From assembly GCA_009840545.1 (NCBI GenBank), contig VXNM01000009.1, forward strand, positions 374,559 through 438,558: 64,000 bases of DNA, given 5' to 3'. The notes beneath the pieces were generated by a model. The model made no database searches and was not told the origin of the DNA. It saw nothing but the letters and a program-made list of their open reading frames with translations. This document shows, piece after piece, positions 1 to 64,000 of this stretch (position 1 is its first letter; every line of letters begins with the position of its first letter). Position numbers and translations under genes: made by a program. Source of the DNA: Gammaproteobacteria bacterium (GTDB lineage Bacteria; Pseudomonadota; Gammaproteobacteria; Pseudomonadales; Azotimanducaceae).

Positions 1-669
1 TTCCTTCAGTTCAGCAAATCGTTTTGCTTCTCTTGCTTGTCGATCAAGCCTTGAAATGTGCCGGGCTAATTCGGCACTATGATCTCGGACGCGTTCTAAG
101 TTCTCATTTGTGATCCGAATTCGTTTCTCAGTTTCTCGTCTTCGATCACGATACTTGGATATTCCAGCCACTTCCTCAATGTGGGCACGCAGTTCCTCGG
201 GGCGGGCTTCAACTAAACGGCTGATCAGGCCTTGCTCGACAATGGCATAGCCTCTCACGCCAAACCCCGATCCCAGGAACAGATCTTGAATGTCCTTTCG
301 TCGACACGTTCTACCGTTCAGAAAGAACTTTGAACGAGTATCCCGGAAAACTTCTCGGCGCATAGATATGTCCGAGTAATTTGCGTACGGTCCAGCAATT
401 CTTTGATCTGCGTTGTCGAAAATCAGTTCGACGCTGGCTTGCACAGTTGGAGATCGTGAATCGGTGCCGTTAAAGATTACGTCTGAGAGTGAGTCACCTC
501 GAATGTGGCTTGCCTGACTCTCCCCGATGACAAGACGTACAGCATCCACTACGTTGGACTTGCCACATCCATTCGGGCCAACAAACACGCTTATTGCACG
601 AGGTAGATCAATCGTTGTCGGATCGACAAACGACTTAAATCCTGAAAGATTGATGGCCTTCAGGCGCAT
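1..669 (-). CDS. smc: Chromosome segregation ATPase SMC, N-terminal part (gene runs off the window)
   Basis: The reverse strand reads open from an ATG at 669 to the window edge (223 codons, no stop). It begins [14 protein letters not shown] and has the SMC Walker A loop GPNGCGKSN near residue 34. The family sequences [10 protein letters not shown] and [18 protein letters not shown] follow, then the start of a long charged coiled coil after about residue 165. SMC proteins dimerise through a hinge and use ATP to condense and segregate chromosomes. Only the N-terminal ATPase half and the start of the coiled coil are present. The hinge and the C-terminal Walker B/signature half lie outside the window. 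Confidence 0.95.
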
Positions 670-1191
670 GGATTCTCGTTGTCTGAATTCAATGAAGCGT
701 AGTCGGACACTTGCATCAGGTCATTGACCTGTAAGAGCGTCCACAAATCTGATCAACTCGAGCTTCTTGTTATTGTGCACATCGTTCACAGTTGACCCAA
801 CACCTCGGTGAATGTGCGTCTTGAACGATTTCCTTAGCCAAAGGGTAGCTAAGCTTCACGTGAAGAGATGGAGGTTTGAAGCACTCAGCGCTTCATTAGT
901 GGGATCACCTAACCACATGCTCCCGGGCAAAAAAAAGTCCAGCGATGCTTCCTGTCCACCGATTGGCAACGGGTGCCAGGCTTACTCGAGCGACTTCAGA
1001 GTCGCGATTACCTAAGTGTGATAGTTCGCTTGACTGCTTGAGTGGGAAACGCGAACAGACGGTCTAAGAAACACGAGGGGCATTGCAGTGAGAAGCTTCC
1101 TGCTTCGAGCAAAAGTTGCTACAATACCCCTTGATGCAATTCGCACCACACGAGGTGCAGTGCGTCAAACGACGGAAATAGGAGCCTATCC
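670..1191. other. Non-coding stretch upstream of smc
   Basis: About 520 bases with no recognisable gene on either strand. I looked for tRNA, 4.5S/SRP RNA, RNase P RNA and tmRNA signatures and found none. A small hairpin (GAAGC, loop TTCCT, GCTTC) lies at 1092-1106. A TACAAT -10-like box follows at 1120-1125 without a convincing -35 box. The region presumably holds the smc promoter and perhaps that of the short reading frame that follows. Confidence 0.4.
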
Positions 1192-1341
1192 ATGTCGTGC
1201 GAGGAAACTTCCATGTTTCTTGTCTTGACGTCCATGGCCCTTTACACTCCTGTGTCTATTTCCGCCTCGGAAACTCATGACGACGTGACTTTTCATTTGC
1301 TGGAAGTCGCATTTGAAAGAACCACGCGACTCGACGCTTGA
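1192..1341 (+). CDS. Possible small protein, 49 residues
   Basis: An ATG at 1192 follows an AGGAG Shine-Dalgarno match at 1180-1184 by seven bases and opens a 49-codon frame to a TGA at 1339-1341. The product starts MSCEETSMFLVLTSMALYT and continues through an Ala/Ser stretch resembling a secretion signal, followed by an acidic tail. I do not recognise it. The ribosome-binding site is the main support, and chance is a real alternative for a frame this short. Confidence 0.3.
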   Translation: MSCEETSMFLVLTSMALYTPVSISASETHDDVTFHLLEVAFERTTRLDA

Positions 1342-1486
1342 GACATCCTTGTAGAGCGTTTGGTCGTTTGGTCTTTTTCACGCATTTGCGTCATTCGTTT
1401 TACCCTCGAAACTGGATGCTACACCAAATCGAAATTTAGGTCAAGCCTGTCCAGTTCATGTACTGTACACTAAATCGAACTCTTTT
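1342..1486. promoter_or_regulatory. TGTAC sites and possible leftward promoter beyond the 3' end of the MerR gene
   Basis: Overlapping TGTACT and TGTACA sequences lie at 1459-1469 and match the motif repeated in front of the MerR gene. On the reverse strand a TTGACC box (1439-1444) is followed, after 17 bases, by a TAGCAT box, so a weak leftward promoter is possible. No gene of clear identity follows it leftward. This is a suggestion based on motif likeness only. Confidence 0.2.
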
Positions 1487-2353
1487 TCAACTAAAAAGTT
1501 CATATTCTTTTGCCACAAGTTCTAGCGCAGTCTCCATTGTGGAAGACGACAGCTGAATCACGCCGGCCAGTTCCACCCCAAATGCGTTGTTCGTGTGACG
1601 ATTCACGTGACTTGCCAAGGCACGTTGCGCAAGAACAATATCGACCAAATCTTTCGGTGCAATATTGCCTTTGAAGCTAGTCCGGCTTAAGTGGTACAGC
1701 TCCACATCAGTGAATCTATTCTCGCCAGCCACTGAATGCTCAAGAATGCCTAGTTGACGTGTGGCAGTCAGTAGAAGCTCGTTCCAACTGATTTCCCCAA
1801 GTTTGAAGAAAGACAGTTCCTTAGCTGCAGCCTCTGTTAAGTCACCCGTACTTGCGTAACGATAAACTACGATCAACGGAATCGAGAGAGCATCCTGTAA
1901 ACCCTCGAGTCTTTTCGGATCGAGACTGTCCACTTCGACTATTACCCCATCTGCGTTTTGGATTCTGTCTAAATTGGATTCCAACTCGTCCAGCGTATGC
2001 ATGCGAGCAGCAATTTCGCAGCTTTCCGATGAAGCGCTTGCCTCCATGTCTTGTATGGCGGGACCAACAATTACTAATGAACATTGGCTATGTACGAGCA
2101 CCGAGGGACGCGTGTCAGCCAAGTCATTCAATTCGTCGATGGTTAAACTCACCAACTGCTTTATGGAATGACCTCGCTCAAGCAGATCCTTTATCAACGA
2201 AAGCTTGGTGACTTGATCCTTGTCGTAGTACCTAGTTCGATTGACTTTATGCGCTGGATCGAATCCGTAGCGCCGTTCCCAAGCCCTCAGTCTTTCGACT
2301 GCTAGCCCAGTCTCTTGAGCGACTGCTCCGATCTTGTAGAGTTGTTCTTGCAC
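1487..2353 (-). CDS. MerR-family regulator of the CarH/LitR type, without a B12 motif
   Basis: The 288-residue product starts at a GTG (2353) preceded by AGGA. Residues 5-70 form a MerR winged helix with the CarH/LitR/MlrA-type signature LRAWERRYGF and a following RYY. The C-terminal two thirds begin with a beta strand (SLVIVGPA) and look like a Rossmann-like sensor domain. The DxHxxG cobalamin-binding motif of true CarH proteins is absent, so this is probably a B12-independent relative; I do not know its signal. Tandem TGTACA repeats lie directly in front of it, as expected for autoregulation. The divergent neighbour is an acyl-CoA synthetase, a possible target. Confidence 0.8.
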   Translation of the reverse strand: MQEQLYKIGAVAQETGLAVERLRAWERRYGFDPAHKVNRTRYYDKDQVTKLSLIKDLLERGHSIKQLVSLTIDELNDLADTRPSVLVHSQCSLVIVGPAIQDMEASASSESCEIAARMHTLDELESNLDRIQNADGVIVEVDSLDPKRLEGLQDALSIPLIVVYRYASTGDLTEAAAKELSFFKLGEISWNELLLTATRQLGILEHSVAGENRFTDVELYHLSRTSFKGNIAPKDLVDIVLAQRALASHVNRHTNNAFGVELAGVIQLSSSTMETALELVAKEYELFS

Positions 2354-2401
2354 TGTACCGTCCTGGTTCGTTTCCTGTACGAATCGCGCCTACACTTCCT
2401 G

Positions 2402-2423
2402 TGTACAGATTTTGTACAGATTT
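2402..2423. promoter_or_regulatory. Perfect tandem 11-bp repeat, probable MerR operator
   Basis: The 11-mer TGTACAGATTT occurs twice, head to tail, at 2402-2412 and 2413-2423, one helical turn apart. Related half sites TGTACG (2376-2381) and TGTACC (2354-2359) lie between it and the MerR start codon, the last two spaced 22 bases apart. The repeat begins at the -10 box and covers the expected transcription start of the regulator gene, which favours autorepression. Head-to-tail, turn-spaced recognition elements are a known feature of the CarH/LitR branch; assignment to this protein is inference. Confidence 0.6.
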
Positions 2424-2449
2424 TAGCAACATTTCATTTTCGATGTCAA
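2420..2449 (-). promoter_or_regulatory. Sigma-70-type promoter of the MerR regulator gene
   Basis: On the reverse strand a consensus TTGACA -35 box (2444-2449) is followed after 18 bases by a TAAAAT -10 box (2420-2425). The predicted start falls near 2412, inside the tandem repeat. This is the best-matched promoter I found in the window. Confidence 0.6.
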
Positions 2450-2739
2450 CAGACCCCCTCTACATCGACTCAAAGGACCTGAATATGTACCCATCTAATT
2501 TCGTTGGAAGTCCAATCGTAACTTTAGGCGCGGATGAGGATTGACCACTTCAACAACAAAGCTTTAGAAGATGCCGGAATGAACACAGTGAAGATGATGA
2601 AAGAATGTGCAGTATGAGGTAAGGGTTCCCGTGTCTGGCTATTCCTCGCCCAAAACCAACTCTTCACCCCTTGCATGCGGCTCGAATCAAGCGCAACATA
2701 CAATCCACCGAATAGTCATCAGTAAACAACCCACAAACC
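2450..2739. other. Divergent intergenic region before the acyl-CoA synthetase gene
   Basis: About 290 bases without a recognisable gene. A 27-codon open frame (ATG 2534 to TGA 2617) has no convincing ribosome-binding site and is not called. No good forward promoter was found; the TTGCAT at about 2664 and the TACAAT near 2700 are spaced too far apart. Confidence 0.3.
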
Positions 2740-4284
2740 GTGAAAACCAATATTGGAGCTTGGCTCACTCGACGTGCACTGCTCAGTCCCGATCGCGATG
2801 CCTTTGTCGACGGTGTGACTCTGGAACGACTCACGTTTGCTGAACTGAATGCTCGTTCCTGCAGGCTTGCAAACGCGTTCTTGTCCGAAGGTGTCACGAA
2901 AGGAGAACGAATCGGACTCTTGCTCGGGAATTGTGCGGAGTTCATGGAAGCGTACTTCGCTCTCGCAAAGATTGGAGCTGTGGGTGTCCCTCTCAACTGG
3001 CGTCTCGTGGCTAATGAGCTGGAGTTCATTCTTAAGGACAGCGGCACCACCAGGCTGATTTTTGATGACACCTTTCTGCCTGTCGTCGAAGATCTCTACT
3101 CTCGAGGGGACAAGACAGACGTTCAACAATGGATCCAACTTAGCCACGACACATCGGTCGCCGTGTTCGCAAAGGAATACGAGGAGTATCGTGACCAAGG
3201 TGCCGTGATTGAACCAGACCTAGGCATCGGCAACGACGACTTGCTTTACATCATGTACACATCCGGCACAACCGGTTTACCTAAAGGTGTGGTTCACACG
3301 CACAACACCGTTGCCTGGGCAATATTCACTTTCATGGGCACTTTCTATATCCACGAGACAGACCGCTACTTTTCACCCATGCCCATGTTTCATGTAGGTG
3401 CGTTAACCCCAATTACTCTTATGGTCTACAAGGGTGTTCCGACTGTGGTCATGCACAGCTTCGACCCCGTACAAGCGTGGAAAGTTATTGAGCAGGAAAG
3501 AGTGACGTTTGGTCTCATGGTCCCAGCCATGTTGAATTTCATGCTCCAGGTGGGGGACGTTCAACGCTTTGACTTTTCCTCTTTGCGTTTGGTGCTTACA
3601 GGAGCAGCCCCTGTACCGGATGCCCTAATTGAAGCCTATGACAAGCTAGGGGTACCCATAGTCATTTGCTATGGACTAACCGAATCCTGCGGACCGGCTA
3701 GTGCAATAGACGAAGCGAATGCCATCCGCAAGATAGGTTCTGCAGGCAAACCGTTTTTTCACACGGATGTTCGTATTGTCCGTCCCGACGGTATTGAATG
3801 CGATGTCAATGAGTCAGGTGAAGTTCTAGTCGGCGGTAAACACATAATGGTCGAGTATTGGAACCGTCCCGCTGCGACAAAGGAAACCATTGTGAATGGT
3901 TGGCTTCATACCGGCGATGTCGCTCGCAAAGACGAGGAGGGATTCATCTATATACAAGATCGAATCAAAGACATGATTATTTCGGGCGGGGAGAATGTGT
4001 ATCCCGCAGAGATCGAGAATGTACTTCAAGAGCATCCAGATGTTGCTGAGAGTGCAGTAATAGGCCAGCCAAGCGAGAAATGGGGTGAGAGTCCATTCGC
4101 AATCGTCGTGCGAAAGAGTACGGACTTGACCGAGATGGATGTCCTTCAATTTCTTGAGAGCAAGATTGCTCGCTACAAAATTCCTTATAAGGTTGAATTT
4201 GTGGAGTCAATTCCACGAAACCCCAGCGGCAAGATTCTCAAATGGATGCTACGCGATCAATATCCGGGTCCCGCTCCAATTTAG
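2740..4284 (+). CDS. AMP-forming acyl-CoA synthetase (FadD-like)
   Basis: This 514-residue protein activates a carboxylic acid to its CoA thioester through an acyl-adenylate. It has the ANL-superfamily motifs in order: the phosphate loop YTSGTTGLPKG (about 171-181), the adenine-contacting CYGLTES, GWLHTGD, the hinge region DRIKDMIISGGENVYP, and the C-terminal catalytic lysine in PSGKIL. Start is a GTG at 2740. The next gene begins three bases after its stop and the two are surely co-transcribed. The acid substrate cannot be read from the sequence. Nearby enoyl-CoA hydratase and short-chain dehydrogenase genes suggest a beta-oxidation-like route. Confidence 0.9.
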   Translation: MKTNIGAWLTRRALLSPDRDAFVDGVTLERLTFAELNARSCRLANAFLSEGVTKGERIGLLLGNCAEFMEAYFALAKIGAVGVPLNWRLVANELEFILKDSGTTRLIFDDTFLPVVEDLYSRGDKTDVQQWIQLSHDTSVAVFAKEYEEYRDQGAVIEPDLGIGNDDLLYIMYTSGTTGLPKGVVHTHNTVAWAIFTFMGTFYIHETDRYFSPMPMFHVGALTPITLMVYKGVPTVVMHSFDPVQAWKVIEQERVTFGLMVPAMLNFMLQVGDVQRFDFSSLRLVLTGAAPVPDALIEAYDKLGVPIVICYGLTESCGPASAIDEANAIRKIGSAGKPFFHTDVRIVRPDGIECDVNESGEVLVGGKHIMVEYWNRPAATKETIVNGWLHTGDVARKDEEGFIYIQDRIKDMIISGGENVYPAEIENVLQEHPDVAESAVIGQPSEKWGESPFAIVVRKSTDLTEMDVLQFLESKIARYKIPYKVEFVESIPRNPSGKILKWMLRDQYPGPAPI

Positions 4285-4287
4285 ACC

Positions 4288-5292
4288 ATGAAGACGATTG
4301 AACTTCAAGAGAAGCTAGTTCCGTTTTGTCAGCACCACTACGAAGACTCGTCTGTTGAAGTTCGAGACGTTGAAACAATGCCGGGTCACGCTGGCTTCTC
4401 CTACGGTTTCACTGTAACTTCAGGAGACGAGCAAAATAGATGGTTCATTCGATTGCCTCCACCCAACGTCAATTGGCGTGGCACCGCAGATGTCTTGCGC
4501 CAGGTAGAGGTACTCAATGCACTGGACGGGACCAACGTTCCTCACTGCACCGTGAAATGGTCAGGCGATGATCTTCAATGGTTTGGTTGCCCTTACTTTG
4601 TCGTACCCTTCCTGGTAGGTGATGTTCTGCGTATCGGTCCGAACGAGTGGGCATCAACACTATCGGACGAAAAAAAGTATGATCTCGCACGTCAGATAAT
4701 GACCGCACTAGCCAATATTCACAAAGTAGACGCCTCAAAGACTCCATATCTCGGCGACCCGGTCCCGTTTGATGAAGATGTAAAGAGATGGGATCGGTTC
4801 TACGAGCGATCCGCCGATCCTCACCTACTCTCTCGTGTACCTGAATGCCGACAGAAGCTACTCGACAAGTTGCCAAGTTCCGCACCAACGGGGATTTTCC
4901 ACGGCGACTTTCAGACCTCCAACCTGTTTTGTGACATCGAAGGAACTCTGCTTGCCGTAATTGATTGGGAATTGACTGGTATTGGAGCCACGCTCAATGA
5001 CGTCGGCTGGATTTGTACGTTCAGCGATTCCGAAGCTTGGTTTCAAGGTGATTCGGGCAAACGCCCCGTATTCTTGAATCCAGAGGCACTCTCCGATCTA
5101 TATGTCCAAGCCTACGGACAGGAACTTCCGGATATTGCGTGGTACAGAGCACTTGCTGCCTACAAGTTTGCGATCATTACTGGGTTCAACCTGAGTTTGC
5201 ACCGACGAGGGAAGCGGCCTGATCCAAGTTGGGAACAAACTGCACTATCTATGAAGCCATTGATCGATCGTGCTCTAGAACTACTGGGGTAG
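4288..5292 (+). CDS. APH-fold phosphotransferase family protein
   Basis: The 334-residue product has the aminoglycoside phosphotransferase/choline kinase fold. Visible are the catalytic-loop motif GIFHGDFQTSN and the metal-binding IDWE. It begins three bases after the acyl-CoA synthetase stop, so it is very likely in the same operon. In many proteobacteria and actinobacteria such kinase-fold proteins are encoded beside acyl-CoA dehydrogenases and ligases (the FadE36-like group), with unknown substrates. An antibiotic-resistance role is not implied. Confidence 0.8.
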   Translation: MKTIELQEKLVPFCQHHYEDSSVEVRDVETMPGHAGFSYGFTVTSGDEQNRWFIRLPPPNVNWRGTADVLRQVEVLNALDGTNVPHCTVKWSGDDLQWFGCPYFVVPFLVGDVLRIGPNEWASTLSDEKKYDLARQIMTALANIHKVDASKTPYLGDPVPFDEDVKRWDRFYERSADPHLLSRVPECRQKLLDKLPSSAPTGIFHGDFQTSNLFCDIEGTLLAVIDWELTGIGATLNDVGWICTFSDSEAWFQGDSGKRPVFLNPEALSDLYVQAYGQELPDIAWYRALAAYKFAIITGFNLSLHRRGKRPDPSWEQTALSMKPLIDRALELLG

Positions 5293-5327
5293 CACGCCAC
5301 ATAGTTGATTTACACCGACTCAGTTTT

Positions 5328-5852
5328 TTAGGAATCCGAACCCACGCTGGGAGTTTCAATTTCAAATAGGACCCGTTGCATTCTCCAAGCGTTTTCCGTC
5401 CTTCCGTCTGGAGCTCGATAGTAGTTGTGTGCTAACTCGACCTTTCGATATCCCACAGATTCATAGAACGTCAGTGCCGGATCATTGTCTTGCCTCACCT
5501 CAAGATGAACCGTTTGAACGCCGGCGTATAGTGCTGTTTTCTCCAGCCAAGCCACTAATCTTTGCGCTATTCCCTTACGACGGTGTGAAGGCGAAACAGC
5601 TAGTAGCAGAAGGTGTGCGTCGATATCGCTGTAAGTCATGACAGCAAATCCTGCAACATCAGACTTGCTACTACTATCCTCATGGCTTCGCGCAACGAGA
5701 ACCAGTGTTTCGCGGTCGTGCATGAAACCTCGAATCGCTTCGGGGCGATATCGCCATCCCAAACCATACTCAATTTCGTCACGCGCAATCAAAGCTATCG
5801 AACGAGCATCCCGGTCTCGAGCAAGTTCGATTTCAATGAAGGGCTCTGTCAT
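5328..5852 (-). CDS. GNAT-family N-acetyltransferase, RimI-like
   Basis: A 174-residue protein of the GNAT fold. The acetyl-CoA-binding stretch VSPSHRRKGIAQRLV (motif A) is clear around residues 87-101. It is followed by VQTVHLEVRQDNDPALTFYESVGY, here described by its hallmark pieces HLEVR and FYESVGYRKV, which are typical of RimI-like enzymes. It overlaps the start of the upstream kinase-like gene by four bases and both run leftward as an operon. The substrate, protein N-terminus or small amine, is unknown. Confidence 0.8.
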   Translation of the reverse strand: MTEPFIEIELARDRDARSIALIARDEIEYGLGWRYRPEAIRGFMHDRETLVLVARSHEDSSSKSDVAGFAVMTYSDIDAHLLLLAVSPSHRRKGIAQRLVAWLEKTALYAGVQTVHLEVRQDNDPALTFYESVGYRKVELAHNYYRAPDGRTENAWRMQRVLFEIETPSVGSDS

Positions 5853-6742
5853 GGCAGATCGCTTGGACTCATTCCTCTAGTCTCTTTGATTCTCTTTCGA
5901 AGTCGATTGCACAAGATTGACGAATAGTTGTGATTGTGCAATACGGCTAGCTTAAGTCGGTGAACGCAATACATCAAACCATGAACTCGGATGAACGCCC
6001 AGTCGATGTGCTGAGGCCGGTCTTGGTAGTGTGACAGCACTTCTTGCACAAAGTGATCTCCTCCCCAACCCCACAAGCCAATAAAGTCTTTGAACCTATT
6101 GCCGATCGTCGCATTCGACCAATCAATGACACCTACAAGATATCGACTTGCTTTGGTGATTATGTGCTCAACTCCCAAATCTCCATGAATCCTTGTGGAC
6201 CGTATCTTCTTGTTGTTGTTCCGGTACTGTTCAACAAACTGAATTGCAGTCGATTGCTCTTTGGTTGTTAATCCGACTGTGACGGGATCAAAACTCCCAA
6301 CGACCTCTTTCGACGAAAAATCATCAAGGTTCACTGTGTGTCTCTTGTGGTTGACACAAGCTCCATGTAGCGATTGAAGAGTTTTCGCAAGATCTTTAGC
6401 TAATTGAATGGTGTCGCAAGAGTCAGGATCCAACGCCTCCATGCATTCGCCTCGAATAACTCTGTAACCAGCGACTGGCATGGGATATCCAGTTGGTCTA
6501 CTCAACCAATGCTCATATACGGGAGTCGTCGTCGGAATTGAAAGACCGTTCAAGACATGATTCTCGTTCACAAGAGCATCGGCTTCGCTTGGTGTATTCG
6601 GGAATCGAAACACCCATTCGTCATTTACCAGGTATGTCTCAAAGTCGAATCCAGCACCCAACAGGGAGACATCTTGGACGCAGATCTCCGTGTTTTCCTG
6701 GACGATTCTTCGGACTTTTGTCGGTGTTAGTTCAACTCTCAA
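5849..6742 (-). CDS. APH-fold phosphotransferase family protein
   Basis: The 297-residue protein has the aminoglycoside phosphotransferase fold: FRFPNT in the N-lobe, the catalytic-loop motif RIHGDLGVEHI and the metal-binding IDWSNA. It is not closely similar to the other APH-like gene at 4288, and it sits upstream of, and overlaps by four bases, an acetyltransferase gene. Members of this family phosphorylate aminoglycosides, macrolides, homoserine or unknown small molecules. The pairing with an acetyltransferase resembles resistance-like modules but is not evidence of one. Confidence 0.75.
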   Translation of the reverse strand: MRVELTPTKVRRIVQENTEICVQDVSLLGAGFDFETYLVNDEWVFRFPNTPSEADALVNENHVLNGLSIPTTTPVYEHWLSRPTGYPMPVAGYRVIRGECMEALDPDSCDTIQLAKDLAKTLQSLHGACVNHKRHTVNLDDFSSKEVVGSFDPVTVGLTTKEQSTAIQFVEQYRNNNKKIRSTRIHGDLGVEHIITKASRYLVGVIDWSNATIGNRFKDFIGLWGWGGDHFVQEVLSHYQDRPQHIDWAFIRVHGLMYCVHRLKLAVLHNHNYSSILCNRLRKRIKETRGMSPSDLP

Positions 6743-6832
6743 AACGGCACAACCGTAACGGGTAGTTCACACTGACATCCACTTCATGCACAATCCATTC
6801 AGGGATTTTGATATAGGAATATAAGCAGAACG

Positions 6833-7612
6833 GTGAATTTCAACAAGATTGAATGCGAAACTCAAGACCAAGTTGCAATTATCCGCTTCAACGACCCAAA
6901 TGTCAGAAACGCTATTGGGAATGAAATGCTCGGAGAATTGAAGCAAGCAGTTGCGAGTATTGCAAGACCGGACAGTAAAGCTCGATGTTTGTTACTTACA
7001 GGTGTCGGTCGGGGTTTCTGCTCCGGAGCCAATCTCTCCGACTCAGGTGGCACGTCGAATATTGATGGATCTTTGAGAGGGGGATACCACCCTCTCTTTT
7101 TCACACTTAGAGACTTGGACATTCCCATCGTGACGGCAGTTAACGGACCTGCCGCAGGCGTTGGAATGAGCTTCGCACTGATGGGCGACATCGTCTGCGC
7201 ATCCAAAAACGCTTTCTTCTTGCAGGCATTTGCAAGGATTGGACTTGTCCCAGACGGCGGGTCTACATTTCTCTTGCCTCGTTTGATTGGATGGGGACGA
7301 GCTCTTGAGCTATCAATGCTCGCAGAACGGCTACCTGCGGAAAAAGCACTGGAATGGGGATTAATCAACCGTCTCTACGAAGACAACGAACAGTTGATAG
7401 AAGGCGCAATGGAAATTGCTGTAAGACTTGCCCAAGGACCGGCTTCTCTTGGAATGATTCGAAGGTTGTATTGGGCATCGCCTCACAACGCATACGAACA
7501 ACAGCTAGACATGGAAGCTCGCTTACAATCGGAAGCAGGCAAGACGGAAGACAATTCGGAAGGTGTTTCGGCTTTTCTAAATAAACGCGATCCACAGTTC
7601 AAAGGACGCTAA
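6833..7612 (+). CDS. Enoyl-CoA hydratase/isomerase family protein
   Basis: This 259-residue crotonase-fold enzyme carries the oxyanion-hole motifs GRGFCSGANL (about 61-70) and NGPAAGVGMS (about 104-113). It also has ARIGLVPDGGST, where the Asp replaces the second Glu of classical hydratases as in PaaG-type isomerases and 1,2-epoxide isomerases. It starts at a GTG (6833). Its TAA stop shares one base with the ATG of the following dehydrogenase gene (TAATG), so translation is coupled. Likely role: double-bond hydration or isomerisation of an acyl-CoA. Confidence 0.88.
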   Translation: MNFNKIECETQDQVAIIRFNDPNVRNAIGNEMLGELKQAVASIARPDSKARCLLLTGVGRGFCSGANLSDSGGTSNIDGSLRGGYHPLFFTLRDLDIPIVTAVNGPAAGVGMSFALMGDIVCASKNAFFLQAFARIGLVPDGGSTFLLPRLIGWGRALELSMLAERLPAEKALEWGLINRLYEDNEQLIEGAMEIAVRLAQGPASLGMIRRLYWASPHNAYEQQLDMEARLQSEAGKTEDNSEGVSAFLNKRDPQFKGR

Positions 7613-8391
7613 TGACTTCCCTACACGGTCGAATTGCGCTTGTCACGGGAGGCGGACGAGGAATCGGTCGCTCAATCTCGATGGCTTTGGCCGCAGCTGG
7701 CTCTGACGTGGCTCTCAGCTATCGCAGAGACGAAGCTGCTGCGCAGAGCACCGTGGAAGATCTTAGAAGAGAAGGCGTTCGAGCAAATGCCTATTGCGCC
7801 CATTTGGAAGCTGAAAGCGAGTGTGAGTCGCTCGTGGACCAAGTCAACACGGATCTTGGTCATGCCAGCATACTTGTGAACAATGCGGGCATCGCAAGTC
7901 GCGGACTTTCCGTAGCGGAAACCAACGCCGCCGAAGTGGAGAGAGTAATGCAAGTCCATGCATTCGCCGCACATACGATTTGCCGAATGCTCATTCCTCA
8001 AATGCGTCACGCTGAACGTGCTGACATCGTCATGATCTCCAGTGCGACTACTTCAGATCCGATTGCCAATGGTGCACCATACAACATGGCCAAGGCAGCG
8101 TTAGAAATATTGGCCTACACCATTGCAAAAGAAGAACGCGATCACGGAATTCGAGCCAATGTCGTCGCTCCTGGATTGGTGGATACAGAAATGGGACGAC
8201 GTCTCATGCGTGCACGAGCAGGAATCTTGGACATCGGAGAGTTGGACGACGTGTCGCCTTTTGGTCATGTCTGCCAACCAGAAGAAGTCGCAAACCTTGT
8301 GCGGTTTCTTGTGTCAGCCGAAAATTCGTACATGACCGGAACCCGTATTTTGTGCAATGCAGGCGGAACAGTCGACTACGATTGGTACTAG
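7612..8391 (+). CDS. Short-chain dehydrogenase/reductase, FabG-like
   Basis: A classical SDR of 259 residues. It has the NAD(P)-binding TGGGRGIG at about residues 12-19, the NNAG motif near residue 86, a catalytic Ser in MISSAT, and the YNMAK catalytic Tyr-Lys pair. The C-terminal MTGTRILCNAGGTVDYDWY closes the fold as in FabG-like 3-oxoacyl reductases or 3-hydroxyacyl-CoA dehydrogenases. Coupling to the preceding enoyl-CoA hydratase gene suggests it oxidises the hydroxyacyl-CoA made there. Confidence 0.88.
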   Translation: MTSLHGRIALVTGGGRGIGRSISMALAAAGSDVALSYRRDEAAAQSTVEDLRREGVRANAYCAHLEAESECESLVDQVNTDLGHASILVNNAGIASRGLSVAETNAAEVERVMQVHAFAAHTICRMLIPQMRHAERADIVMISSATTSDPIANGAPYNMAKAALEILAYTIAKEERDHGIRANVVAPGLVDTEMGRRLMRARAGILDIGELDDVSPFGHVCQPEEVANLVRFLVSAENSYMTGTRILCNAGGTVDYDWY

Positions 8392-8458
8392 AGAATCTAC
8401 GTGTCTTGCACTCGAACCGTCCGAGTCTAGTGCGAGTAGGTCCCTCTAGCATCCCTCA

Positions 8459-11400
8459 GTGACTGCACACACAAGTCAAACGGAGTTTGGGTTCCATTCT
8501 CTCGTTCAAGAGTGGTTTAACCGCAAGTACGGAACTCCCACTCAAGTTCAAGAGCGTAGCTGGCCCAGAATCGCTGAGAGAGAGAACTTGGTGATCACGG
8601 CTCCGACAGGAAGCGGCAAGACACTAACCGCTTTTCTCTCACTAATAGATCGATTTGTTCGAGGTGACCTTGAAACTGGCTGGGTTCGGGTTGTCTATGT
8701 GTCTCCACTCAAAGCTCTCAACAACGATATACACCGCAATCTGATCGAGCCGTTGCAAGAACTACAAGAATTGTTCGACCGCTCTGACGTCACATTTCCT
8801 TCAATACACGTTCAGACGCGAAGTGGAGACACGCCACAGTCAATTCGAGCCCGGATGATTCGTCGTCCACCGGAAATCTTGGTAACTACACCCGAGAGTT
8901 TGATGTTCATGCTCACGGCAAAACGCAGCCAGCGTCTCTTTGATCGCGTGGAAACTGTCGTATTGGACGAGATCCACGCCATGGTTGAAAATCGTCGCGG
9001 AGCGATGCTCATGGCCTGTCTGGAACGTATTGTCAACCTCTCGGGAGAGTTCCAGCGCATCGCTCTGTCTGCGACCGTACGTCCTCTCTCGGTCATTGCA
9101 GACTATGTGGCAGGTTTCGATCAACACGGAAATGCCCGAACAGTAGGGATGGTCGAATCCGATGCTGCAAAGGAAATCTCACTCACCGTGCATATGCCCG
9201 AAAGTGCTATTCGCGCATACGAAGAGTCACAACCAATTTGGGAACATCTCGTTAAGGAGTTTCACGAGGCCATCGACAGCAACAACTCTACGCTTGTATT
9301 TGTAGAGTCTCGTCGCATGGCGGAACGGATCGCCCATGACTTGAACTCCCTCTCCGACTCACTGATTGCGTATTCACATCACGGCTCACTGTCTCGTGAA
9401 ATCCGGGAGGAGGTTGAATCACGACTAAAACAAGGAGAATTACGATCAATAGTCGCAACTAGCTCGTTAGAGATGGGGATAGACATCGGCGCACTTGACG
9501 AAGTGCTCTTGGTCCAGTCGCCTCAGCGAGTCTCTTCAGCTCTGCAACGAATCGGACGTTCCGGGCATCGTGTTGGAGACACATCTCGCGGGCGGCTCTT
9601 TCCTACCCATGCACGTGACCTGGTTGACGCCGCTGCACTGGTTCGAGCTATCGACGAACGCGATATCGAACCGCTGCAACCTATGATCGGCCCACTAGAT
9701 CTTCTGGCTCAGCTCGTTGTCTCTCACGTGGTGGCAAGCCCCTGTTCGGTGGACGAGGTTTACTCGACAATATCACGTAGTTTCCCCTATTCGGCACTTG
9801 AACGAGAACAGTTCGATCTCGTAATAGGACTATTGACGGGACGATACGAAGAAGCCCGGATTAGGAGTCTGCAACCACGAGTTGCCCTAGATCGAGCCAG
9901 AGGAGAAATATCTGCCCGTAAGGGCGCTGCACTTGCTCTCTATGCCTCCGGAGGTGTCATCCCGGATCGAGGGTACTACCGGCTGCGTCATATGGACTCA
10001 GGAGCACTAATTGGAGAGCTGGACGAGGAATATGTTTGGGAAGCCAAAATTGGGCAGCGGCTGACATTTGGCACGCAACAATGGGAAGTCACATCTATAA
10101 CACTCAATGATGTCAATGTTCGCTCCATTGGCTCATCCTCCCCTACTGTCCCATTTTTTCGTTCTGAGTCTCTAAATCGTGACTTTCACTTTTCTAACTT
10201 GGTGGGTGATTTCCTAGGAGACGCGAACAGACTACTGCAAGAAGAAGATAGTTCCGCTCTGCAAAACCTCTTGTTGAGTCGAGGATTTGAGGAATCTGCG
10301 GCCGCACACCTTTTGGATCTATTGATTCGACAACGGGAAAGTACTCACGTGCTCCCTCACAAGGACAACTTGGTCGTTGAACTGGTAGGTGTGGGACCCG
10401 GAGGCTATGTGTCCGGCGCAAGCGATGAGCAAGTAATTCTTCACACCAATTGGGGAGGCCGTGTTAATCATCCAATTGCACTTGCTTTAGGTGCAGCATG
10501 GAGAGAGGAATATCGAACAGAACCTGACATTTTTTGCGACAACTACAGTATTGCGATTCAATTGAAGCAAGAGGCGGATGTAAATTCCATCCTCAAGTTT
10601 CTCGACCCTGCTCTCTTCGAGAAACGCTTGTCCAGAGCGTTAGAACGATCCGGATTTTTTGGGGCGCGGTTTAGAGAGTGTGCAGGACGTGCCCTGCTAT
10701 TGAACAAAGCTAGATTCGATCAACGAGTTCCGCTTTGGATGACTCGAATGCAGTCCAAGAAGCTCATGGCCGCGGCCCAGGACTACGATGACTTTCCCAT
10801 ACTGTTGGAAACTTGGCGAACATGCCTAAACGACGAATTCGACCTGAAGGCAACAGAACAGATTCTTCAAAGTGTCGCTCAAGGTCTAATCGAGACTGTC
10901 GTCGTTCGAAACAAACTACCGAGCCCATTCGCAATGGGCATCAACTACGACCAAGTCGGTAGGTACATGTATGAGCAAGACGAACCAGAGCAGAGGCAGA
11001 GTTCAGGCATTACAAGTGACCTGATCGATACTGCAATTCAAAATCCAACACTTCGTCCAACACTCGAGCGTTCTGTTATCAATGAATTCGAACGCAAAGT
11101 TCAGCGACGAGAGCTCAATTACGAACCTGAAGATCCCTTGGAGTTGGAAGAATGGGTGAAGGCTCGAGTTTGGATTTCAAGTGACGAGTGGTTTGATGAA
11201 CTCGAACCGCCTCTTGTATTGACAGAGCTGAAGACCGAGAACTGGTCCGGCTACACTCATCCTGAAAACGAAACCTTGATTCAAGAAAATCCGACGCAGG
11301 CCGTAGCGAATGCACTTCAGTTCTACGGTCCCCATTCACGCGAAAGATTGATTCAGCTAATTCCGATCGAACGAGAGCAAATGGATTCGATCGTGGATGA

Positions 11401-12724
11401 ATTGATTGCAAGCGAAGTCCTAGTTGACGACGTACTGGTCAGCGATCGAGAAGAACGGTTGATCTGTGATCGCGAAAACCTAGATATCCTCCTTCGACTG
11501 CAACGGTCCGTAAACAGAGTCTCGGTTGAGCCCATTTCAGTAAGACAATGGCCTCGCTTTCTCATCGCGTGGCAGGACTTCGGGGCGAGAGACGAAGAGA
11601 CTCCATCGCCTCTGAGCATTATTGAATACATGCGTGGATACTCTGCACCCCTCATGTTTTGGTTACGGGACGTGTGGTTACCTAGGTTGGGCGATATTCC
11701 GATTGACGAGATTGAACAGAGTCTCAACTCTCATGAGACGTGTTGGCGTGGAACGGACCGAGAGAAAATTGCACTCGGATTTCACGAAGACATCGCATTC
11801 ACAGCCCAACCGAACTCAGATATTCAGCAGATTGAGAGTTCATTCGTCGATCCCAGCGGTCGCTACACGTTTGCCCAATTAAGAAAGAACAGCTCGATCT
11901 CGCTTGAAGAGTTCAATCGGGCTTTCTGGAACGCCATTTGGAATGGCAGCATTTCTTCTGACAGTCTTACACCTCTACGTTCAGGGATCAAGCAAAAGTT
12001 CAACAGTCCGCTACGCATAGCTCAAAACTCGTCTCCAAACTACAGGTCGCACCGGCGCATAGTCAGGTCGCGGATGCGTCCCTCTTGGCCCGGAGTGTGG
12101 TACCTCACCACCTCCCAACCTGAACCGAACGAACAGTTAGAACGCTTAGAAAACCAGAAAGAGCGAGCAAGAGTGCTCTTGGACCGTTACGGTGTGGTCA
12201 CCAGAGAGACGGCAAACAGAGAGGGCGCAGGTTTTCGTTGGCGAGAAATTTTTCAAGCCTTTCGTTTGATGGAATTGTCGGGCGAAGTTAGCGCGGGCTT
12301 GTTTGTGTCTGGATTCTCGGGACCTCAATTTGCTCGAACCGATGCGATTCGAGTGCTCGGAAATCACGACGTTTCAGGAACCTTGTGGATATCAGCCTAC
12401 GACGCGATTTCTCCTAGCGGATTGGGGATTGACTGGCCGGAGTTGCCCGCAAGAAGAGTGGGCAACTACTTGGGATTGGTCGATGGAGAGGTGGTTTGCA
12501 GTTCAACTGCGCAAGGTCGGAGACTGTACGTTTTCACCGATGAATCTGATGATCGACTGCATCTCTTGTTCGCAACGATGTCTTCGGCAGTAACCGACGA
12601 GAAGTCCTTCGCGATTGAGGAGATTAACAACGTTCCTGCTCGGTCAAGTCCCTTTCTGGAACAAATTCTCAAAGCAACTAATGGTTATCGCGATCACTCA
12701 AAAATCCATATTGAGCGACTATAG
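8459..12724 (+). CDS. lhr: Large helicase Lhr
   Basis: The 1421-residue product is a full-length Lhr (E. coli protein about 1538 residues). The superfamily 2 helicase core lies in the first 400 residues: motif I TAPTGSGKT near 44-52, the DEIH box near 171, motif III SATVRP, and motif VI QRIGRSGHR near 362. The Lhr core winged-helix and beta-barrel domains follow, then the long C-terminal AlkZ-like winged-helix region. Lhr is an ATP-dependent 3'-5' DNA helicase tied to DNA repair; in some species the C-terminal region has uracil-DNA glycosylase activity. It starts at a GTG (8459) and appears to stand alone. Confidence 0.93.
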   Translation: MTAHTSQTEFGFHSLVQEWFNRKYGTPTQVQERSWPRIAERENLVITAPTGSGKTLTAFLSLIDRFVRGDLETGWVRVVYVSPLKALNNDIHRNLIEPLQELQELFDRSDVTFPSIHVQTRSGDTPQSIRARMIRRPPEILVTTPESLMFMLTAKRSQRLFDRVETVVLDEIHAMVENRRGAMLMACLERIVNLSGEFQRIALSATVRPLSVIADYVAGFDQHGNARTVGMVESDAAKEISLTVHMPESAIRAYEESQPIWEHLVKEFHEAIDSNNSTLVFVESRRMAERIAHDLNSLSDSLIAYSHHGSLSREIREEVESRLKQGELRSIVATSSLEMGIDIGALDEVLLVQSPQRVSSALQRIGRSGHRVGDTSRGRLFPTHARDLVDAAALVRAIDERDIEPLQPMIGPLDLLAQLVVSHVVASPCSVDEVYSTISRSFPYSALEREQFDLVIGLLTGRYEEARIRSLQPRVALDRARGEISARKGAALALYASGGVIPDRGYYRLRHMDSGALIGELDEEYVWEAKIGQRLTFGTQQWEVTSITLNDVNVRSIGSSSPTVPFFRSESLNRDFHFSNLVGDFLGDANRLLQEEDSSALQNLLLSRGFEESAAAHLLDLLIRQRESTHVLPHKDNLVVELVGVGPGGYVSGASDEQVILHTNWGGRVNHPIALALGAAWREEYRTEPDIFCDNYSIAIQLKQEADVNSILKFLDPALFEKRLSRALERSGFFGARFRECAGRALLLNKARFDQRVPLWMTRMQSKKLMAAAQDYDDFPILLETWRTCLNDEFDLKATEQILQSVAQGLIETVVVRNKLPSPFAMGINYDQVGRYMYEQDEPEQRQSSGITSDLIDTAIQNPTLRPTLERSVINEFERKVQRRELNYEPEDPLELEEWVKARVWISSDEWFDELEPPLVLTELKTENWSGYTHPENETLIQENPTQAVANALQFYGPHSRERLIQLIPIEREQMDSIVDELIASEVLVDDVLVSDREERLICDRENLDILLRLQRSVNRVSVEPISVRQWPRFLIAWQDFGARDEETPSPLSIIEYMRGYSAPLMFWLRDVWLPRLGDIPIDEIEQSLNSHETCWRGTDREKIALGFHEDIAFTAQPNSDIQQIESSFVDPSGRYTFAQLRKNSSISLEEFNRAFWNAIWNGSISSDSLTPLRSGIKQKFNSPLRIAQNSSPNYRSHRRIVRSRMRPSWPGVWYLTTSQPEPNEQLERLENQKERARVLLDRYGVVTRETANREGAGFRWREIFQAFRLMELSGEVSAGLFVSGFSGPQFARTDAIRVLGNHDVSGTLWISAYDAISPSGLGIDWPELPARRVGNYLGLVDGEVVCSSTAQGRRLYVFTDESDDRLHLLFATMSSAVTDEKSFAIEEINNVPARSSPFLEQILKATNGYRDHSKIHIERL

Positions 12725-12783
12725 CAATCCGTCGCATGAAACAAGAATTGCGACGACCATGTAACCCGCAGTCCAATTTCGAT

Positions 12784-13476
12784 TTACTTCTTTCTGGTAG
12801 AGAGTCGGTTGCGCACGAAGTTTAACGACCACTTCGCCAACAATGGGAAAACTCCGAGCAGAACTAGTGATCCGACAAGTGTTGGAGATAGGATGCCTGA
12901 AAACGACTCGAGTTGTCCGAGCTGACTTCCAGCATTTACGAAAACAGTCGTTCCGGCAAGCATGCCAATGGAGCTCACCCAAAAAAAAGTCCAAAGTTTG
13001 ATCGTGGTGAGACTCATTGCGACATTCGTGACAAAGAATGGAATTACAGGAACCAAGCGTATCGCGAACAAGTAGAACGCTCCATCTTTCTCAATTCCTT
13101 TATTAATGGTGGCCAATTGTTGAGGGAATTTCTTTCTAACCGGTTCTCTAAATAGATAACGTGCAATCACGAATGCGATGCTCGCTCCGCATACACTCGC
13201 GACCGAAACCACCAAAACCCCAACTACAAGATCAAAAATCGCACCGGCGAGAAGTGTTAGGCCCGTCGCACTTGGAATAGACAATCCAGTCAGTGCGACA
13301 TAAAGCAGAATAAACACCAAGATCGTGATTGCAGGGTTGTCACGATAAAAGTCAACTAACCGCAGACGTTGTTCCTGTAGGTAAGAAAGCGAAAAGTACT
13401 CTGTTAGCCCAAACGCAAAGAAGCAGACGATGACAAGGATTACTGCTACGAGAAGTGCTATCTGAATTGGCTTCAT
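12784..13476 (-). CDS. TVP38/TMEM64 (DedA superfamily) membrane protein
   Basis: A 230-residue inner-membrane protein with about six hydrophobic segments. Family motifs include SIPSATGLTLLAGAIFD (about 66-82) and the stretch AIRLVPVIPFFVTN (about 138-151), whose Phe/Arg-Pro core is diagnostic of the VTT domain. DedA/VTT proteins are lipid scramblases or carrier recyclers. The protein has no partner gene here; the peroxiredoxin upstream is on the same strand, 81 bases away, and could share a transcript. Confidence 0.85.
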   Translation of the reverse strand: MKPIQIALLVAVILVIVCFFAFGLTEYFSLSYLQEQRLRLVDFYRDNPAITILVFILLYVALTGLSIPSATGLTLLAGAIFDLVVGVLVVSVASVCGASIAFVIARYLFREPVRKKFPQQLATINKGIEKDGAFYLFAIRLVPVIPFFVTNVAMSLTTIKLWTFFWVSSIGMLAGTTVFVNAGSQLGQLESFSGILSPTLVGSLVLLGVFPLLAKWSLNFVRNRLSTRKK

Positions 13477-13557
13477 CTACGAATAGCCAGTACTAAGCTA
13501 CTTTGCTCAAACTGCAATAAATTGAACTGGCAAGCGAAAAGACCTAAAACTTTCTTG

Positions 13558-14232
13558 CTAGTTGAGGGAGTCTTTCTCTGGCTGAGGAACTATTCGGAGA
13601 TAGGGTCTTGGCGCTTTCCAACCATCTGGATAGCGAGACTTAGCCTCGGCATCCGAGACAGCCGGGACAATGATCACATCTTCTCCAGATTTCCAATTCA
13701 CTGGGGTCGCCACTTGGTGCTTTGCCGTCAACTGACAGGACTCCAAGAGTCGTAGCACTTCGTCAAAGTTTCTTCCGGTACTCATCGGATAGGTAAGCAT
13801 GGCCTTGATCCGCTTATCGGGACCAATCACAAATACGGAACGAACAGTTGCGTTGTCTACAGCAGTACGCCCCTTGCTCGAATCGATCACATCCTCTGGA
13901 AGCATGTCGTAGGCTTTAGCTACCTCAAGATTCGGATCTCCGATGAGAGGATAAGTCACAGCGTTACCCTGGGTTTCCTCGATGTCTCTTAGCCATTCAT
14001 GATGTTGGTCCACAGCATCGACGGACAGACCAATGACTTTGCAATTGCGATTCGCAAATTCCTCTTGTAGTCCGGCCATATAGCCCAATTCTGTTGTGCA
14101 TACAGGAGTAAAGTCTTTTGGATGAGAAAACAAGATCGCCCAATGGTCGCCAATCCATTCGTGAAATGAGATCTCTCCGTGAGTGGAAAATGCAACGAAG
14201 TCTGGGGCTGTTGAATTGATTCGTAAGGTCAC
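13558..14232 (-). CDS. 1-Cys peroxiredoxin (Prx6 type)
   Basis: The 224-residue protein reduces peroxides with its single peroxidatic Cys in the motif FTPVCTTELG (about 41-50). The downstream sequences VDQHHEWLRDIEE and LTYPMSTGRNFDEVLR, with the extended C-terminal domain ending near RPYLRIVPQP, define the Prx6 subgroup rather than two-Cys AhpC. It is cytosolic. In a cell that makes squalene and unsaturated sterols an enzyme against lipid hydroperoxides would be useful, but there is no direct link to the sterol genes. Confidence 0.92.
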   Translation of the reverse strand: MTLRINSTAPDFVAFSTHGEISFHEWIGDHWAILFSHPKDFTPVCTTELGYMAGLQEEFANRNCKVIGLSVDAVDQHHEWLRDIEETQGNAVTYPLIGDPNLEVAKAYDMLPEDVIDSSKGRTAVDNATVRSVFVIGPDKRIKAMLTYPMSTGRNFDEVLRLLESCQLTAKHQVATPVNWKSGEDVIIVPAVSDAEAKSRYPDGWKAPRPYLRIVPQPEKDSLN

Positions 14233-14412
14233 AGTGGAATGCTCTTCTGTCGATAAATGTATGGAAAATCGGGGAGATTTTATTCAATTCAGGATGCGGA
14301 ATCGTCCATACTCCGACACAGTCTGAGAGTCTTGCACCACCGCTCTTGCAACGTCTTGAACATCCGTCGGTGGCTTCCTGTTTCAGACCTTTTTTCGACT
14401 GTGGAGGTATGA
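14233..14412. other. Intergenic region between the peroxiredoxin gene and a small ORF
   Basis: About 180 bases between divergent genes, presumably holding the peroxiredoxin promoter. I see no recognisable RNA or clear promoter. It ends in the GGAGG ribosome-binding site (14403-14407) of the next small frame. Confidence 0.3.
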
Positions 14413-14586
14413 ATGCCCATGTTGAAAAGAATTGGGACACTTGTCTGGAGACGACGTGACGCTCTCGACGATGCTGGGCCGTCGACTGCACCTCTGCCAC
14501 ATGGTGAGAATCGAGGTAGCCAGCTACCAAATCCGCGAGTACCGAACGTGGCTGAAGTCTCCATAGAAATGCGGAAAAACCGATAG
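14413..14586 (+). CDS. Possible small basic protein, 57 residues
   Basis: A perfect GGAGG Shine-Dalgarno at 14403-14407 lies five bases before an ATG at 14413 (a second in-frame ATG is at 14419). The frame runs 57 codons to a TAG at 14584-14586. The product starts MPMLKRIGTLVWRRR, a short amphipathic basic helix, and continues as a Pro/Asn/Arg-rich, probably disordered tail. I do not recognise it. A methyltransferase gene begins 58 bases downstream on the same strand. The strong ribosome-binding site in a genome that often lacks one is the chief support. Confidence 0.4.
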   Translation: MPMLKRIGTLVWRRRDALDDAGPSTAPLPHGENRGSQLPNPRVPNVAEVSIEMRKNR

Positions 14587-14644
14587 CATACTAGTACCTA
14601 GAAGAGAGCCACAATTCCCACTGTACGATCGTTGAATTGGGAGA

Positions 14645-15442
14645 ATGGAACTGAAGTCCTTCAAGTCAACTGCTGAATTCTATAGCCGGTTTCGCGTGCC
14701 ATATCCTGGAGGCTTGATCGCACAGCTCGAAAAAGATGCAAACCTAAACAATACGTGTGTTGTGTTGGACGTGGCAACCGGGCCAGGCCGGCTCGCACTG
14801 CGACTAGCACCTATCGTGGGCAAAGTTTTAGCTATCGACATCGATGCTGAAATGTTGCGAGAAGGCGCAGCCAAAGCTCGCGCTTTAAGTTTAAAGAATG
14901 TCCAATGGGTTCAAGCCAGAGCGGAGAGTCATGAAATCGAAGCAGATTCGGTCGACTTGGTAACAATCGGAGAGGCAATTCATCGACTGGACCAAGACTT
15001 GGTACTTGGGCATATCCGGAATTGGCTAACAAGTAGCGGATGCGTTGCCATTGCTGGTTGTTATGGAATTCTGCATGGGTCGCAGCCTTGGCAGGATTCT
15101 CTACGTCATGCTGTCAAGAGATGGACAAGTCAGATGCGACAGGACGATTCAAGAAGATGGCGTGGCGAGGATCATGACACGGCACGCCTCATGCAGGCCG
15201 GATTTCAAGATGTAGTGAACCGAAGTTTCAGTATCCCGCACGTATGGACAAGAGAAAGCATCTTGGGTAATTTGCACTCGACGTCACAATTCTCCATATC
15301 AGCCCTAGGCGAACAAATCGGGGATTTTGACAAGTCCGTGATGATTTCGTTAGAAGCGTATGAGACTGACCAGTTTCCTCAAACAATACCTTGTGGCTAC
15401 ACCATCGGTTGGAAAAACACCCAGTATGGACCTGAAATCTAG
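14645..15442 (+). CDS. Class I SAM-dependent methyltransferase
   Basis: The 265-residue protein has the class I methyltransferase fold. Motif I VLDVATGPGRLALRL is near residues 38-52, followed by the acidic ribose-binding turn IDIDAEML and motif II/III around WVQARAE and DLVTIGEAIHRLD. It belongs to the broad UbiE/COG2226-like group, whose members methylate quinones, lipids and small molecules. Unlike the gene at 32648 it has no sterol-methyltransferase signature. The target is unknown. Confidence 0.8.
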   Translation: MELKSFKSTAEFYSRFRVPYPGGLIAQLEKDANLNNTCVVLDVATGPGRLALRLAPIVGKVLAIDIDAEMLREGAAKARALSLKNVQWVQARAESHEIEADSVDLVTIGEAIHRLDQDLVLGHIRNWLTSSGCVAIAGCYGILHGSQPWQDSLRHAVKRWTSQMRQDDSRRWRGEDHDTARLMQAGFQDVVNRSFSIPHVWTRESILGNLHSTSQFSISALGEQIGDFDKSVMISLEAYETDQFPQTIPCGYTIGWKNTQYGPEI

Positions 15443-15591
15443 CGATGGATTAGGCAAGCAGGCTCTCCTTTGCTGGTTCACCAAACCTCGCTATCAGCAC
15501 AAGGCTGAACCGCCTTTCTCTAGCATCTTCCTTGCCGCAACGCTAGGTACGCTAGCATCGTCACATTACATTTCAAATTGTCCCGATCACA
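15443..15591. other. Intergenic sequence after the methyltransferase gene
   Basis: About 150 bases with no recognisable gene, promoter or hairpin terminator. It leads into the doubtful short frame at 15592. Confidence 0.3.
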
Positions 15592-15831
15592 ATGGCAACT
15601 GAAGAGCGGGACGACCCCTACAAGGTTCCAAAATCAGCTGCGGCTGCCAAACCTCAAAAACAACACTCGCCAAAGCGGAGACATCTACTTGTCGTTTGTC
15701 TCTCAGCGGCTCTTACGGATTTTTTTTTTGCTGTCGGTAACAGGGCTCGGGGACACCATGATGGCTGCAATGAATTGTCTTATGAGGCGATAGACGTGAT
15801 CAGTGTGGCTGATCAATTGTCCTCAAGCTAG
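15592..15831 (+). pseudogene. Short membrane-protein fragment with a 10-T tract
   Basis: An ATG at 15592 opens a 79-codon frame. Its first 43 residues look like the start of a real protein: a DPYKVPKS segment resembling the NPY..P leader of many small membrane proteins, a basic stretch, and the first half of a membrane helix (LLVVCLSAALTD). At 15720-15729 there are ten consecutive Ts. After the tract this frame becomes hydrophilic and unconvincing, while the next frame continues hydrophobic (FLLSVTGLGDTMMAAMN) before stopping at 15793. A slipped or decayed gene is the simplest reading; a sequencing error in the T tract is possible. Confidence 0.35.
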
Positions 15832-15937
15832 ACCGCAACCCCAGTACAGGATGGTGTTTAGAGACCAAAAGAAACTCGTCATGCAGGCACCTACAGAAGC
15901 ACTAGAAATGTACACACAGCAGAAATGCTCTGGATTG

Positions 15938-17122
15938 CTAGTCTGGAAGTCCTAGCACTCGCTTTGCGACGATATTTCTTTGGATCTCGTTGCTTCCGCT
16001 ATATATGGAAGAAGCTCGACCCGCCAGCCATCCGCGGGTGTCACCCAGATTGCGCGCTGAAAATTGTTGACCTCTCCAGCCGAGACCTGCGGATCCTCGA
16101 ATTTGCAAGAATAGCTCCGAGCGGGTCTGCTGAAGTTCTGTCCCATACATCTTGAAGATCGATGTCTGTGGTCCAGGAGTGCTGCCATCTTCTGTTTCTT
16201 CAACTGTTCTTCGTTGAGTCAGTTGAAACGCGTGTGAGTTCATATTGGTAGCGACAATCCGACTGCGTAAAGAGTCGTCTGCTATCCGCCCGTCTCTTGT
16301 CCCGGCATATTCTCGTGCCTCTTGCTCCAAGGAAGGACCTTGGGCTCGAGATGCTCCTCCACCGACCAACGAAGCCATACTGCCTCTCTCATGTTGAAGG
16401 AGTCGTTTGCCGACCGTCCAGCCCTTGTTCAACCCTCCAACCAAGTCTTCTTTTCTGGCGATGGCATTGTCGAAGAAAGTCTCGCAGAACGGTGATTCCC
16501 CAGAGATCAAACGGATAGGCTTCACAGTGATGCCTTCTTGCGACATATCCATTAACACAAAGCTAATACCTTCATGCTTAGGTACGTCAGGATCAGTTCG
16601 AACCAGAACAAAGATCCAATTCGCATATTGAGCACCGGATGTCCAAATCTTGGATCCGTTGACCAAGAAATGATCGCCCTTGTCCTCCGCTCGGGTTTGG
16701 AGCGATGCAAGATCAGATCCCGCATTTGGCTCACTATATCCTTGACACCATGTGGCTTCTGCACGGACGATCGGTGGTAGATGTCGTTCTTTTTGGTCGT
16801 CAGTACCAAACTCTAGAAGTGTCGGGCCGATAAGCGAAATCCCCATTCCACCTAGCGGAACTTGAGCACCGATCCTTCGCATTTCCTCAATCAAGACCAT
16901 ATATTGGTCAGTATTGAGACCGCCCCCACCAAATTCGACCGGCCAAGTTGGAGCAGTCCAACCCTTCTCGATCATTCGATCAAGCCAAAGACGCGAATCC
17001 TTCCTTCGGTCCTGTGGACCAGGGATTAGGGACGGATCAGGTCCTCCACTCCTTGTACCTGGAGGACAGTTCGATTCCAGCCATTCTCGAGTTTCATGCC
17101 GAAATGTATCCGACGAGTTCAT
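15938..17122 (-). CDS. Acyl-CoA dehydrogenase
   Basis: The protein of 394 residues (ATG at 17122, preferred over an upstream TTG at 17131) is an FAD-dependent acyl-CoA dehydrogenase. It has the N-terminal helical domain and the flavin/substrate-binding QGYSEPNAGSDLASL (about 131-145). The mid beta-domain carries WTSGAQYANW, and the C-terminal RASSIYSGSNEIQRNIVAKR is the family signature. It introduces the alpha-beta double bond in an acyl-CoA. It lies alone between unrelated genes and runs opposite to the sterol operon. It could act with the acyl-CoA synthetase, hydratase and dehydrogenase genes at 2.7-8.4 kb. Confidence 0.9.
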   Translation of the reverse strand: MNSSDTFRHETREWLESNCPPGTRSGGPDPSLIPGPQDRRKDSRLWLDRMIEKGWTAPTWPVEFGGGGLNTDQYMVLIEEMRRIGAQVPLGGMGISLIGPTLLEFGTDDQKERHLPPIVRAEATWCQGYSEPNAGSDLASLQTRAEDKGDHFLVNGSKIWTSGAQYANWIFVLVRTDPDVPKHEGISFVLMDMSQEGITVKPIRLISGESPFCETFFDNAIARKEDLVGGLNKGWTVGKRLLQHERGSMASLVGGGASRAQGPSLEQEAREYAGTRDGRIADDSLRSRIVATNMNSHAFQLTQRRTVEETEDGSTPGPQTSIFKMYGTELQQTRSELFLQIRGSAGLGWRGQQFSARNLGDTRGWLAGRASSIYSGSNEIQRNIVAKRVLGLPD

Positions 17123-17204
17123 TTGGAGCAACCTTGGAAAGAGTTAGCGAACAATACAGTATATTCGCTGGCTAAAACTGACTGGTTAGTCTCGGGAACG
17201 AACA

Positions 17205-17870
17205 CTAATCGGACCGGCTAGCGCTGACTGCAATGTCTGTGTTTTCGTCCATTCTCTTAGTTGGCGCGACCAACTTTCCGATAGCCTGCTCCACTTCATT
17301 CTTGCGCAACTGGTCAACAACCTCGAGATCGGTCCGCATTCTGATGACCAAGTTACGAAATGTACCCTTGAGTTCACTTCTAACTTCGTTCGAGAGTTCA
17401 TCCTCTCGTATATAGAACTTTTGAAATCGTTCTACGTTCTCAAGGAAGTTTGACAACGTAACAACCACATCAGGATGAGCAATCAATGCAACACTTCTTG
17501 CAAGATTCTTCATCTCATTCAACTCATCCGAACTAATTACATCGTCATCGTCCGCCTTCGAAAAAGTCGCTAAGAGCTCGTAGTACTTCTGTAGTTTCTC
17601 TTTGAAGACCTCGGTCTTGAACTCCTTTTCCGCCTCGTACTCCACTTGAAAATGTAAGGTCACTGCGACGGAAACAACGACCATCACAACGGCAACCACA
17701 GCAGCCAATATTTCGATTGTGAGATTGGAAACATCAGCACTAAACATGACATGAAGCAAGACCGCACTCGTGACAACAACTGCCGTGCAGAGGGCGATAA
17801 TTGTGAATTTCTTGCGTATCTTTGCCTTCAATTGAGCTGCTGGGTTTGCCAAATGCCCTCCTACTCCCAT
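17205..17870 (-). CDS. Membrane protein with a cytoplasmic coiled coil, function unknown
   Basis: I do not recognise this 221-residue protein. Two hydrophobic helices near residues 24-46 and 53-75 are followed by a charged helical region from about 80 to the C-terminus that reads like a coiled coil. The hydrophilic tail would be cytoplasmic if both termini are inside. It is encoded divergently from the sterol operon, 140 bases away, so both may share a regulatory region, but nothing in the sequence ties it to sterols. Confidence 0.6.
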   Translation of the reverse strand: MGVGGHLANPAAQLKAKIRKKFTIIALCTAVVVTSAVLLHVMFSADVSNLTIEILAAVVAVVMVVVSVAVTLHFQVEYEAEKEFKTEVFKEKLQKYYELLATFSKADDDDVISSDELNEMKNLARSVALIAHPDVVVTLSNFLENVERFQKFYIREDELSNEVRSELKGTFRNLVIRMRTDLEVVDQLRKNEVEQAIGKLVAPTKRMDENTDIAVSASRSD

Positions 17871-18010
17871 CTTTGTGTTGAGAGAGACCGAAAGTTGTCG
17901 GGCAATTGTAGTCTGAAGACTTGGTCAACCAATCCTGCAAAAAGCGATGCTTGAGGTTAGATCAGGGCTTCCATCGGCTTTGCCGCATACTTAACGTCTA
18001 TACTTGATTT

Positions 18011-18589
18011 GTGAACAATTCAACTCGACTCGAAGTCGTCTCGAGTGACGACGAGCCTCTGATTCTTGTCGATAGCGACGACCAGCAGATTGGAACTCTC
18101 GACAAATCAACCTGCCATGACGGCGACGGGACCTTGCATCGAGCGTTCTCCTTGTTTGTCTTCAATTCACGAGGCGAGACTCTCCTCCAACGCAGGCACT
18201 CCGCTAAACGGCTCTGGCCCGGATATTGGTCTAATGGATGTTGTTCCCATCCGCGAAACGGAGAGTCAATCAATGAAGCTGTTGTACGTCGAGCTAGTCA
18301 GGAGTTGGGGCTCTCGGTCGATCCGTGCTTCTTGTTCAAGTTTCAATACAAGGCTTCTTTTCTTGATATTGGTACTGAATTCGAACTTTGTTCAGTATTT
18401 GTTAGCCACACCGATGAAGCCCCACTCGTCAACGCTACGGAAATCGAGGATTGGCAGTGGGTCACTCCAAGTGATTTAGACAAAAAAATCTCAACTCAAT
18501 CTTCTGCTCTCACTCCCTGGCTAAGAATCGAGTGGGAGCGGTTGCGGGCCGAATTTAGAGATCAAATTCGGCCACCGAGGGCAGTCTAA
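18011..18589 (+). CDS. idi: Isopentenyl-diphosphate delta-isomerase, type I
   Basis: The Nudix-fold isomerase interconverts IPP and DMAPP. The 192-residue product has GTLHRAFSLFVFN, the catalytic Cys in WSNGCCSHP (about 75-83), the Nudix-like RRASQELG, and the ELCS segment carrying the catalytic Glu region (EFELC near 120). It starts at a GTG at 18011. It is the first gene of a forward operon that continues with the HMG-CoA reductase-mevalonate kinase fusion, so it supplies DMAPP for a mevalonate-based isoprenoid route. A TATACT box at about 17999-18004 is only six bases from the start codon and would imply a nearly leaderless transcript; this is weak. Confidence 0.92.
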   Translation: MNNSTRLEVVSSDDEPLILVDSDDQQIGTLDKSTCHDGDGTLHRAFSLFVFNSRGETLLQRRHSAKRLWPGYWSNGCCSHPRNGESINEAVVRRASQELGLSVDPCFLFKFQYKASFLDIGTEFELCSVFVSHTDEAPLVNATEIEDWQWVTPSDLDKKISTQSSALTPWLRIEWERLRAEFRDQIRPPRAV

Positions 18590-18666
18590 CAAGACGAATC
18601 GTCAAGATTCTGACTGCAGCGACTTGTCGCCGTTAGCTCAAGCCAATTCTCGAACAAACTTGTAGA

Positions 18667-21015
18667 ATGTCCTACTTCATTGGCCCCGATCAGTCGCGCT
18701 TCAGGACTGCTTACAGCATGACACTCGATACCGCATCAAAATCAAGGTCGAGAATCCCCAATTTCTTCAAGTTGAGCATCAGAGATCGCATCGATGCCCT
18801 GCGAGCGCACACCGAGTTGACTGAAGACGATCTCTTAGCGCTTGAACACGGAACGCATACCTTGAGATGCCACGTGGCTGACAAGATGATCGAAAACGTA
18901 GTCGGTGTCTTTGGCTTACCACTTGGACTCGGTCTCAATTTTCTAATCGACGGTCGCGAGGTTATCGTGCCGCTGTCGGTTGAGGAACCTTCAATTGTTG
19001 CGGGGTTGTCCGGCGCTGCCCGAACTGCCCGATTGTCCGGCGGCTTTAGCACAGAGGTCTCGGACCCAATTCTCATTGGACAGGTTCAAGTTGTGAATCT
19101 GACTGATGTCGACTCGGCAAGGCAAGCTCTTCTCGACAGCGAGAGAGAAATCGTCAGCCTTGCAAACAGCCTACATCCGAAAATGGTTGCAAGAGGAGGT
19201 GGTGCGCAAGGAATAGAGGTGTTCCATCACCGAGTACCAGAAGGAGGACAGGAAGGCGCACCGGAACGTGACATGCTTGTATTGCATTTGCTAGTCGATA
19301 CTCGGGAGGCGATGGGCGCAAACATTGTCAACAGCATGTGCGAGAGCGTCGCCAGCCTCATCGAACGTATAGCTGGAGGCAGAGTCTTTCTAAGAATCCT
19401 CTCGAACCTGACCGATCGTGCGATTGTGCGGGCACATGTTCGAATTCCAGTCGCAAATTTAACAATGAAGGGTTATTCTGGAAAGGACGTCCGCGACGGA
19501 ATAGTACTTGCCAACGACCTTGCTCTTGTCGACCCCTATCGCGCGACCACCCACAACAAAGGCATCATGAATGGTGTCGATGCCATCGCAATTGCCACAG
19601 GCAACGACTTTAGGGCAATCGAAGCAGCGGCACACGCCTATGCTGCCCGATCTGGGCGTTATCGTGCTCTCACCCGATGGTACAAAGAAGAAAACGGCCA
19701 TCTCAAAGGCGAAATTGAAATACCTGTAAAGGTGGGCACTGTAGGTGGCTCATTGGAGACTAACCCGTCGGTTCGTCTCAATCATCGTCTACTAGGCAAT
19801 CCAAGTGCAACTCAATTGGCCGGCATTTTTGGGGCCGTTGGTTTGGCGCAGAACTATGCTGCGTTGAGGTCATTGTCTACAGCAGGAATTCAGCAAAACC
19901 ACATGACGCTGCATGCCCGCAGTGTTGCATCAACAGCAAAAGTACCTGAGGAACTATTCGACGAGGTTGTGGATGCACTGATCGAAAGTGGCGAAATCAA
20001 GGTATGGAATGCCCAGGAGATCGTTAGCCGAATTCAGAAAAAGACGAACGCAGTTCAATCTGCGGACACCGAGCCCCGCAGTTCCGCAAGCGGAAAAGTA
20101 ATACTCTTGGGTGAGCACGCCGTTGTATACGGGCGTTCTGCTTTGGCGGCTCCAATTCCGTTGGCCGTTGAATCTCGTGTTGTCGATGCAGAAGACGGTG
20201 TGCACCTCGTCATACCTCGATGGGGAGTTGAGCAAAGAGTCCCGACTCTGGACGAGCATCCGGCTGGCGCTGCGGGAATCCTTGCACTCTTGCTGCAACG
20301 TCTCGATTTGACCAATCGTTCTATGACAATCGAAGTTTTTCCAAACGTTCCTCGAGCCGTGGGGTTAGGCGGATCTGCAGCCCTAGCGGTGAGTGTGATT
20401 CGAGCTCTTGACGTGCACTTCGCAATCGGACTAAATGACAAGCGAATCAACGACTTTGCATTCGACTGCGAACGGGCAGCTCACGGTACTCCCTCAGGCG
20501 TCGATAACACCGTCGCGACTTACAGCAAACCAATTCTCTTCCGCGGACCGAGCCAAAGTGGCAAGTCGTCGTTTGAAGATCTCACCATTGCAAAACCTCT
20601 GCCGTTGGTCATCGCGATGACGGGCAACGAGAGCCTCACTGCCAAAACGGTGGCTAGAGTGAGGCAAGCTTGGCAATGCAACAAGGCACTCTACGAGCGA
20701 GTCTTTGATCAAATTGACGAGCTAACTCTTGCTGGTGCAGAAGCGGCCCGAGACGGATCGCTGGACGACCTTGGAGAGTTGATGAATCTCTGCCAAGGAT
20801 TTCTCAACGCACTGCAGGTCTCGACAAGAGAAATCGAAGAAATAGTGGAAGTTGCTCGTCGACATGGTGCAGTTGGCGCAAAGTTGACTGGAGGTGGTGG
20901 TGGAGGCTCCGTGGTTGCGCTTTGCCCAGACGGTCCCGAGCAAGTGGTTTCCGCTGTTGAAGCAATGGGCTATGAGGCACTTGCCTTCGAGGCAAGTGGC
21001 AGCAATGTACCGTGA
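18667..21015 (+). CDS. HMG-CoA reductase-mevalonate kinase fusion protein
   Basis: One 782-residue reading frame holds two successive mevalonate-pathway enzymes. Residues 28 to about 455 are a class II HMG-CoA reductase: SRIPNFFKL, catalytic Glu in VEEPS (about 105-109), MGANIVNSMCE, catalytic Lys298 in HNKGIMNG, Asp in TGNDFRA, and catalytic His in NHMTLHARS (about 410). Residues 472-782 are a GHMP-type mevalonate kinase: GKVILLGEHAVVYG, ATP loop GLGGSAALAVS (about 565), catalytic Asp in PSGVDNTV (about 611), and C-terminal KLTGGGGGGS (about 738). HMG-CoA would be reduced to mevalonate and then phosphorylated by the same protein. No stop or frameshift lies between the domains. An internal ATG at 18718 is an alternative start. 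Confidence 0.93.
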   Translation: MSYFIGPDQSRFRTAYSMTLDTASKSRSRIPNFFKLSIRDRIDALRAHTELTEDDLLALEHGTHTLRCHVADKMIENVVGVFGLPLGLGLNFLIDGREVIVPLSVEEPSIVAGLSGAARTARLSGGFSTEVSDPILIGQVQVVNLTDVDSARQALLDSEREIVSLANSLHPKMVARGGGAQGIEVFHHRVPEGGQEGAPERDMLVLHLLVDTREAMGANIVNSMCESVASLIERIAGGRVFLRILSNLTDRAIVRAHVRIPVANLTMKGYSGKDVRDGIVLANDLALVDPYRATTHNKGIMNGVDAIAIATGNDFRAIEAAAHAYAARSGRYRALTRWYKEENGHLKGEIEIPVKVGTVGGSLETNPSVRLNHRLLGNPSATQLAGIFGAVGLAQNYAALRSLSTAGIQQNHMTLHARSVASTAKVPEELFDEVVDALIESGEIKVWNAQEIVSRIQKKTNAVQSADTEPRSSASGKVILLGEHAVVYGRSALAAPIPLAVESRVVDAEDGVHLVIPRWGVEQRVPTLDEHPAGAAGILALLLQRLDLTNRSMTIEVFPNVPRAVGLGGSAALAVSVIRALDVHFAIGLNDKRINDFAFDCERAAHGTPSGVDNTVATYSKPILFRGPSQSGKSSFEDLTIAKPLPLVIAMTGNESLTAKTVARVRQAWQCNKALYERVFDQIDELTLAGAEAARDGSLDDLGELMNLCQGFLNALQVSTREIEEIVEVARRHGAVGAKLTGGGGGGSVVALCPDGPEQVVSAVEAMGYEALAFEASGSNVP

Positions 21016-21069
21016 GTACGACTCTGCTGCAAAGCACACAAAACTGTCAAGAGTCTCCAGGTAGCCCTA

Positions 21070-22215
21070 ATGCCATCCGAACTGGAACAGCTTGAAGTTT
21101 CCGAGGCTGCAACTTCCGACTCTACTGACCCACCCGTCCTTGTGACTGGTTCGTCCGGCCATGTCGGCGCAAATCTTGTACGCCGCCTTCTCCAGGATGG
21201 AACTCGCGTAAGGGTTCTCTTACGGCGCTTGGAAAGCAATGAAGCACTGGATGGGCTCGATGTGGAAAGAGTCTATGCAGACATAAGGGATCTTGATTCG
21301 ACACTTGCAGCAGTTGATGGCTGTGTTTCTGTGTTTCATTGTGCGGCTAAGATTTCGACTATCGACGGCAATAGTGCACACCAGCGGGAAATCTACGAGA
21401 CTAACGTATTGGGAACTCGAAACGTCCTACAAGCCGCACGTGAGGCAAACGCTGGTCGGGTTGTGGTTACTGGATCTTTCAGTGCAGTCGGCTACGACCT
21501 CGATAATCCGTCCGCTCCGAGTAACGAAACTATGCAGTTCTACCCAATGGAAAGAACCATGCCCTACGAACGTAGCAAGGTGCTGGCAGAGCATGAGTGC
21601 CTCAAAGCTGTCGCTCTAGGCCAGGACGTTGTGATTGCCACTTGCTGTGCTGTAGTCGGAGGCGCAGACTACCTGCCCTCTAGACTTGGAATGACTCTAT
21701 GCAAATACACCAGTGGCAAAGTTCGAGCGTACGTAGATGGTGGGTTTGCCTTTGTTGCGGCACGAGACATAGTTGAAGGGCACTTGTTGTGTATGCAGCG
21801 TGGCCGAACAGGTCAAAAGTACATTTTCGCAACCGAGTACAAAACCATTTCCGACATGTTGGACCTGTACGAGGAAGTGACAGGGATTCCACGTACGCAC
21901 CGGCGTATTCCAACACCTATCATGTATGTATTATCTGAAGTAGCAAGCTCTTACCTGAGCCGATTTCATCCGAATTTTCCTCAACGATTCACACCTGGCG
22001 CAATTCGCTTGCTCCAATTGTGTCGTCACGCTAGCATTGAAAAAGCCAAACATGAACTCGGCTACCAGCCTACGAGCATCCGGTCAGCAGTGCAAGAAGC
22101 CTATGCATTTCACTATGCTCGAGGTTCGATTACAAATCCCCGAGCTAAAGCTCCAGTGGAACCATTTTCCACAGCAGATGAGCAAGCTAGGGATGGAGGT
22201 CCGAAACAATCATGA
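21070..22215 (+). CDS. sdmB: NAD-dependent 3-beta-hydroxysteroid dehydrogenase/decarboxylase, SdmB-like
   Basis: A 381-residue extended SDR. The Rossmann motif is TGSSGHVGANL (about 26-36), and the catalytic pair lies in YERSKVLAE (Tyr and Lys near 166-170). It belongs to the 3-beta-HSD/NSDHL-like group. In Methylococcus, SdmB works with the Rieske oxygenase SdmA to remove one C-4 methyl group from sterols by decarboxylating a 3-keto intermediate. Here the next gene, overlapping by four bases (ATGA), encodes a Rieske oxygenase, which reproduces that pairing. Functional assignment rests on family, pairing and the surrounding sterol genes. The C-terminal 25 residues look disordered. Confidence 0.82.
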   Translation: MPSELEQLEVSEAATSDSTDPPVLVTGSSGHVGANLVRRLLQDGTRVRVLLRRLESNEALDGLDVERVYADIRDLDSTLAAVDGCVSVFHCAAKISTIDGNSAHQREIYETNVLGTRNVLQAAREANAGRVVVTGSFSAVGYDLDNPSAPSNETMQFYPMERTMPYERSKVLAEHECLKAVALGQDVVIATCCAVVGGADYLPSRLGMTLCKYTSGKVRAYVDGGFAFVAARDIVEGHLLCMQRGRTGQKYIFATEYKTISDMLDLYEEVTGIPRTHRRIPTPIMYVLSEVASSYLSRFHPNFPQRFTPGAIRLLQLCRHASIEKAKHELGYQPTSIRSAVQEAYAFHYARGSITNPRAKAPVEPFSTADEQARDGGPKQS

Positions 22216-23312
22216 GAATTAGTGCAAATCGCCCGCCAGCATTCGAAGATGCAAAACGACTGCGGCAACAGGCTCGGGCCACAGGCTTGGACCCTAACTA
22301 CTGGTATGCAGTTGAGGAAGTACGACAAATCAAGCCAGGATCCGTCGTGGAGATCGTTTTCTGGAAACACTCCATCGCTCTCTTTCGATCCGAAGATGGT
22401 TCGTTTCACGCAGTCGAAAATCGATGTGCGCACAGACAGATAAAACTGTCGCTGGGAACCGTCGATAAATGTCGCCTTGTGTGTGCATACCACGGATGGC
22501 AGTATGACGAAGATGGACGATGTGTTGAGATTCCACACGATCGATTTGGGCGAGGCTTTCCTAAACTCACATTAAGAAGTTATCCCGTCAAGGTACGCTA
22601 CGGTTTGGTGTGGCTGTTTCCGGGTGATCCGGATGTGGCAAAACGACGACAGATCCCCGACATTCCGGAGCTGGAAGGTCCGAAACCGTGGGCTTGTGTT
22701 CCGTTAGCCTTCACTTGGTCAGCCCATCATTCGATGGTGATTGACAACGTTAGCGACTTCACTCATGCACACCTGCACCGCAAGTACCGTCCTTTCGAGG
22801 GTGCTGACCTTACACGGTGCGAGACGATAGAGGACAGCGTTCATGTTGCCTATGACTCTCGGGTCGGTCGAGGACGTATTTCTGGTCGGTTTGTCGAACA
22901 CGACCAGATCGACACAAGTCACATTGAGCTCTGTTATCAATATCCGTATCAATGGTCCAATACGGATAACGCAATTAAGCACTGGCTCTTTGTATTGCCA
23001 GTCGACGAAAGGACCACGCGGTTGTTCTTCCTGTTTTACTTCAAGTCGTTGAAGATTCCACTCTTACCCGTACGAATTCCGCATTTCGCAATGAAACGAG
23101 TCATGAAGATCTCGAATCGACTCTTAATCGGACCATTGCTCGATCAAGACCGATTTGCGGTCGAGGCAGAACAAGAGGCTTACGAGCAACATTGGGATGC
23201 ACCGCCTGTTGAGCTGAATCCCGCGGTAAACGCCTTTCAGACACTAACTGTTCGGAAATGGCAGGAGTGGCTGGATCGTGAGGAGACCGTTGCACTGCCC
23301 AGTCGACCCTGA
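22212..23312 (+). CDS. sdmA: Rieske non-heme iron oxygenase, SdmA-like sterol C-4 demethylase
   Basis: The 366-residue protein has a Rieske [2Fe-2S] centre with ligands Cys72, His74, Cys91 and His94 (CAH and CAYH). A catalytic iron site follows around residues 179-189 in NVSDFTHAHLH. The fold is the oxygenase alpha-subunit type that includes SdmA, pheophorbide a oxygenase and the cholesterol 7-desaturase DAF-36/Neverland. Its start codon overlaps the stop of the SdmB-like gene, which supports a C-4 demethylation role: oxidation of a C-4 methyl to a carboxylate. Reductase partners are not encoded nearby. A desaturase role is the main alternative. Confidence 0.82.
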   Translation: MRISANRPPAFEDAKRLRQQARATGLDPNYWYAVEEVRQIKPGSVVEIVFWKHSIALFRSEDGSFHAVENRCAHRQIKLSLGTVDKCRLVCAYHGWQYDEDGRCVEIPHDRFGRGFPKLTLRSYPVKVRYGLVWLFPGDPDVAKRRQIPDIPELEGPKPWACVPLAFTWSAHHSMVIDNVSDFTHAHLHRKYRPFEGADLTRCETIEDSVHVAYDSRVGRGRISGRFVEHDQIDTSHIELCYQYPYQWSNTDNAIKHWLFVLPVDERTTRLFFLFYFKSLKIPLLPVRIPHFAMKRVMKISNRLLIGPLLDQDRFAVEAEQEAYEQHWDAPPVELNPAVNAFQTLTVRKWQEWLDREETVALPSRP

Positions 23313-23321
23313 GGTTAGTAC

Positions 23322-24392
23322 ATGGTGCTAACTGGTACTTCGATGCTGTTGGCGATGGGAACTGTGCTTGGTTTCGTCATCGTCCTTCTGGTTGGATCCG
23401 TTCTCTTGCCTGGACGAAAAATTGAATTGGCAGAGGACCAAGGTGACACTCGTGTCTTCAAGTTAAACGGTCTTACTTTGTTCTTAATTACCGTTCTCGT
23501 TGTTGGCATGGGACAAGTCTTGGGTTGGTTCTCACTTGCATTTCTCTACAACCATTTTTTCGCCCTTCTCATCGCGGCAAATGTTTTTGCATTTGCCCTT
23601 GCAGGTTGGCTCTACTTGGGGAGCGCGACGGTCGGTGAAGCCCCAAAGGGCTTCTTGAGAGAGTTTTTCTTAGGAAGGGATCTCAACCCGGTCTGGTTTG
23701 GAATTGACCTAAAGTTCTTCAGCTATCGTCCGTCATTGATCGCGCTTGCGCTCTTCAACATTTCGTTTGCTGTCGTACAGTTTGAGACGTACGGCGAATT
23801 GACTTTCGCAATGGTGCTTTATCAGATTTTCACTTTTGTGTACGTTTTCAACTATTTTCAGTTTGAGTACGGAATGGTGCACACATGGGACATCGTCAGC
23901 GAACGATTCGGCTGGATGTTGGTATGGGGAAACATTGTTCTAGTTCCTTTCTTCTATTGCATTGCTGGCTGGTCGCTGGTGCACGCTGAAGGAACTCTAT
24001 CGCCAATCTTTGGAGGAGCACTTGTGCTCTTGTTCCTGTTTGGGTTCTGGCTATTCCGGGGAGCGAACGAACAAAAGCACCGATTCAAACAGGACAAGAA
24101 AACAAAAATATGGGGACGTCCCGCCGAGACTTTGGATGGTCGATTGCTAGTTTCCGGATTTTGGGGTATTGGCCGCCACCTCAACTACACCGGCGAGATC
24201 TGTGTGTACTTTGCGTTTGTTCTCACCACGGGTTTTGAGTCTTGGATCCCTTTCCTTTTGTTGGCATGGTTAGTAGGATTGCTCTTGCATCGATCATGGC
24301 GCGATGAGCGGCGGTGCCGTGCCAAGTACGGTGAACTTTGGGACCGTTACGTAGAACGTGCGCGGTTCTCTATGATCCCCTTTGTCCATTGA
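23322..24392 (+). CDS. Sterol reductase of the ERG4/ERG24/DHCR7 family
   Basis: The 356-residue polytopic membrane protein has about eight hydrophobic segments. It carries both family signatures near the C-terminus: LLVSGFWGIGRHLNYTGEI (about 272-290) and HRSWRDERRCRAKYG (about 322-336) followed by LWDRYVERA. These enzymes reduce a sterol double bond with NADPH. Placement directly before CYP51 suggests C-14 reduction, because CYP51 creates the delta-14 bond. Delta-7 or delta-24(28) reduction cannot be excluded. It is shorter than typical eukaryotic members (about 430 residues). Only nine bases separate it from the Rieske gene and eight from CYP51. Confidence 0.85.
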   Translation: MVLTGTSMLLAMGTVLGFVIVLLVGSVLLPGRKIELAEDQGDTRVFKLNGLTLFLITVLVVGMGQVLGWFSLAFLYNHFFALLIAANVFAFALAGWLYLGSATVGEAPKGFLREFFLGRDLNPVWFGIDLKFFSYRPSLIALALFNISFAVVQFETYGELTFAMVLYQIFTFVYVFNYFQFEYGMVHTWDIVSERFGWMLVWGNIVLVPFFYCIAGWSLVHAEGTLSPIFGGALVLLFLFGFWLFRGANEQKHRFKQDKKTKIWGRPAETLDGRLLVSGFWGIGRHLNYTGEICVYFAFVLTTGFESWIPFLLLAWLVGLLLHRSWRDERRCRAKYGELWDRYVERARFSMIPFVH

Positions 24393-24400
24393 GAAAGCTG

Positions 24401-25786
24401 ATGGCAGACCAGGTTCAAGAAACACGAACCGAACGACCAAATCAAGGAAACGGAGTACCAGTAATGGCAGGCGGGCTGCCGCTTCTTGGGCATCTTCGAG
24501 AATTTCAAACGGATCCTGTCTCGTTGCTCTTGAAAGGCAATGACGAACACGGCGATCTCTTCCGTTTCAAAATCGGACCGTGTGACTTCGTTCTCTTCAG
24601 TGGACTAGAGGCGCACGAAGCGTATTTCAAGGCACCGGACGATCAACTTGATCCGAAGTCTGTCTACAAATTTACAGTCCCGATCTTTGGGCGAGGTGTC
24701 GCATACGACGTTGCACCCGAAGTCATGACTGAACAACTCGGTTTTCTCTTTCCCGCGCTGCGTGAATCCTCTATGCGCCGCTACGTAGCGATTATGTTCG
24801 AAGAGGCAAGCACCTTCGCAGACGGAATGGGGACAGAAGGAGTTCTGGATCTTCCTGTAGCGATGAACCAACTCACGGTGAATATCGCCAGTCGCTGCTT
24901 CTTGGGGGAGGAAATTCGACGCGAAGTAGATGAAGAATTCGCAGATGCATATCACGAACTTCAGAATGGAATCAATACGCTGGGTTTTTTCTTTCCTCGG
25001 ATTCCGATTCCCTCGCATCGCCGGCGGGACAAGGCGCGGCGGAAGATAACCGAAATTTTCACTCGCATCATGAACGAACAATCGGACTCAGAAACTGAGA
25101 GTGATAACTTCATGCAAACCCTCATGAACGCACGCTACAAGAACGGAAGGAAATTGACGGTAGACGAAGTAACCGGAATCTTGTTGACGGCTTTGTTTGC
25201 AGGCCAACACACAAGTGCGATTCTTGCCACGTGGACCGGTCTCGAGTTAGTGAGAGACAATTCCTACCTCAGTCGGACCAGGCAGGAAATAGGGGAAATA
25301 TTCGGGAAAGACGGTGTCTTGACATTTGAGGGTCTCAAAAAGCAACGAGTAATGGAGAATGCCGTCAGGGAATGTGAACGCCTCCATCCACCACTAATAA
25401 TTCTCGTCCGCAAGGTAATGAAGCCATTGAATTACAGGGATCAGATCGTGCCGAAAAACACTTTGGCAATGATTTCTCCTGCCGTCTCCCACCGACTTGC
25501 AAGTTTGTATTCACATCCAGATCGGTTCAATCCTGATCGATTTGAAGCTCCTGCAAACGAAGATGTAGGAGCACTGATAGGATTCGGAGGCGGCAAGCAT
25601 CGGTGCATGGGCAAGAATTTCGCGATCTTGCAGATAAAAGCGCTATGGACTGTCTTGATGGATCGCTTTGACTTTTCTCTCAAAGCGCCATTTCCAAGTC
25701 CGAATTACGGCAGTTGGGTGACCGGACCGAAATTGCCATGCGAACTGCATTACCGTAGTCGTTCGACAAAAACTGTCTTTCATTGA
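24401..25786 (+). CDS. cyp51: Sterol 14-alpha-demethylase CYP51
   Basis: This cytochrome P450 (461 residues from the ATG at 24401) removes the C-14 methyl of lanosterol-type sterols by three oxidations. The two CYP51 substrate-recognition signatures are present: YKFTVPIFGRGVAYD (89-103) and the I-helix AGQHTS (267-272). ExxR is at 324-327 and the heme-binding FGGGKHRCMG has its Cys at about 402. There is no N-terminal membrane anchor and no fused ferredoxin, unlike Methylococcus CYP51. An in-frame start at 24338 inside the reductase gene is possible but less likely. The last four bases overlap the TTG start of the cyclase fusion. Confidence 0.95.
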   Translation: MADQVQETRTERPNQGNGVPVMAGGLPLLGHLREFQTDPVSLLLKGNDEHGDLFRFKIGPCDFVLFSGLEAHEAYFKAPDDQLDPKSVYKFTVPIFGRGVAYDVAPEVMTEQLGFLFPALRESSMRRYVAIMFEEASTFADGMGTEGVLDLPVAMNQLTVNIASRCFLGEEIRREVDEEFADAYHELQNGINTLGFFFPRIPIPSHRRRDKARRKITEIFTRIMNEQSDSETESDNFMQTLMNARYKNGRKLTVDEVTGILLTALFAGQHTSAILATWTGLELVRDNSYLSRTRQEIGEIFGKDGVLTFEGLKKQRVMENAVRECERLHPPLIILVRKVMKPLNYRDQIVPKNTLAMISPAVSHRLASLYSHPDRFNPDRFEAPANEDVGALIGFGGGKHRCMGKNFAILQIKALWTVLMDRFDFSLKAPFPSPNYGSWVTGPKLPCELHYRSRSTKTVFH

Positions 25787-28700
25787 TCGAATCCGTCTCT
25801 GCTAATTACGATGTGGCCATCATTGGTGCGGGGCCTGTCGGTAGCTTCTGTGCTTTAGCCCACGCTCGAAAGGGCGCACGAGTAGCTCTGCTTGAAGCCA
25901 ATCCAAAGGCTTCTAGACGATTAGCTGGCGAGTGGCTGCATCCACCTGCAGTTCGCATGCTACGCGACTTAGGTATTCATTTGGACGCGTCGCCTCATAG
26001 CAGCCCGGGAACGGGTTTCGTGGTTTTTCCGGAAGACCGTTCGGAACCCATTGAGCTCCCATATCCCGGAGAAACTACGGGCATGGCGTGCGAACATGCA
26101 ACTCTCGTATCCAAGCTTCACAACGCTCTCGAAGACTGTACCGAAGTAGACCGTTACGAAAGCGCTCGAGTGCGTGCAGTCGAGAATGGAAGAGTTACAT
26201 TTTCTATGGACGGCGATCAGAAGTCACTTGCAATCGATCGGTTAATCGGCGCAGACGGGCGCGCTTCGGTCGTCCGCAAGTCGCTGGGACTGCCTACAGA
26301 ACGCATGACATGTTCGCGCATGATCGGAGTCGTTCTCGAAGGAGTCGAACTCCCGTATGAGGGTTACGGGCATGTGATCATCGGCGGACCCGGTCCCATT
26401 CTCATGTTCCGTTTGGGTACCGATAAGGTCCGCATCATCGTTGACGTACCTTTGGATCACTGGACTCCCCGTGATCGGGTGTCAATGCTATCGGAGTCTT
26501 ACGCCAATCTCTTGCCAGAGTCGATCTGTGAATCGTTTTCTACAGCCCTCCGCGATGGGGTGTTTCAAGCTGCAGGCAATGAATTGCTGCCGCGAGCCAC
26601 CTACGGAAATTCTCGTCGGGTGCTAATTGGTGATGCCGCAGGCCACTATCACCCGTTGACCGCGGTCGGAATAACTCTTGGTTTTAGCGACGCACTGGAT
26701 ATTGCGGAGACTCAGGATTTTCGCAAGTTCACCGCTAAGAGGCTGGATTCTGTCCGCGCTCCCGAACGCCTCGCATTTGGTCTTTACGAAGTCTTTGCCG
26801 ACCATCGTCCGGAATCAGTCGCTGTTAGGCAGGCAACCTATCGTCGATGGCGGAAGAGCTCAAAGATTCGAAAACACACGATGAATCTCCTTGCTTGCGA
26901 GAACGTATCGATTATTCGATTAGGACTGACATTTTTCTCAATCATGGCTCGTGCTATTGCGAGCTGTTATCCGAGATCGTTCAAGTCTAAGGAATGGCGA
27001 CGGACACGAGACGTTACTGGAGCGTTAGTGTCTCGGGTAGGACATTTTCTAGGTGGATTCCAGTCTCTTAAAGCAACAGACAGTGCCACAGGGAAGAAAC
27101 CCGAACGTGTCTGGAACAGATTGTCTAGATCACTACTAGTTTCCGTTAAATCGGACGACATCAAGCCCCAAGCAGCCAACGCTTTGCACGATGCAGAGCC
27201 CGACGGCCGTGAAGCTCTTCAAAGTGCAATTGAGCAGCTTCTTTCGCTTCAACACGAAGACGGCAGCTGGGAAGGCGAAATGCTTTGGTGTCCAATGCTT
27301 ACGGCTCAATACGTGCTCTTGAGCTTCGTACTGAACCAACCTCTCGAGCCTCGTCGGCGACGTCTTGTGCTCAAACAATTCGAACGTACTCAATTAGAGG
27401 GCGGAACGTGGGGTCTACACGAACACTCGCATCCCTATCTGTTTGTTACCACGCTGGTATACGTTGCTGCTCGTTTGCTCGATGTCGAAAAAGATGACCC
27501 GCTAATCGCACAGGCTGGACACTTTTTGCGAACCGAGGATGTGACTGCCATACCAAGTTGGGGCAAGTTCTGGCTAGCCATTTTGAACCTCTACGATTGG
27601 AAAGGATTGAACGCAGTGCTGCCGGAACTGTGGATTCTCCCTCATCGAATTCCGTTGCACCCATCAAACTGGTACTGTCACACGCGTCTCATCTATATGG
27701 CTATGTCTGTTGTGTACTCGAGCCAATTTCAGGTACCTGTTACGCGGGTAATTGAAGAGTTGCGTGACGAGCTCTATCCGGACAAGTTCGACAGCATCAA
27801 GTTTAGGTCGTCGAAGAACCGAATCCGAAGCGAGGAAGTATTTTCGCCACCCACTGCTCGGCTACGAATTTGTTATGCCTTGGGTCGGGTATACCAACTA
27901 TTCCACAGTAAACGACTTCGAAATAAGTGTGTTAGCGAACTGGTCGAAAGAGTTCGCTGGGAGATGAACAGCTCCGACCACACAAGCATCTCTCCAGTTA
28001 GCGGTTTCCTCAATATTCTTGCATTGTGGTTGCAAGATCCAGACGATATCGACTGTCAGAAAGCACTAGTCCGAATCGAAGGATGGATTTGGGAAGACGA
28101 AAGAGATGGCACTCGAATAACAGGTGCAAGAAGCGCTTCCTGGGACACAGGGTTTGCGTTGCAAGCGCTCGCGAACACTCCAAAAGCGGGCGGCGTACCA
28201 GATGCCCTCGACCGAGCAACCAAGTTCTTAGTAAGCCAGCAAATTCGGGAAAGTTTCGACGGATTTAGTTCAGCTTATCGAAATGACCCGAAGGGTGGCT
28301 GGTGTTTTGCAGGAATATGGCACGGCTGGCCCGTAACCGACTGCACTGCTGAGGCGATATTAGGAGTACTTGCAACAAGACCAAACGCAATTGATCCCGA
28401 GGCAATCCGCGAAGCTACTGAATTTATGCTACGTGGTCAGAACAACGATGGCGGATTCGGGAGCTACGAAGCTCGACGTTCTCGGTCCAGTCTCGAATGG
28501 CTCAATCCGGCCGAAATGTTCGGTGAGTCGATGACCGAAAATTCTTATGTCGAGTGCACGGCCTCCTGCCTGGAAGCCCTAGCTAGCAGTCGTACTCACT
28601 TCCCCTCTCTTGTAGATGAAGCTTTCGACCGTTCCATTTCTCGCAGTGAAGAATGGCTCCGCCAGTCCCAGGAAAGCAATGGATCCTGGCGTGGAGTATG

Positions 28701-29157
28701 GGGAGTGCAGTACATCTACGGTACCTTGTTTGGAATAAGAGGATTGAAAGCAGCTGGTGCCAATCCCAGTGATGCTGCCCTGCGTCTTGCATGCAAATGG
28801 CTACTCGAGAAACAACGTGAGGATGGAGGATGGGGTGAGCACCACAGCGGATGCTGGAAGGGCTGCTTTGTCCCACATGACGAGAGCCAGGTAATTCAGA
28901 CAGCGTGGGCGTTGATTGGTCTGCTCGAAGCTGGCGAATCCAACTGGGTTGCGATTTCTCGCGGCGCAAAATTCTTAGCTGATAGCCAACTAGATGACGG
29001 TTCGTGGGAGCGACAGGATATGGTGGGAGTGTTTTTTCGCACAGCACTGTTGGACTACGCTCTATATCGACAGTATTTCCCGCTTCATGCACTTAGCCTG
29101 TACGAGCGACGTCGCGAGGCTCGCAAAGTTGGGAAATCGACAGCCACTCGCCCTTAG
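25783..29157 (+). CDS. Squalene monooxygenase-oxidosqualene cyclase fusion protein
   Basis: A single 1124-residue frame (TTG start overlapping the CYP51 stop) joins two consecutive enzymes. Residues 1 to about 405 are an FAD monooxygenase of the squalene epoxidase type: GAGPVG at 15-20, GEWLHPPAV, IGADGR, and GDAAGHYHPLTAVGI with Asp284, followed by a hydrophobic segment like the membrane anchor of epoxidases. After a linker of about 50 residues, residues 460-1115 are a full-length triterpene cyclase with QW repeats (for example QREDGGWGEHHSG). It has the oxidosqualene-cyclase motif DCTAE at Asp853, not the DXDD of squalene-hopene cyclases, and the C-terminal YRQYFPLHALS. Product: a lanosterol- or cycloartenol-type protosterol made directly from squalene. 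Confidence 0.94.
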   Translation: MIESVSANYDVAIIGAGPVGSFCALAHARKGARVALLEANPKASRRLAGEWLHPPAVRMLRDLGIHLDASPHSSPGTGFVVFPEDRSEPIELPYPGETTGMACEHATLVSKLHNALEDCTEVDRYESARVRAVENGRVTFSMDGDQKSLAIDRLIGADGRASVVRKSLGLPTERMTCSRMIGVVLEGVELPYEGYGHVIIGGPGPILMFRLGTDKVRIIVDVPLDHWTPRDRVSMLSESYANLLPESICESFSTALRDGVFQAAGNELLPRATYGNSRRVLIGDAAGHYHPLTAVGITLGFSDALDIAETQDFRKFTAKRLDSVRAPERLAFGLYEVFADHRPESVAVRQATYRRWRKSSKIRKHTMNLLACENVSIIRLGLTFFSIMARAIASCYPRSFKSKEWRRTRDVTGALVSRVGHFLGGFQSLKATDSATGKKPERVWNRLSRSLLVSVKSDDIKPQAANALHDAEPDGREALQSAIEQLLSLQHEDGSWEGEMLWCPMLTAQYVLLSFVLNQPLEPRRRRLVLKQFERTQLEGGTWGLHEHSHPYLFVTTLVYVAARLLDVEKDDPLIAQAGHFLRTEDVTAIPSWGKFWLAILNLYDWKGLNAVLPELWILPHRIPLHPSNWYCHTRLIYMAMSVVYSSQFQVPVTRVIEELRDELYPDKFDSIKFRSSKNRIRSEEVFSPPTARLRICYALGRVYQLFHSKRLRNKCVSELVERVRWEMNSSDHTSISPVSGFLNILALWLQDPDDIDCQKALVRIEGWIWEDERDGTRITGARSASWDTGFALQALANTPKAGGVPDALDRATKFLVSQQIRESFDGFSSAYRNDPKGGWCFAGIWHGWPVTDCTAEAILGVLATRPNAIDPEAIREATEFMLRGQNNDGGFGSYEARRSRSSLEWLNPAEMFGESMTENSYVECTASCLEALASSRTHFPSLVDEAFDRSISRSEEWLRQSQESNGSWRGVWGVQYIYGTLFGIRGLKAAGANPSDAALRLACKWLLEKQREDGGWGEHHSGCWKGCFVPHDESQVIQTAWALIGLLEAGESNWVAISRGAKFLADSQLDDGSWERQDMVGVFFRTALLDYALYRQYFPLHALSLYERRREARKVGKSTATRP

Positions 29158-29307
29158 AACTTGCAACTAGCCACAAGCCTGCCAAATAGAAGCGATTCCA
29201 GGAAACAGCTCAGCAAGTCGATATTTTGTTGGCTTGTATTACATTCCGAAGCAAATTACACTGTGAATTCACGCTGCATTCCGAGCCACATCCAGGAACC
29301 TTGACTC

Positions 29308-30489
29308 GTGGAAAAGTCTGAACGCACTCACATACTGGATGTCCTTACCAGTCACATTGCGAACGATACAACTGCAGATGCTGGTGGCATCATGCGTGCA
29401 CCGATGTCAGACTTCACATGCCCGAAATTACTTGAACAAGAGTGCGAAGTATTGTTTCGAAACACACCTTTGTGCATGGGTCTCTCGTCTGAACTTCCTA
29501 AACCCTACACATATTGGTCTGACAATGCCTCAGGTCTCCCCATCCTCATGGTTCGCGATGAAGAAGGCAAATTTCGAGCATTCGCAAACGCTTGCCGGCA
29601 TCGAGGGAGTCAAGTTGTACTTGAGGGTCGTGGTTCAAAAATGCGCTTTACCTGTCCATTCCATGCATGGACCTACGCAATCGATGGCAAATTGGAGTCC
29701 GTGAACAAGAGCAATCACTTCGGGGACGTCTCGAGCTTGGACTTACATCTCATCGAATTGCCCTCTGCGGAATTTCATGGCACATTGTGGGTACGACCGA
29801 CTCCAGGAGACCCGCTAGATGAAAGCGAGTGTCTTGGCGGTCTTCAACGCGACTTGGTTCACTGGAATTTTCCAGATTATTCGTTCGCAGGTACGCAAAT
29901 CATCGATGCAAGGATGAACTGGAAGATCGGTGTCGATTCCTATGGTGAGATTTACCATCTAAACGTCCTACACACTAAGACCTTGGACAAAGAGGTCGTG
30001 GGTAACGCGCAGACATTTGACAGTTTTGACAAAAACTTGCGCATGGTTATTGCCAACGAGAAGCTCAATCTAATGAGATTGCTGTTGCCAATTCGAGAGA
30101 AATGGCCTTACAAGCAAATAACTTACACGGTCTATTTCTTCTATCCCAACGTCATCATGTTGGTGGACTTATTTGGAGTAGATTTCTTGCGAATCTTCCC
30201 TCTGGACAACTCTCCTTCCAAGTCACGGACAATTCATGCGTGGTACATCGACCCCAACGTCGAAAAGTACTTCAAAGATCACGAGTCAGCATACGAGGAT
30301 AGGATGAAGCGATTCAGATCAGTTGTTGAAGATGAGGACTACGCGATCGCTGCGGACATGCAAGTTACCGCCGAACGAGGGACACAGACGGAGATTGTGC
30401 TTGGGCGAAACGAGGTGGCTCTCCAACACTTCCACAATGCGCACAGAATGGGACTTTCCCGAGACCTGCTGCCAGTTGAGGACTTGTAG
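29308..30489 (+). CDS. Second Rieske non-heme iron oxygenase, probable sterol-modifying
   Basis: The 393-residue protein is a ring-hydroxylating-type oxygenase alpha subunit. Rieske ligands are Cys96, His98, Cys116 and His119 (CRH, CPFH). The mononuclear iron ligands lie in GEIYHLNVLH (His-x4-His, about 215-224). Its spacing and C-terminal domain differ clearly from the SdmA-like protein, so it is not a recent duplicate. It follows the cyclase fusion by 150 bases on the same strand and ends the forward run. A sterol oxidation (desaturation, hydroxylation or the second C-4 methyl) is likely from context, but the position cannot be read. It starts at a GTG (29308). Confidence 0.8.
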   Translation: MEKSERTHILDVLTSHIANDTTADAGGIMRAPMSDFTCPKLLEQECEVLFRNTPLCMGLSSELPKPYTYWSDNASGLPILMVRDEEGKFRAFANACRHRGSQVVLEGRGSKMRFTCPFHAWTYAIDGKLESVNKSNHFGDVSSLDLHLIELPSAEFHGTLWVRPTPGDPLDESECLGGLQRDLVHWNFPDYSFAGTQIIDARMNWKIGVDSYGEIYHLNVLHTKTLDKEVVGNAQTFDSFDKNLRMVIANEKLNLMRLLLPIREKWPYKQITYTVYFFYPNVIMLVDLFGVDFLRIFPLDNSPSKSRTIHAWYIDPNVEKYFKDHESAYEDRMKRFRSVVEDEDYAIAADMQVTAERGTQTEIVLGRNEVALQHFHNAHRMGLSRDLLPVEDL

Positions 30490-30576
30490 CTCGTCTCTGG
30501 AACAGGAGAGATCGTACTGCATCGGATTCGAGTACTAGTGCATTAGTCGTTTACGAGCCTTCCATTTGACCGGACT

Positions 30577-31320
30577 CTATCCCAGCACACTGTAGTTGCC
30601 ATCCAAAATGATGCGAATGGAGACAAAGAGTCCCAAGAGCGGACAAAGGACCCAGGGGGCGTTTGTTCCTAGGACATAGAGGTACAGGTCACGTCGAGAG
30701 ATTTCGACTTGGCGATTAGCCACGAAGAAACTGATCCAGTACACACTCGTCATGTAGACCCACTGCCAAAACATGGCTAGTCCAAGGATTCCCGCCACAC
30801 GCGGGGGTAGGAAATAGACCGTAAATGATGCGTAAAGCAACAGTGTTGGAAGAAGCGACAAGAAACCGTTGGCCGTGTCCACATTGAAACCGTACGTCCG
30901 TCGATCTGCAAACGACGGATCGTATTGCGAGTAAGTTGCCCACACATCAGCCCAGAGTGAAGGAGACAGGACCTGCGTCCACGGAACTTTGGATGCAAAG
31001 AACTCAATATGTGGAATTCGGCCCGTTTTGATTTTCCGTTCTCGCCAATACACGGTTCGTTTTTCGACACGGGATCGCTGAAGGTACAGACACGCTTCCC
31101 AGTAGCAGATCAGTACGTTAATAGAAAAGAACAGGATGAGAATCGTATGTACGAGACTAAGATTCTGGTGTAAGTAGTATCGAGTGCCCAGTCCAATTCC
31201 AGTCAAGCAAACCACGACAAGTGTGGTGAATGACAGGACACGAATCGTTGGCTTTCCGCTGGTGCGGAGCTCGTCGTTCTCGACTTCTGCCAGGGAATCC
31301 TTCCCCGAAGTCTGAGTCAT
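30577..31320 (-). CDS. EBP-like membrane protein, candidate sterol isomerase
   Basis: The 247-residue protein has about five hydrophobic segments (near 28-50, 56-80, 148-168, 174-200, 214-238). It resembles emopamil-binding protein, the eukaryotic delta-8/delta-7 sterol isomerase: a WATYSQYD segment like the W..Y...D of EBP, a Gln/Trp-rich helix, and a last helix with TNAPWVLCP. That stretch matches the EBP Asn-x-x-Trp-x-x-x-Pro pattern, whose Asn and Trp are active-site residues in human EBP. The acidic pair of EBP is not clearly conserved; a Glu in CYWEACLYL is a candidate. Its start overlaps the squalene synthase stop by four bases, linking it to the pathway. Confidence 0.5.
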   Translation of the reverse strand: MTQTSGKDSLAEVENDELRTSGKPTIRVLSFTTLVVVCLTGIGLGTRYYLHQNLSLVHTILILFFSINVLICYWEACLYLQRSRVEKRTVYWRERKIKTGRIPHIEFFASKVPWTQVLSPSLWADVWATYSQYDPSFADRRTYGFNVDTANGFLSLLPTLLLYASFTVYFLPPRVAGILGLAMFWQWVYMTSVYWISFFVANRQVEISRRDLYLYVLGTNAPWVLCPLLGLFVSIRIILDGNYSVLG

Positions 31321-32399
31321 CTACGAGTTTTGCGGACTAGAGATTCGATGGCAGATAGAGTAGGCACCGTTGTATTGAACAACCAACGCAATGCGCGATT
31401 TGAACGAAGTGCAAAGTTGACCGCTGCAACCGAACTGTACACTAGTCGACGCGAAATCTTGACTTCATCTCCCTTTCGAAACTTGGGATTGTCGTGGATT
31501 CGACGGAGGGTCAGGCTGGCAAATGCGAGGGTCCATCCAAGGAAGCGACGAATACCAATTTCCTGTTTCGGCATGAGAGTGAGGTAACGCAAACTCTTCT
31601 CAAGACGACTTCTTGCAACCCCAAGAAGCCTAACGATTCTCGGATCTGCGCTGGAGCTACCCCGTTGCGAGGCTTGAGCGGCTTCGGCTTGACCGGAGAA
31701 TAGACTGCGAGGCAACCAGCAGACGCTTCGCTTCTTATCTTCACAATGGTCTTTCATGATGTTGATAAGTTGCAAGCCGCTACCGAATTTTGATGACAGA
31801 GAGAACAGTTCATCTTTTCGAGACGCAATGTCATCGGAATAGTCGCAGAGCACCTCGGTGATCATTTCACCCACGACGCCGGCAACGAAATAACAATAAC
31901 GATCTACCTGTTCGAGATCTGGAAGTCCCTCGGAACCTGTATCTACAAACTCGCTCATACCCCGGCACATGGTCTCAACACACTTCTCGATTGGATCAGT
32001 TTGAGAACGTGGCATCTGCTTGTGCAAGCCCATCACAAGCTCGGTATTGGCCACCAAATCTCTCTCGTCTCTGTTTGTTCCTTCAGAGAGCAGAGGCGCA
32101 AGGTCTGTGGTGAATGAATCCGGCGACTCTTTGCGACGTACAACATCGGCAAACCGATGTAGAAACTGTTTCTTGAAGGACCCATCAAGCTCCGGTTCAT
32201 CTTCAATCGTGTCGGCGATGCGGCAAAGGAGATAGGCATTCCCGATTGCATAGCGTACGTCAGGAGGCAGTTGAGGAATCGTCAATGCGAAAGTCCGGGA
32301 CACGCGGCTGAGCGCATGAGTCTGATACTCAATCGCAGGGCTACTCGCGAGTTGCTTAGACTTAGAGATACGATCAGTTTGTCTTACTTCTGCATCCAC
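31317..32399 (-). CDS. Squalene synthase
   Basis: The 360-residue enzyme joins two farnesyl diphosphates into squalene through presqualene diphosphate. Both aspartate-rich motifs are present: DTIED (63-67) and NIMKDHCED (213-221). SRTFALTIPQLP (about 34-45), RYCYFVAGVVGEM (about 167-179) and the tail are typical of the eukaryote-like squalene synthase (SQS) family rather than the HpnCDE route. NADPH is the expected reductant. It ends by overlapping the EBP-like gene. A 248-base gap separates it from the upstream methyltransferase gene; a TTGGGA and TACTAT pair spaced 18 bases apart in that gap may be its own promoter. No C-terminal membrane anchor is obvious. Confidence 0.94.
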   Translation of the reverse strand: MDAEVRQTDRISKSKQLASSPAIEYQTHALSRVSRTFALTIPQLPPDVRYAIGNAYLLCRIADTIEDEPELDGSFKKQFLHRFADVVRRKESPDSFTTDLAPLLSEGTNRDERDLVANTELVMGLHKQMPRSQTDPIEKCVETMCRGMSEFVDTGSEGLPDLEQVDRYCYFVAGVVGEMITEVLCDYSDDIASRKDELFSLSSKFGSGLQLINIMKDHCEDKKRSVCWLPRSLFSGQAEAAQASQRGSSSADPRIVRLLGVARSRLEKSLRYLTLMPKQEIGIRRFLGWTLAFASLTLRRIHDNPKFRKGDEVKISRRLVYSSVAAVNFALRSNRALRWLFNTTVPTLSAIESLVRKTRR

Positions 32400-32647
32400 A
32401 CTACTTGCTCTTTAAACGTACGGAAACATTTGTCACCAACCAGCACCCAATCCAAAAAGGTGCCTCGGGAGTCCCAAATAGTACAACACCAAGTCCATAA
32501 TTCCCAAATGTTAGAGAAATACCTAACGTTGGCGAAAGAGTGGCAAGTCAGTGTTTTGCCAATGAACTACACCGATCTAGCTCGGACTAATTGAGTAAAG
32601 ATACAGCGAGGCGTTGTGCAGCGAGTTCCCCTGTATCTAGCTGATTG
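32400..32647 (-). promoter_or_regulatory. Gap upstream of squalene synthase with a possible promoter
   Basis: No gene is seen in these 248 bases. On the reverse strand TTGGGA and TACTAT boxes separated by 18 bases lie roughly 80 to 120 bases before the squalene synthase start. A 7-base direct repeat CAGCGAG sits near 32604-32625. The promoter match is mediocre. Confidence 0.25.
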
Positions 32648-33643
32648 CTAGCTTGGTTTGCGAGCATGTACAAGGAAACTGGGCGTAAATATTCCGAGTT
32701 TGCCTGCTTCTGTGAGCGAATCGGCAGCAGCATTCAGAATTCGGGATGTTTCGGAAGTACCCTTCGGAGCTAACTTCAACCTTTCTAGAATACGTGTCAG
32801 AACAGCTGTAAAAGATCGTCCCACTGGAGTGCGAGCAGCTGAAGATATTGAAAAATCGCGCCCTTCCAACGCCATGTACCAAGGAGTGGACGGATCACCT
32901 ACTACAACTTGTTGATCCAGCTTTTCAACCACCTCAAAACCAGCAGATTCCACCGCTGCGACATATTCGTCAGCTGACAGAAGGTCTGGTGTTGCGTTGT
33001 TGCGTTCAATCTGAGCTCGAATTTGAACATGTGAAGTGTTGGACGCATCAAACTTATCTGTGAGAGTCCAGTCAATGAATGCGGCTTCGGCACCTGGCTT
33101 TAGCAACCTAAAGAGTTCACAAAACGTCCTCTTTCTGTCCGGCGCATGGCAAATTGCCTCGAAGGAGTACAGGGCATCGAAGGTGCCATCCTTCAACGGA
33201 ACATCCATAAAGTCTGCGTACAGAAATGAGCACGAATCGCCTAGTCCCGCCTGATCAATCAATTTCTCGCCACGCTGAATCTGATAGGCATTAAAGTTGA
33301 TGCCAACGATTTTCGCTCCAGTAGACCGACCGATGGTTATGAGTGGACCACCAACTCCGCACCCGACGTCCGCTACGATCATTTTGGGACCGATCCGAAG
33401 GAGTTTCGCGATTCCTTCTTCATGCCTTTGCTGAGACGACCGGAGATTTTCTCCCGGGCGTCTCGGAGAGAAATGAAATGTTGCACCCCAACCAAACTCG
33501 TAAAAGGACGTTACCGCATCGTAGAATCGGCTGACGAGCCTTGGTTGTTCTGTAACTCGAAGAGCGTCGTCGGAATCTAGTTTCTCAATGTTTCCAAGAC
33601 CGTGAAAGTCCTGCAAAGCATGCTGTAGTTCATCTCGGTTCAT
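32648..33643 (-). CDS. Sterol C-24 methyltransferase (ERG6/SMT type)
   Basis: The protein (331 residues from the ATG at 33643, preceded by AGGA; a TTG at 33673 is an alternative) methylates the sterol side chain at C-24 using SAM. It carries the signatures specific to sterol methyltransferases. Region I is YEFGWGATFHFSPR (about 48-61), the SAM loop is DVGCGVGGP (92-100), and region III is YSFEAICHAPD (159-169). These regions bind sterol and are absent from ordinary UbiE-like enzymes. It implies an ergosterol- or phytosterol-like 24-alkyl sterol. It heads the leftward sterol operon that converges on the forward operon. Confidence 0.93.
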   Translation of the reverse strand: MNRDELQHALQDFHGLGNIEKLDSDDALRVTEQPRLVSRFYDAVTSFYEFGWGATFHFSPRRPGENLRSSQQRHEEGIAKLLRIGPKMIVADVGCGVGGPLITIGRSTGAKIVGINFNAYQIQRGEKLIDQAGLGDSCSFLYADFMDVPLKDGTFDALYSFEAICHAPDRKRTFCELFRLLKPGAEAAFIDWTLTDKFDASNTSHVQIRAQIERNNATPDLLSADEYVAAVESAGFEVVEKLDQQVVVGDPSTPWYMALEGRDFSISSAARTPVGRSFTAVLTRILERLKLAPKGTSETSRILNAAADSLTEAGKLGIFTPSFLVHARKPS

Positions 33644-33673
33644 GCGGGTCCTGAGGAATGAAGACGGTGTCAA

Positions 33674-33805
33674 TACTGAAGGTGAGAAGGCAGTATGCTA
33701 CATTGATTTTGCCAAGGTGTTCAAATCTCAACGTCGCACCTCATATTTCACCTCAACGATTCTGTTGTGCGTCGAGCAACACTTCATACGAGGCTGTTTG
33801 TACAC
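33674..33805. other. Intergenic region upstream of the sterol methyltransferase gene
   Basis: About 130 bases with no recognisable gene. On the reverse strand a TTGACA occurs exactly at the alternative TTG start (33668-33673), without a matching -10 box. A single TGTACA lies at about 33798. Confidence 0.25.
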
Positions 33806-34015
33806 CTAGTCGCCTTCCTCATTTATTTCCGTCCATCGAAGATCACTAACGTCGAATGGAGAGCCGTTCATTGTGACATCCCGAATGTCATTTCCAAAAC
33901 CTCGCAAACAATGCCGCAACTCCACTGTATCTCGAACAGTTGCCTTTATGTGGAGTTCGTTAGCTATCTGCTCACAGCATTGTTCATCGGAGAGTTTCGA
34001 TTCGGTCAAGTGCAA
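33806..34015 (-). pseudogene. Possible C-terminal remnant of a WYL-domain regulator
   Basis: A TTG at 34015 opens a 69-codon frame, but the same frame stays open about 37 codons further upstream, into the 3' end of the helicase gene, with no start codon. The sequence IKATVRDTVELRHCLRGFG followed by an Asp/Val stretch resembles the extreme C-terminal (WCX) domain of WYL transcriptional regulators. The upstream open part reads GHRHSPAAVEAW. A gene fragment left after a deletion or rearrangement next to the helicase is the likely origin. The family match is by eye and moderate; a genuine short protein is the alternative. Confidence 0.35.
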
Positions 34016-34103
34016 TCCGACATCCGTTCTGATGAAGAACTCAAGCTTGGCTGTTTTTGAGGTCAGGTGATGTGCGGAAGACCAAGCTTCAACAGCGGCT
34101 GGA

Positions 34104-36392
34104 CTATGTCGATGTCCAAAATCTTCGCAGTTCGGTATCTAAGTCATTGGAACGAACAACCCTGGGGAGCCAATGATGCGGAAAATACGATTGAAATTCT
34201 CGATGCGTAAACCGAGGATCAATGAGTAATACAACTCCCCTATCCTTCAGGTGGCGCACAACTCTCCCAGCCGCTTGAACGACTCGTGTCAGTCCGGGTT
34301 GGCGGTAAGCTAGTTCGTATCCAAGATCTGAAGATTCTCGGATCATCTCCCGTTCCAAACTAGATGGAGGCGTTGCCGGACCCACAACGATGACACCAGC
34401 CAACGCATCGCTGTCGAAGTCAACTGATTCGGTAAACACTCCACCCATTGTCACAAAAGCGGCACGTCGAGATCCTGTGGAGATCCAAGAAATGAAGTCC
34501 GCTCTATCCTCATTGGACATATCGAACTCCTGAAGCTTGATGGAAGGATCGTCACCCATACTCTGATACACCATGCCCAAGTATTCGAAAGATGGAAACG
34601 CGACCAACCAATTTGACTCATGGGACTGTCTTGCCGTTCGGACCACATCCACAAGTGACTGAACGGAATTTGGCCGGTCTTTCCAGTACGTAGATATGTC
34701 AGGGACCAACATAACCCCATAGCGGGTGTTGTCTGGCTCCACCAGAGAACGCTGAAAGGATCCTTCCAATCCATGACTTTCTGCAAACACTTCGGGAGGT
34801 GAGAGCGTTCCCGAGAATCGAATACTACTCCGAAATTCCTTGACCACAGATCGAATCCAGGTGCCGGGAGACAGACATTTGAGTCTTAGAGTGATGAACT
34901 CGTTATCGCTGCTAATAATCCAACAGTAGTCTTCGTCCGACAACCTGTCTTTTGCATTCAAGATCCTAGTCATGGTGCTGAGACACTCGAAAAGTGCACT
35001 ATCTGTAGTGTCAAGATCAATATCCAACAGTTCTTCCTGGAGATCGCTTGCTGTGCTCCACAGTTCGTCAGGTATGTCTGGCACAACAGCCTCTGTACTG
35101 TCACCAAAGCAGTTGTAAGCGATAGCATTCAACATGTTTATCAAACGACGAATCAAATTCTCGATAGCCATGTTCGCTCTGGATTCGACGATTCCAATTA
35201 GGCTCTCTTCACGAAGACTTACGGAGAGCATGTCCACTACCCTCTCTCCAAGCCGATGCGCCTCATCAATGAGCAGTGAAACTCTACGAAAGTGCCTAGA
35301 TTGCAACCGATTCAGTGCGATTAGTGGATCGAATACATAGCTGTAGTCTCCAACGACCACGTCTGCCCATTCAGCAACGTCCATGGCGAGTTCATACGGG
35401 CACACCTTATGTGCACGAGCAACAAGCTCCGTGTCAGCCTGATCAATTGTTTTGCGTGCAAGCAGGTCTTGGCGTGCTCGAGCAATCCGATCGTAATGTC
35501 CTTTCGCAAATTCGCAGTGATCGGGAGCGCATGTAGCGCCGGGAGTAAAACAAATTCGCTCCTTGGCAATCAATGCAACCGTGGTGAGGTTTTCGTTCTG
35601 TTCCTGGAGTGCATGCATCGTATCGATAGCTGTTCGCTTTCCTGTCGTCCGAGCCGTTGCAAATATCACTCGATCGATCAGATCTTCGCCCATAGCTTTG
35701 ACACATGGATACAACGTGGCAACCGTCTTGCCCGTTCCTGTTGGAGCCTCGAGCATCATGTTTTCCTTGTCGCGCACTGACTTGTATGCCCGACGAGCAA
35801 CTCGGAGTTGATTTTCACTAACACTATCGAATGGAAACTCCTGAACCATTGCGACTCGATTACGCGCATCTGCCCGATTGAGCACACCAGACAGAAACTC
35901 CAAATAGGTATCGCATGTCGACTCAAAAAACTCCCAAAGGTCGTCGGCCGAGAGAACTTCAGATATCGAATGATTTCTTTGAGAGTCAGGGTCCACATAT
36001 GTCAATCGAATCTCGCACTTGTCAAGATTCTTGCTCTTGCCAAAAATCGCACCATAGAGTCTTGCTTGTGCCTGATGTACCGAGCCGTGACGATTGAAGA
36101 CTCGATCTGGTGGAAGTCGCGACGTCTTAATCTCTTCGACCATTGGAATGGGGTTCAACATGACCCCATCGATGCGTCCGGAGACTTTGAGCAATACCCC
36201 GTGCGCGGAATACGCAGTGCGACAGTTCATTTCCACTTCGTAGTTGGGGTTGGTCGAAATTACATCGGCCTGGTACGACTTTTGTGTTAGCAATCCCTCT
36301 ATAGGGTCGACACGTCCGTCAAGAGTGTGGTCTATGTCACCGTTGCGATGAACGAACTCAGCAAGGTCGGTGACAGAAATGGACGAGTTCAA
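34104..36392 (-). CDS. PD-(D/E)XK nuclease-DinG/XPD-type DNA helicase
   Basis: The 762-residue protein begins at a TTG (36392) that overlaps the upstream nuclease gene's stop as TTGA. An N-terminal nuclease-like region (about residues 60-110) has GRIDGV and VEEIKTS, consistent with the Asp...Glu-x-Lys of PD-(D/E)XK enzymes. The XPD/DinG helicase core follows: motif I EAPTGTGKT, an Fe-S cysteine cluster starting CFTPGATCAPDHC, the DEAH box LLIDEAH and motif VI QAAGRVVR. Such 5'-3' helicases process repair and replication intermediates. Coupling to a FAN1-type nuclease gene indicates a joint role in structured-DNA or crosslink repair. Confidence 0.85.
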   Translation of the reverse strand: MNSSISVTDLAEFVHRNGDIDHTLDGRVDPIEGLLTQKSYQADVISTNPNYEVEMNCRTAYSAHGVLLKVSGRIDGVMLNPIPMVEEIKTSRLPPDRVFNRHGSVHQAQARLYGAIFGKSKNLDKCEIRLTYVDPDSQRNHSISEVLSADDLWEFFESTCDTYLEFLSGVLNRADARNRVAMVQEFPFDSVSENQLRVARRAYKSVRDKENMMLEAPTGTGKTVATLYPCVKAMGEDLIDRVIFATARTTGKRTAIDTMHALQEQNENLTTVALIAKERICFTPGATCAPDHCEFAKGHYDRIARARQDLLARKTIDQADTELVARAHKVCPYELAMDVAEWADVVVGDYSYVFDPLIALNRLQSRHFRRVSLLIDEAHRLGERVVDMLSVSLREESLIGIVESRANMAIENLIRRLINMLNAIAYNCFGDSTEAVVPDIPDELWSTASDLQEELLDIDLDTTDSALFECLSTMTRILNAKDRLSDEDYCWIISSDNEFITLRLKCLSPGTWIRSVVKEFRSSIRFSGTLSPPEVFAESHGLEGSFQRSLVEPDNTRYGVMLVPDISTYWKDRPNSVQSLVDVVRTARQSHESNWLVAFPSFEYLGMVYQSMGDDPSIKLQEFDMSNEDRADFISWISTGSRRAAFVTMGGVFTESVDFDSDALAGVIVVGPATPPSSLEREMIRESSDLGYELAYRQPGLTRVVQAAGRVVRHLKDRGVVLLIDPRFTHREFQSYFPHHWLPRVVRSNDLDTELRRFWTST

Positions 36393-38017
36393 TTGGGCGT
36401 AACAAATCGTATTACACGAGCCGGAACATCGATTGATGCCAATTCCTCTAGCCAAATCCTTTGATTGCGCTGGATTTGGTCGCCCGGTGCTTTGACTTCA
36501 ATGAATTCAATCTTTCCGTTCTCATCGATCACGGTGAGATCGGGAAAGCCAGATCTAAATTGCCTCAAGTCCGACTTAACGGAATTGATTAGTCGGATTA
36601 GGGATGACTCGCCAAGCGCATTGACGATGCGTTCCAATCTGTCGTCGGGAAAGAGATCCCAACTAACGAGTCGATTTGCCTTGCCGCGTTTTGACTCTGC
36701 CGTTTCTAGGACGCGAGTGACTAAAGGTACCTGCGAGTTCACAGGATCTTTGCAATGTCGTTGCCGCGCGTCAATAAATTCTGACCAAAACAGATCGCGC
36801 GGTGCGGTTTGAAAGGGGTTGGTAAATGCGCCGGGCACGGACGCAAACACCCAGTCCCAATAAACCAAGCCAAACAGAGTGAGGGGAAGAGCATTTTCGA
36901 GGTGCCAGCCGACAGTGCCGTCCTCACACAAGTGCTGCAGTACATGTTGCTCGATGGGAATCGCGGGACTCTCCCGAATGTCCACTGTGTCAACTACGAA
37001 CTTGTCTGCGCGTCTCCTCCGTGAAGGGAAGTGCTTCCCGAACTGTTCCTCTTCGCGCGACCACGGATTCTCAAGAATTCTGTCTTGCAGCACTTCCGCT
37101 GCTTGCCGTCTCCCCGATCGGTACAGTACTCGTACCATACGTTCACGAGCTGGATGGCTATTTGATCGCCTATATGCCTTGATTGCCAATCGGCGACACT
37201 CTGCGCGCTCCAAAATACGACCCAAACTATTGAGAATTCGGCTTCGATATCGGTCGATAGTTCGATTTTTCTGATCTCCGCTCAATGCTTCAATGTAGAC
37301 ATCGGCTTGGTCAACAGTGTGACTCTCTTCGTTTTCATGCATCGCGTCACTCAATGAAGCCCACTCCAAATAGGTATTGAGTTCGCCGCGACTCGCGAAT
37401 TGCCGGTCTCTCCTATTCAAAGAGTATGACTCGTACTCCACGATGCCGAGGTCGCGAACAACAAACGAGCTAAAGTCCGATACACGATCGCCGAAGAACA
37501 GTAATCGGAACAGATCGAGAATCTCCGGTTGACACAAACAGAACCACGGAAATTTGCTCTGCAATTTGGCACGAATACTGCTCTCGGTATTTGAGTCCAC
37601 GATCGATTCGATGAGGCGCGACTTCGGAGAGACGCCGGGTACACTCGGAAAAAATGATCTAAGCTGCGGAATCGTCACTCGAGCGAGTAATTCGTCCGCA
37701 GGCAAACAAGGGTTCGTATTGATCAATTCGCGCGACTCCAACTCCGATAGTGCTGCATCCCGATCGTCAATTTCTCCATAGTTCATTTGATTTACAAAGA
37801 AGACTGGTCCTTTGCGACCAACTATCCGAGCAAGTAGTCTTAATCCATCTGGTGATATGTCCAGTATAGCCTTTGCGCAATCCAATTCTGACTTGTCTAA
37901 CAAATCGTGGTATTGCTCAAGAACGAAGTGAACCAATACACTCAGGTTTTGTGCGTAGTAGTCCGGCGGTGGAGCCCTATCCTGAACTAACGTAACTTGC
38001 TGCTTTGTTCCACTCAT
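36389..38017 (-). CDS. FAN1-like VRR-NUC domain nuclease
   Basis: The 542-residue protein matches bacterial FAN1 homologues in length and plan. It has an N-terminal winged-helix-like region, a helical middle rich in Arg, and a C-terminal VRR-NUC nuclease domain with PDLTVID and IEVKAPGDQIQRNQRIW (about 497-527). There the Asp, Glu and Lys form the metal site. FAN1 cleaves 5' flaps and unhooks interstrand DNA crosslinks. It lies upstream of, and overlaps by four bases, a nuclease-helicase gene, an association known from other proteobacteria. Confidence 0.88.
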   Translation of the reverse strand: MSGTKQQVTLVQDRAPPPDYYAQNLSVLVHFVLEQYHDLLDKSELDCAKAILDISPDGLRLLARIVGRKGPVFFVNQMNYGEIDDRDAALSELESRELINTNPCLPADELLARVTIPQLRSFFPSVPGVSPKSRLIESIVDSNTESSIRAKLQSKFPWFCLCQPEILDLFRLLFFGDRVSDFSSFVVRDLGIVEYESYSLNRRDRQFASRGELNTYLEWASLSDAMHENEESHTVDQADVYIEALSGDQKNRTIDRYRSRILNSLGRILERAECRRLAIKAYRRSNSHPARERMVRVLYRSGRRQAAEVLQDRILENPWSREEEQFGKHFPSRRRRADKFVVDTVDIRESPAIPIEQHVLQHLCEDGTVGWHLENALPLTLFGLVYWDWVFASVPGAFTNPFQTAPRDLFWSEFIDARQRHCKDPVNSQVPLVTRVLETAESKRGKANRLVSWDLFPDDRLERIVNALGESSLIRLINSVKSDLRQFRSGFPDLTVIDENGKIEFIEVKAPGDQIQRNQRIWLEELASIDVPARVIRFVTPN

Positions 38018-38066
38018 GACGCAAATGAGTCGTTGCTCGAGATTTCGGAGCTAGGCAAGTGCTCAA

Positions 38067-38083
38067 GGGTTGTGGCACAACCC
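38067..38083. repeat. Short inverted repeat between two leftward genes
   Basis: GGGTTG, loop TGGCA, CAACCC forms a six-base-pair hairpin between the lipoprotein gene (upstream of FAN1 in sense of the map) and the FAN1-like gene. No T run follows it on either strand, so I do not call it a terminator. Confidence 0.3.
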
Positions 38084-38150
38084 GTCAATTGATCAGATCG
38101 CTAACAGGTAGAGACAACAGACACGTGTCGCAGCATGTCCTTTCAAGTGT

Positions 38151-39629
38151 TTAGTCGTTAGTGTCAGATTCTTGTGGTTGATTTAGAACCCAGCCCGTGA
38201 TCCGGTCGAATATTTCTAGTTTGTCCTGATCTGCTGCCGAATCCGTGAGACCGGATCGATATGACTGTGCAACACTCTTGGCGTCGTCTGTCTTATCCGA
38301 AGCCATAAGTGCTCCAATGTAGTCAGCCGCAACCATAGGATCTCTACTGTCTAACTCGAATGCACGCTTTCCATATTCCACACTTGCAGATCTATGATCT
38401 GGGTTGTCAGACCTTGAGAGGTTTCGAGCCGCCCCACCGAAAGACCGAGCGGTCGGAGTGCTATCCGAATGCTCCAATACTGACTGGTAGTAACTGAAAA
38501 TACTGTCCCAGTCCTCAATGCTCTGAAGGTAAATCAACCGCAATCTACTACTCAATGTTTCCCCAACCAAATTGCTATTGGGATCTCTATTTTGTTCGTA
38601 TTCGGCGGCATGCTTTAAAGGATCAAGCTCAAGACTTTCTATGTAAGACACATAGCTTTGGTCTCCTTTCTGGGCGGCGTCAAGTGCTGCATACCATGTT
38701 GCACTTAGAGCGAATTGGCTCATCGCGGCATCGGAACTAACAGCCAAGAAATCGTTGTAGTTTCCAAGCACGTACTCTACTAGTTCATCCCCGCGCGGCG
38801 TCTTGTCTTTGTAGTAGAGGACTAAATGTGCATCGATTGGGTTTACTAATTCGACGTATGTCTTGGTCGTGAAGTAATCAGCGGCAATTTGCTTGAACTT
38901 GGCGGCTCTCTCGAAGTAAGCCTGCATCGCTGTCATATCGTCCCTGTTCACGTCACTCAATGAAAACTCAACAATTGCATCCATAAGGAATTGTTGTACA
39001 AATTCGCTGGAACGTTCGCCTTCCTCAAAGCGACTCTGCATTTCGTCGAAATTCCCAGATTTCTCGCCGAGCATACGTCCAACTAGCGTCACAAATTGTG
39101 GACCCGACATTGCGCTGTTTGCTCTGCTGATTTCAGTGCCGTCGTGTTCGAGAATCAGGTAGGTCGGGTAGACGCGTATGTCGTATCGTGCGGCTAACTC
39201 GGGTCCATTTTCATCTTCGTTCTCGGCATCAAACTTGAAATTGATAAACCTCGCATTGAAGTACTCACCAACCTCGGGCTGGGGGAAAACCGTCTCTTGC
39301 ATGACGATGCACGGTCCACACCAAGTTGTATAGACATCTACAAACACCTTTTTCTGTTCTTGCTCTGCTTGTACCAGTGCAGCTTCGAAAGTGCCTTTGA
39401 AGAACTTCATTCCTTCGGTTTCAGATTCAGCCTCCACAGCGACTGGATCTGCACTTTCTTCTACTTCTGAACTAATGTCCTTTGAACATCCGGCCAACAG
39501 AAGGGTACAAAGCAAGACTGCTGAGCCCAGCGTGACCCCTCTGATCTTTCTAAGCACGTTTAGTGCACACCCAAACACTTCACATTGACTCGACAGAGCC
39601 GTGTTCTTGTGAGTATTAATTGCTTTCAT
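38151..39629 (-). CDS. Thioredoxin-fold lipoprotein
   Basis: The start is placed at the ATG at 39629 because AAGGTGG lies just upstream; an upstream ATG at 39719 would add 30 unlikely residues. The roughly 492-residue product has a long N-terminus leading to a hydrophobic segment and the lipobox LLAGC, so it is anchored to a membrane facing the periplasm. A thioredoxin-like domain follows with the active site TTWCGPC and the cis-Pro region VYPTYLI. The remaining 300 residues are helical and TPR-like. It probably handles protein disulfides or a related redox task; the partner is unknown. Confidence 0.8.
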   Translation of the reverse strand: MKAINTHKNTALSSQCEVFGCALNVLRKIRGVTLGSAVLLCTLLLAGCSKDISSEVEESADPVAVEAESETEGMKFFKGTFEAALVQAEQEQKKVFVDVYTTWCGPCIVMQETVFPQPEVGEYFNARFINFKFDAENEDENGPELAARYDIRVYPTYLILEHDGTEISRANSAMSGPQFVTLVGRMLGEKSGNFDEMQSRFEEGERSSEFVQQFLMDAIVEFSLSDVNRDDMTAMQAYFERAAKFKQIAADYFTTKTYVELVNPIDAHLVLYYKDKTPRGDELVEYVLGNYNDFLAVSSDAAMSQFALSATWYAALDAAQKGDQSYVSYIESLELDPLKHAAEYEQNRDPNSNLVGETLSSRLRLIYLQSIEDWDSIFSYYQSVLEHSDSTPTARSFGGAARNLSRSDNPDHRSASVEYGKRAFELDSRDPMVAADYIGALMASDKTDDAKSVAQSYRSGLTDSAADQDKLEIFDRITGWVLNQPQESDTND

Positions 39630-39734
39630 TGGTTCCACCTTTTCTTTCACGCCTGTTTCGATGAGACGCTCTGTTGATACCTCTAACCTTAATTTGACTC
39701 GAATGGATTCATACATCAAAATTCAGTCTCAACG

Positions 39735-41744
39735 TCAACTCGTTGAGTTATTACTCTCGGGGTCATCTAACCACTTCAATTCTTCCGAACTAAGATCCAG
39801 CTCTAAAGCCGTCAGGCAGCTGTGCGTTTCCGAGAGCTGCCGCGGTCCTATCAAGGGAAAACACGGAAATGCTTGAGCCAAGACAAAGGCTAGGGCAATA
39901 TTAATTGGCTCGACACCTTTCTCTTTAGCTAAGGAATACGCTCGAGTCCTTCTTTCGAAGTTGTCCTCTGAAAACCAACATCTCTGAATTTCTGAATCAG
40001 AAGGATGTAGACCATACTGGGTTTTCGATGATGTACTGCTCTTGCGTATTTCATCAACCCTATCCGTGAAGAACCCGCGTGCTTGTGAGGACCATGGAAA
40101 TAACGCTAGCTTGTTTTTCTTGAGAAATTCCCGATATTGATCGGTGTTAGCCGATATGCATCCAGGCCACACAGGTTCATTCATTCGCGCCAAACTAAAC
40201 TGATTGGACACGGCGGAGAAACCAGTTCTGTGGTGACGCTCCGCCCAGTCATTCGCCTCTTTGACGCGTTCCAGCGACCAGTTAGATCCGCCAAAAACCG
40301 AAAGTCTTCCCAACTCGCGTTGGTCACTCAATACGTCGATCCACTCACCGACCGGTACTTCTGGATTGTCCCTATGCAAGAAGTAAATATCAACATGGTC
40401 TGTTCGAAGAGACTCCAGGGTCTGAATCAACTGTGATTCGACGAATTCCGGGCGATTGTGCGGAGTATGTGCGCCTTTGCCAATGACCACGGCTTCGTCC
40501 CGTATGCCCCGAGACTCAAGCCATAAACCTAGAAACTGTTCAAGACGATTTCCACCGTAGATGTACGCCGTGTCGAACGTATTGCCGCCAGATTCGTAGA
40601 AATCGTCGAACATGACCATAGCGTGCAGTTCATTAGGCTGGTTGTCGCATCCAAAAACCAACCTAGAGATGTTCTTGGTTATTCCTGGAAGCTTCCCATA
40701 ACGCATGGTGTCAGATTTGCGAGCAGTAGAACTGCCATGAATTGGTACGGGACGATTAGCTAAAGACTCCGCTTCGAATTTGACTCCAACGGTTTTTCTC
40801 CATTCATCCAGGACTCGTGCGTTTCCCATTGAGTCGTCCCAAGTCATGGCAGGAGATTCGACCGCACTTTCCTTCAAGCAACGATCTACTTCATCGACTT
40901 CACTTACATAGATTTCTCTTGCGTCTCCTCTAATGACCTCTTTCTGGCCTTGCTTGGTCAGTTCAAATTCCCACTCCTGAGGTGAGCGCCAAGGCCAAGG
41001 AACTTGAATGCTTCCCTGGGTACCAAAGACTCTCACTGTATTGTCGAGTTGCTGGCCAACTCCCGTTGCCACTCGTGCCGTGATTCCGTTTTTGAAGTAC
41101 AGCATCCCTGCTGCATACAAATCGACGCCTTCATCGGAAAGTACTCCAGTCCCTTCGACCGTGTGGGGTTCTTCTCCTGCAATCAAACGTGAAATCGAAA
41201 CCGGATAGCAACCCACATCCATAATCCCCCCTCCTGCCAAGTCATTCGCGAATAGTCTTGACTTGGGGTCATACGGTGCGTGAAATCCAAACGTCGCATG
41301 AATGTGTCGGACTGATCCGATTGCACCGTTCCGAAGGAGTTCCACAACCTTTGTAATTTGTGGATGTAGCCGATACATAAACGCTTCCATCAGAAAACAG
41401 TTGTTCGACTTAGCTGCGTGAACCATCGCCATGACTTCCGCATGGCTGATACCCATGGGCTTTTCGCAAAGCACGGCTTTTCCAGCGTTCAAACACTTGA
41501 TCGTCCATTCCGCGTGTTGGGGATGTGGGGTGGCGATGTAGACGGCATCCACATCAGAAGCTGAAACTAACTCATCGTACGAGGAATACGCCGTAACGCC
41601 GTTGTAGTTGCTAGCAAATACATCCGCACTTTCTTGTGTCCGGCTTCCCACCGCAACCAACTGTCCCGTGTCAGACTGCTGAATTGCAACAGCCAACTTG
41701 TGGGCGATTCGTCCGGTTGCAACTATTCCCCAACGTGTAGTCAT
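39735..41744 (-). CDS. Gfo/Idh/MocA oxidoreductase-aldo/keto reductase fusion
   Basis: This 669-residue frame joins two different oxidoreductases. Residues 1-335 are Gfo/Idh/MocA-type: the N-terminal dinucleotide loop GIVATGRIAHKLA, the CEKPMG motif near 93-98, and a C-terminal substrate domain with GGGIMDVGCYPV. Residues 350-669 are an aldo/keto reductase with the catalytic tetrad visible as Asp and Tyr in FDTAYIYGG, Lys in IGKGAH and His in FLHRDNP. Both halves normally use NAD(P) on sugars or similar hydroxy/carbonyl compounds, so the fusion may carry out sequential or balanced redox steps. The substrate is unknown. There is no stop or gap at the junction. Confidence 0.87.
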   Translation of the reverse strand: MTTRWGIVATGRIAHKLAVAIQQSDTGQLVAVGSRTQESADVFASNYNGVTAYSSYDELVSASDVDAVYIATPHPQHAEWTIKCLNAGKAVLCEKPMGISHAEVMAMVHAAKSNNCFLMEAFMYRLHPQITKVVELLRNGAIGSVRHIHATFGFHAPYDPKSRLFANDLAGGGIMDVGCYPVSISRLIAGEEPHTVEGTGVLSDEGVDLYAAGMLYFKNGITARVATGVGQQLDNTVRVFGTQGSIQVPWPWRSPQEWEFELTKQGQKEVIRGDAREIYVSEVDEVDRCLKESAVESPAMTWDDSMGNARVLDEWRKTVGVKFEAESLANRPVPIHGSSTARKSDTMRYGKLPGITKNISRLVFGCDNQPNELHAMVMFDDFYESGGNTFDTAYIYGGNRLEQFLGLWLESRGIRDEAVVIGKGAHTPHNRPEFVESQLIQTLESLRTDHVDIYFLHRDNPEVPVGEWIDVLSDQRELGRLSVFGGSNWSLERVKEANDWAERHHRTGFSAVSNQFSLARMNEPVWPGCISANTDQYREFLKKNKLALFPWSSQARGFFTDRVDEIRKSSTSSKTQYGLHPSDSEIQRCWFSEDNFERRTRAYSLAKEKGVEPINIALAFVLAQAFPCFPLIGPRQLSETHSCLTALELDLSSEELKWLDDPESNNSTS

Positions 41745-41829
41745 GATCCGTTCATTTCTGTATTGCCAAGTGGTTGGATGTCGGTGCTAGATGTGTGATT
41801 GACTTGGCACCGATCAATGTAATCGTCCG

Positions 41830-42645
41830 CTATGTGTCCGTATTAATTTCCAGAGCATCAGAGTCTGGCCGGGCCAATCCCCGTTGAGATGATGCTATTG
41901 CATCGAGAAAGATGCGAATATAGTCTCTGTGACCGAGTTTCTCGGTGACTTCCGCCACGGCTTCTTCCAAGCGAAACTCGCGCATGAATAGTGTTCGAAA
42001 TGCCAATCGAACTTCTCGTATTGCCGTAGTGTCGTAGCCCGCACGCTCCATACCAATCTTGTTGACTACTCTCATGGTCGCTCGAAAACCTTCTGCGATT
42101 GTGAACGGCAAGACATCCTGGGTAACACGAGCCATGCCGCCCACCATTGCGGCGCGTCCGACATGACAAAACTGATGCACTGCGCTCAAGCCTCCGATAT
42201 TTGCATACTCGCCTATGACAACGTGGCCGCCTAAGGTTGCTGCGTGAGACATGACTACGTGGTTGCCAACCTTGCAATTGTGTGCCACATGCGAATGAGC
42301 CAAAAGAGCACAATCGTTTCCAACCTCTGTGATACCTTGTTCCTCCGTTGCACTATGAATGCTCACGTACTCTCGAATAGTGTTGCGATCGCCGATTTTG
42401 GTAAAGGTTTTTGTACCTTCGATATGCTTCTGGTCCTGGGATTGGACGCCCATCGTGACAAAAGGAAACACCGTACAGTCCGCACCCAACTCTGTATGTC
42501 CATCAACAACAACATGAGAGTGGAGATACGTTCGTTCACCTATCTTTGTGTTGGGACCGATCGTACAGAATGGACCGATGATGCAGCCAGTCCCTAGTTC
42601 AGCACCAGGAGCTACGACTGAGGACTTATCGATGCACACGCCCAT
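41830..42645 (-). CDS. lpxA: UDP-N-acetylglucosamine acyltransferase LpxA
   Basis: The 271-residue protein has the left-handed beta-helix of hexapeptide repeats and the catalytic His in SHVAHNCKVG (about 120-129, equivalent to His125 of E. coli). NIGGLSAVHQFCHVGRAAMVGG and the helical C-terminal domain are typical of LpxA. It catalyses the first step of lipid A synthesis from acyl-ACP and UDP-GlcNAc, which marks the host as an LPS-bearing Gram-negative. It is detached from the usual bamA-lpxD-fabZ-lpxA-lpxB cluster, none of which is in the window. Confidence 0.9.
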   Translation of the reverse strand: MGVCIDKSSVVAPGAELGTGCIIGPFCTIGPNTKIGERTYLHSHVVVDGHTELGADCTVFPFVTMGVQSQDQKHIEGTKTFTKIGDRNTIREYVSIHSATEEQGITEVGNDCALLAHSHVAHNCKVGNHVVMSHAATLGGHVVIGEYANIGGLSAVHQFCHVGRAAMVGGMARVTQDVLPFTIAEGFRATMRVVNKIGMERAGYDTTAIREVRLAFRTLFMREFRLEEAVAEVTEKLGHRDYIRIFLDAIASSQRGLARPDSDALEINTDT

Positions 42646-42696
42646 ACTCTCTACCGTTCCGTCCGAACTACATTCTCACTTGGTTAATTATGACCA

Positions 42697-43587
42697 TCAG
42701 ACGCGCTTTTTTGCGCCACGATAGGGCTCCATGTCCATCCCAGGATATCGGGTAGACACTCCTTCAATAGTTTCTTCTGTCCAATATTCGTGACCAGGTG
42801 CCGGGAAACCAAACAGTTCACGTTCGTCAGTTGTTGCTGCTTCAATCCACTTTCTAAAGTCTGGACGTATGGCTTCCGCTGACCAACTGTCGATTCCAAG
42901 CCATCTCCAGGCGGCCGGTGAATATGTAATGAACTGTCCTACTCGGCCGCCCGGAGCTAAGAACGGTGTACCTCGGTGAAAGGTCCGCATGCTGTAGACC
43001 AGCAATCCACCTGCCGGCACTACGACCTTTACTTCGTTTTCATAGAGCTCGGGTCTCTGATCGCGTGTGAAGTGCGCCGGCACTCGCAGACTCTCGGGAT
43101 AGTGTTCCCATGAACATACTGCTGTAGGTGCGTGTTCCACAGTCACATCAGTGTAGTAAAGCAAGTAGGCCGTCTGCCAGTATTCCGGTACGTCGGGAGG
43201 ATAAGCTAGTGTGTGGTTTCCGTAATCGCAATGCATGGCTTGGTCTACGTCAGAACCGTCTCCTTTGCGTTTTGCATGAAGGTTGCCCTGCTCACAGTAC
43301 AAAGCACTACCTCCTGCAAACTTGCTCGCTAGAGCTCTGAGTTCGGGATGCAAAGTTATGTGGTTCAGCCAGGTGCCTGGAAACGGGAACCTCCAAACCG
43401 GACGACGCGACCCTCGAGTCCAAGTCGGCGGCTCATCGCTAGGGTCGTCACAATATTCGATCCATCCAGGGAGAACTTCCTTCAACTCATTGCGTGCGCC
43501 ATCTAGTTCTTCAGACGTCAAGAACTCTTCAACTATTGCAAATCCGTGTTGTGCGTAGTGTTGCTCATGTCCGGGTTCTATCCCCAT
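42697..43587 (-). CDS. Phytanoyl-CoA dioxygenase (PhyH) family protein
   Basis: A 296-residue 2-oxoglutarate/Fe(II)-dependent oxygenase of the PhyH family. The metal-binding His-x-Asp is in AMHCDYGNHT (about 117-126) and the distal His in TFHRGTPF. An Arg near GGRVGQFITY probably binds 2-oxoglutarate. The family hydroxylates very diverse substrates including phytanoyl-CoA, ectoine and natural products. It is upstream of lpxA on the same strand, 51 bases away. A role in sterol or lipid modification is possible but not indicated by the sequence. Confidence 0.82.
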   Translation of the reverse strand: MGIEPGHEQHYAQHGFAIVEEFLTSEELDGARNELKEVLPGWIEYCDDPSDEPPTWTRGSRRPVWRFPFPGTWLNHITLHPELRALASKFAGGSALYCEQGNLHAKRKGDGSDVDQAMHCDYGNHTLAYPPDVPEYWQTAYLLYYTDVTVEHAPTAVCSWEHYPESLRVPAHFTRDQRPELYENEVKVVVPAGGLLVYSMRTFHRGTPFLAPGGRVGQFITYSPAAWRWLGIDSWSAEAIRPDFRKWIEAATTDERELFGFPAPGHEYWTEETIEGVSTRYPGMDMEPYRGAKKRV

Positions 43588-43741
43588 TTCGTCCTCTTCT
43601 TCTCAAACAGCCTCACAAAGTGGAGCATCATTCGCGCTGAATCTCGATCACAAGAAAGTCTGTTCCATGCGCGTCCGGCCATGTACATTTACTCTCTATC
43701 ATGTATGCATCAAGACCCGTTTTAAGTCTGGTCTCACCACA

Positions 43742-44503
43742 ATGAAAGGTATCGTACCAATCGCTCTCGTGGCAGTAGTCTCCCTAGGCGGAGAACTGCT
43801 AGTCGCCAATGAGTCTGATCTAACCGCTGAAGAATTGGTCGCTCGCGTACTCGATCAAACTCGGGGACTCTCGTCCTATTCTGAGCTCACTATGACCATC
43901 CACAGGCCTGACTGGCAGCGCACCTCTTCATTTTTAGTCTGGACGCAAGGACGAGAGGATGCGTTGATCCGATTCACAGCGCCAGCGCGAGACGCTGGAC
44001 TAGCAACACTTAGGAAGGGAGAACGAATGTGGACCTATTCACCGAAGATTCAACGTACGGTTCGTCTGCCCAAATCCATGATGTCCCAAGACTGGGCTGG
44101 GTCCGATTTTTCTTACAACGATCTCGCACGTTCAGACGATTTGCTTAACCAATATTCACTAAGTCTCACCGAGATCGACATTACTGACGATGGCACCGTC
44201 TACACAATCGAAGCTGTTCCCAAAGAGAACGCTGCCATCGTATGGGGCAAGGAAGTGCTTGAGCTTCGAGATGATTTTGTCCTCCTTAAGCATTCCTACT
44301 TTGATCAAGAAATGGTCCTGGTCAAGTGGTTGGAAACACTCGAAATCGACGAATTCGACGGACGTACCATTCCTAAGCGAATGCGGATTACAAAGAGCGA
44401 AGCGCACGATCGTTGGACCGAGATCGTATATGAAGAAGCGGATTTCGATATCGACATTCCGGACTCGAAGTTCACTCTTTTTGCTCTAAGGGATTCAGGT
44501 TGA
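43742..44503 (+). CDS. Outer-membrane lipoprotein-sorting (LolA-like) periplasmic protein
   Basis: Start taken at the ATG at 43742, which yields a signal peptide (MKGIVPIALVAVVSLGGELLVA) ahead of a mature protein of about 230 residues. The mature part has the LolA/LppX-like beta-fold with SYSELTMTIHRP, GLATLRKGERMWTYSPKIQRTVRLP and DWAGSDFSYNDL, here cited by fragments of the family pattern. Such proteins of the outer-membrane lipoprotein-sorting family ferry lipids or lipoproteins across the periplasm. It heads a run with two FtsX-like permeases, an ATPase and an outer-membrane barrel, all on the same strand. Confidence 0.82.
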   Translation: MKGIVPIALVAVVSLGGELLVANESDLTAEELVARVLDQTRGLSSYSELTMTIHRPDWQRTSSFLVWTQGREDALIRFTAPARDAGLATLRKGERMWTYSPKIQRTVRLPKSMMSQDWAGSDFSYNDLARSDDLLNQYSLSLTEIDITDDGTVYTIEAVPKENAAIVWGKEVLELRDDFVLLKHSYFDQEMVLVKWLETLEIDEFDGRTIPKRMRITKSEAHDRWTEIVYEEADFDIDIPDSKFTLFALRDSG

Positions 44504-44543
44504 GGAATCCCAGTCACGACTCTTCTCACTGAGGATCCAACAT

Positions 44544-45767
44544 TTGCTTTCTGTAACGGTTGCATGGCGTAATCTCTGGCGCAATAGACGCCGCACCCTG
44601 CTTACTGCGGGTGCCGTTGGCTTTGCGGTACTTCTCGTCCAACTCGGAATGTCGTTTCAAGCAGGAAGTTACGAGCCCATGGTCGAGGTCTCCACGCGAT
44701 TTTCGAGTGGACACATGCAGATCCAACGCGACGACTACAGCGATGACCCTCGAGTCGAACGGTTCGTCTCAGACTCAACCAAGCTAAGAGGCGAGTTGTT
44801 AGCCCTCCCCGCGATCAATGCGGTCTCTAGTCGAACCGAGACCTTTGGTCTCGTAACCAAGGACGAACGAAGCTATGGCGCGCTCGTAGTTGGAGTTGAT
44901 CCCTTGGTGGACCCGTCCACGTCACACCTGTCGGAACAAGTGAGCCGAGGTACCTATCTCGAGGACCCGAACTCAGCAATCATCGGAAGTGCTCTTGCAC
45001 GAAATCTGCGTGTCGACGTTGGAGACGAAATCGTAATTTTGTGCTCTGATGTGGACGGTAGCGTGGCGTTCGTTGCGCCAACCGTGTCAGGAGTCTTTGA
45101 GACAGGAAACGACACGCTCGACCGGTCTCTGGTTCAGGTTCCGAGGGAACTGATCAATGACGCGCTAATGCTTGGTGACGGAGCGCATCGGGTAGTGATC
45201 ATGGTTGATCAACCGATGTTGCCAGATCGCAGTCAGGGAACAATTGCCCCATTAGTCCCACCGACCGCATCTCTTCTTGATTGGCGGGAGTTGATGCCTG
45301 AGATCAGCCAGAGCATCCGTTTAGACAAGATCAGCAATGGAATCGTCTACGGCACGCTGACCGTGATAGTTGTGTTGTCGATCGCCAATACCTTCGTCAT
45401 GACAATGTTCGAACGTACTCGAGAATTCGGCATGCTTCGCGCCGTTGGAATGCGTAACAGCTCGATTTTTGGGATGTTCCTTACCGAAACCTTTCTAATG
45501 TGGCTGCTTGGAGTTGCAATCGGCTACGGGCTCAGTACTTGCGCACTTTTTCCATTGATCAATTTTGGCGTCGGGATGGACTCTATGGGGATGGACCAGT
45601 TTGCTGGCCTTCTCTTTCTCCCTGATCGCATTTATCCCGCGGTTGATCTCAAGGTGATTCTCGTAGCACCAATCTCAATCGGAATAGGAATGGTTCTGTC
45701 CACCATGCTGGCATCGATCCGACTCTATCGTTTGTCTCTAGTCGATGCCCTGAGGTATCAGGAATAG
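44544..45767 (+). CDS. ABC transporter permease, MacB/LolC-E (FtsX-like) type
   Basis: The 407-residue protein starts at a TTG preceded by GAGG. It has the MacB/FtsX layout: an N-terminal membrane helix with RNLWRNRRRTLLTAG, a periplasmic domain of about 210 residues, and three C-terminal helices. The FtsX-domain motif MFERTREFGMLRAVGMRN is near residues 291-308. Proteins of this class do not transport across the inner membrane but use ATP to extract or push periplasmic substrates. It pairs with the similar next gene as a heterodimer. Confidence 0.88.
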   Translation: MLSVTVAWRNLWRNRRRTLLTAGAVGFAVLLVQLGMSFQAGSYEPMVEVSTRFSSGHMQIQRDDYSDDPRVERFVSDSTKLRGELLALPAINAVSSRTETFGLVTKDERSYGALVVGVDPLVDPSTSHLSEQVSRGTYLEDPNSAIIGSALARNLRVDVGDEIVILCSDVDGSVAFVAPTVSGVFETGNDTLDRSLVQVPRELINDALMLGDGAHRVVIMVDQPMLPDRSQGTIAPLVPPTASLLDWRELMPEISQSIRLDKISNGIVYGTLTVIVVLSIANTFVMTMFERTREFGMLRAVGMRNSSIFGMFLTETFLMWLLGVAIGYGLSTCALFPLINFGVGMDSMGMDQFAGLLFLPDRIYPAVDLKVILVAPISIGIGMVLSTMLASIRLYRLSLVDALRYQE

Positions 45768-45809
45768 ACAAATGCAACTTTCTCGAGAACTGGCTCAATT
45801 CGCGCTGCA

Positions 45810-47027
45810 ATGAACAACTTCAAGCTTGTGTTGAACCTCAGTCTGCGCAACCTGTGGAGGCAACGTCGTCGCAATTCAATTCTGCTGGTAGCCATTACTG
45901 TCGCCATTGGAGGTGTGATTGTTCTCAACAGCTTGATTCGGGGCATGCAGGTGCAGATGGTTGATTCAGTAGTAGAGAACCTGTCGGGACATATCAAAAT
46001 GCATGCGCCGAACTATCGTGATGATCCGTCAATGGAGCGTGGATTCGTACTCGACCCAAGAGGTGTCGAACGTGCGATTGAAGGATTGCCCGTACTTGGT
46101 TGGGCTGCGCGTATATCGATTCCAGCGGTCATCATGAGCGAAAGAGAGACACGAGGAGCTACTTTGATCGGAGTTGATCCAGATCAAGAGCACATTTCAA
46201 TCATTTCTAGATTTGAGCTCGAAGGCGAGTCGCTAAAGAGTGCATCCGACTCACGAATTCTTGTCGGACGGGCTCTAGTCGAAGAACTCCGAACAAAACT
46301 CGGAAGAAGAATCGTCATCACAACGTTGGACTCCAACGGAATGTCTAAGGAAATTGGATTCCGAATCGCAGGTGTGTACGATGCCGAGTCCGAGAGCTTC
46401 GAAAAATCACTGGTATTTTCAGGTCGAAATGCGCTTCAAGAATTACTCGGTTCTTCGAAAGTAACTGAAGTGTCGATAAGACTGAAGACTCGCTATGCAC
46501 AGAAGGAGGACTTCGAGCAGGTTCGAGACAGTTTTCTCGAACTCGACGTTCTCGACTGGCAACAAGCAAATCCCATCGTTGCCTTCATGTACAACACGGT
46601 TAATTTGGTCATCTACATTTGGTTGGGTATAGTTCTTGGAGCATTGGTATTCGGCTTAGTCAATACACTGATCACTGCAGTCTTGGAACGAATTCGCGAG
46701 TTCGGTCTCTTTCGGGCGGTAGGAATGCGACCTCGAATAATCATCGCTCAAGTAGTCTCTGAGTCCGTGTGTCTCATGTTGTTGGGTATCGTATTTGGAG
46801 TAACTGGCAGCCTCTTGATCTTCGCTTGGCTTCACAACGGTATTGACTTAAGTGCCTTCGCTTCTGGAGTGGAGATGATGGGTATGTCGTCTCAGATGAA
46901 GCCTGCATTGGTTGCTCACGATGTACTGGTAGTCGTTCTTGTGTCCGTAGTTCTTGCGGTTGTGGCAAGTTTCTATCCCGCCCGGCGAGCTGTCCGCATG
47001 AATCCCTTGGATGCTCTGAGACACTAA
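45810..47027 (+). CDS. ABC transporter permease, MacB/LolC-E (FtsX-like) type
   Basis: A 405-residue second FtsX-like permease with the same plan as its neighbour: RNLWRQRRRNSILLVA, a periplasmic domain, and three C-terminal helices with VLERIREFGLFRAVGMRP (about 290-307). The two permeases share motifs but have diverged in their periplasmic domains. They likely form a LolCE-like heterodimer driven by the next gene's ATPase. Confidence 0.88.
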   Translation: MNNFKLVLNLSLRNLWRQRRRNSILLVAITVAIGGVIVLNSLIRGMQVQMVDSVVENLSGHIKMHAPNYRDDPSMERGFVLDPRGVERAIEGLPVLGWAARISIPAVIMSERETRGATLIGVDPDQEHISIISRFELEGESLKSASDSRILVGRALVEELRTKLGRRIVITTLDSNGMSKEIGFRIAGVYDAESESFEKSLVFSGRNALQELLGSSKVTEVSIRLKTRYAQKEDFEQVRDSFLELDVLDWQQANPIVAFMYNTVNLVIYIWLGIVLGALVFGLVNTLITAVLERIREFGLFRAVGMRPRIIIAQVVSESVCLMLLGIVFGVTGSLLIFAWLHNGIDLSAFASGVEMMGMSSQMKPALVAHDVLVVVLVSVVLAVVASFYPARRAVRMNPLDALRH

Positions 47028-47041
47028 CAGGTACTGACCTT

Positions 47042-47731
47042 ATGACCGATGCCGTCGTACAACTCAAGGATGTGACCCGCGTATACGGTCAGGGCAATGT
47101 GGCCGTACATGCACTGCAAGAAGTCACCGTGGAAATCTATAGAGGGGAATTCGTTTGTGTCGTGGGTCCGTCCGGATGCGGGAAGTCGACGATGTTGCAC
47201 TTGATAGGTGGATTGGACTCGCCTACTTCAGGTACAGTCACCCTTGAAGACCAAGATTTATCCACATACTCCAACAACGAACTGTCTGATCTTCGTCTCA
47301 AACGTATGGGCTTTGTGTTTCAAGCGTTCAATTTGATTCCAGTGCTCTCCGCCAGCGAGAACGTAGAGTTCATTCTTCAATTACAGGGAGTAGAGCCAAA
47401 GGATCGCAAGGCTCGAGCACTAGAAGTGTTGGATTCAGTGGGCCTTGCAGATGCAGCTAATCGAAGACCGGGAGAACTGTCAGGCGGACAACAGCAACGT
47501 GTTGCTGTAGCTCGAGCGCTCGTTGGAAGTCCCCTGTTGCTCATTGCCGATGAGCCCAGTGCAAATCTTGATTCGACAACGACTCGAGAATTGTGCGAAC
47601 TGCTTCAAACAATAAATCGTGAACATAGGACCACAATTCTGATCGCTACTCATGACTCTGTTGTCATGAGCTACTCCACACGAACCATACAACTTGAAGA
47701 CGGAAAGATTCGCCAGGCAGACGCTGCATGA
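47042..47731 (+). CDS. ABC transporter ATP-binding protein, LolD/MacB type
   Basis: The 229-residue ATPase has Walker A GPSGCGKST (about 41-49), the LolD-family MGFVFQAFNLIPVLSASENV, signature LSGGQQQRVAVARAL, and Walker B LLIADEPSANLD. It powers the two FtsX-like permeases upstream. Its stop overlaps the start of the outer-membrane barrel gene by four bases (ATGA), which firmly links the barrel to the transporter. Confidence 0.93.
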   Translation: MTDAVVQLKDVTRVYGQGNVAVHALQEVTVEIYRGEFVCVVGPSGCGKSTMLHLIGGLDSPTSGTVTLEDQDLSTYSNNELSDLRLKRMGFVFQAFNLIPVLSASENVEFILQLQGVEPKDRKARALEVLDSVGLADAANRRPGELSGGQQQRVAVARALVGSPLLLIADEPSANLDSTTTRELCELLQTINREHRTTILIATHDSVVMSYSTRTIQLEDGKIRQADAA

Positions 47732-48954
47732 GACGAAGAGTCTTTTTGTTGTGCGTGATCTCCCTCACGGTTTGTGCGGGTGTTTCCGCTGACAGTACGC
47801 TGCGCTTCAAACTTTCAGGCGACCATACTGCGCTCTCCTCGAACGATGTAATCCAAGAGCAATTCGACAAGTCTGATCTGCTGCAACTTCAAAGCAACTT
47901 TCGCTACATGTATGAAACGCGAGACCCGCGTTGGAGTTTTGAGTTTCACGGAGTCGCGCATGGTCTTGTAAGCAATGTTGGCTACCTTCAAGGACAAATG
48001 GTGAACCCATCCCAGTCCAATTTACAAGCGAGCGGCTACTGGAATTTGTCCAAGAATTTGACATCCGGCCGTAGACACACTGCTTCAATGTTTGTAGATC
48101 GACTGAGACTCTCCTATCGCTCGGAGGACTGGAGATTCATGATCGGAAGATTGCCAGTCTCATGGGGAAGGGGAATTGTCTATCAGCCTCTCGATGTTTT
48201 TAACGCGTACCCTCCAACTGCAATCGATAGAGAATTCAAACCAGGAAACGATTCCCTCGTACTAGAACGTTTGTTCAATAGTGGAGCAGAGCTCCAATTC
48301 TTGAGCACATTTCGAAATTGCGACTCCACTAGCTCGAACGATGCATCCACCCATGTGCTCAAAGGCTATTTTCATTCTGGTGAGAGTGAGTTTGACCTCA
48401 TTCTGGGCCAACACTGGAGCGAAACCATTGGTGGTATATCTATCGCCTCCCCACTTGGACCATTCTTGGTTCGCACCGATGTTGTCCTGACGTGCGGAGA
48501 CTTCGGATCTTGCACGACCTCGGCAGTTGCAAACATGGATTACAGCTTTGGCGTCATGGGAGGACTGCTCTATACGTTCGTCGAGTACTTCTACAACGGT
48601 TTCGGCGTGTCTTCTAGGCACAAGAAAACAGCAAACCTACCTTCTCGATTGTTAGAAGGCATCCAACGAGGGGAAATCTTCGCATACGGCAAACACCTGA
48701 TTGCCACTGGTGCAAGTGTGACTTGGCATCCTCTATGGAATCAATCCGTTTCGTTGCTCATTAATGCAAGTGATCGTAGTTTTCTAGTTCAAACAAACGT
48801 CTCCTACGTACCCACCGACAACGTCAACCTAGCACTTGGATTTCGAATCTTGGTTGGAGACACCAATGAGGAATTTGGCGCTACACAACTGGATAACAAC
48901 ACCACTAGCGGCGGAAACTCGGGGCTGTTTTTCGAGTTCTCCTACTATCGCTAA
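47728..48954 (+). CDS. Outer-membrane beta-barrel protein of the transport operon
   Basis: A 408-residue protein with an N-terminal signal peptide (cleavage near VCAGVSA) and amphipathic beta strands throughout, ending in the aromatic FEFSYYR expected of outer-membrane barrels. The segment RLRLSYRSEDWRFMIGRLP and the following SWGRGIVYQPLDVF is characteristic of a porin-like family found next to LolCDE-like genes. With the LolA-like protein and the ABC proteins it would complete a route from inner to outer membrane. The cargo is unknown. Confidence 0.75.
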   Translation: MRRRVFLLCVISLTVCAGVSADSTLRFKLSGDHTALSSNDVIQEQFDKSDLLQLQSNFRYMYETRDPRWSFEFHGVAHGLVSNVGYLQGQMVNPSQSNLQASGYWNLSKNLTSGRRHTASMFVDRLRLSYRSEDWRFMIGRLPVSWGRGIVYQPLDVFNAYPPTAIDREFKPGNDSLVLERLFNSGAELQFLSTFRNCDSTSSNDASTHVLKGYFHSGESEFDLILGQHWSETIGGISIASPLGPFLVRTDVVLTCGDFGSCTTSAVANMDYSFGVMGGLLYTFVEYFYNGFGVSSRHKKTANLPSRLLEGIQRGEIFAYGKHLIATGASVTWHPLWNQSVSLLINASDRSFLVQTNVSYVPTDNVNLALGFRILVGDTNEEFGATQLDNNTTSGGNSGLFFEFSYYR

Positions 48955-49013
48955 TTCAAGACCGTGTATGAATCTCTATGACGATTCAGAAATACTGTGA
49001 GGATCCCTAACAA

Positions 49014-50732
49014 GTGACATTCCAACGACAACCAGCACTGTTTGCTTGCGCGACAGTTTGTTTCGCGCTGCTGACCGAGACTAACGCTATTGGAAATGAG
49101 GTTACATCAGAATACGGGGTTGTGACATCTCGATCCGAGTTCGCCTCACGAGCTGGTACGCAGGCACTCGCGCAAGGTGGCAACGCGATTGACGCAATCG
49201 TTGCAGCCGGCTTTGCGCTTGCTGTCACCTACCCCTCTGCAGGAAATCTCGGCGGAGGAGGATTCATGGTCATTCGAATGGCGGATGGAACGGTAGTTAC
49301 CAACGATCATCGCGAGATGGCTCCGAATGCTGCATTCCGGGATATGTTTCTAGACGACGATGGCGAGTACGACCCGCAGAAAGCACTACGAAGTCATCTG
49401 GCTTCTGGCGTACCGGGCTCCGTGGCTGGATTGCTTGATGTGCACAGTCGATTTGGAGAGCTCACTCGCGAGCAAGTCATGGCAGAAGCCATACGTTTGG
49501 CAAGCGAAGGCTTCAAACTTCCACCAGATATTGCCCGTCAAATCAGTGGACGCAACAGCGTATGGTCGCGTACAAGTGGATCTCGCAAGAAGTTTCTTAA
49601 GCAAGATGGAAGCAACTACGAAGAGGGAGACCTCTTCATACAACCGGACCTTGCTCAAACACTCAGGAGAATCCGTGATCAAGGAAAAGACGGTTTCTAC
49701 AAAGGTAAGACAGCTGAGCTCATCGTGGCGGAAATGGAACGTGGAAGCGGCTTGATTTCACTCGAGGACCTCGAAGACTATCGGAGCATTTGGAGGGAAC
49801 CGATTAGGGGTACCTATCGCGGATACGAGATCCTCAGTATGCCGCCTCCGTCATCAGGAGGCGTCTTGTTGGTACAAATGTTGAACATGTTGGAGAAATT
49901 CAACCTCGGCGAGATGGGGTCGGCCAATCCCGCAACCATGCACGTGATGGTCGAAGCGGAACGTAGAGCTTATGCTGACCGAGCAATGCATCTAGGAGAC
50001 ATGGATTTTTACCCGGTTCCCATTGGTACGTTGACAGATAAGAAATATGCGTTTCACCGAATTCACGATTTGCACAAGGAAAAGAAAACTCCTTCGTCAG
50101 AGGTTGCAGCGGGAGATTTGCCCCTGCCCCAAGAACATGAAGAAACTACCCACTTGTCGGCGGTCGACGCCGCTGGCAACGCCGTTGCATTCACCACGAC
50201 CCTGAATAGCGGATATGGAAGCGGAATCGTGGTGGAGGGAGCAGGATTCCTCCTCAACAATGAAATGGACGACTTCTCTTCAAAACCAGGAGTACCCAAT
50301 CAGTTTGGTCTGCTTGGTGCAGAAGCGAACGCCATCGAACCAAAGAAGCGCATGCTCAGCTCGATGACGCCTACAATTGTCGTTGCCAAGAACCGACCCA
50401 TTCTTGTGACAGGCTCACCCGGCGGTTCAACGATCATCACGACTGTGCTACAGATCGTCGTCAACGTAGTCGACCATGGAATGTCCATTTCAGAATCCGT
50501 TACGCAACCTCGGTTTCATCACCAATGGATGCCGGACGTTGTTACGATCGAAAGTAGTGGATTCAAAGACGAAACGCTCGATCAGCTTCGAAGAAAAGGG
50601 CATGAAATCCGCGAACGCAGAGCCATTGGGGACGCCAACACAGTGGGTTGGGTTGATGATTCGGTCGTTGGTGTAAGCGATCCCAGAAATGCAGGGTTTG
50701 CTTCTGGGTTAGATTCCCCTCCTGCCGATTGA
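49014..50732 (+). CDS. ggt: Gamma-glutamyltranspeptidase
   Basis: The 572-residue precursor starts at a GTG preceded by GAGGA and has a signal peptide of about 27 residues. It is autoprocessed at the catalytic Thr in TTHLSAVD (about residue 377); the stretch YGSGIVVEGAGFLLNNEMDDF and the later GSPGGSTIIT form the glutamate-binding and oxyanion sites. It hydrolyses or transfers gamma-glutamyl groups of glutathione in the periplasm. It follows the transport operon by 59 bases but is a separate function. Confidence 0.93.
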   Translation: MTFQRQPALFACATVCFALLTETNAIGNEVTSEYGVVTSRSEFASRAGTQALAQGGNAIDAIVAAGFALAVTYPSAGNLGGGGFMVIRMADGTVVTNDHREMAPNAAFRDMFLDDDGEYDPQKALRSHLASGVPGSVAGLLDVHSRFGELTREQVMAEAIRLASEGFKLPPDIARQISGRNSVWSRTSGSRKKFLKQDGSNYEEGDLFIQPDLAQTLRRIRDQGKDGFYKGKTAELIVAEMERGSGLISLEDLEDYRSIWREPIRGTYRGYEILSMPPPSSGGVLLVQMLNMLEKFNLGEMGSANPATMHVMVEAERRAYADRAMHLGDMDFYPVPIGTLTDKKYAFHRIHDLHKEKKTPSSEVAAGDLPLPQEHEETTHLSAVDAAGNAVAFTTTLNSGYGSGIVVEGAGFLLNNEMDDFSSKPGVPNQFGLLGAEANAIEPKKRMLSSMTPTIVVAKNRPILVTGSPGGSTIITTVLQIVVNVVDHGMSISESVTQPRFHHQWMPDVVTIESSGFKDETLDQLRRKGHEIRERRAIGDANTVGWVDDSVVGVSDPRNAGFASGLDSPPAD

Positions 50733-50816
50733 CCAGCCGGTTCACGGAACGCACGAGCAAGTTGGATTAAGTCTTGCCTCGGACGACGCCAGTGCCACGG
50801 GACAATTCATCGATCG

Positions 50817-52658
50817 CTATTGGTTCTCAGTGGACTCCTCTGGCAAGTGCTTCCAAAGTTCATCGATCTGGTCCTCTGATAAAGCTTTTTGGTGCACATT
50901 GGCGTCGATAAGCCAATCAGCAGCGATTTCCCTGAGTTTGTCCGAAGGCAAGCTATCCATTTTCTTGTACAGTTGTTCCGGGTTTCCCCATACCCAAGAA
51001 GTAACAACTCGCTCGAGGTACTCTTCTCGCCTATCTTCCTTCAAGTTCTCTGCCCAGTCCATTGCACGTTCAAACTGAGCTTGATTTATCAGGACTTGTC
51101 CGATAGAGCGATACATGCTTTCTCGTGTCTGCTCGTTTCGAGCATGATCAATCAAAGCCACAGCAGTATCGACATCTGTGTGCGCGATGTTCCACACTAC
51201 CAAGACTTCCCAACCAACCCCATCGTACTCTCGAGGAGGTTGTTCAAGTGCAAAACGAACCGCCTCCTCAGGATCTTTCCTTGCTAGATTCTCGATAACG
51301 GTACCAAGTACATCTTCACGCCACTTCTGAGCCTTTGGTTCCGATTGCAGCCACTCAAAGACTGCCAAGGGATCTTTGCGCGCCCAATTTATCGCGAGAT
51401 TGTTCACGATGATTTCCATCTGAGTCCCATCACTGACAATGTGAATGTACTGGGGCACTTCTTCTGGCATTGTTCGAACCATGCTCATCAATGAACGTTG
51501 TTTGATCCAATCCTGGAAGGCATCTGGAAACCTAGCTAGAGATTCGAGTGCGCCTATGGGGTCGGTCTCGATCCACCCTCCAATCGCAGCTCGTTGTAGC
51601 ACAACATCAGAACCCCCAGATTCCATCAAAGATGCAATCTCAAATGCTGCTTTCGGGTTTATCTTCGCTAAATTCGTCAATGCTCGCACGACGATCGATC
51701 GGACTTCGGAGCTCATACCTCCTGCCGCCTCTAGTACAACACGAGGATCATGGATTACCAGATGATTCAACAGCAGCTCAACCACCGAGACACTAGCGTC
51801 ATAGTCGTTTAGTGATGAACCAATCGCCTGAGCCATTCCACCAAATCCATCTTGTTCGATCCATGAACGTGCGATGCTTGCAAGGAGACTAATTTGATTC
51901 GGGCTTAACTCTTGGAAGCCGACTCCATGGATGGTGAGAAATTCACTCCATTCAGCCGACGGATCATCGAAGTCATCCTGAACTTTCTGGGCAGCCCATT
52001 GGTCGAGAATAAATTGCTCATTGCCTAGTTGTAGAGCAATATCTCGACGCGCGTCATCGGGAAGATCAATTCGTGAACCGAGAATTCCCTCCAGCGCAGC
52101 GACTTGGCTCGTACCCTTTATGCTCTTTGCAAACTCTATCGACGAGTTCAAGTCGGTCACAGACCATTCTTGAAAAACAATGTCAATCAAAGGAACTCTG
52201 CGCACTTCAGCAAGACTTGCTACTTGGTCCAACGCGTTCCGCGGTCGCTTTTTAGCGATTCGTCGAACTATGGCACGTTGTAATTCATCCCGAAGACGGG
52301 TTGGCTGTACGTCCTCCGCATTTGCAAAGAGTTCGAGAAGCTCTAGCTCAGTACCAGTACGACTGCCGGTGACATTGTGTAGTGTGATTGCTCGCTCATA
52401 GGAGCTCTCATCCTCGAGAAGAGGTCGAAGGCCATCGATGTCAATCTTAATCAAAACCGAGTCATCGGTTACTTCTATTCCTGTGATCAAAGAAGGCTCC
52501 GCATCAGACCCGTTTTGAAGCGAAGGAGAGTCGGACCTTTGGTTTTCCATAAAGAGATTCACCCCCACACCCGCTCCAATAACCGCGACAGTCAAGCCGG
52601 CCAAAAACGCCAGCCTTCGTCTGATTCTCAAAGGGTCCGACTGAGATTCCAACTTCAC
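50817..52658 (-). CDS. Membrane-anchored helical-repeat protein (paralogue 1), function unknown
   Basis: The 613-residue protein has one N-terminal membrane helix (about 15-35) and a periplasmic part made of helical repeats. A recurrent pattern resembles W-x(3)-DP-x-x-A: for example INWARKDPLAVFEWL, ENLARKDPEEAVRFAL and VWNIAHTDVDTAVAL. The gene 135 bases upstream encodes a similar protein. No enzyme motif is visible; a scaffold or binding role is likely for such solenoids. I do not recognise a named family. Confidence 0.7.
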   Translation of the reverse strand: MKLESQSDPLRIRRRLAFLAGLTVAVIGAGVGVNLFMENQRSDSPSLQNGSDAEPSLITGIEVTDDSVLIKIDIDGLRPLLEDESSYERAITLHNVTGSRTGTELELLELFANAEDVQPTRLRDELQRAIVRRIAKKRPRNALDQVASLAEVRRVPLIDIVFQEWSVTDLNSSIEFAKSIKGTSQVAALEGILGSRIDLPDDARRDIALQLGNEQFILDQWAAQKVQDDFDDPSAEWSEFLTIHGVGFQELSPNQISLLASIARSWIEQDGFGGMAQAIGSSLNDYDASVSVVELLLNHLVIHDPRVVLEAAGGMSSEVRSIVVRALTNLAKINPKAAFEIASLMESGGSDVVLQRAAIGGWIETDPIGALESLARFPDAFQDWIKQRSLMSMVRTMPEEVPQYIHIVSDGTQMEIIVNNLAINWARKDPLAVFEWLQSEPKAQKWREDVLGTVIENLARKDPEEAVRFALEQPPREYDGVGWEVLVVWNIAHTDVDTAVALIDHARNEQTRESMYRSIGQVLINQAQFERAMDWAENLKEDRREEYLERVVTSWVWGNPEQLYKKMDSLPSDKLREIAADWLIDANVHQKALSEDQIDELWKHLPEESTENQ

Positions 52659-52793
52659 TTCTAAGTCCTGCTAATGCAATCCCCCAAAGACAACAATTGC
52701 TAAACCAAAGCTGACTCGGGAGATCTAGGATGATCAACCTTGTTCCGCGTTAGAACCCCCCTGGATGTATATAGGGTCATTGCATCTAGTCAA

Positions 52794-54539
52794 TCACTCA
52801 ATGAGATGCCGATACATCTCGGGTAGGTATTTCTTTAGCGAGCGTATTTGTTCGTTCGAAAACATATGCGTCATTTGATTGTGGTTGAACAAGCCGCCCG
52901 CCACATGTTCTTTCAATTCTTGCGAGGGCAAATTCTCCAAACTCTCAAAGGCGGCATCTGGCTCAGCTCGTACCCAGTTGTATGCAACTTGAGTCCAATA
53001 GAGGCTGTGAAACCTCTCGGGGATGTCGTCCAACAAACTCCAAGCATCGTCACTCTTGCCTCTATCCGTTAGAACTTGCCCAATCGAAACATAGCACCAT
53101 TGCAGATTTTCAATGTCACGGGCCTTCTGCGCCATTGAAATTGCCGTTTCATAGTCCCCTTTAAGGGCTACACTGCGAATCACAGTTGGTTCTAGACCCC
53201 GTCCTCTCTGTTGTTCATTGACGGGTTCTTCGAGAGCCCACTTAAGAGCTTTGTCTGGATCGTCTTGAGAAACTACCCAAACTATGCGATACATCAGTAC
53301 CCAACGAAGATCCTGGATTTCTGTATCAGACTTCACCCAATCGCGTGCAGCTTCGGGGTTCAGTTCTGCCCAATAGCCCGCGATAGTCCGAGCGACTTCA
53401 CTCTTAGCGTCGTCACTCGAGATAATCCCAAGTCGCTTTGCTGCTTCGGCGGGTGCTGTCACAGATAGTGCGACCAATGCTTCTTTCTTGCTCCAATCCT
53501 GAAGTTCGCTTGGGATGAGTTCCAAACCCTCGAGCACAGCAAGAGGATCCGTATTAATCCACTCGGCAACAATGTGCCTTTGCATCTGCGTGCGCATTTC
53601 ACTATGTTCAATTGAAGACGTAGCATGAAATGCGACCGATGGATCCAATCTTGTGAGCGTCTCGAGGAGCATTTGAACTGCTGACTCATTGCCGCTACCT
53701 TCCAACGCAGAGTTAATTGCGCTTGCCACGTCAGTCGTGACACCAAGATCAATCCATGAGCTCAGAATGTGTCTGAGCAGTACGAGTTGAGCGTCGCTCA
53801 AGCTAGCGACATCGCCGCCATGACGCACAAGGAATTCACTCCACGCCGATGCGGGGTCCTCAACTAGCTCTCCAGCCATTGTCAATGCCTGACTATCCAT
53901 TAGTACTTGCTCATGGCCGAGTTGGCGCAACAGATCGAGGCGACGGCTATCTGACAGTTCGAATCTCGAGAGCAGAATTCCTGTCAATGCACTGCGTTGG
54001 TCCTCTTCAGCAAGAGAGCTTGCGTGAGCTATCGCTTCTTCCAAGTCTTGGCTTGACCACTCATCGAATACTGCGATCGTCAATCGGTTTCGAGCAGACT
54101 TGGAAAGGTCGTTTACCCGATGCAAGGCCTCGGTTGGATCAAGCTGCGCCACGCGTCGAATGACCGCTTCTTGAATTTCTCGATGCAGGCTCAAGAAATT
54201 TATGGTCCAACCCTGTTCTACAAGACTGGAAATGGAGTCGAGGTCTGCATTACGAAGATGACCGTGCAGAGCCTTGGAGCGATCAAACTGGCTCAGTCTT
54301 AAGAGCTCAAGATAAACTGATTCCGAAATTCCTGGACGTTGCTCGGTATTCTCACTCTGTTGACTTTCCGATTCTTCAATCTCGACATCTTCTGGAAAGA
54401 TCGTTTCAATTGGCGTTGCAATCTTTGGTTCAGGAAAAATGTAGGTCCAATAGACAAACGAAAAAGCCCCCACAACGGCAACGCCCACTAGCAGACCCAA
54501 GAGAAAAAAGAATGCCGTCTTTAACCAAGCAGGAACCAT
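52794..54539 (-). CDS. Membrane-anchored helical-repeat protein (paralogue 2), function unknown
   Basis: The 581-residue product has an N-terminal membrane helix (about 7-32) and a periplasmic helical solenoid. Shared segments with the downstream gene include DPASAWSEFLVRHG here and DPSAEWSEFLTIHG there, plus the EAVIRRVAQLDPTEAL and RAIVRRIAKKRPRNAL pair. The two are clearly paralogues that have diverged well apart. Repeats such as AEWINTDPLAVLEGL and AGYWAELNPEAARDWV recur. Function is unknown; the tandem pair probably acts together or on related ligands. Confidence 0.7.
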   Translation of the reverse strand: MVPAWLKTAFFFLLGLLVGVAVVGAFSFVYWTYIFPEPKIATPIETIFPEDVEIEESESQQSENTEQRPGISESVYLELLRLSQFDRSKALHGHLRNADLDSISSLVEQGWTINFLSLHREIQEAVIRRVAQLDPTEALHRVNDLSKSARNRLTIAVFDEWSSQDLEEAIAHASSLAEEDQRSALTGILLSRFELSDSRRLDLLRQLGHEQVLMDSQALTMAGELVEDPASAWSEFLVRHGGDVASLSDAQLVLLRHILSSWIDLGVTTDVASAINSALEGSGNESAVQMLLETLTRLDPSVAFHATSSIEHSEMRTQMQRHIVAEWINTDPLAVLEGLELIPSELQDWSKKEALVALSVTAPAEAAKRLGIISSDDAKSEVARTIAGYWAELNPEAARDWVKSDTEIQDLRWVLMYRIVWVVSQDDPDKALKWALEEPVNEQQRGRGLEPTVIRSVALKGDYETAISMAQKARDIENLQWCYVSIGQVLTDRGKSDDAWSLLDDIPERFHSLYWTQVAYNWVRAEPDAAFESLENLPSQELKEHVAGGLFNHNQMTHMFSNEQIRSLKKYLPEMYRHLIE

Positions 54540-54820
54540 GACTAATTCACTCAGACTTGCTCACGGGGAACTGTTCTCGGTTGACTAATGTTATTGCTTT
54601 TGACAAGACCTGGACTTCTTAGTGCGCTTTTGACCCTCAATTCTTCTGACTTCTAGGTCCAGCAAACACACTAGCAACGGCTGCACCATGCAAAGGGGTA
54701 CTCGCAAACGAATGGAAGTTTCTGGTGAATCCAATCGCAGTGGATTCGGAGCGCTTTACGCCGTAACGAATTGACTTCGTTTAGACTCTATTTTGGATGT
54801 CGAGAGTTGAGTAAATCTGA

Positions 54821-55270
54821 GTGAGGACGAGTCGCTGGCTGGACAACGTGTTCTCCGTCGCTCGCATGGAGTTTCGGACTACTCGGCGTCTCCCGAGGTT
54901 TTGGGAGATTGTCTGGATTAGCTCCGGAGTATCCATCGGTGCCTATACAACAGCTTGCCTGTTTCTTGTCTACATAGCCCCTCTTACGTTCCGTTTGTCA
55001 CAGCGACACCAAGTTATCTATTGAGCAACAATGATCCTTCGATGTTCTTGTTGCTTCAATTGGGGCTCTTGTTTTTGGCATTCGACGTGCGCCATCGACA
55101 TGAACGGGCACGTATCGCAGAGGTACTTGGTTCAAAGCCGATCACAAATTTTGAAGTCTTGCGGGACGGTTAACAGGCATTTCCACGTTACTTTGGCTAG
55201 TCATAGCAGCCAATGTACTAGCGCTTTTTACCTTGAGACAGGGCTCTCTGTCTCAATCGTGACACAATTT
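54821..55270 (+). pseudogene. Broken ABC-2 type permease gene, 5' part
   Basis: Three overlapping frames together spell one membrane permease. The first frame gives VFSVARMEFRTTRRLPRFW and a membrane helix, stopping at 55024. A second frame continues with YLLSNNDPSMFLLLQLGLLF and the following HERARIAEVLGSKP, stopping at 55173. A third then gives LTGISTLLWLVIAANVLALF before a stop near 55257. These pieces follow in correct order as in ABC permeases fused to M1-type aminopeptidase domains, so the gene has at least two frameshifts. The core and the rest of the gene are missing. Confidence 0.75.
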
Positions 55271-55319
55271 CATTCGCGCGACAGACGAAAGTAGGATTAT
55301 TAGGACCAGAGGAGACAGG

Positions 55320-55945
55320 ACAACTTGACGTGAGTCCTGCCGAATTCGAATAGGAGCGTGACTGGATTCCAGCATCAGCCGGCATAGTCGTCGATGATCT
55401 TGATCCTGGATTCCAACATTTCAAAAAATCTGTTAAAGAAACGAACGAATATGCCCTGCTTCTTAGGTGGATTCTTCGAACCAAGCCTTGGTATGGAACT
55501 TGATCAAGGGCTACCTATTTGGTCGTGGAACCAAAAAGATCGATGTATAGGCATCTGGCAACGATTGGAAGACTCAGATGCCTACGGGGTATTCCGAAAG
55601 ACTTATGCATTTGTTTGGACTAGAAACGGAATCCCTGGTGCCAGATTCTCAGTAGACCTGCCTTCATCCGGGACATGGTTGCTCGAATATCACATACCCG
55701 AGAGGTGAATCTCTTGGGGTCAGTCAGTTGATTATGAATTGGCTTTCAAAAACGACGTTGAGTCTCTCAACTTCACAATAGAATCAGGAACTATGGATAT
55801 GGGTTGGAATTCAATACAGACCTTTTCTCTTGAGCAGGGAAGCGTCGATTTGGATATTGTCGGTTCGCCAGCGGCGACAACGCTCTACGCGGACGCCATC
55901 CGTTGGACTAGAGTCGACACTTTCCCATCGGCAACATCGAACTAA
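55320..55945 (+). pseudogene. Broken gene, 3' part with golvesin-like domain
   Basis: This stretch reads as the C-terminal end of a large protein in pieces. One frame has VVDDLDPGFQ, then another from about 55460 gives SLGMELDQGLPIWSWNQKD through ARFSVDLPSSGTWLLEYHIPER. A TGA at 55706 interrupts it, and the same frame resumes with ISWGQSVDYELAF and ends YADAIRWTRVD at 55945. The VDD.D..F start, SG.W..EYH core and ADAIRW end are the pattern of golvesin-type C-terminal domains. With the permease fragment upstream it is the remains of one gene that has also suffered a large internal deletion. Confidence 0.65.
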
Positions 55946-56323
55946 CCTAGGAGACAGAGGGACAATCACGACTGATTACCTCTATGAACACAAAGGAAGA
56001 CGTTTTCTCCAATTCAGAGACAAAAAATGCTCCAATTCCTGCGTTCTGGTGCACTAGTAGCTCAAGAATTCGATGGTTTTTCACTGTCGCGATTAAATTA
56101 GCAGTGTGTGGTTTGACTCTTAGTTTTTTTCCCATTCGTAGTCATGTTGGAATGCTAATGCTTGGTCCGGCAGGTTGTTGGGCGTATTGGAGCGCAATTC
56201 CAGACTCTCGCGGTTCGTGACAAAGGGGAGCATTCGTAAAATGCGCTCCTTGAATCGTTCGAACAACCACCCAATCGTGCACCGTCTCCCTTCAAAAAGA
56301 ATCAACCAACGAGTCCAATCCTC
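55946..56323. other. Intergenic region before acnA
   Basis: A 78-codon frame at 55984-56220 with one hydrophobic segment has no recognisable relatives and no convincing ribosome-binding site; reverse-strand frames here are also unsupported. Probably decayed sequence following the broken gene, plus the acnA promoter, which I could not pinpoint. Confidence 0.35.
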
Positions 56324-59005
56324 GTGAGTACGAATAGCTTCGACAGTCAGAGATCTCTAACAATCGGAGATGTTAGCTGCTCCTATTTCGACCTCAATCG
56401 AGCGGGCGAGAATGGTGCTGGTGAAATATCTCAATTGCCCGTTTCTCTCAGAGTTCTAATGGAGAATCTCCTCCGTTTTGAGGATGGAAACTCGGTCACT
56501 GCCGATGACATCAAAGCAATTGCAGATTGGTGCAATGGATCTTCAAGCGATCGCGAAATCGCCTTTCGGCCGGCACGGGTTCTGATGCAAGACTTTACCG
56601 GCGTTCCCGCCGTAGCTGACCTCGCGGCCATGCGCAATGCGGTTGTGGATTCCGGGCACGATGCGTCCTTGATCAATCCCTTGACTCCGGTGGATCTAGT
56701 TATCGATCACTCAGTTATGGTGGACAGATTTGGCTCTTCCGATTCATTCGAAGAAAACGTGAAGCTGGAAATACAACGAAACCGAGAGCGATATCGCTTT
56801 CTAAAGTGGGGTCAGTCTGCGTTTGAGAACTTTCGAGTTGTTCCCCCTGGCACTGGGATTTGCCACCAAGTCAATCTCGAATATCTGGCCCAGGTAGTTT
56901 GGACAAAAGGACTGAATGGATCCTCAGTGGCCTACCCGGACACGCTGGTGGGAACTGATAGCCATACGACGATGATCAATGCTCTTGGAGTGTTAGGTTG
57001 GGGGGTTGGAGGCATCGAAGCCGAAGCGGCAATGCTTGGACAGCCAATTTCCATGTTGATCCCCCGTGTAGTTGGGGTGCGCATGACGGGCTCACTAGCC
57101 GAAGGAGTAACGGCTACTGACCTAGTCCTACGAGTTGTCGAAGTATTGCGAGACATTGGGGTCGTGGGTTGTTTTGTCGAGTTCTTTGGACCAGGTCTGG
57201 CGGAGCTTTCGCTTGCCGACCGTGCGACGATTTCGAATATGGCTCCAGAGTACGGAGCGACATGCGGATTCTTTCCCGTTGACGAAGAGACGCTCAACTA
57301 CCTGAAGCTTACATCGAGACCCAAAGAGTTGATTGACTTGGTGGACTCGTACTCCAAAGCCCAAGGCCTCTGGCGTAGTGAATCAGTAGAACCACAGTTT
57401 TCATCAACCGTTGAAGTCGATCTTTCCACTATTGAATCATCTCTAGCTGGACCAAAGAGACCTCAAGACCGAGTCTCCATTCAAAACCTAAAGGCGAGCT
57501 TCGACCTTGCTGCTAGACAGGGCTCGTCGACTCCCTCTTCTTCACGTCCCGAAGTCCCGGTTAAAGGAACTAACTACAGACTAGCAGACGGCGATGTAGT
57601 AATTGCTGCAATTACTTCGTGCACCAACACTTCAAACCCGGCAGTCATGCTTGGTGCAGGACTTGTCGCGCAAAAGGCACTAGAACTTGGACTTCGAACT
57701 AGTCCGTGGGTCAAGACTTCTCTTGCACCGGGTTCCAAGGTCGTTACAGACTACTTGAACCGCACCGGTCTTCAACAGTCGCTCGACACGCTTGGCTTCA
57801 ATCTGGTTGGGTACGGTTGCACTACCTGCATCGGCAATTCAGGACCCCTGCCAGAGGAAGTATCGGAAGCCATTAGTGAAGGAGATCTTGTTGTTGCGTC
57901 TGTGCTATCGGGTAATCGGAACTTTGAAGGACGAGTTCACCAGGAGGTCCGCACCAATTGGTTGGCATCTCCTCCCCTGGTGGTTGCTTACGCCATTTCC
58001 GGAACGGTAAGGATAGATCTCACTAAGGATCCGTTGGGCAAGAGCGTTAACGGTGACGATGTCTTTCTTAGGGATATCTGGCCATCCAACGATGAAATTC
58101 GATCCTTGATGGACCAAGTGTCCGCAGACATGTTCGATCGCGAGTACTCGAATGTATTCGCCGGACCCGAAGCGTGGCAGGCATTTGAGACAGAACTAAC
58201 ATCCACTTACGGGTGGTCTCCCTCTCATTACATCAAGCAACCTCCCTTCTTTTCGGTTGGTCAAGAACTCGACCAATCGGTAGAAATTCAGGACGCTTCA
58301 ATTCTTGCCTTGTTAGGTGATTCTGTAACAACTGATCACATCTCTCCCGCAGGAGCGATTCAACCTGCTAGCCCTGCAGGGGAGTACTTGCAGCAGCAAG
58401 GAGTTCAAGTAGCAGACTTCAATTCCTACGGGTCACGGCGTGGCAACCATGAAGTGATGATGCGGGGCACATTTGGGAACATCAGAATCCGAAACGAAAT
58501 GGTGCCGGGAGTAGAGGGAGGATATACCCAGTACATTCCCACCGGCGATCAAGTCTCCATATACGACGCAGCCATGCGATATACCGGGGAAGACACTCCT
58601 CTCGTCGTATTCGCTGGAAAGGAATACGGTACAGGTTCAAGCAGGGACTGGGCGGCCAAGGGAACCCGACTCTTGGGTATACGTGCCGTTATAGCCGAGA
58701 GTTTTGAGAGAATTCATCGATCCAATCTTGTCGGAATGGGAGTGCTTCCTCTTCAATTCCAAGAAGGAGAATCTCGAAAGACGTTGGGTCTAAACGGGTC
58801 CGAATCCATTAGCATTGGCTTCGTACCAGGGGAATCGACGATTGCGACGCGCCAAACTCTTCAATTGACGGTAAAGCGGTCGTCTGGCGAGGAACAAATC
58901 ACCCCGGTGTTGAGTCGAATCGACACCGACAATGAAATCGAGTACTTCCGTCGTGGCGGAATTCTTCAATACGTCCTCGATAACGTCTTGAAGGAAGCAA
59001 GCTGA
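56324..59005 (+). CDS. acnA: Aconitate hydratase A
   Basis: The 893-residue enzyme isomerises citrate to isocitrate in the TCA cycle. The [4Fe-4S] cluster cysteines lie in AAITSCTNTSNP (about 429-440) and YGCTTCIGNSG (about 500-510). The early motif GTDSHTTMINALGVLGWGVGG and the C-terminal domain with GKEYGTGSSRDWAAKG are standard. Length and domain order match the AcnA/IRP1 group rather than AcnB. It begins at a GTG (56324). thrS follows after 33 bases on the same strand. Confidence 0.95.
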   Translation: MSTNSFDSQRSLTIGDVSCSYFDLNRAGENGAGEISQLPVSLRVLMENLLRFEDGNSVTADDIKAIADWCNGSSSDREIAFRPARVLMQDFTGVPAVADLAAMRNAVVDSGHDASLINPLTPVDLVIDHSVMVDRFGSSDSFEENVKLEIQRNRERYRFLKWGQSAFENFRVVPPGTGICHQVNLEYLAQVVWTKGLNGSSVAYPDTLVGTDSHTTMINALGVLGWGVGGIEAEAAMLGQPISMLIPRVVGVRMTGSLAEGVTATDLVLRVVEVLRDIGVVGCFVEFFGPGLAELSLADRATISNMAPEYGATCGFFPVDEETLNYLKLTSRPKELIDLVDSYSKAQGLWRSESVEPQFSSTVEVDLSTIESSLAGPKRPQDRVSIQNLKASFDLAARQGSSTPSSSRPEVPVKGTNYRLADGDVVIAAITSCTNTSNPAVMLGAGLVAQKALELGLRTSPWVKTSLAPGSKVVTDYLNRTGLQQSLDTLGFNLVGYGCTTCIGNSGPLPEEVSEAISEGDLVVASVLSGNRNFEGRVHQEVRTNWLASPPLVVAYAISGTVRIDLTKDPLGKSVNGDDVFLRDIWPSNDEIRSLMDQVSADMFDREYSNVFAGPEAWQAFETELTSTYGWSPSHYIKQPPFFSVGQELDQSVEIQDASILALLGDSVTTDHISPAGAIQPASPAGEYLQQQGVQVADFNSYGSRRGNHEVMMRGTFGNIRIRNEMVPGVEGGYTQYIPTGDQVSIYDAAMRYTGEDTPLVVFAGKEYGTGSSRDWAAKGTRLLGIRAVIAESFERIHRSNLVGMGVLPLQFQEGESRKTLGLNGSESISIGFVPGESTIATRQTLQLTVKRSSGEEQITPVLSRIDTDNEIEYFRRGGILQYVLDNVLKEAS

Positions 59006-59038
59006 CCTCCATTCGCGGTCGCACGGATTCTGAGAGAA

Positions 59039-60877
59039 ATGCCTTACGAACATCAAGGAGACTTCTCCGCTGAGGACGAAGCGCTCTATCGAATTAGACA
59101 CAGCTTAGCCCATGTGTTAGCGCAGGCAGTACTGAGCATTCGAGAAGGCTCTACTCTGGGATTTGGACCTCCGATCAGAGATGGTTTTTACTACGACTTT
59201 GCACTGTCAGAACCAATTACCGACGAAGACTTTCCAGAGATCGAGCGCAGAATGCGCAAGATTCTCAAGAGTGGCCAACGCTTCTACTGTGAAGAGCTGG
59301 CCAAGGACGAAGCCCTCTCAAGACTCGACGAAATGGGCGAGCCATACAAACGCGAGTATGCAGTCGAATTGTGCGAGAAGAATGGACTCGATTCACTAAC
59401 TTTCTATCGAAACGGACCTTTTGTTGACATGTGCGAGGGGCCTCATGTCGACACAACGAAAGAGATCCCACGAGACGCATTCAAGCTTCGAAGCGTTGCT
59501 GGTGCATATTGGCGTGGCGATTCCGCCAATCAAATGCTCACCCGAATTTATGCGTGGGCTTTTAAGACAAAAGATGAGCTCGATCAATACGTCAAAGCCT
59601 ATGAGGAAGCACAACTGCGCGACCACAAGAAGCTGGGGCGGGAGCTGGGAATTTTCACCATCGACAACGATATTGGACGTGGTCTCCCTCTTTGGTTGCC
59701 CAACGGTACCGTCATACGCGATGAATTGGAGAAACTCGCCGTTGAGCTTGAGTTCAAGGCAGGCTACCAACGAGTCGCCACACCCCAAATTGCGAAACAG
59801 GACCTGTTCTTTCAAACTGGACACCTTCCTTACTACGCCGACGACATGTATCCGCCGATGGAACTGACCGAGCAAACCGACGACGGCGAAGTAACCAAGG
59901 AAGCGTACATGCTTCGACCCATGAACTGTCCGCACCACCACAAGATTTTCGCCGCTCAACCGAGGAGTTATCGAGAGCTTCCCGTTCGGCTTGCCGAATA
60001 CGGACACGTCTATCGTTTCGAGGAATCGGGTGCTGTTAGTGGGCTTTTGAGAGTGCGTGGCATGTGCATGAACGATGCTCACATTTACTGTTCCGAAGAC
60101 CAGATAAAGTCTGAGTTTCAAGCGATCATGGAACTCTACGACGAAGCCTACCGAATTCTGGGATTGGAGACTTATTACCTACGACTCTCGAAATACGATC
60201 CCGATGATCCAAAACGGAAGGAGAAGTATGTAGAAAATCCAGAAGCGTGGAATCGGTCAGAAGCACTAATAACCGAGCTAATGGACGAAATGGGCGTGGA
60301 CTACGCTGAAGGTATCGGAGAGGCGGCGTTCTACGGTCCCAAAATCGATGTGCAGTTTCCGACCGTAACGGGACGAGACGAGTCTGTGAGCACTATCCAA
60401 TTGGATTTCGCAATTCCGTCTCGCTTGAATCTCTCCTACATTGGACCGGACGGAGAAGAGCACGTACCTTACTGCATACATCGAGCACCACTCTCTACTC
60501 ACGAAAGAATGGTGGCTTACTTGATTGAGCACTACGGCGGAGCATTTCCCACTTGGCTTGCCCCTGTTCAGGTTCAAGTAGTTACTGTCTCCGAACAGTT
60601 TCATGAGTACGGCAAACGCATTGTTGACCAATTGCGGTCCCGCTTCGTTCGGGCTGAATTAGCACCCGAATCGGATACAGTTTCAAAGAAAATACGTCAA
60701 GGAACGGTGTCAAAGATTCCAAATTTGCTGATTGTCGGTGCCCGAGAGCAGGAAGACGGTACGGTAACCCACAGACGTTACGGGATAAGAGAGCAAGTAA
60801 CCATGCCGTTGGGGAAATTTGAAGACTTGATTTTGAAAACGATCAACAGCCGCTCCTTGGACTTCCAAGAGGCTTAA
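59039..60877 (+). CDS. thrS: Threonyl-tRNA synthetase without a TGS domain
   Basis: The 612-residue class II synthetase starts directly in the N2 editing domain (RIRHSLAHVLAQAV near residues 18-31; usual second-motif region YWRGDSANQMLTRIY). It lacks the N-terminal TGS/N1 domain of about 60 residues found in E. coli ThrS. The Zn-binding and catalytic motifs are intact: RPMNCPHHHKIF, the motif 2 region YGHVYRFEESGAVSGLLRVRG cited by its start YGHVYR, and motif 3 IHRAPLSTHERMVAYLIEHY cited by STHERM. The C-terminal anticodon-binding domain ends VTMPLGKFEDL. The usual infC-rpmI-rplT neighbours are absent. Confidence 0.95.
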   Translation: MPYEHQGDFSAEDEALYRIRHSLAHVLAQAVLSIREGSTLGFGPPIRDGFYYDFALSEPITDEDFPEIERRMRKILKSGQRFYCEELAKDEALSRLDEMGEPYKREYAVELCEKNGLDSLTFYRNGPFVDMCEGPHVDTTKEIPRDAFKLRSVAGAYWRGDSANQMLTRIYAWAFKTKDELDQYVKAYEEAQLRDHKKLGRELGIFTIDNDIGRGLPLWLPNGTVIRDELEKLAVELEFKAGYQRVATPQIAKQDLFFQTGHLPYYADDMYPPMELTEQTDDGEVTKEAYMLRPMNCPHHHKIFAAQPRSYRELPVRLAEYGHVYRFEESGAVSGLLRVRGMCMNDAHIYCSEDQIKSEFQAIMELYDEAYRILGLETYYLRLSKYDPDDPKRKEKYVENPEAWNRSEALITELMDEMGVDYAEGIGEAAFYGPKIDVQFPTVTGRDESVSTIQLDFAIPSRLNLSYIGPDGEEHVPYCIHRAPLSTHERMVAYLIEHYGGAFPTWLAPVQVQVVTVSEQFHEYGKRIVDQLRSRFVRAELAPESDTVSKKIRQGTVSKIPNLLIVGAREQEDGTVTHRRYGIREQVTMPLGKFEDLILKTINSRSLDFQEA

Positions 60878-61115
60878 ATCGTCGTAAAGCCACGTTCTTC
60901 CCTCCATGGGTAGATCCGTCGATGATTGAAGAGACCCGATTTACACAATAGGGGGCTTTAGCTAGAGCAAACAAGCCTTGACCGGCGATGCAAGCTCGGA
61001 GCGCCCGAAGTACTCTCAATTGTCTGACAGGAATAGATTCCGCTAACCGCACCAAGAATGCAAGTTGAACCTAACAGGTGCGTCGACCGGAATGGCTAAC
61101 ACCACTTCAATTTAA
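60878..61115. other. Intergenic region after thrS
   Basis: About 240 bases in which I see no RNA gene, promoter or terminator of note. Confidence 0.3.
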
Positions 61116-61358
61116 ATGCCAAACGACACCAACATGTACTCCGAAGAACAGAGAGTCGAGCCGTTTGAGATCGTGGTAGTACGATCGTTCTATGATGGCG
61201 GTTCTTTGAGTAAACGACTAGGAGTAGTGTCTTTAGATGACTTCGCAAATCTCTTTGAAGTGCGTGAATTGTTGGGGCGCAAGTATCCTTCCAGGTTCCA
61301 TTCACAAGAGGTTAAGGGAGTTGTAGATCAGCTCTTGTTAGAACAAAGCCTCTTCTAA
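61116..61358 (+). CDS. Hypothetical 80-residue protein
   Basis: An ATG at 61116 opens an 80-codon frame with a mixed charged and hydrophobic composition that looks protein-like, with a middle part reading RLGVVSLDDFANLFEVREL. There is no strong ribosome-binding site and I recognise no domain. It is flanked by gaps and not overlapped by a better frame. It could be a small cytosolic protein; chance cannot be excluded. Confidence 0.45.
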   Translation: MPNDTNMYSEEQRVEPFEIVVVRSFYDGGSLSKRLGVVSLDDFANLFEVRELLGRKYPSRFHSQEVKGVVDQLLLEQSLF

Positions 61359-61495
61359 TACATACACGCTTCGATCTATTGATTGCGCGGGATCGGTAGG
61401 TCTTGTGAGGATGTGAGATCCGTCTTCGGCAGTCGTCTCTTGTCGGAGCTGTGAGAGAGGATCGAACAAGAGACTACATTCAATTTCCGATTCAA

Positions 61496-62200
61496 TCACT
61501 CACGGGAGTCGATGATGTCTACATCGGAAGGTTCATATTCCATTACGTAACGAACCAAGTACTTATCTCTAGCTCGCAAGTACGCACGCTCTGAAATGTC
61601 TCCTCGATTCGCCATCTCCTCAAGCCGGTGCAGGCTGCGTTCAATGCGTTCCTTCTCTTTTGACGAAAGATTTTCGTAGGAATCAGGTCCAGCACGCAGA
61701 AAGTTTCTGTCTGCTATACCGAAACTTGCAGGTTCATACGCAATCGTCCTGTTGACAAATCTGAGGGCTAGGTAAGTTGCCTCAACAAAAAAAAGAACAG
61801 CTAGGACTCGAAACAGTGTTTGTGAGCCAGCCAAACTAAACGCATACAAAGCAATAGCGGCGTTACAGCCTTGAATCAAAATCCAGACAAAGATCGCTGA
61901 AAGAATTGGTGTAAGCTGGGAACCCTTTGCACCTTCTCCACTATGTTCTTTCTGCGAAATCGAATGTGCAATTCTGTCCATAGCACTTGCGATGTACCTC
62001 AGAGACTGTGCTAGCAACACCAAACCGAGAGTCACAAATCCAGCGAGCCAGCTTCCGATTACAAGCATGCCGATGATCAATGAAATGTAGCTTGCAATAG
62101 CTAGGACATGTAGAGCTCCTTTCCAGAGCCGTTTCATAAGGGTGAACGAGTCATGGCGAAATGCTTGGATCATTGTGAATTCCTTTTGCTCGAACGTCAT
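61496..62200 (-). CDS. Membrane protein with a SHOCT-like C-terminus, function unknown
   Basis: I do not recognise this 234-residue protein by name. About four hydrophobic helices occupy residues 30-75 and 100-145, and a charged cytoplasmic tail follows. The tail includes RLEEMANRGDISERAYLRAR, which resembles the short oligomerisation (SHOCT-like) helices with their L..L...G.IS...F/Y pattern. It runs opposite to the nitroreductase gene. No partner is evident. Confidence 0.6.
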   Translation of the reverse strand: MTFEQKEFTMIQAFRHDSFTLMKRLWKGALHVLAIASYISLIIGMLVIGSWLAGFVTLGLVLLAQSLRYIASAMDRIAHSISQKEHSGEGAKGSQLTPILSAIFVWILIQGCNAAIALYAFSLAGSQTLFRVLAVLFFVEATYLALRFVNRTIAYEPASFGIADRNFLRAGPDSYENLSSKEKERIERSLHRLEEMANRGDISERAYLRARDKYLVRYVMEYEPSDVDIIDSRE

Positions 62201-62338
62201 CGATTGTATGGTGCAATCTAGGCTGAATTTCTACAAGATTCTTACCCACTCAAAGGTAGCTACTCCAATGTCCTTAAGATTTCACTTTGTTCATAGAGAA
62301 TCACAAACCAAATTCCTACCACGACTTGGAGATCCGTT

Positions 62339-62989
62339 TTGAAGTTAGATTTTCGCGAGTACGCCACCTCTGAAATGATTGAACGATCCAATCAGTTCTA
62401 TAGGGACTTGCTCCGGCGCAGAACAGTTCGAGATTTTGAGAGCCGGGCTATACCGGACGAAGTGATTGAGAATGCGCTCAAAGCAGCCGCTTCTGCTCCA
62501 AGCGGCGCAAATCGACAACCATGGCGTTTCGTGGTCATATCCGACTCTAAGCTAAAGCAGCAAATACGAGAGGCGGCGGAAGAGGAAGAGAGGGAGTTTT
62601 ACGCCGGTCGAGCTCCCGACGAGTGGTTGGAAGCACTTCGGCCACTTGGCACTGACGAACACAAGCCATTTCTTATTGAGGCGCCGGTTCTGATCGCCAT
62701 ATTTCTAGAACGCTATGGAATCGATGAACAAGGCAAGCGGATCAAGAACTACTACATGCCTGAGTCCGTTGGTATTGCTACGGGCTTTCTAATCTGTGCG
62801 TTGCATAACGCGGGATTGGCTACCTTGACGCACACACCCAGTCCGATGGGCTTCTTGAATCAGGTATTGGAGCGCCCTAAACGAGAACGACCGTACTTGT
62901 TACTAGTTGTCGGCTATCCGAAGGAAAATACCACAGTTCCAGACATTGAGAAGTTTCCGCTCGACAAAGTTGTCTCATACAAGCGTTGA
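62339..62989 (+). CDS. Nitroreductase-family flavoenzyme, iodotyrosine-deiodinase-like
   Basis: The 216-residue FMN enzyme starts at a TTG (62339). It shows RRRTVRDFESR near 27-37 and AAASAPSGANRQPW near 49-62, which bind FMN. The segment EEEEREFYAGRAPDEWLEAL with nearby PLGTDEHKP corresponds to the lid that closes over substrate in the iodotyrosine deiodinase branch; NYYMPESVGIATGFLI and THTPSPMGFLN complete the match. Bacterial members of this branch can remove halogens from tyrosine. Classical quinone or nitro reduction is the alternative. Confidence 0.82.
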   Translation: MKLDFREYATSEMIERSNQFYRDLLRRRTVRDFESRAIPDEVIENALKAAASAPSGANRQPWRFVVISDSKLKQQIREAAEEEEREFYAGRAPDEWLEALRPLGTDEHKPFLIEAPVLIAIFLERYGIDEQGKRIKNYYMPESVGIATGFLICALHNAGLATLTHTPSPMGFLNQVLERPKRERPYLLLVVGYPKENTTVPDIEKFPLDKVVSYKR

Positions 62990-63045
62990 GACACAGTGCC
63001 AATCAAGAAGAACCCTCAACGAGTAGCAGCTCGCAAGTCTTGACC

Positions 63046-64000
63046 CTATTCGGTCAGCGCCAACAAGTCCTTTAGGTTGATGAAATCGTTTAGGATGTTG
63101 CCTACTTCCCTAAGTATGGAATCCGGGTCATCCTGTTCGTTTTTGTCGATTTCTTCCTGAATAGCTCGCAAATCTTCGAGAGACTCCGCAGGACCCATTG
63201 ATTTTCCAACTAGACGTGCATTCTCGACTCCGAGAGCCCACAGATCATATTCATCGCGTTCCTGTTGCCGCGTTTTCAGATTCAAAGAAATCTCAGACTT
63301 CTTCTCGTCCTCCAGAATGCGCTGTTCAAAGGCTCTCAAGTACACAAAATCAGAGTCCTCGCGCGTTCTAACTGCATGTAGTTCGTCAAGCTCTTCGATG
63401 TACTGGGTCAAGTCATCGATGGGTTTGTACGTGGGACCCTCAATGACGTCAGACTCTAGTGTGCTATCAAACCGGCTCTCACCTGTCACCGAACTATCCA
63501 CTACACTTGGAAACTCGATGTCAGGAGTCACGCCTAGGTGTTGCGTACTTTGACCCGTGATTCGGTAGTACTTGGCCTGGGTGATCTTTAGTTGACCTCG
63601 GCGAACCGGTACCAACTGCTGTACCGTTCCTTTGCCGAATGTTTGCTGACCAACCACCAATCCGCGACCGTAGTCTTGGATAGCTCCAGCAAAAATCTCC
63701 GAAGCAGAAGCCGACCTGTGATCAACGAGCACGGCAAGAGGCCCATCCCAAGCGACTTCGGGATTAGTGTCACGATAGGTTGAAACTCGAGATCGGGAAG
63801 GTTTTACTAGTACGGTAGGTCCAGTGGGAATAAACAATCCAGTGAGTGTGTGCGCTTCTTCCAGTGAACCGCCACCGTTTCTCCTGAGATCGATTACAAG
63901 TCCATCGATATCTTCGGCTAATAGTTCGTTAACTAGCTTGCGAACGTCGCGGGTCGCACTTCGGTAGTCCGCCTTGCCCTGACGTTTCGCTTCAAAATCC
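63046..64000 (-). CDS. prc: Tail-specific C-terminal processing protease Prc, 5' part missing
   Basis: The reverse strand stays open from the window edge to a stop at 63046, so the gene enters from outside. Visible are VIDLRRNGGGSLEEA, the catalytic Ser in ASASEIFAGAIQDYGRG and the Lys in FGKGTVQQL, giving the Ser-Lys dyad of S41 peptidases. The C-terminal roughly 130 residues form the DUF3340-type domain of proteobacterial Tsp/Prc. The enzyme trims periplasmic proteins by their C-termini. The signal peptide and PDZ domain lie beyond the window. Confidence 0.92.
   Translation of the reverse strand, partial: DFEAKRQGKADYRSATRDVRKLVNELLAEDIDGLVIDLRRNGGGSLEEAHTLTGLFIPTGPTVLVKPSRSRVSTYRDTNPEVAWDGPLAVLVDHRSASASEIFAGAIQDYGRGLVVGQQTFGKGTVQQLVPVRRGQLKITQAKYYRITGQSTQHLGVTPDIEFPSVVDSSVTGESRFDSTLESDVIEGPTYKPIDDLTQYIEELDELHAVRTREDSDFVYLRAFEQRILEDEKKSEISLNLKTRQQERDEYDLWALGVENARLVGKSMGPAESLEDLRAIQEEIDKNEQDDPDSILREVGNILNDFINLKDLLALTE

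Follow-up and report, generated by a model that had tools for sequence, protein, structure and literature searches.

The 64,000-nucleotide stretch of DNA analyzed here (the window) carries an island of eleven open reading frames (ORFs) at 18011-33673, which the ORF listing and Pfam/NCBIfam scans divide into two convergent units: eight plus-strand ORFs (18011-30489) and three minus-strand ORFs (33673-30577), with 87 bp between them. A prior sequence-only reading had described eleven adjacent sterol-pathway genes in two convergent operons, and all of them were recovered in the same place, order and orientation; every one of the eleven reading frames is open. The plus-strand unit begins with a type I isopentenyl-diphosphate delta-isomerase of the NUDIX family (IDI, 18011..18589; NF002995, 175 bits, cut-off 127), followed by a 782-residue protein (18667..21015) in which class II HMG-CoA reductase is fused to mevalonate kinase (HMGR-MVK). 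This fusion carries PF00368 (335 bits) and GHMP domains and exceeds both NCBIfam cut-offs (TIGR00532, 374 bits; TIGR00549, 236 bits), so that the "mevalonate formation" first assigned to it was right as to family, while the gene itself also encodes the kinase and, as we argue below, appears to stand in for a missing native copy. Next come an SdmB-like SDR (putative C-4 decarboxylase/reductase, 21070..22215) and, overlapping it by 4 bp, an SdmA-like Rieske oxygenase (putative C-4 methyl oxidase, 22212..23312), an ERG24-type sterol C14 reductase (23322..24392; PF01222, 227 bits), a CYP51 sterol 14-alpha demethylase (24338..25786; PF00067, 182 bits), a 1124-residue squalene epoxidase/oxidosqualene cyclase fusion (25783..29157; PF08491, PF13249 and PF13243), and a second Rieske oxygenase, RO2 (29308..30489; PF00848 and PF00355). 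The CYP51 ORF opens at a TTG at 24338, and its first in-frame ATG, at 24401, lies directly past the ERG24 stop; counted from that ATG, neighboring plus-strand genes overlap by up to 4 bp or stand up to 150 bp apart. The minus-strand unit encodes a 247-residue membrane protein with a predicted EBP fold (30577..31320), a squalene synthase (SQS, 31317..32399; PF00494, 153-154 bits; TIGR01559, 98 bits, below its cut-off of 287) and a sterol C-24 methyltransferase (SMT, 32648..33673; first in-frame ATG at 33643, where the sequence-only reading had ended the island, listed ORF opening at a TTG at 33673).

The island is flanked on the left by minus-strand genes for an acyl-CoA dehydrogenase and a 221-residue protein (15938..17870), an arrangement common to the window and the genus mate G003 only among 13 loci compared, and on the right by a minus-strand DinG-like helicase gene (34104..36455) that also adjoins the SMT, SQS and EBP-like genes in G003. 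Gene annotation covers approximately 13-38 kb of the window, with the ORF listing alone beyond. Scans for promoters and terminators gave counts no higher than in shuffled sequence (3 promoters against a mean of 12.2; 15 terminators against 16.1), and the ends of the two units are therefore placed by gene spacing. Neither Rfam nor tRNA scans gave a hit in the window, and GC content shows no clear shift between 18-34 kb (0.486-0.527 in 2-kb bins) and the rest (0.470-0.520). We also considered and rejected a eukaryotic contaminant, since the island lies on a 529-kb contig and its epoxidase-cyclase fusion recurs in 10 of 17 genus mates.

Comparison with characterized proteins, which the sequence-only reading had proposed as a check, matched the cyclase, epoxidase, CYP51 and ERG24-type proteins to solved sterol enzymes. 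The cyclase half of the fusion (approximately residues 478-1112) aligns over residues 485-1109 with human lanosterol synthase 1w6k at E 4e-126. It contains a DCTAE motif and agrees with the lanosterol-type enzyme at six named positions, where H232, V453, D455, C456, Y503 and C533 of the human protein correspond to H633, V851, D853, C854, Y895 and C925; we take the human residues to have catalytic roles. Against a lanosterol-type reading, the position of human T381 is an alanine. The epoxidase half (approximately residues 9-400) matches squalene monooxygenase 6c6n at E 9e-25, including the GDA...HPLT stretch. Epoxidation and cyclization had been listed as separate functions; domains for both are present, joined in one polypeptide. 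A squalene-hopene cyclase was ruled out: the long cyclase matches in genomes G021 and G051, which are squalene-hopene cyclases, are just 26-28% alike to the window protein and score 434 and 458 bits against PF13243, compared with 203 for the window cyclase.

The remaining core enzymes are assigned with varying strength. CYP51 matches solved chains at a best E of 4e-106, with the top 19 rows all named CYP51 or 14-alpha demethylase, and the C14 reductase matches the solved delta14-sterol reductase 4quv at E 1.4e-64; with a canonical C14 reductase present, a delta8 intermediate would be expected. The SMT possesses the sterol-specific C-terminal domain (PF08498, Sterol_MT_C, 74.1 bits, cut-off 21.7). 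For the SdmB-like protein, NF052578 (SdmB) is the top model among 37 families at 295 bits, with HpnA next at 220, and for the SdmA-like protein NF052579 leads among 11 families at 410 bits; both scores lie under the NCBIfam equivalog cut-offs of 600 bits. Judged by sequence similarity, the scores for HMGR, cyclase, CYP51, ERG24, SMT and SQS put these assignments far beyond chance, and the enzyme families first named for the island hold up.

The 247-residue protein is the least conventional member of the set. No Pfam family exceeds its cut-off in this protein, and the closest relevant model, PF05241 (EXPERA/EBP), reaches 13.8 bits against a cut-off of 25.7 (E 0.075). The same model is detected in all four members of a first alignment at a threshold of E 10 (best 9.8e-6), while 5 of the 23 sequences in a larger alignment match it at E 1 or better. 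From the four sequences alone the predicted structure is poor (pLDDT 45.8), while AlphaFold2 with the 23-sequence alignment gives a pLDDT of 88.1 and a pTM of 0.82. Among the best 50 of 228 Foldseek matches of this model to the PDB, a probability of 1.00 is assigned solely to two human EBP chains, 8w0r (E 0.02, TM 0.53/0.60) and 6oht (E 0.36, TM 0.53/0.63); the next probability among these 50 is 0.21, and none of them reaches E 0.001. A PDB profile search with the 23-row alignment did not find EBP. The predicted fold thus resembles human EBP (TM 0.53-0.63) at an identity of 14%. Five residues are invariant in all 23 rows (E75, D148, N151, N220 and W223), and these may correspond to the active site of human EBP, which we take to comprise E80, E122, T125, N193 and W196; human H76 has no evident counterpart in the family. 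The tentative "isomerization" of the sequence-only reading therefore gains a predicted fold and lacks a Pfam match above cut-off. On the structural model, a sterol delta8-delta7 isomerase is the best reading of this protein and a probable one, making it a candidate for the delta8-delta7 step in such clusters.

To place the island in context we surveyed 97 genomes: the window's own (G000, 96.5% complete), 17 genus mates, 43 further members of the family and 36 of the order. Matches to the epoxidase-cyclase fusion in the 10 positive genus mates are 57-72% identical. The fusion is uninterrupted in seven of them (G003, G006, G009, G011, G014, G015 and G017), split across contigs in G008 and G016, and broken in frame in G005; beyond the genus, none of 79 genomes has a match that extends over both halves. 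A wider contig scan with an alignment of the fusion found 203 relatives, and the best 80 of these cover both halves. These 80, which include the genus-mate loci L029 (G014), L030 (G011), L031 (G003), L040 (G008) and L041 (G017), are recorded as Gamma- and Alphaproteobacteria, Nitrospira, Binatota, Acidimicrobiia, Dehalococcoidia/Chloroflexi, Gemmatimonadetes, Bryobacterales and Rhodothermales. The records of two loci, L053 and L062, explicitly name sponges, and we take the bin prefixes COS, RHO, IRC and SB06 to denote sponge projects.

Gene content in the 80 loci (matches at E 1e-8, over 30% of the query and at least 40% identity; lower bounds, as some loci are incomplete) separates a common core from rarer additions. 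The fusion is present in all 80, CYP51 in 60, ERG24 in 56, and the SdmA-like and SdmB-like genes in 55 each; the SMT is found in 34, the EBP-like gene in 22, SQS in 6, HMGR-MVK in 4, IDI in 2 and RO2 in 1. All five core genes occur together in 53 loci, and in 52 of them they share one strand and the window's order, which also recurs in genus mates among the 13 loci compared. A survey for the same gene order, suggested at the outset, thus succeeds for the core. For the whole set it yields little: all eleven genes were found only in the window and in G003, where the set is split over two contigs with the window's flanks on both sides and the SMT match contains stops. G014 has ten of the eleven genes in place and RO2 elsewhere in the genome. 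In a FastTree tree that joins the window with 80 of the 203 relatives (3 rows unlabeled), class labels change 9 times for 9 groups, against a minimum of 8, although the fusions are 54-72% alike across phyla. Most groups thus stay intact in this tree and labels rarely switch from one to another; the authors of an earlier survey of such loci read their own gene trees as indicating more transfer (PMC9531527, in the part available).

The accessory genes bear on what the island might make. Close relatives of RO2 (65-85%) occur in six genus mates (G003, G009, G014, G015, G016 and G017), all with the cyclase, and a second ERG4/ERG24-type reductase occurs in the same six; each is thus found in 6 of the 10 cyclase carriers among the genus mates and in none of the other 7 (Fisher p 0.035 each, raw values from five tests, uncorrected for their number or for kinship). 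In five of these six genomes RO2 lies outside the sterol locus, and the 4.6-5.8 kb on either side of these genes contain no sterol-gene relative except a 25% Rieske match in L151. Genomes that lack the cyclase, such as G001 and G004, also contain RO2 relatives, at a lower 44-50%. The shared distribution of RO2 and the second reductase would suit an island that makes or tailors a specialized steroid, such as a sarasinoside-like saponin core or an oxidized steroid, instead of a membrane sterol, with RO2 and the SdmA/B proteins acting as tailoring oxygenases; the msb locus of a sponge symbiont has indeed been proposed to act in sarasinoside synthesis, with MsbA/B oxidizing the side chain (PMC7074536, in the part available). 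We consider this unlikely, however, as the eleven genes include no glycosyltransferase, RO2 at 40% identity or more is confined to a single one of the 80 loci (locus DNA only), and the five-gene core, spread over several bacterial groups, looks like a general sterol core. G000 further encodes another SMT-like gene (C5), another ERG4/ERG24-type gene and a single FA_hydroxylase-family gene on the window's contig; these may supply later steps absent from the island, such as C-24(28) reduction and C-5 desaturation.

The genus mates also speak to whether sterols are made de novo. SMT matches of at least 63% occur in 5 of 10 genus mates with the cyclase and in none of the 7 without it, while EBP-like genes and SQS are present in 10 of 10 with the cyclase and in 3 of 7 and 4 of 7, respectively, without it. 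Since SMT-like genes are likewise retained by 6 of the 7 cyclase-free genomes, and the cyclase frame is broken in G005, one could imagine that these genes alkylate and edit host sterols and that the genes for de novo synthesis are not needed or are degenerating. The intact state of all eleven frames in the window and of the fusion in seven of its ten genus-mate carriers argues otherwise, and we regard sterol editing of this kind as very improbable here. De novo synthesis from mevalonate remains our preferred reading.

The supply of precursors for such a pathway appears to have been drawn into the island. All 18 genomes of the genus contain a match to MDD, and none contains DXR (PF02670, a model that covers DXR and leaves out type II DXR-like enzymes), compared with 11 of 11 other genomes searched; the genus thus seems to depend on mevalonate for its isoprenoids. 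The presence of MDD throughout the genus also led us to reject the idea that the mevalonate pathway arrived with the sterol genes. In all 11 genus mates examined apart from G003 and G014, a native HMGR-MVK gene sits between a PMK-like gene and exodeoxyribonuclease III, with the amidase-MDD part of the operon either in line (G002, G007, G008, G010 and G011) or inverted (G004, G006, G009, G015, G016 and G017). In the window's genome and in G003, just 88 and 89 bp, respectively, counting the stop codon, separate the PMK-like gene from exodeoxyribonuclease III (the G003 figure is taken from match ends), and no HMGR-MVK lies between them; in G014, the interval is 2.35 kb and HMGR is absent from it. 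Because the G000 operon lies inside a 1.02-Mb contig, the missing native copy does not reflect an assembly gap. In all three genomes the sole HMGR-MVK match at E 1e-60 is the sterol-island copy, and the only match in G000 to the island IDI used as query is the island's own type I gene; these only-copy statements apply to such matches, type II IDI and divergent unfused HMGR falling outside them. The rest of the G000 operon is well supported, with MDD at 236 bits and exodeoxyribonuclease III and amidase also over their cut-offs. The PMK-like protein stays under the cut-offs of both families, with 78 bits for mevalonate kinase and 74 and 71 for PMK; because it lies beside a fused mevalonate kinase in native operons, PMK is the likelier assignment and a second mevalonate kinase the less likely one.

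The history of the island HMGR-MVK can be read in more than one way. In the best tree, five island copies from the genus form a clade (100/100) apart from 13 native copies (100/99), and the two copies near the cassette in other lineages, L032 and L033, group with other genera of the family, outside the genus island clade. An AU test that forces all 18 genus copies into one clade does not reject that arrangement (p 0.307, cost 1.8 log units), so both duplication within the genus and transfer from outside are compatible with the data. The same test leaves room for a further history, in which the island gene is the native gene relocated beside the sterol genes and not a second copy that took its place. 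We find this rather doubtful given the separation of the two clades in the best tree and the fact that G015 and G016 each hold both an island and a native copy. Judged from gene content and phylogeny, the island HMGR-MVK looks like a stand-in for the missing native copy; the direction and the time of the replacement, like the enzyme activities and the product, are what we infer from these observations. Whether the PMK-like protein is indeed PMK bears on how much the island supplies, and our stronger claim therefore rests on HMGR and IDI: we see about even odds that the sterol island is the cell's sole supplier of HMGR (with IDI and probably mevalonate kinase) in the absence of a MEP pathway. 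If so, the island would be indispensable, and its loss would halt all isoprenoid synthesis, beyond sterols; a biosynthetic island would have become fixed in the genome by capturing a housekeeping step and a flux-controlling enzyme. The probable capture of the sole HMGR suggests how a complex, eukaryote-like pathway could get locked into a bacterial genome. In the portion of the open-access literature covered (PMC13001223 included), we found no report of HMGR-MVK within such a sterol cluster, or of the loss of a native copy.

We propose that the window contains a chromosomal sterol island of an uncultured gammaproteobacterium, built on a core of the type described as msb and CSG in sponge symbionts, that has taken over the HMGR step of the mevalonate pathway and directs synthesis of a 24-alkylated delta7 sterol; we put the probability of this reading at roughly 80%. 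In this model, IDI and HMGR-MVK would feed isoprenoid units to squalene synthase, and the fusion would epoxidize the resulting squalene and form lanosterol from it by cyclization. Loss of the 14-methyl group through CYP51 and the C14 reductase would then leave a delta8 sterol, from which SdmA and SdmB would strip one C-4 methyl or both; the EBP-fold protein would shift the double bond from delta8 to delta7, and the SMT would alkylate C-24. With the native HMGR-MVK lost from the mevalonate operon, the island copy would serve both housekeeping isoprenoids and sterols. The product is likely a delta7 sterol that carries a 24-methylene or another alkyl group at C-24 and retains at most one 4-methyl group, in line with the C-4/C-14-demethylated, C-24-alkylated bacterial sterol first predicted for this enzyme set. 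A single contiguous locus that covers most of the way from mevalonate to a 24-alkyl sterol would help in asking whether such bacteria produce the side-chain-alkylated sterols that serve as animal and algal biomarkers.

Much of the core is familiar from other bacteria, and the novelty implied by the sequence-only reading for the most part does not survive comparison: the core set, fusion included, was reported in 2020 as msbA-F in a gammaproteobacterial sponge symbiont (PMC7074536), and an ERG24-CYP51-LSS core followed in 2022 (PMC9531527). As described in the accessible part of the first report, the msb locus of the Melophlus symbiont shares with the window an overlapping SDR and Rieske pair, C14 reductase, CYP51, an epoxidase/cyclase explicitly described as bifunctional, and SMT, in an order A-F that we take from the gene letters (PMC7074536). 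In that symbiont, squalene synthase is encoded on a separate scaffold and neither end of the locus carries sterol genes, whereas the window has IDI, HMGR-MVK, RO2, the EBP-like gene and SQS inside the locus. The CSGs of Ircinia symbionts, found in 115 of 537 MAGs, share an ERG24-CYP51-LSS core and its neighbors: upstream, a "DFR" and a hypothetical protein; downstream, on the opposite strand, SMT or squalene synthase (PMC9531527). Their mean length of 5910 bp is close to the 5836 bp of the window's ERG24-CYP51-fusion segment, and the CSG LSS is therefore probably the epoxidase-cyclase fusion. The window fits this msb/CSG type of cassette in having SdmB-like, SdmA-like, ERG24, CYP51 and cyclase genes in this order on one strand, in joining squalene epoxidase to the cyclase, and in placing SMT and squalene synthase on the opposite strand, here with both present; the portion of the CSG description available to us does not mention mevalonate genes, an EBP-like gene or RO2 (PMC9531527).

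Other bacterial sterol pathways have outdated the view, held in the sequence-only reading, that bacterial products go no further than lanosterol, parkeol or 4-methyl sterols. According to the sections available, bacterial SMTs were found active in vitro in 2023, and clusters from uncultured bacteria combine SMT with sdmA, sdmB and OSC, some with "fused SMO/OSC homologs" (PMC10070321); those SMTs have demonstrated activity, whereas the window SMT is known from its sequence. Enhygromyxa makes cholesterol, and Calothrix NIES-4105 has a 21-kb sterol cluster; these large sets resemble the island in SdmAB, CYP51 and C-8 isomerization, and differ in that the available text mentions no SMT and that the Enhygromyxa genes are dispersed (PMC10202945). 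The methanotroph pathway, as far as its description was accessible, likewise uses CYP51 and SdmAB, but employs an NTF2-type reductase, 8,14-Bsr, to reach an 8(14) sterol, where the window encodes a canonical C14 reductase (PMC13277303). Thus, while the core and its fusion were already known from sponge symbionts, the extended locus and the probable takeover of the HMGR step seem to be new, as do the EBP-fold assignment, the island-only HMGR-MVK, and the joint presence of RO2 and another ERG4/ERG24-type reductase in one set of six genus mates.

Genes resembling that for sterol C-24 methyltransferase (SMT) occur, one or two per genome, in six of the seven genus mates that lack the squalene epoxidase-oxidosqualene cyclase fusion (G001, G002, G004, G007, G010 and G013), and their products share 31-43% identity with the window's SMT. 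The single such protein examined among these cyclase-less genomes, at locus L159 of G001, matches Sterol_MT_C at 71 bits. Host-derived sterols may serve as a substrate for alkylation by these SMT-like proteins.

A further genus mate, G017, carries an additional cyclase-like gene that is not joined to an epoxidase (locus L026, contig C114, 7298-9247); this second, unfused protein has 649 aa and is 54% identical to the cyclase half of the fusion. The squalene synthase matches in G005, G007, G008 and G013 each contain one in-frame TGA. Among the best 80 of 203 fusion relatives, 14 loci have a flavin amine-oxidase-like protein as a repeated neighbor of the sterol cassette (for example L076:14312-15691; PF01593, 64 bits).

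Elsewhere in the family, G051 and G021 represent two further genera, and in each the genes for isopentenyl-diphosphate delta-isomerase and the HMG-CoA reductase/mevalonate kinase fusion lie close to genes for a squalene-hopene cyclase and a squalene synthase (locus L027 in G051 and L028 in G021). L028 also matches HpnA (486 bits) and HpnN (879 bits), each above cut-off. Such a hopanoid-type neighborhood may have been taken over by the sterol island.
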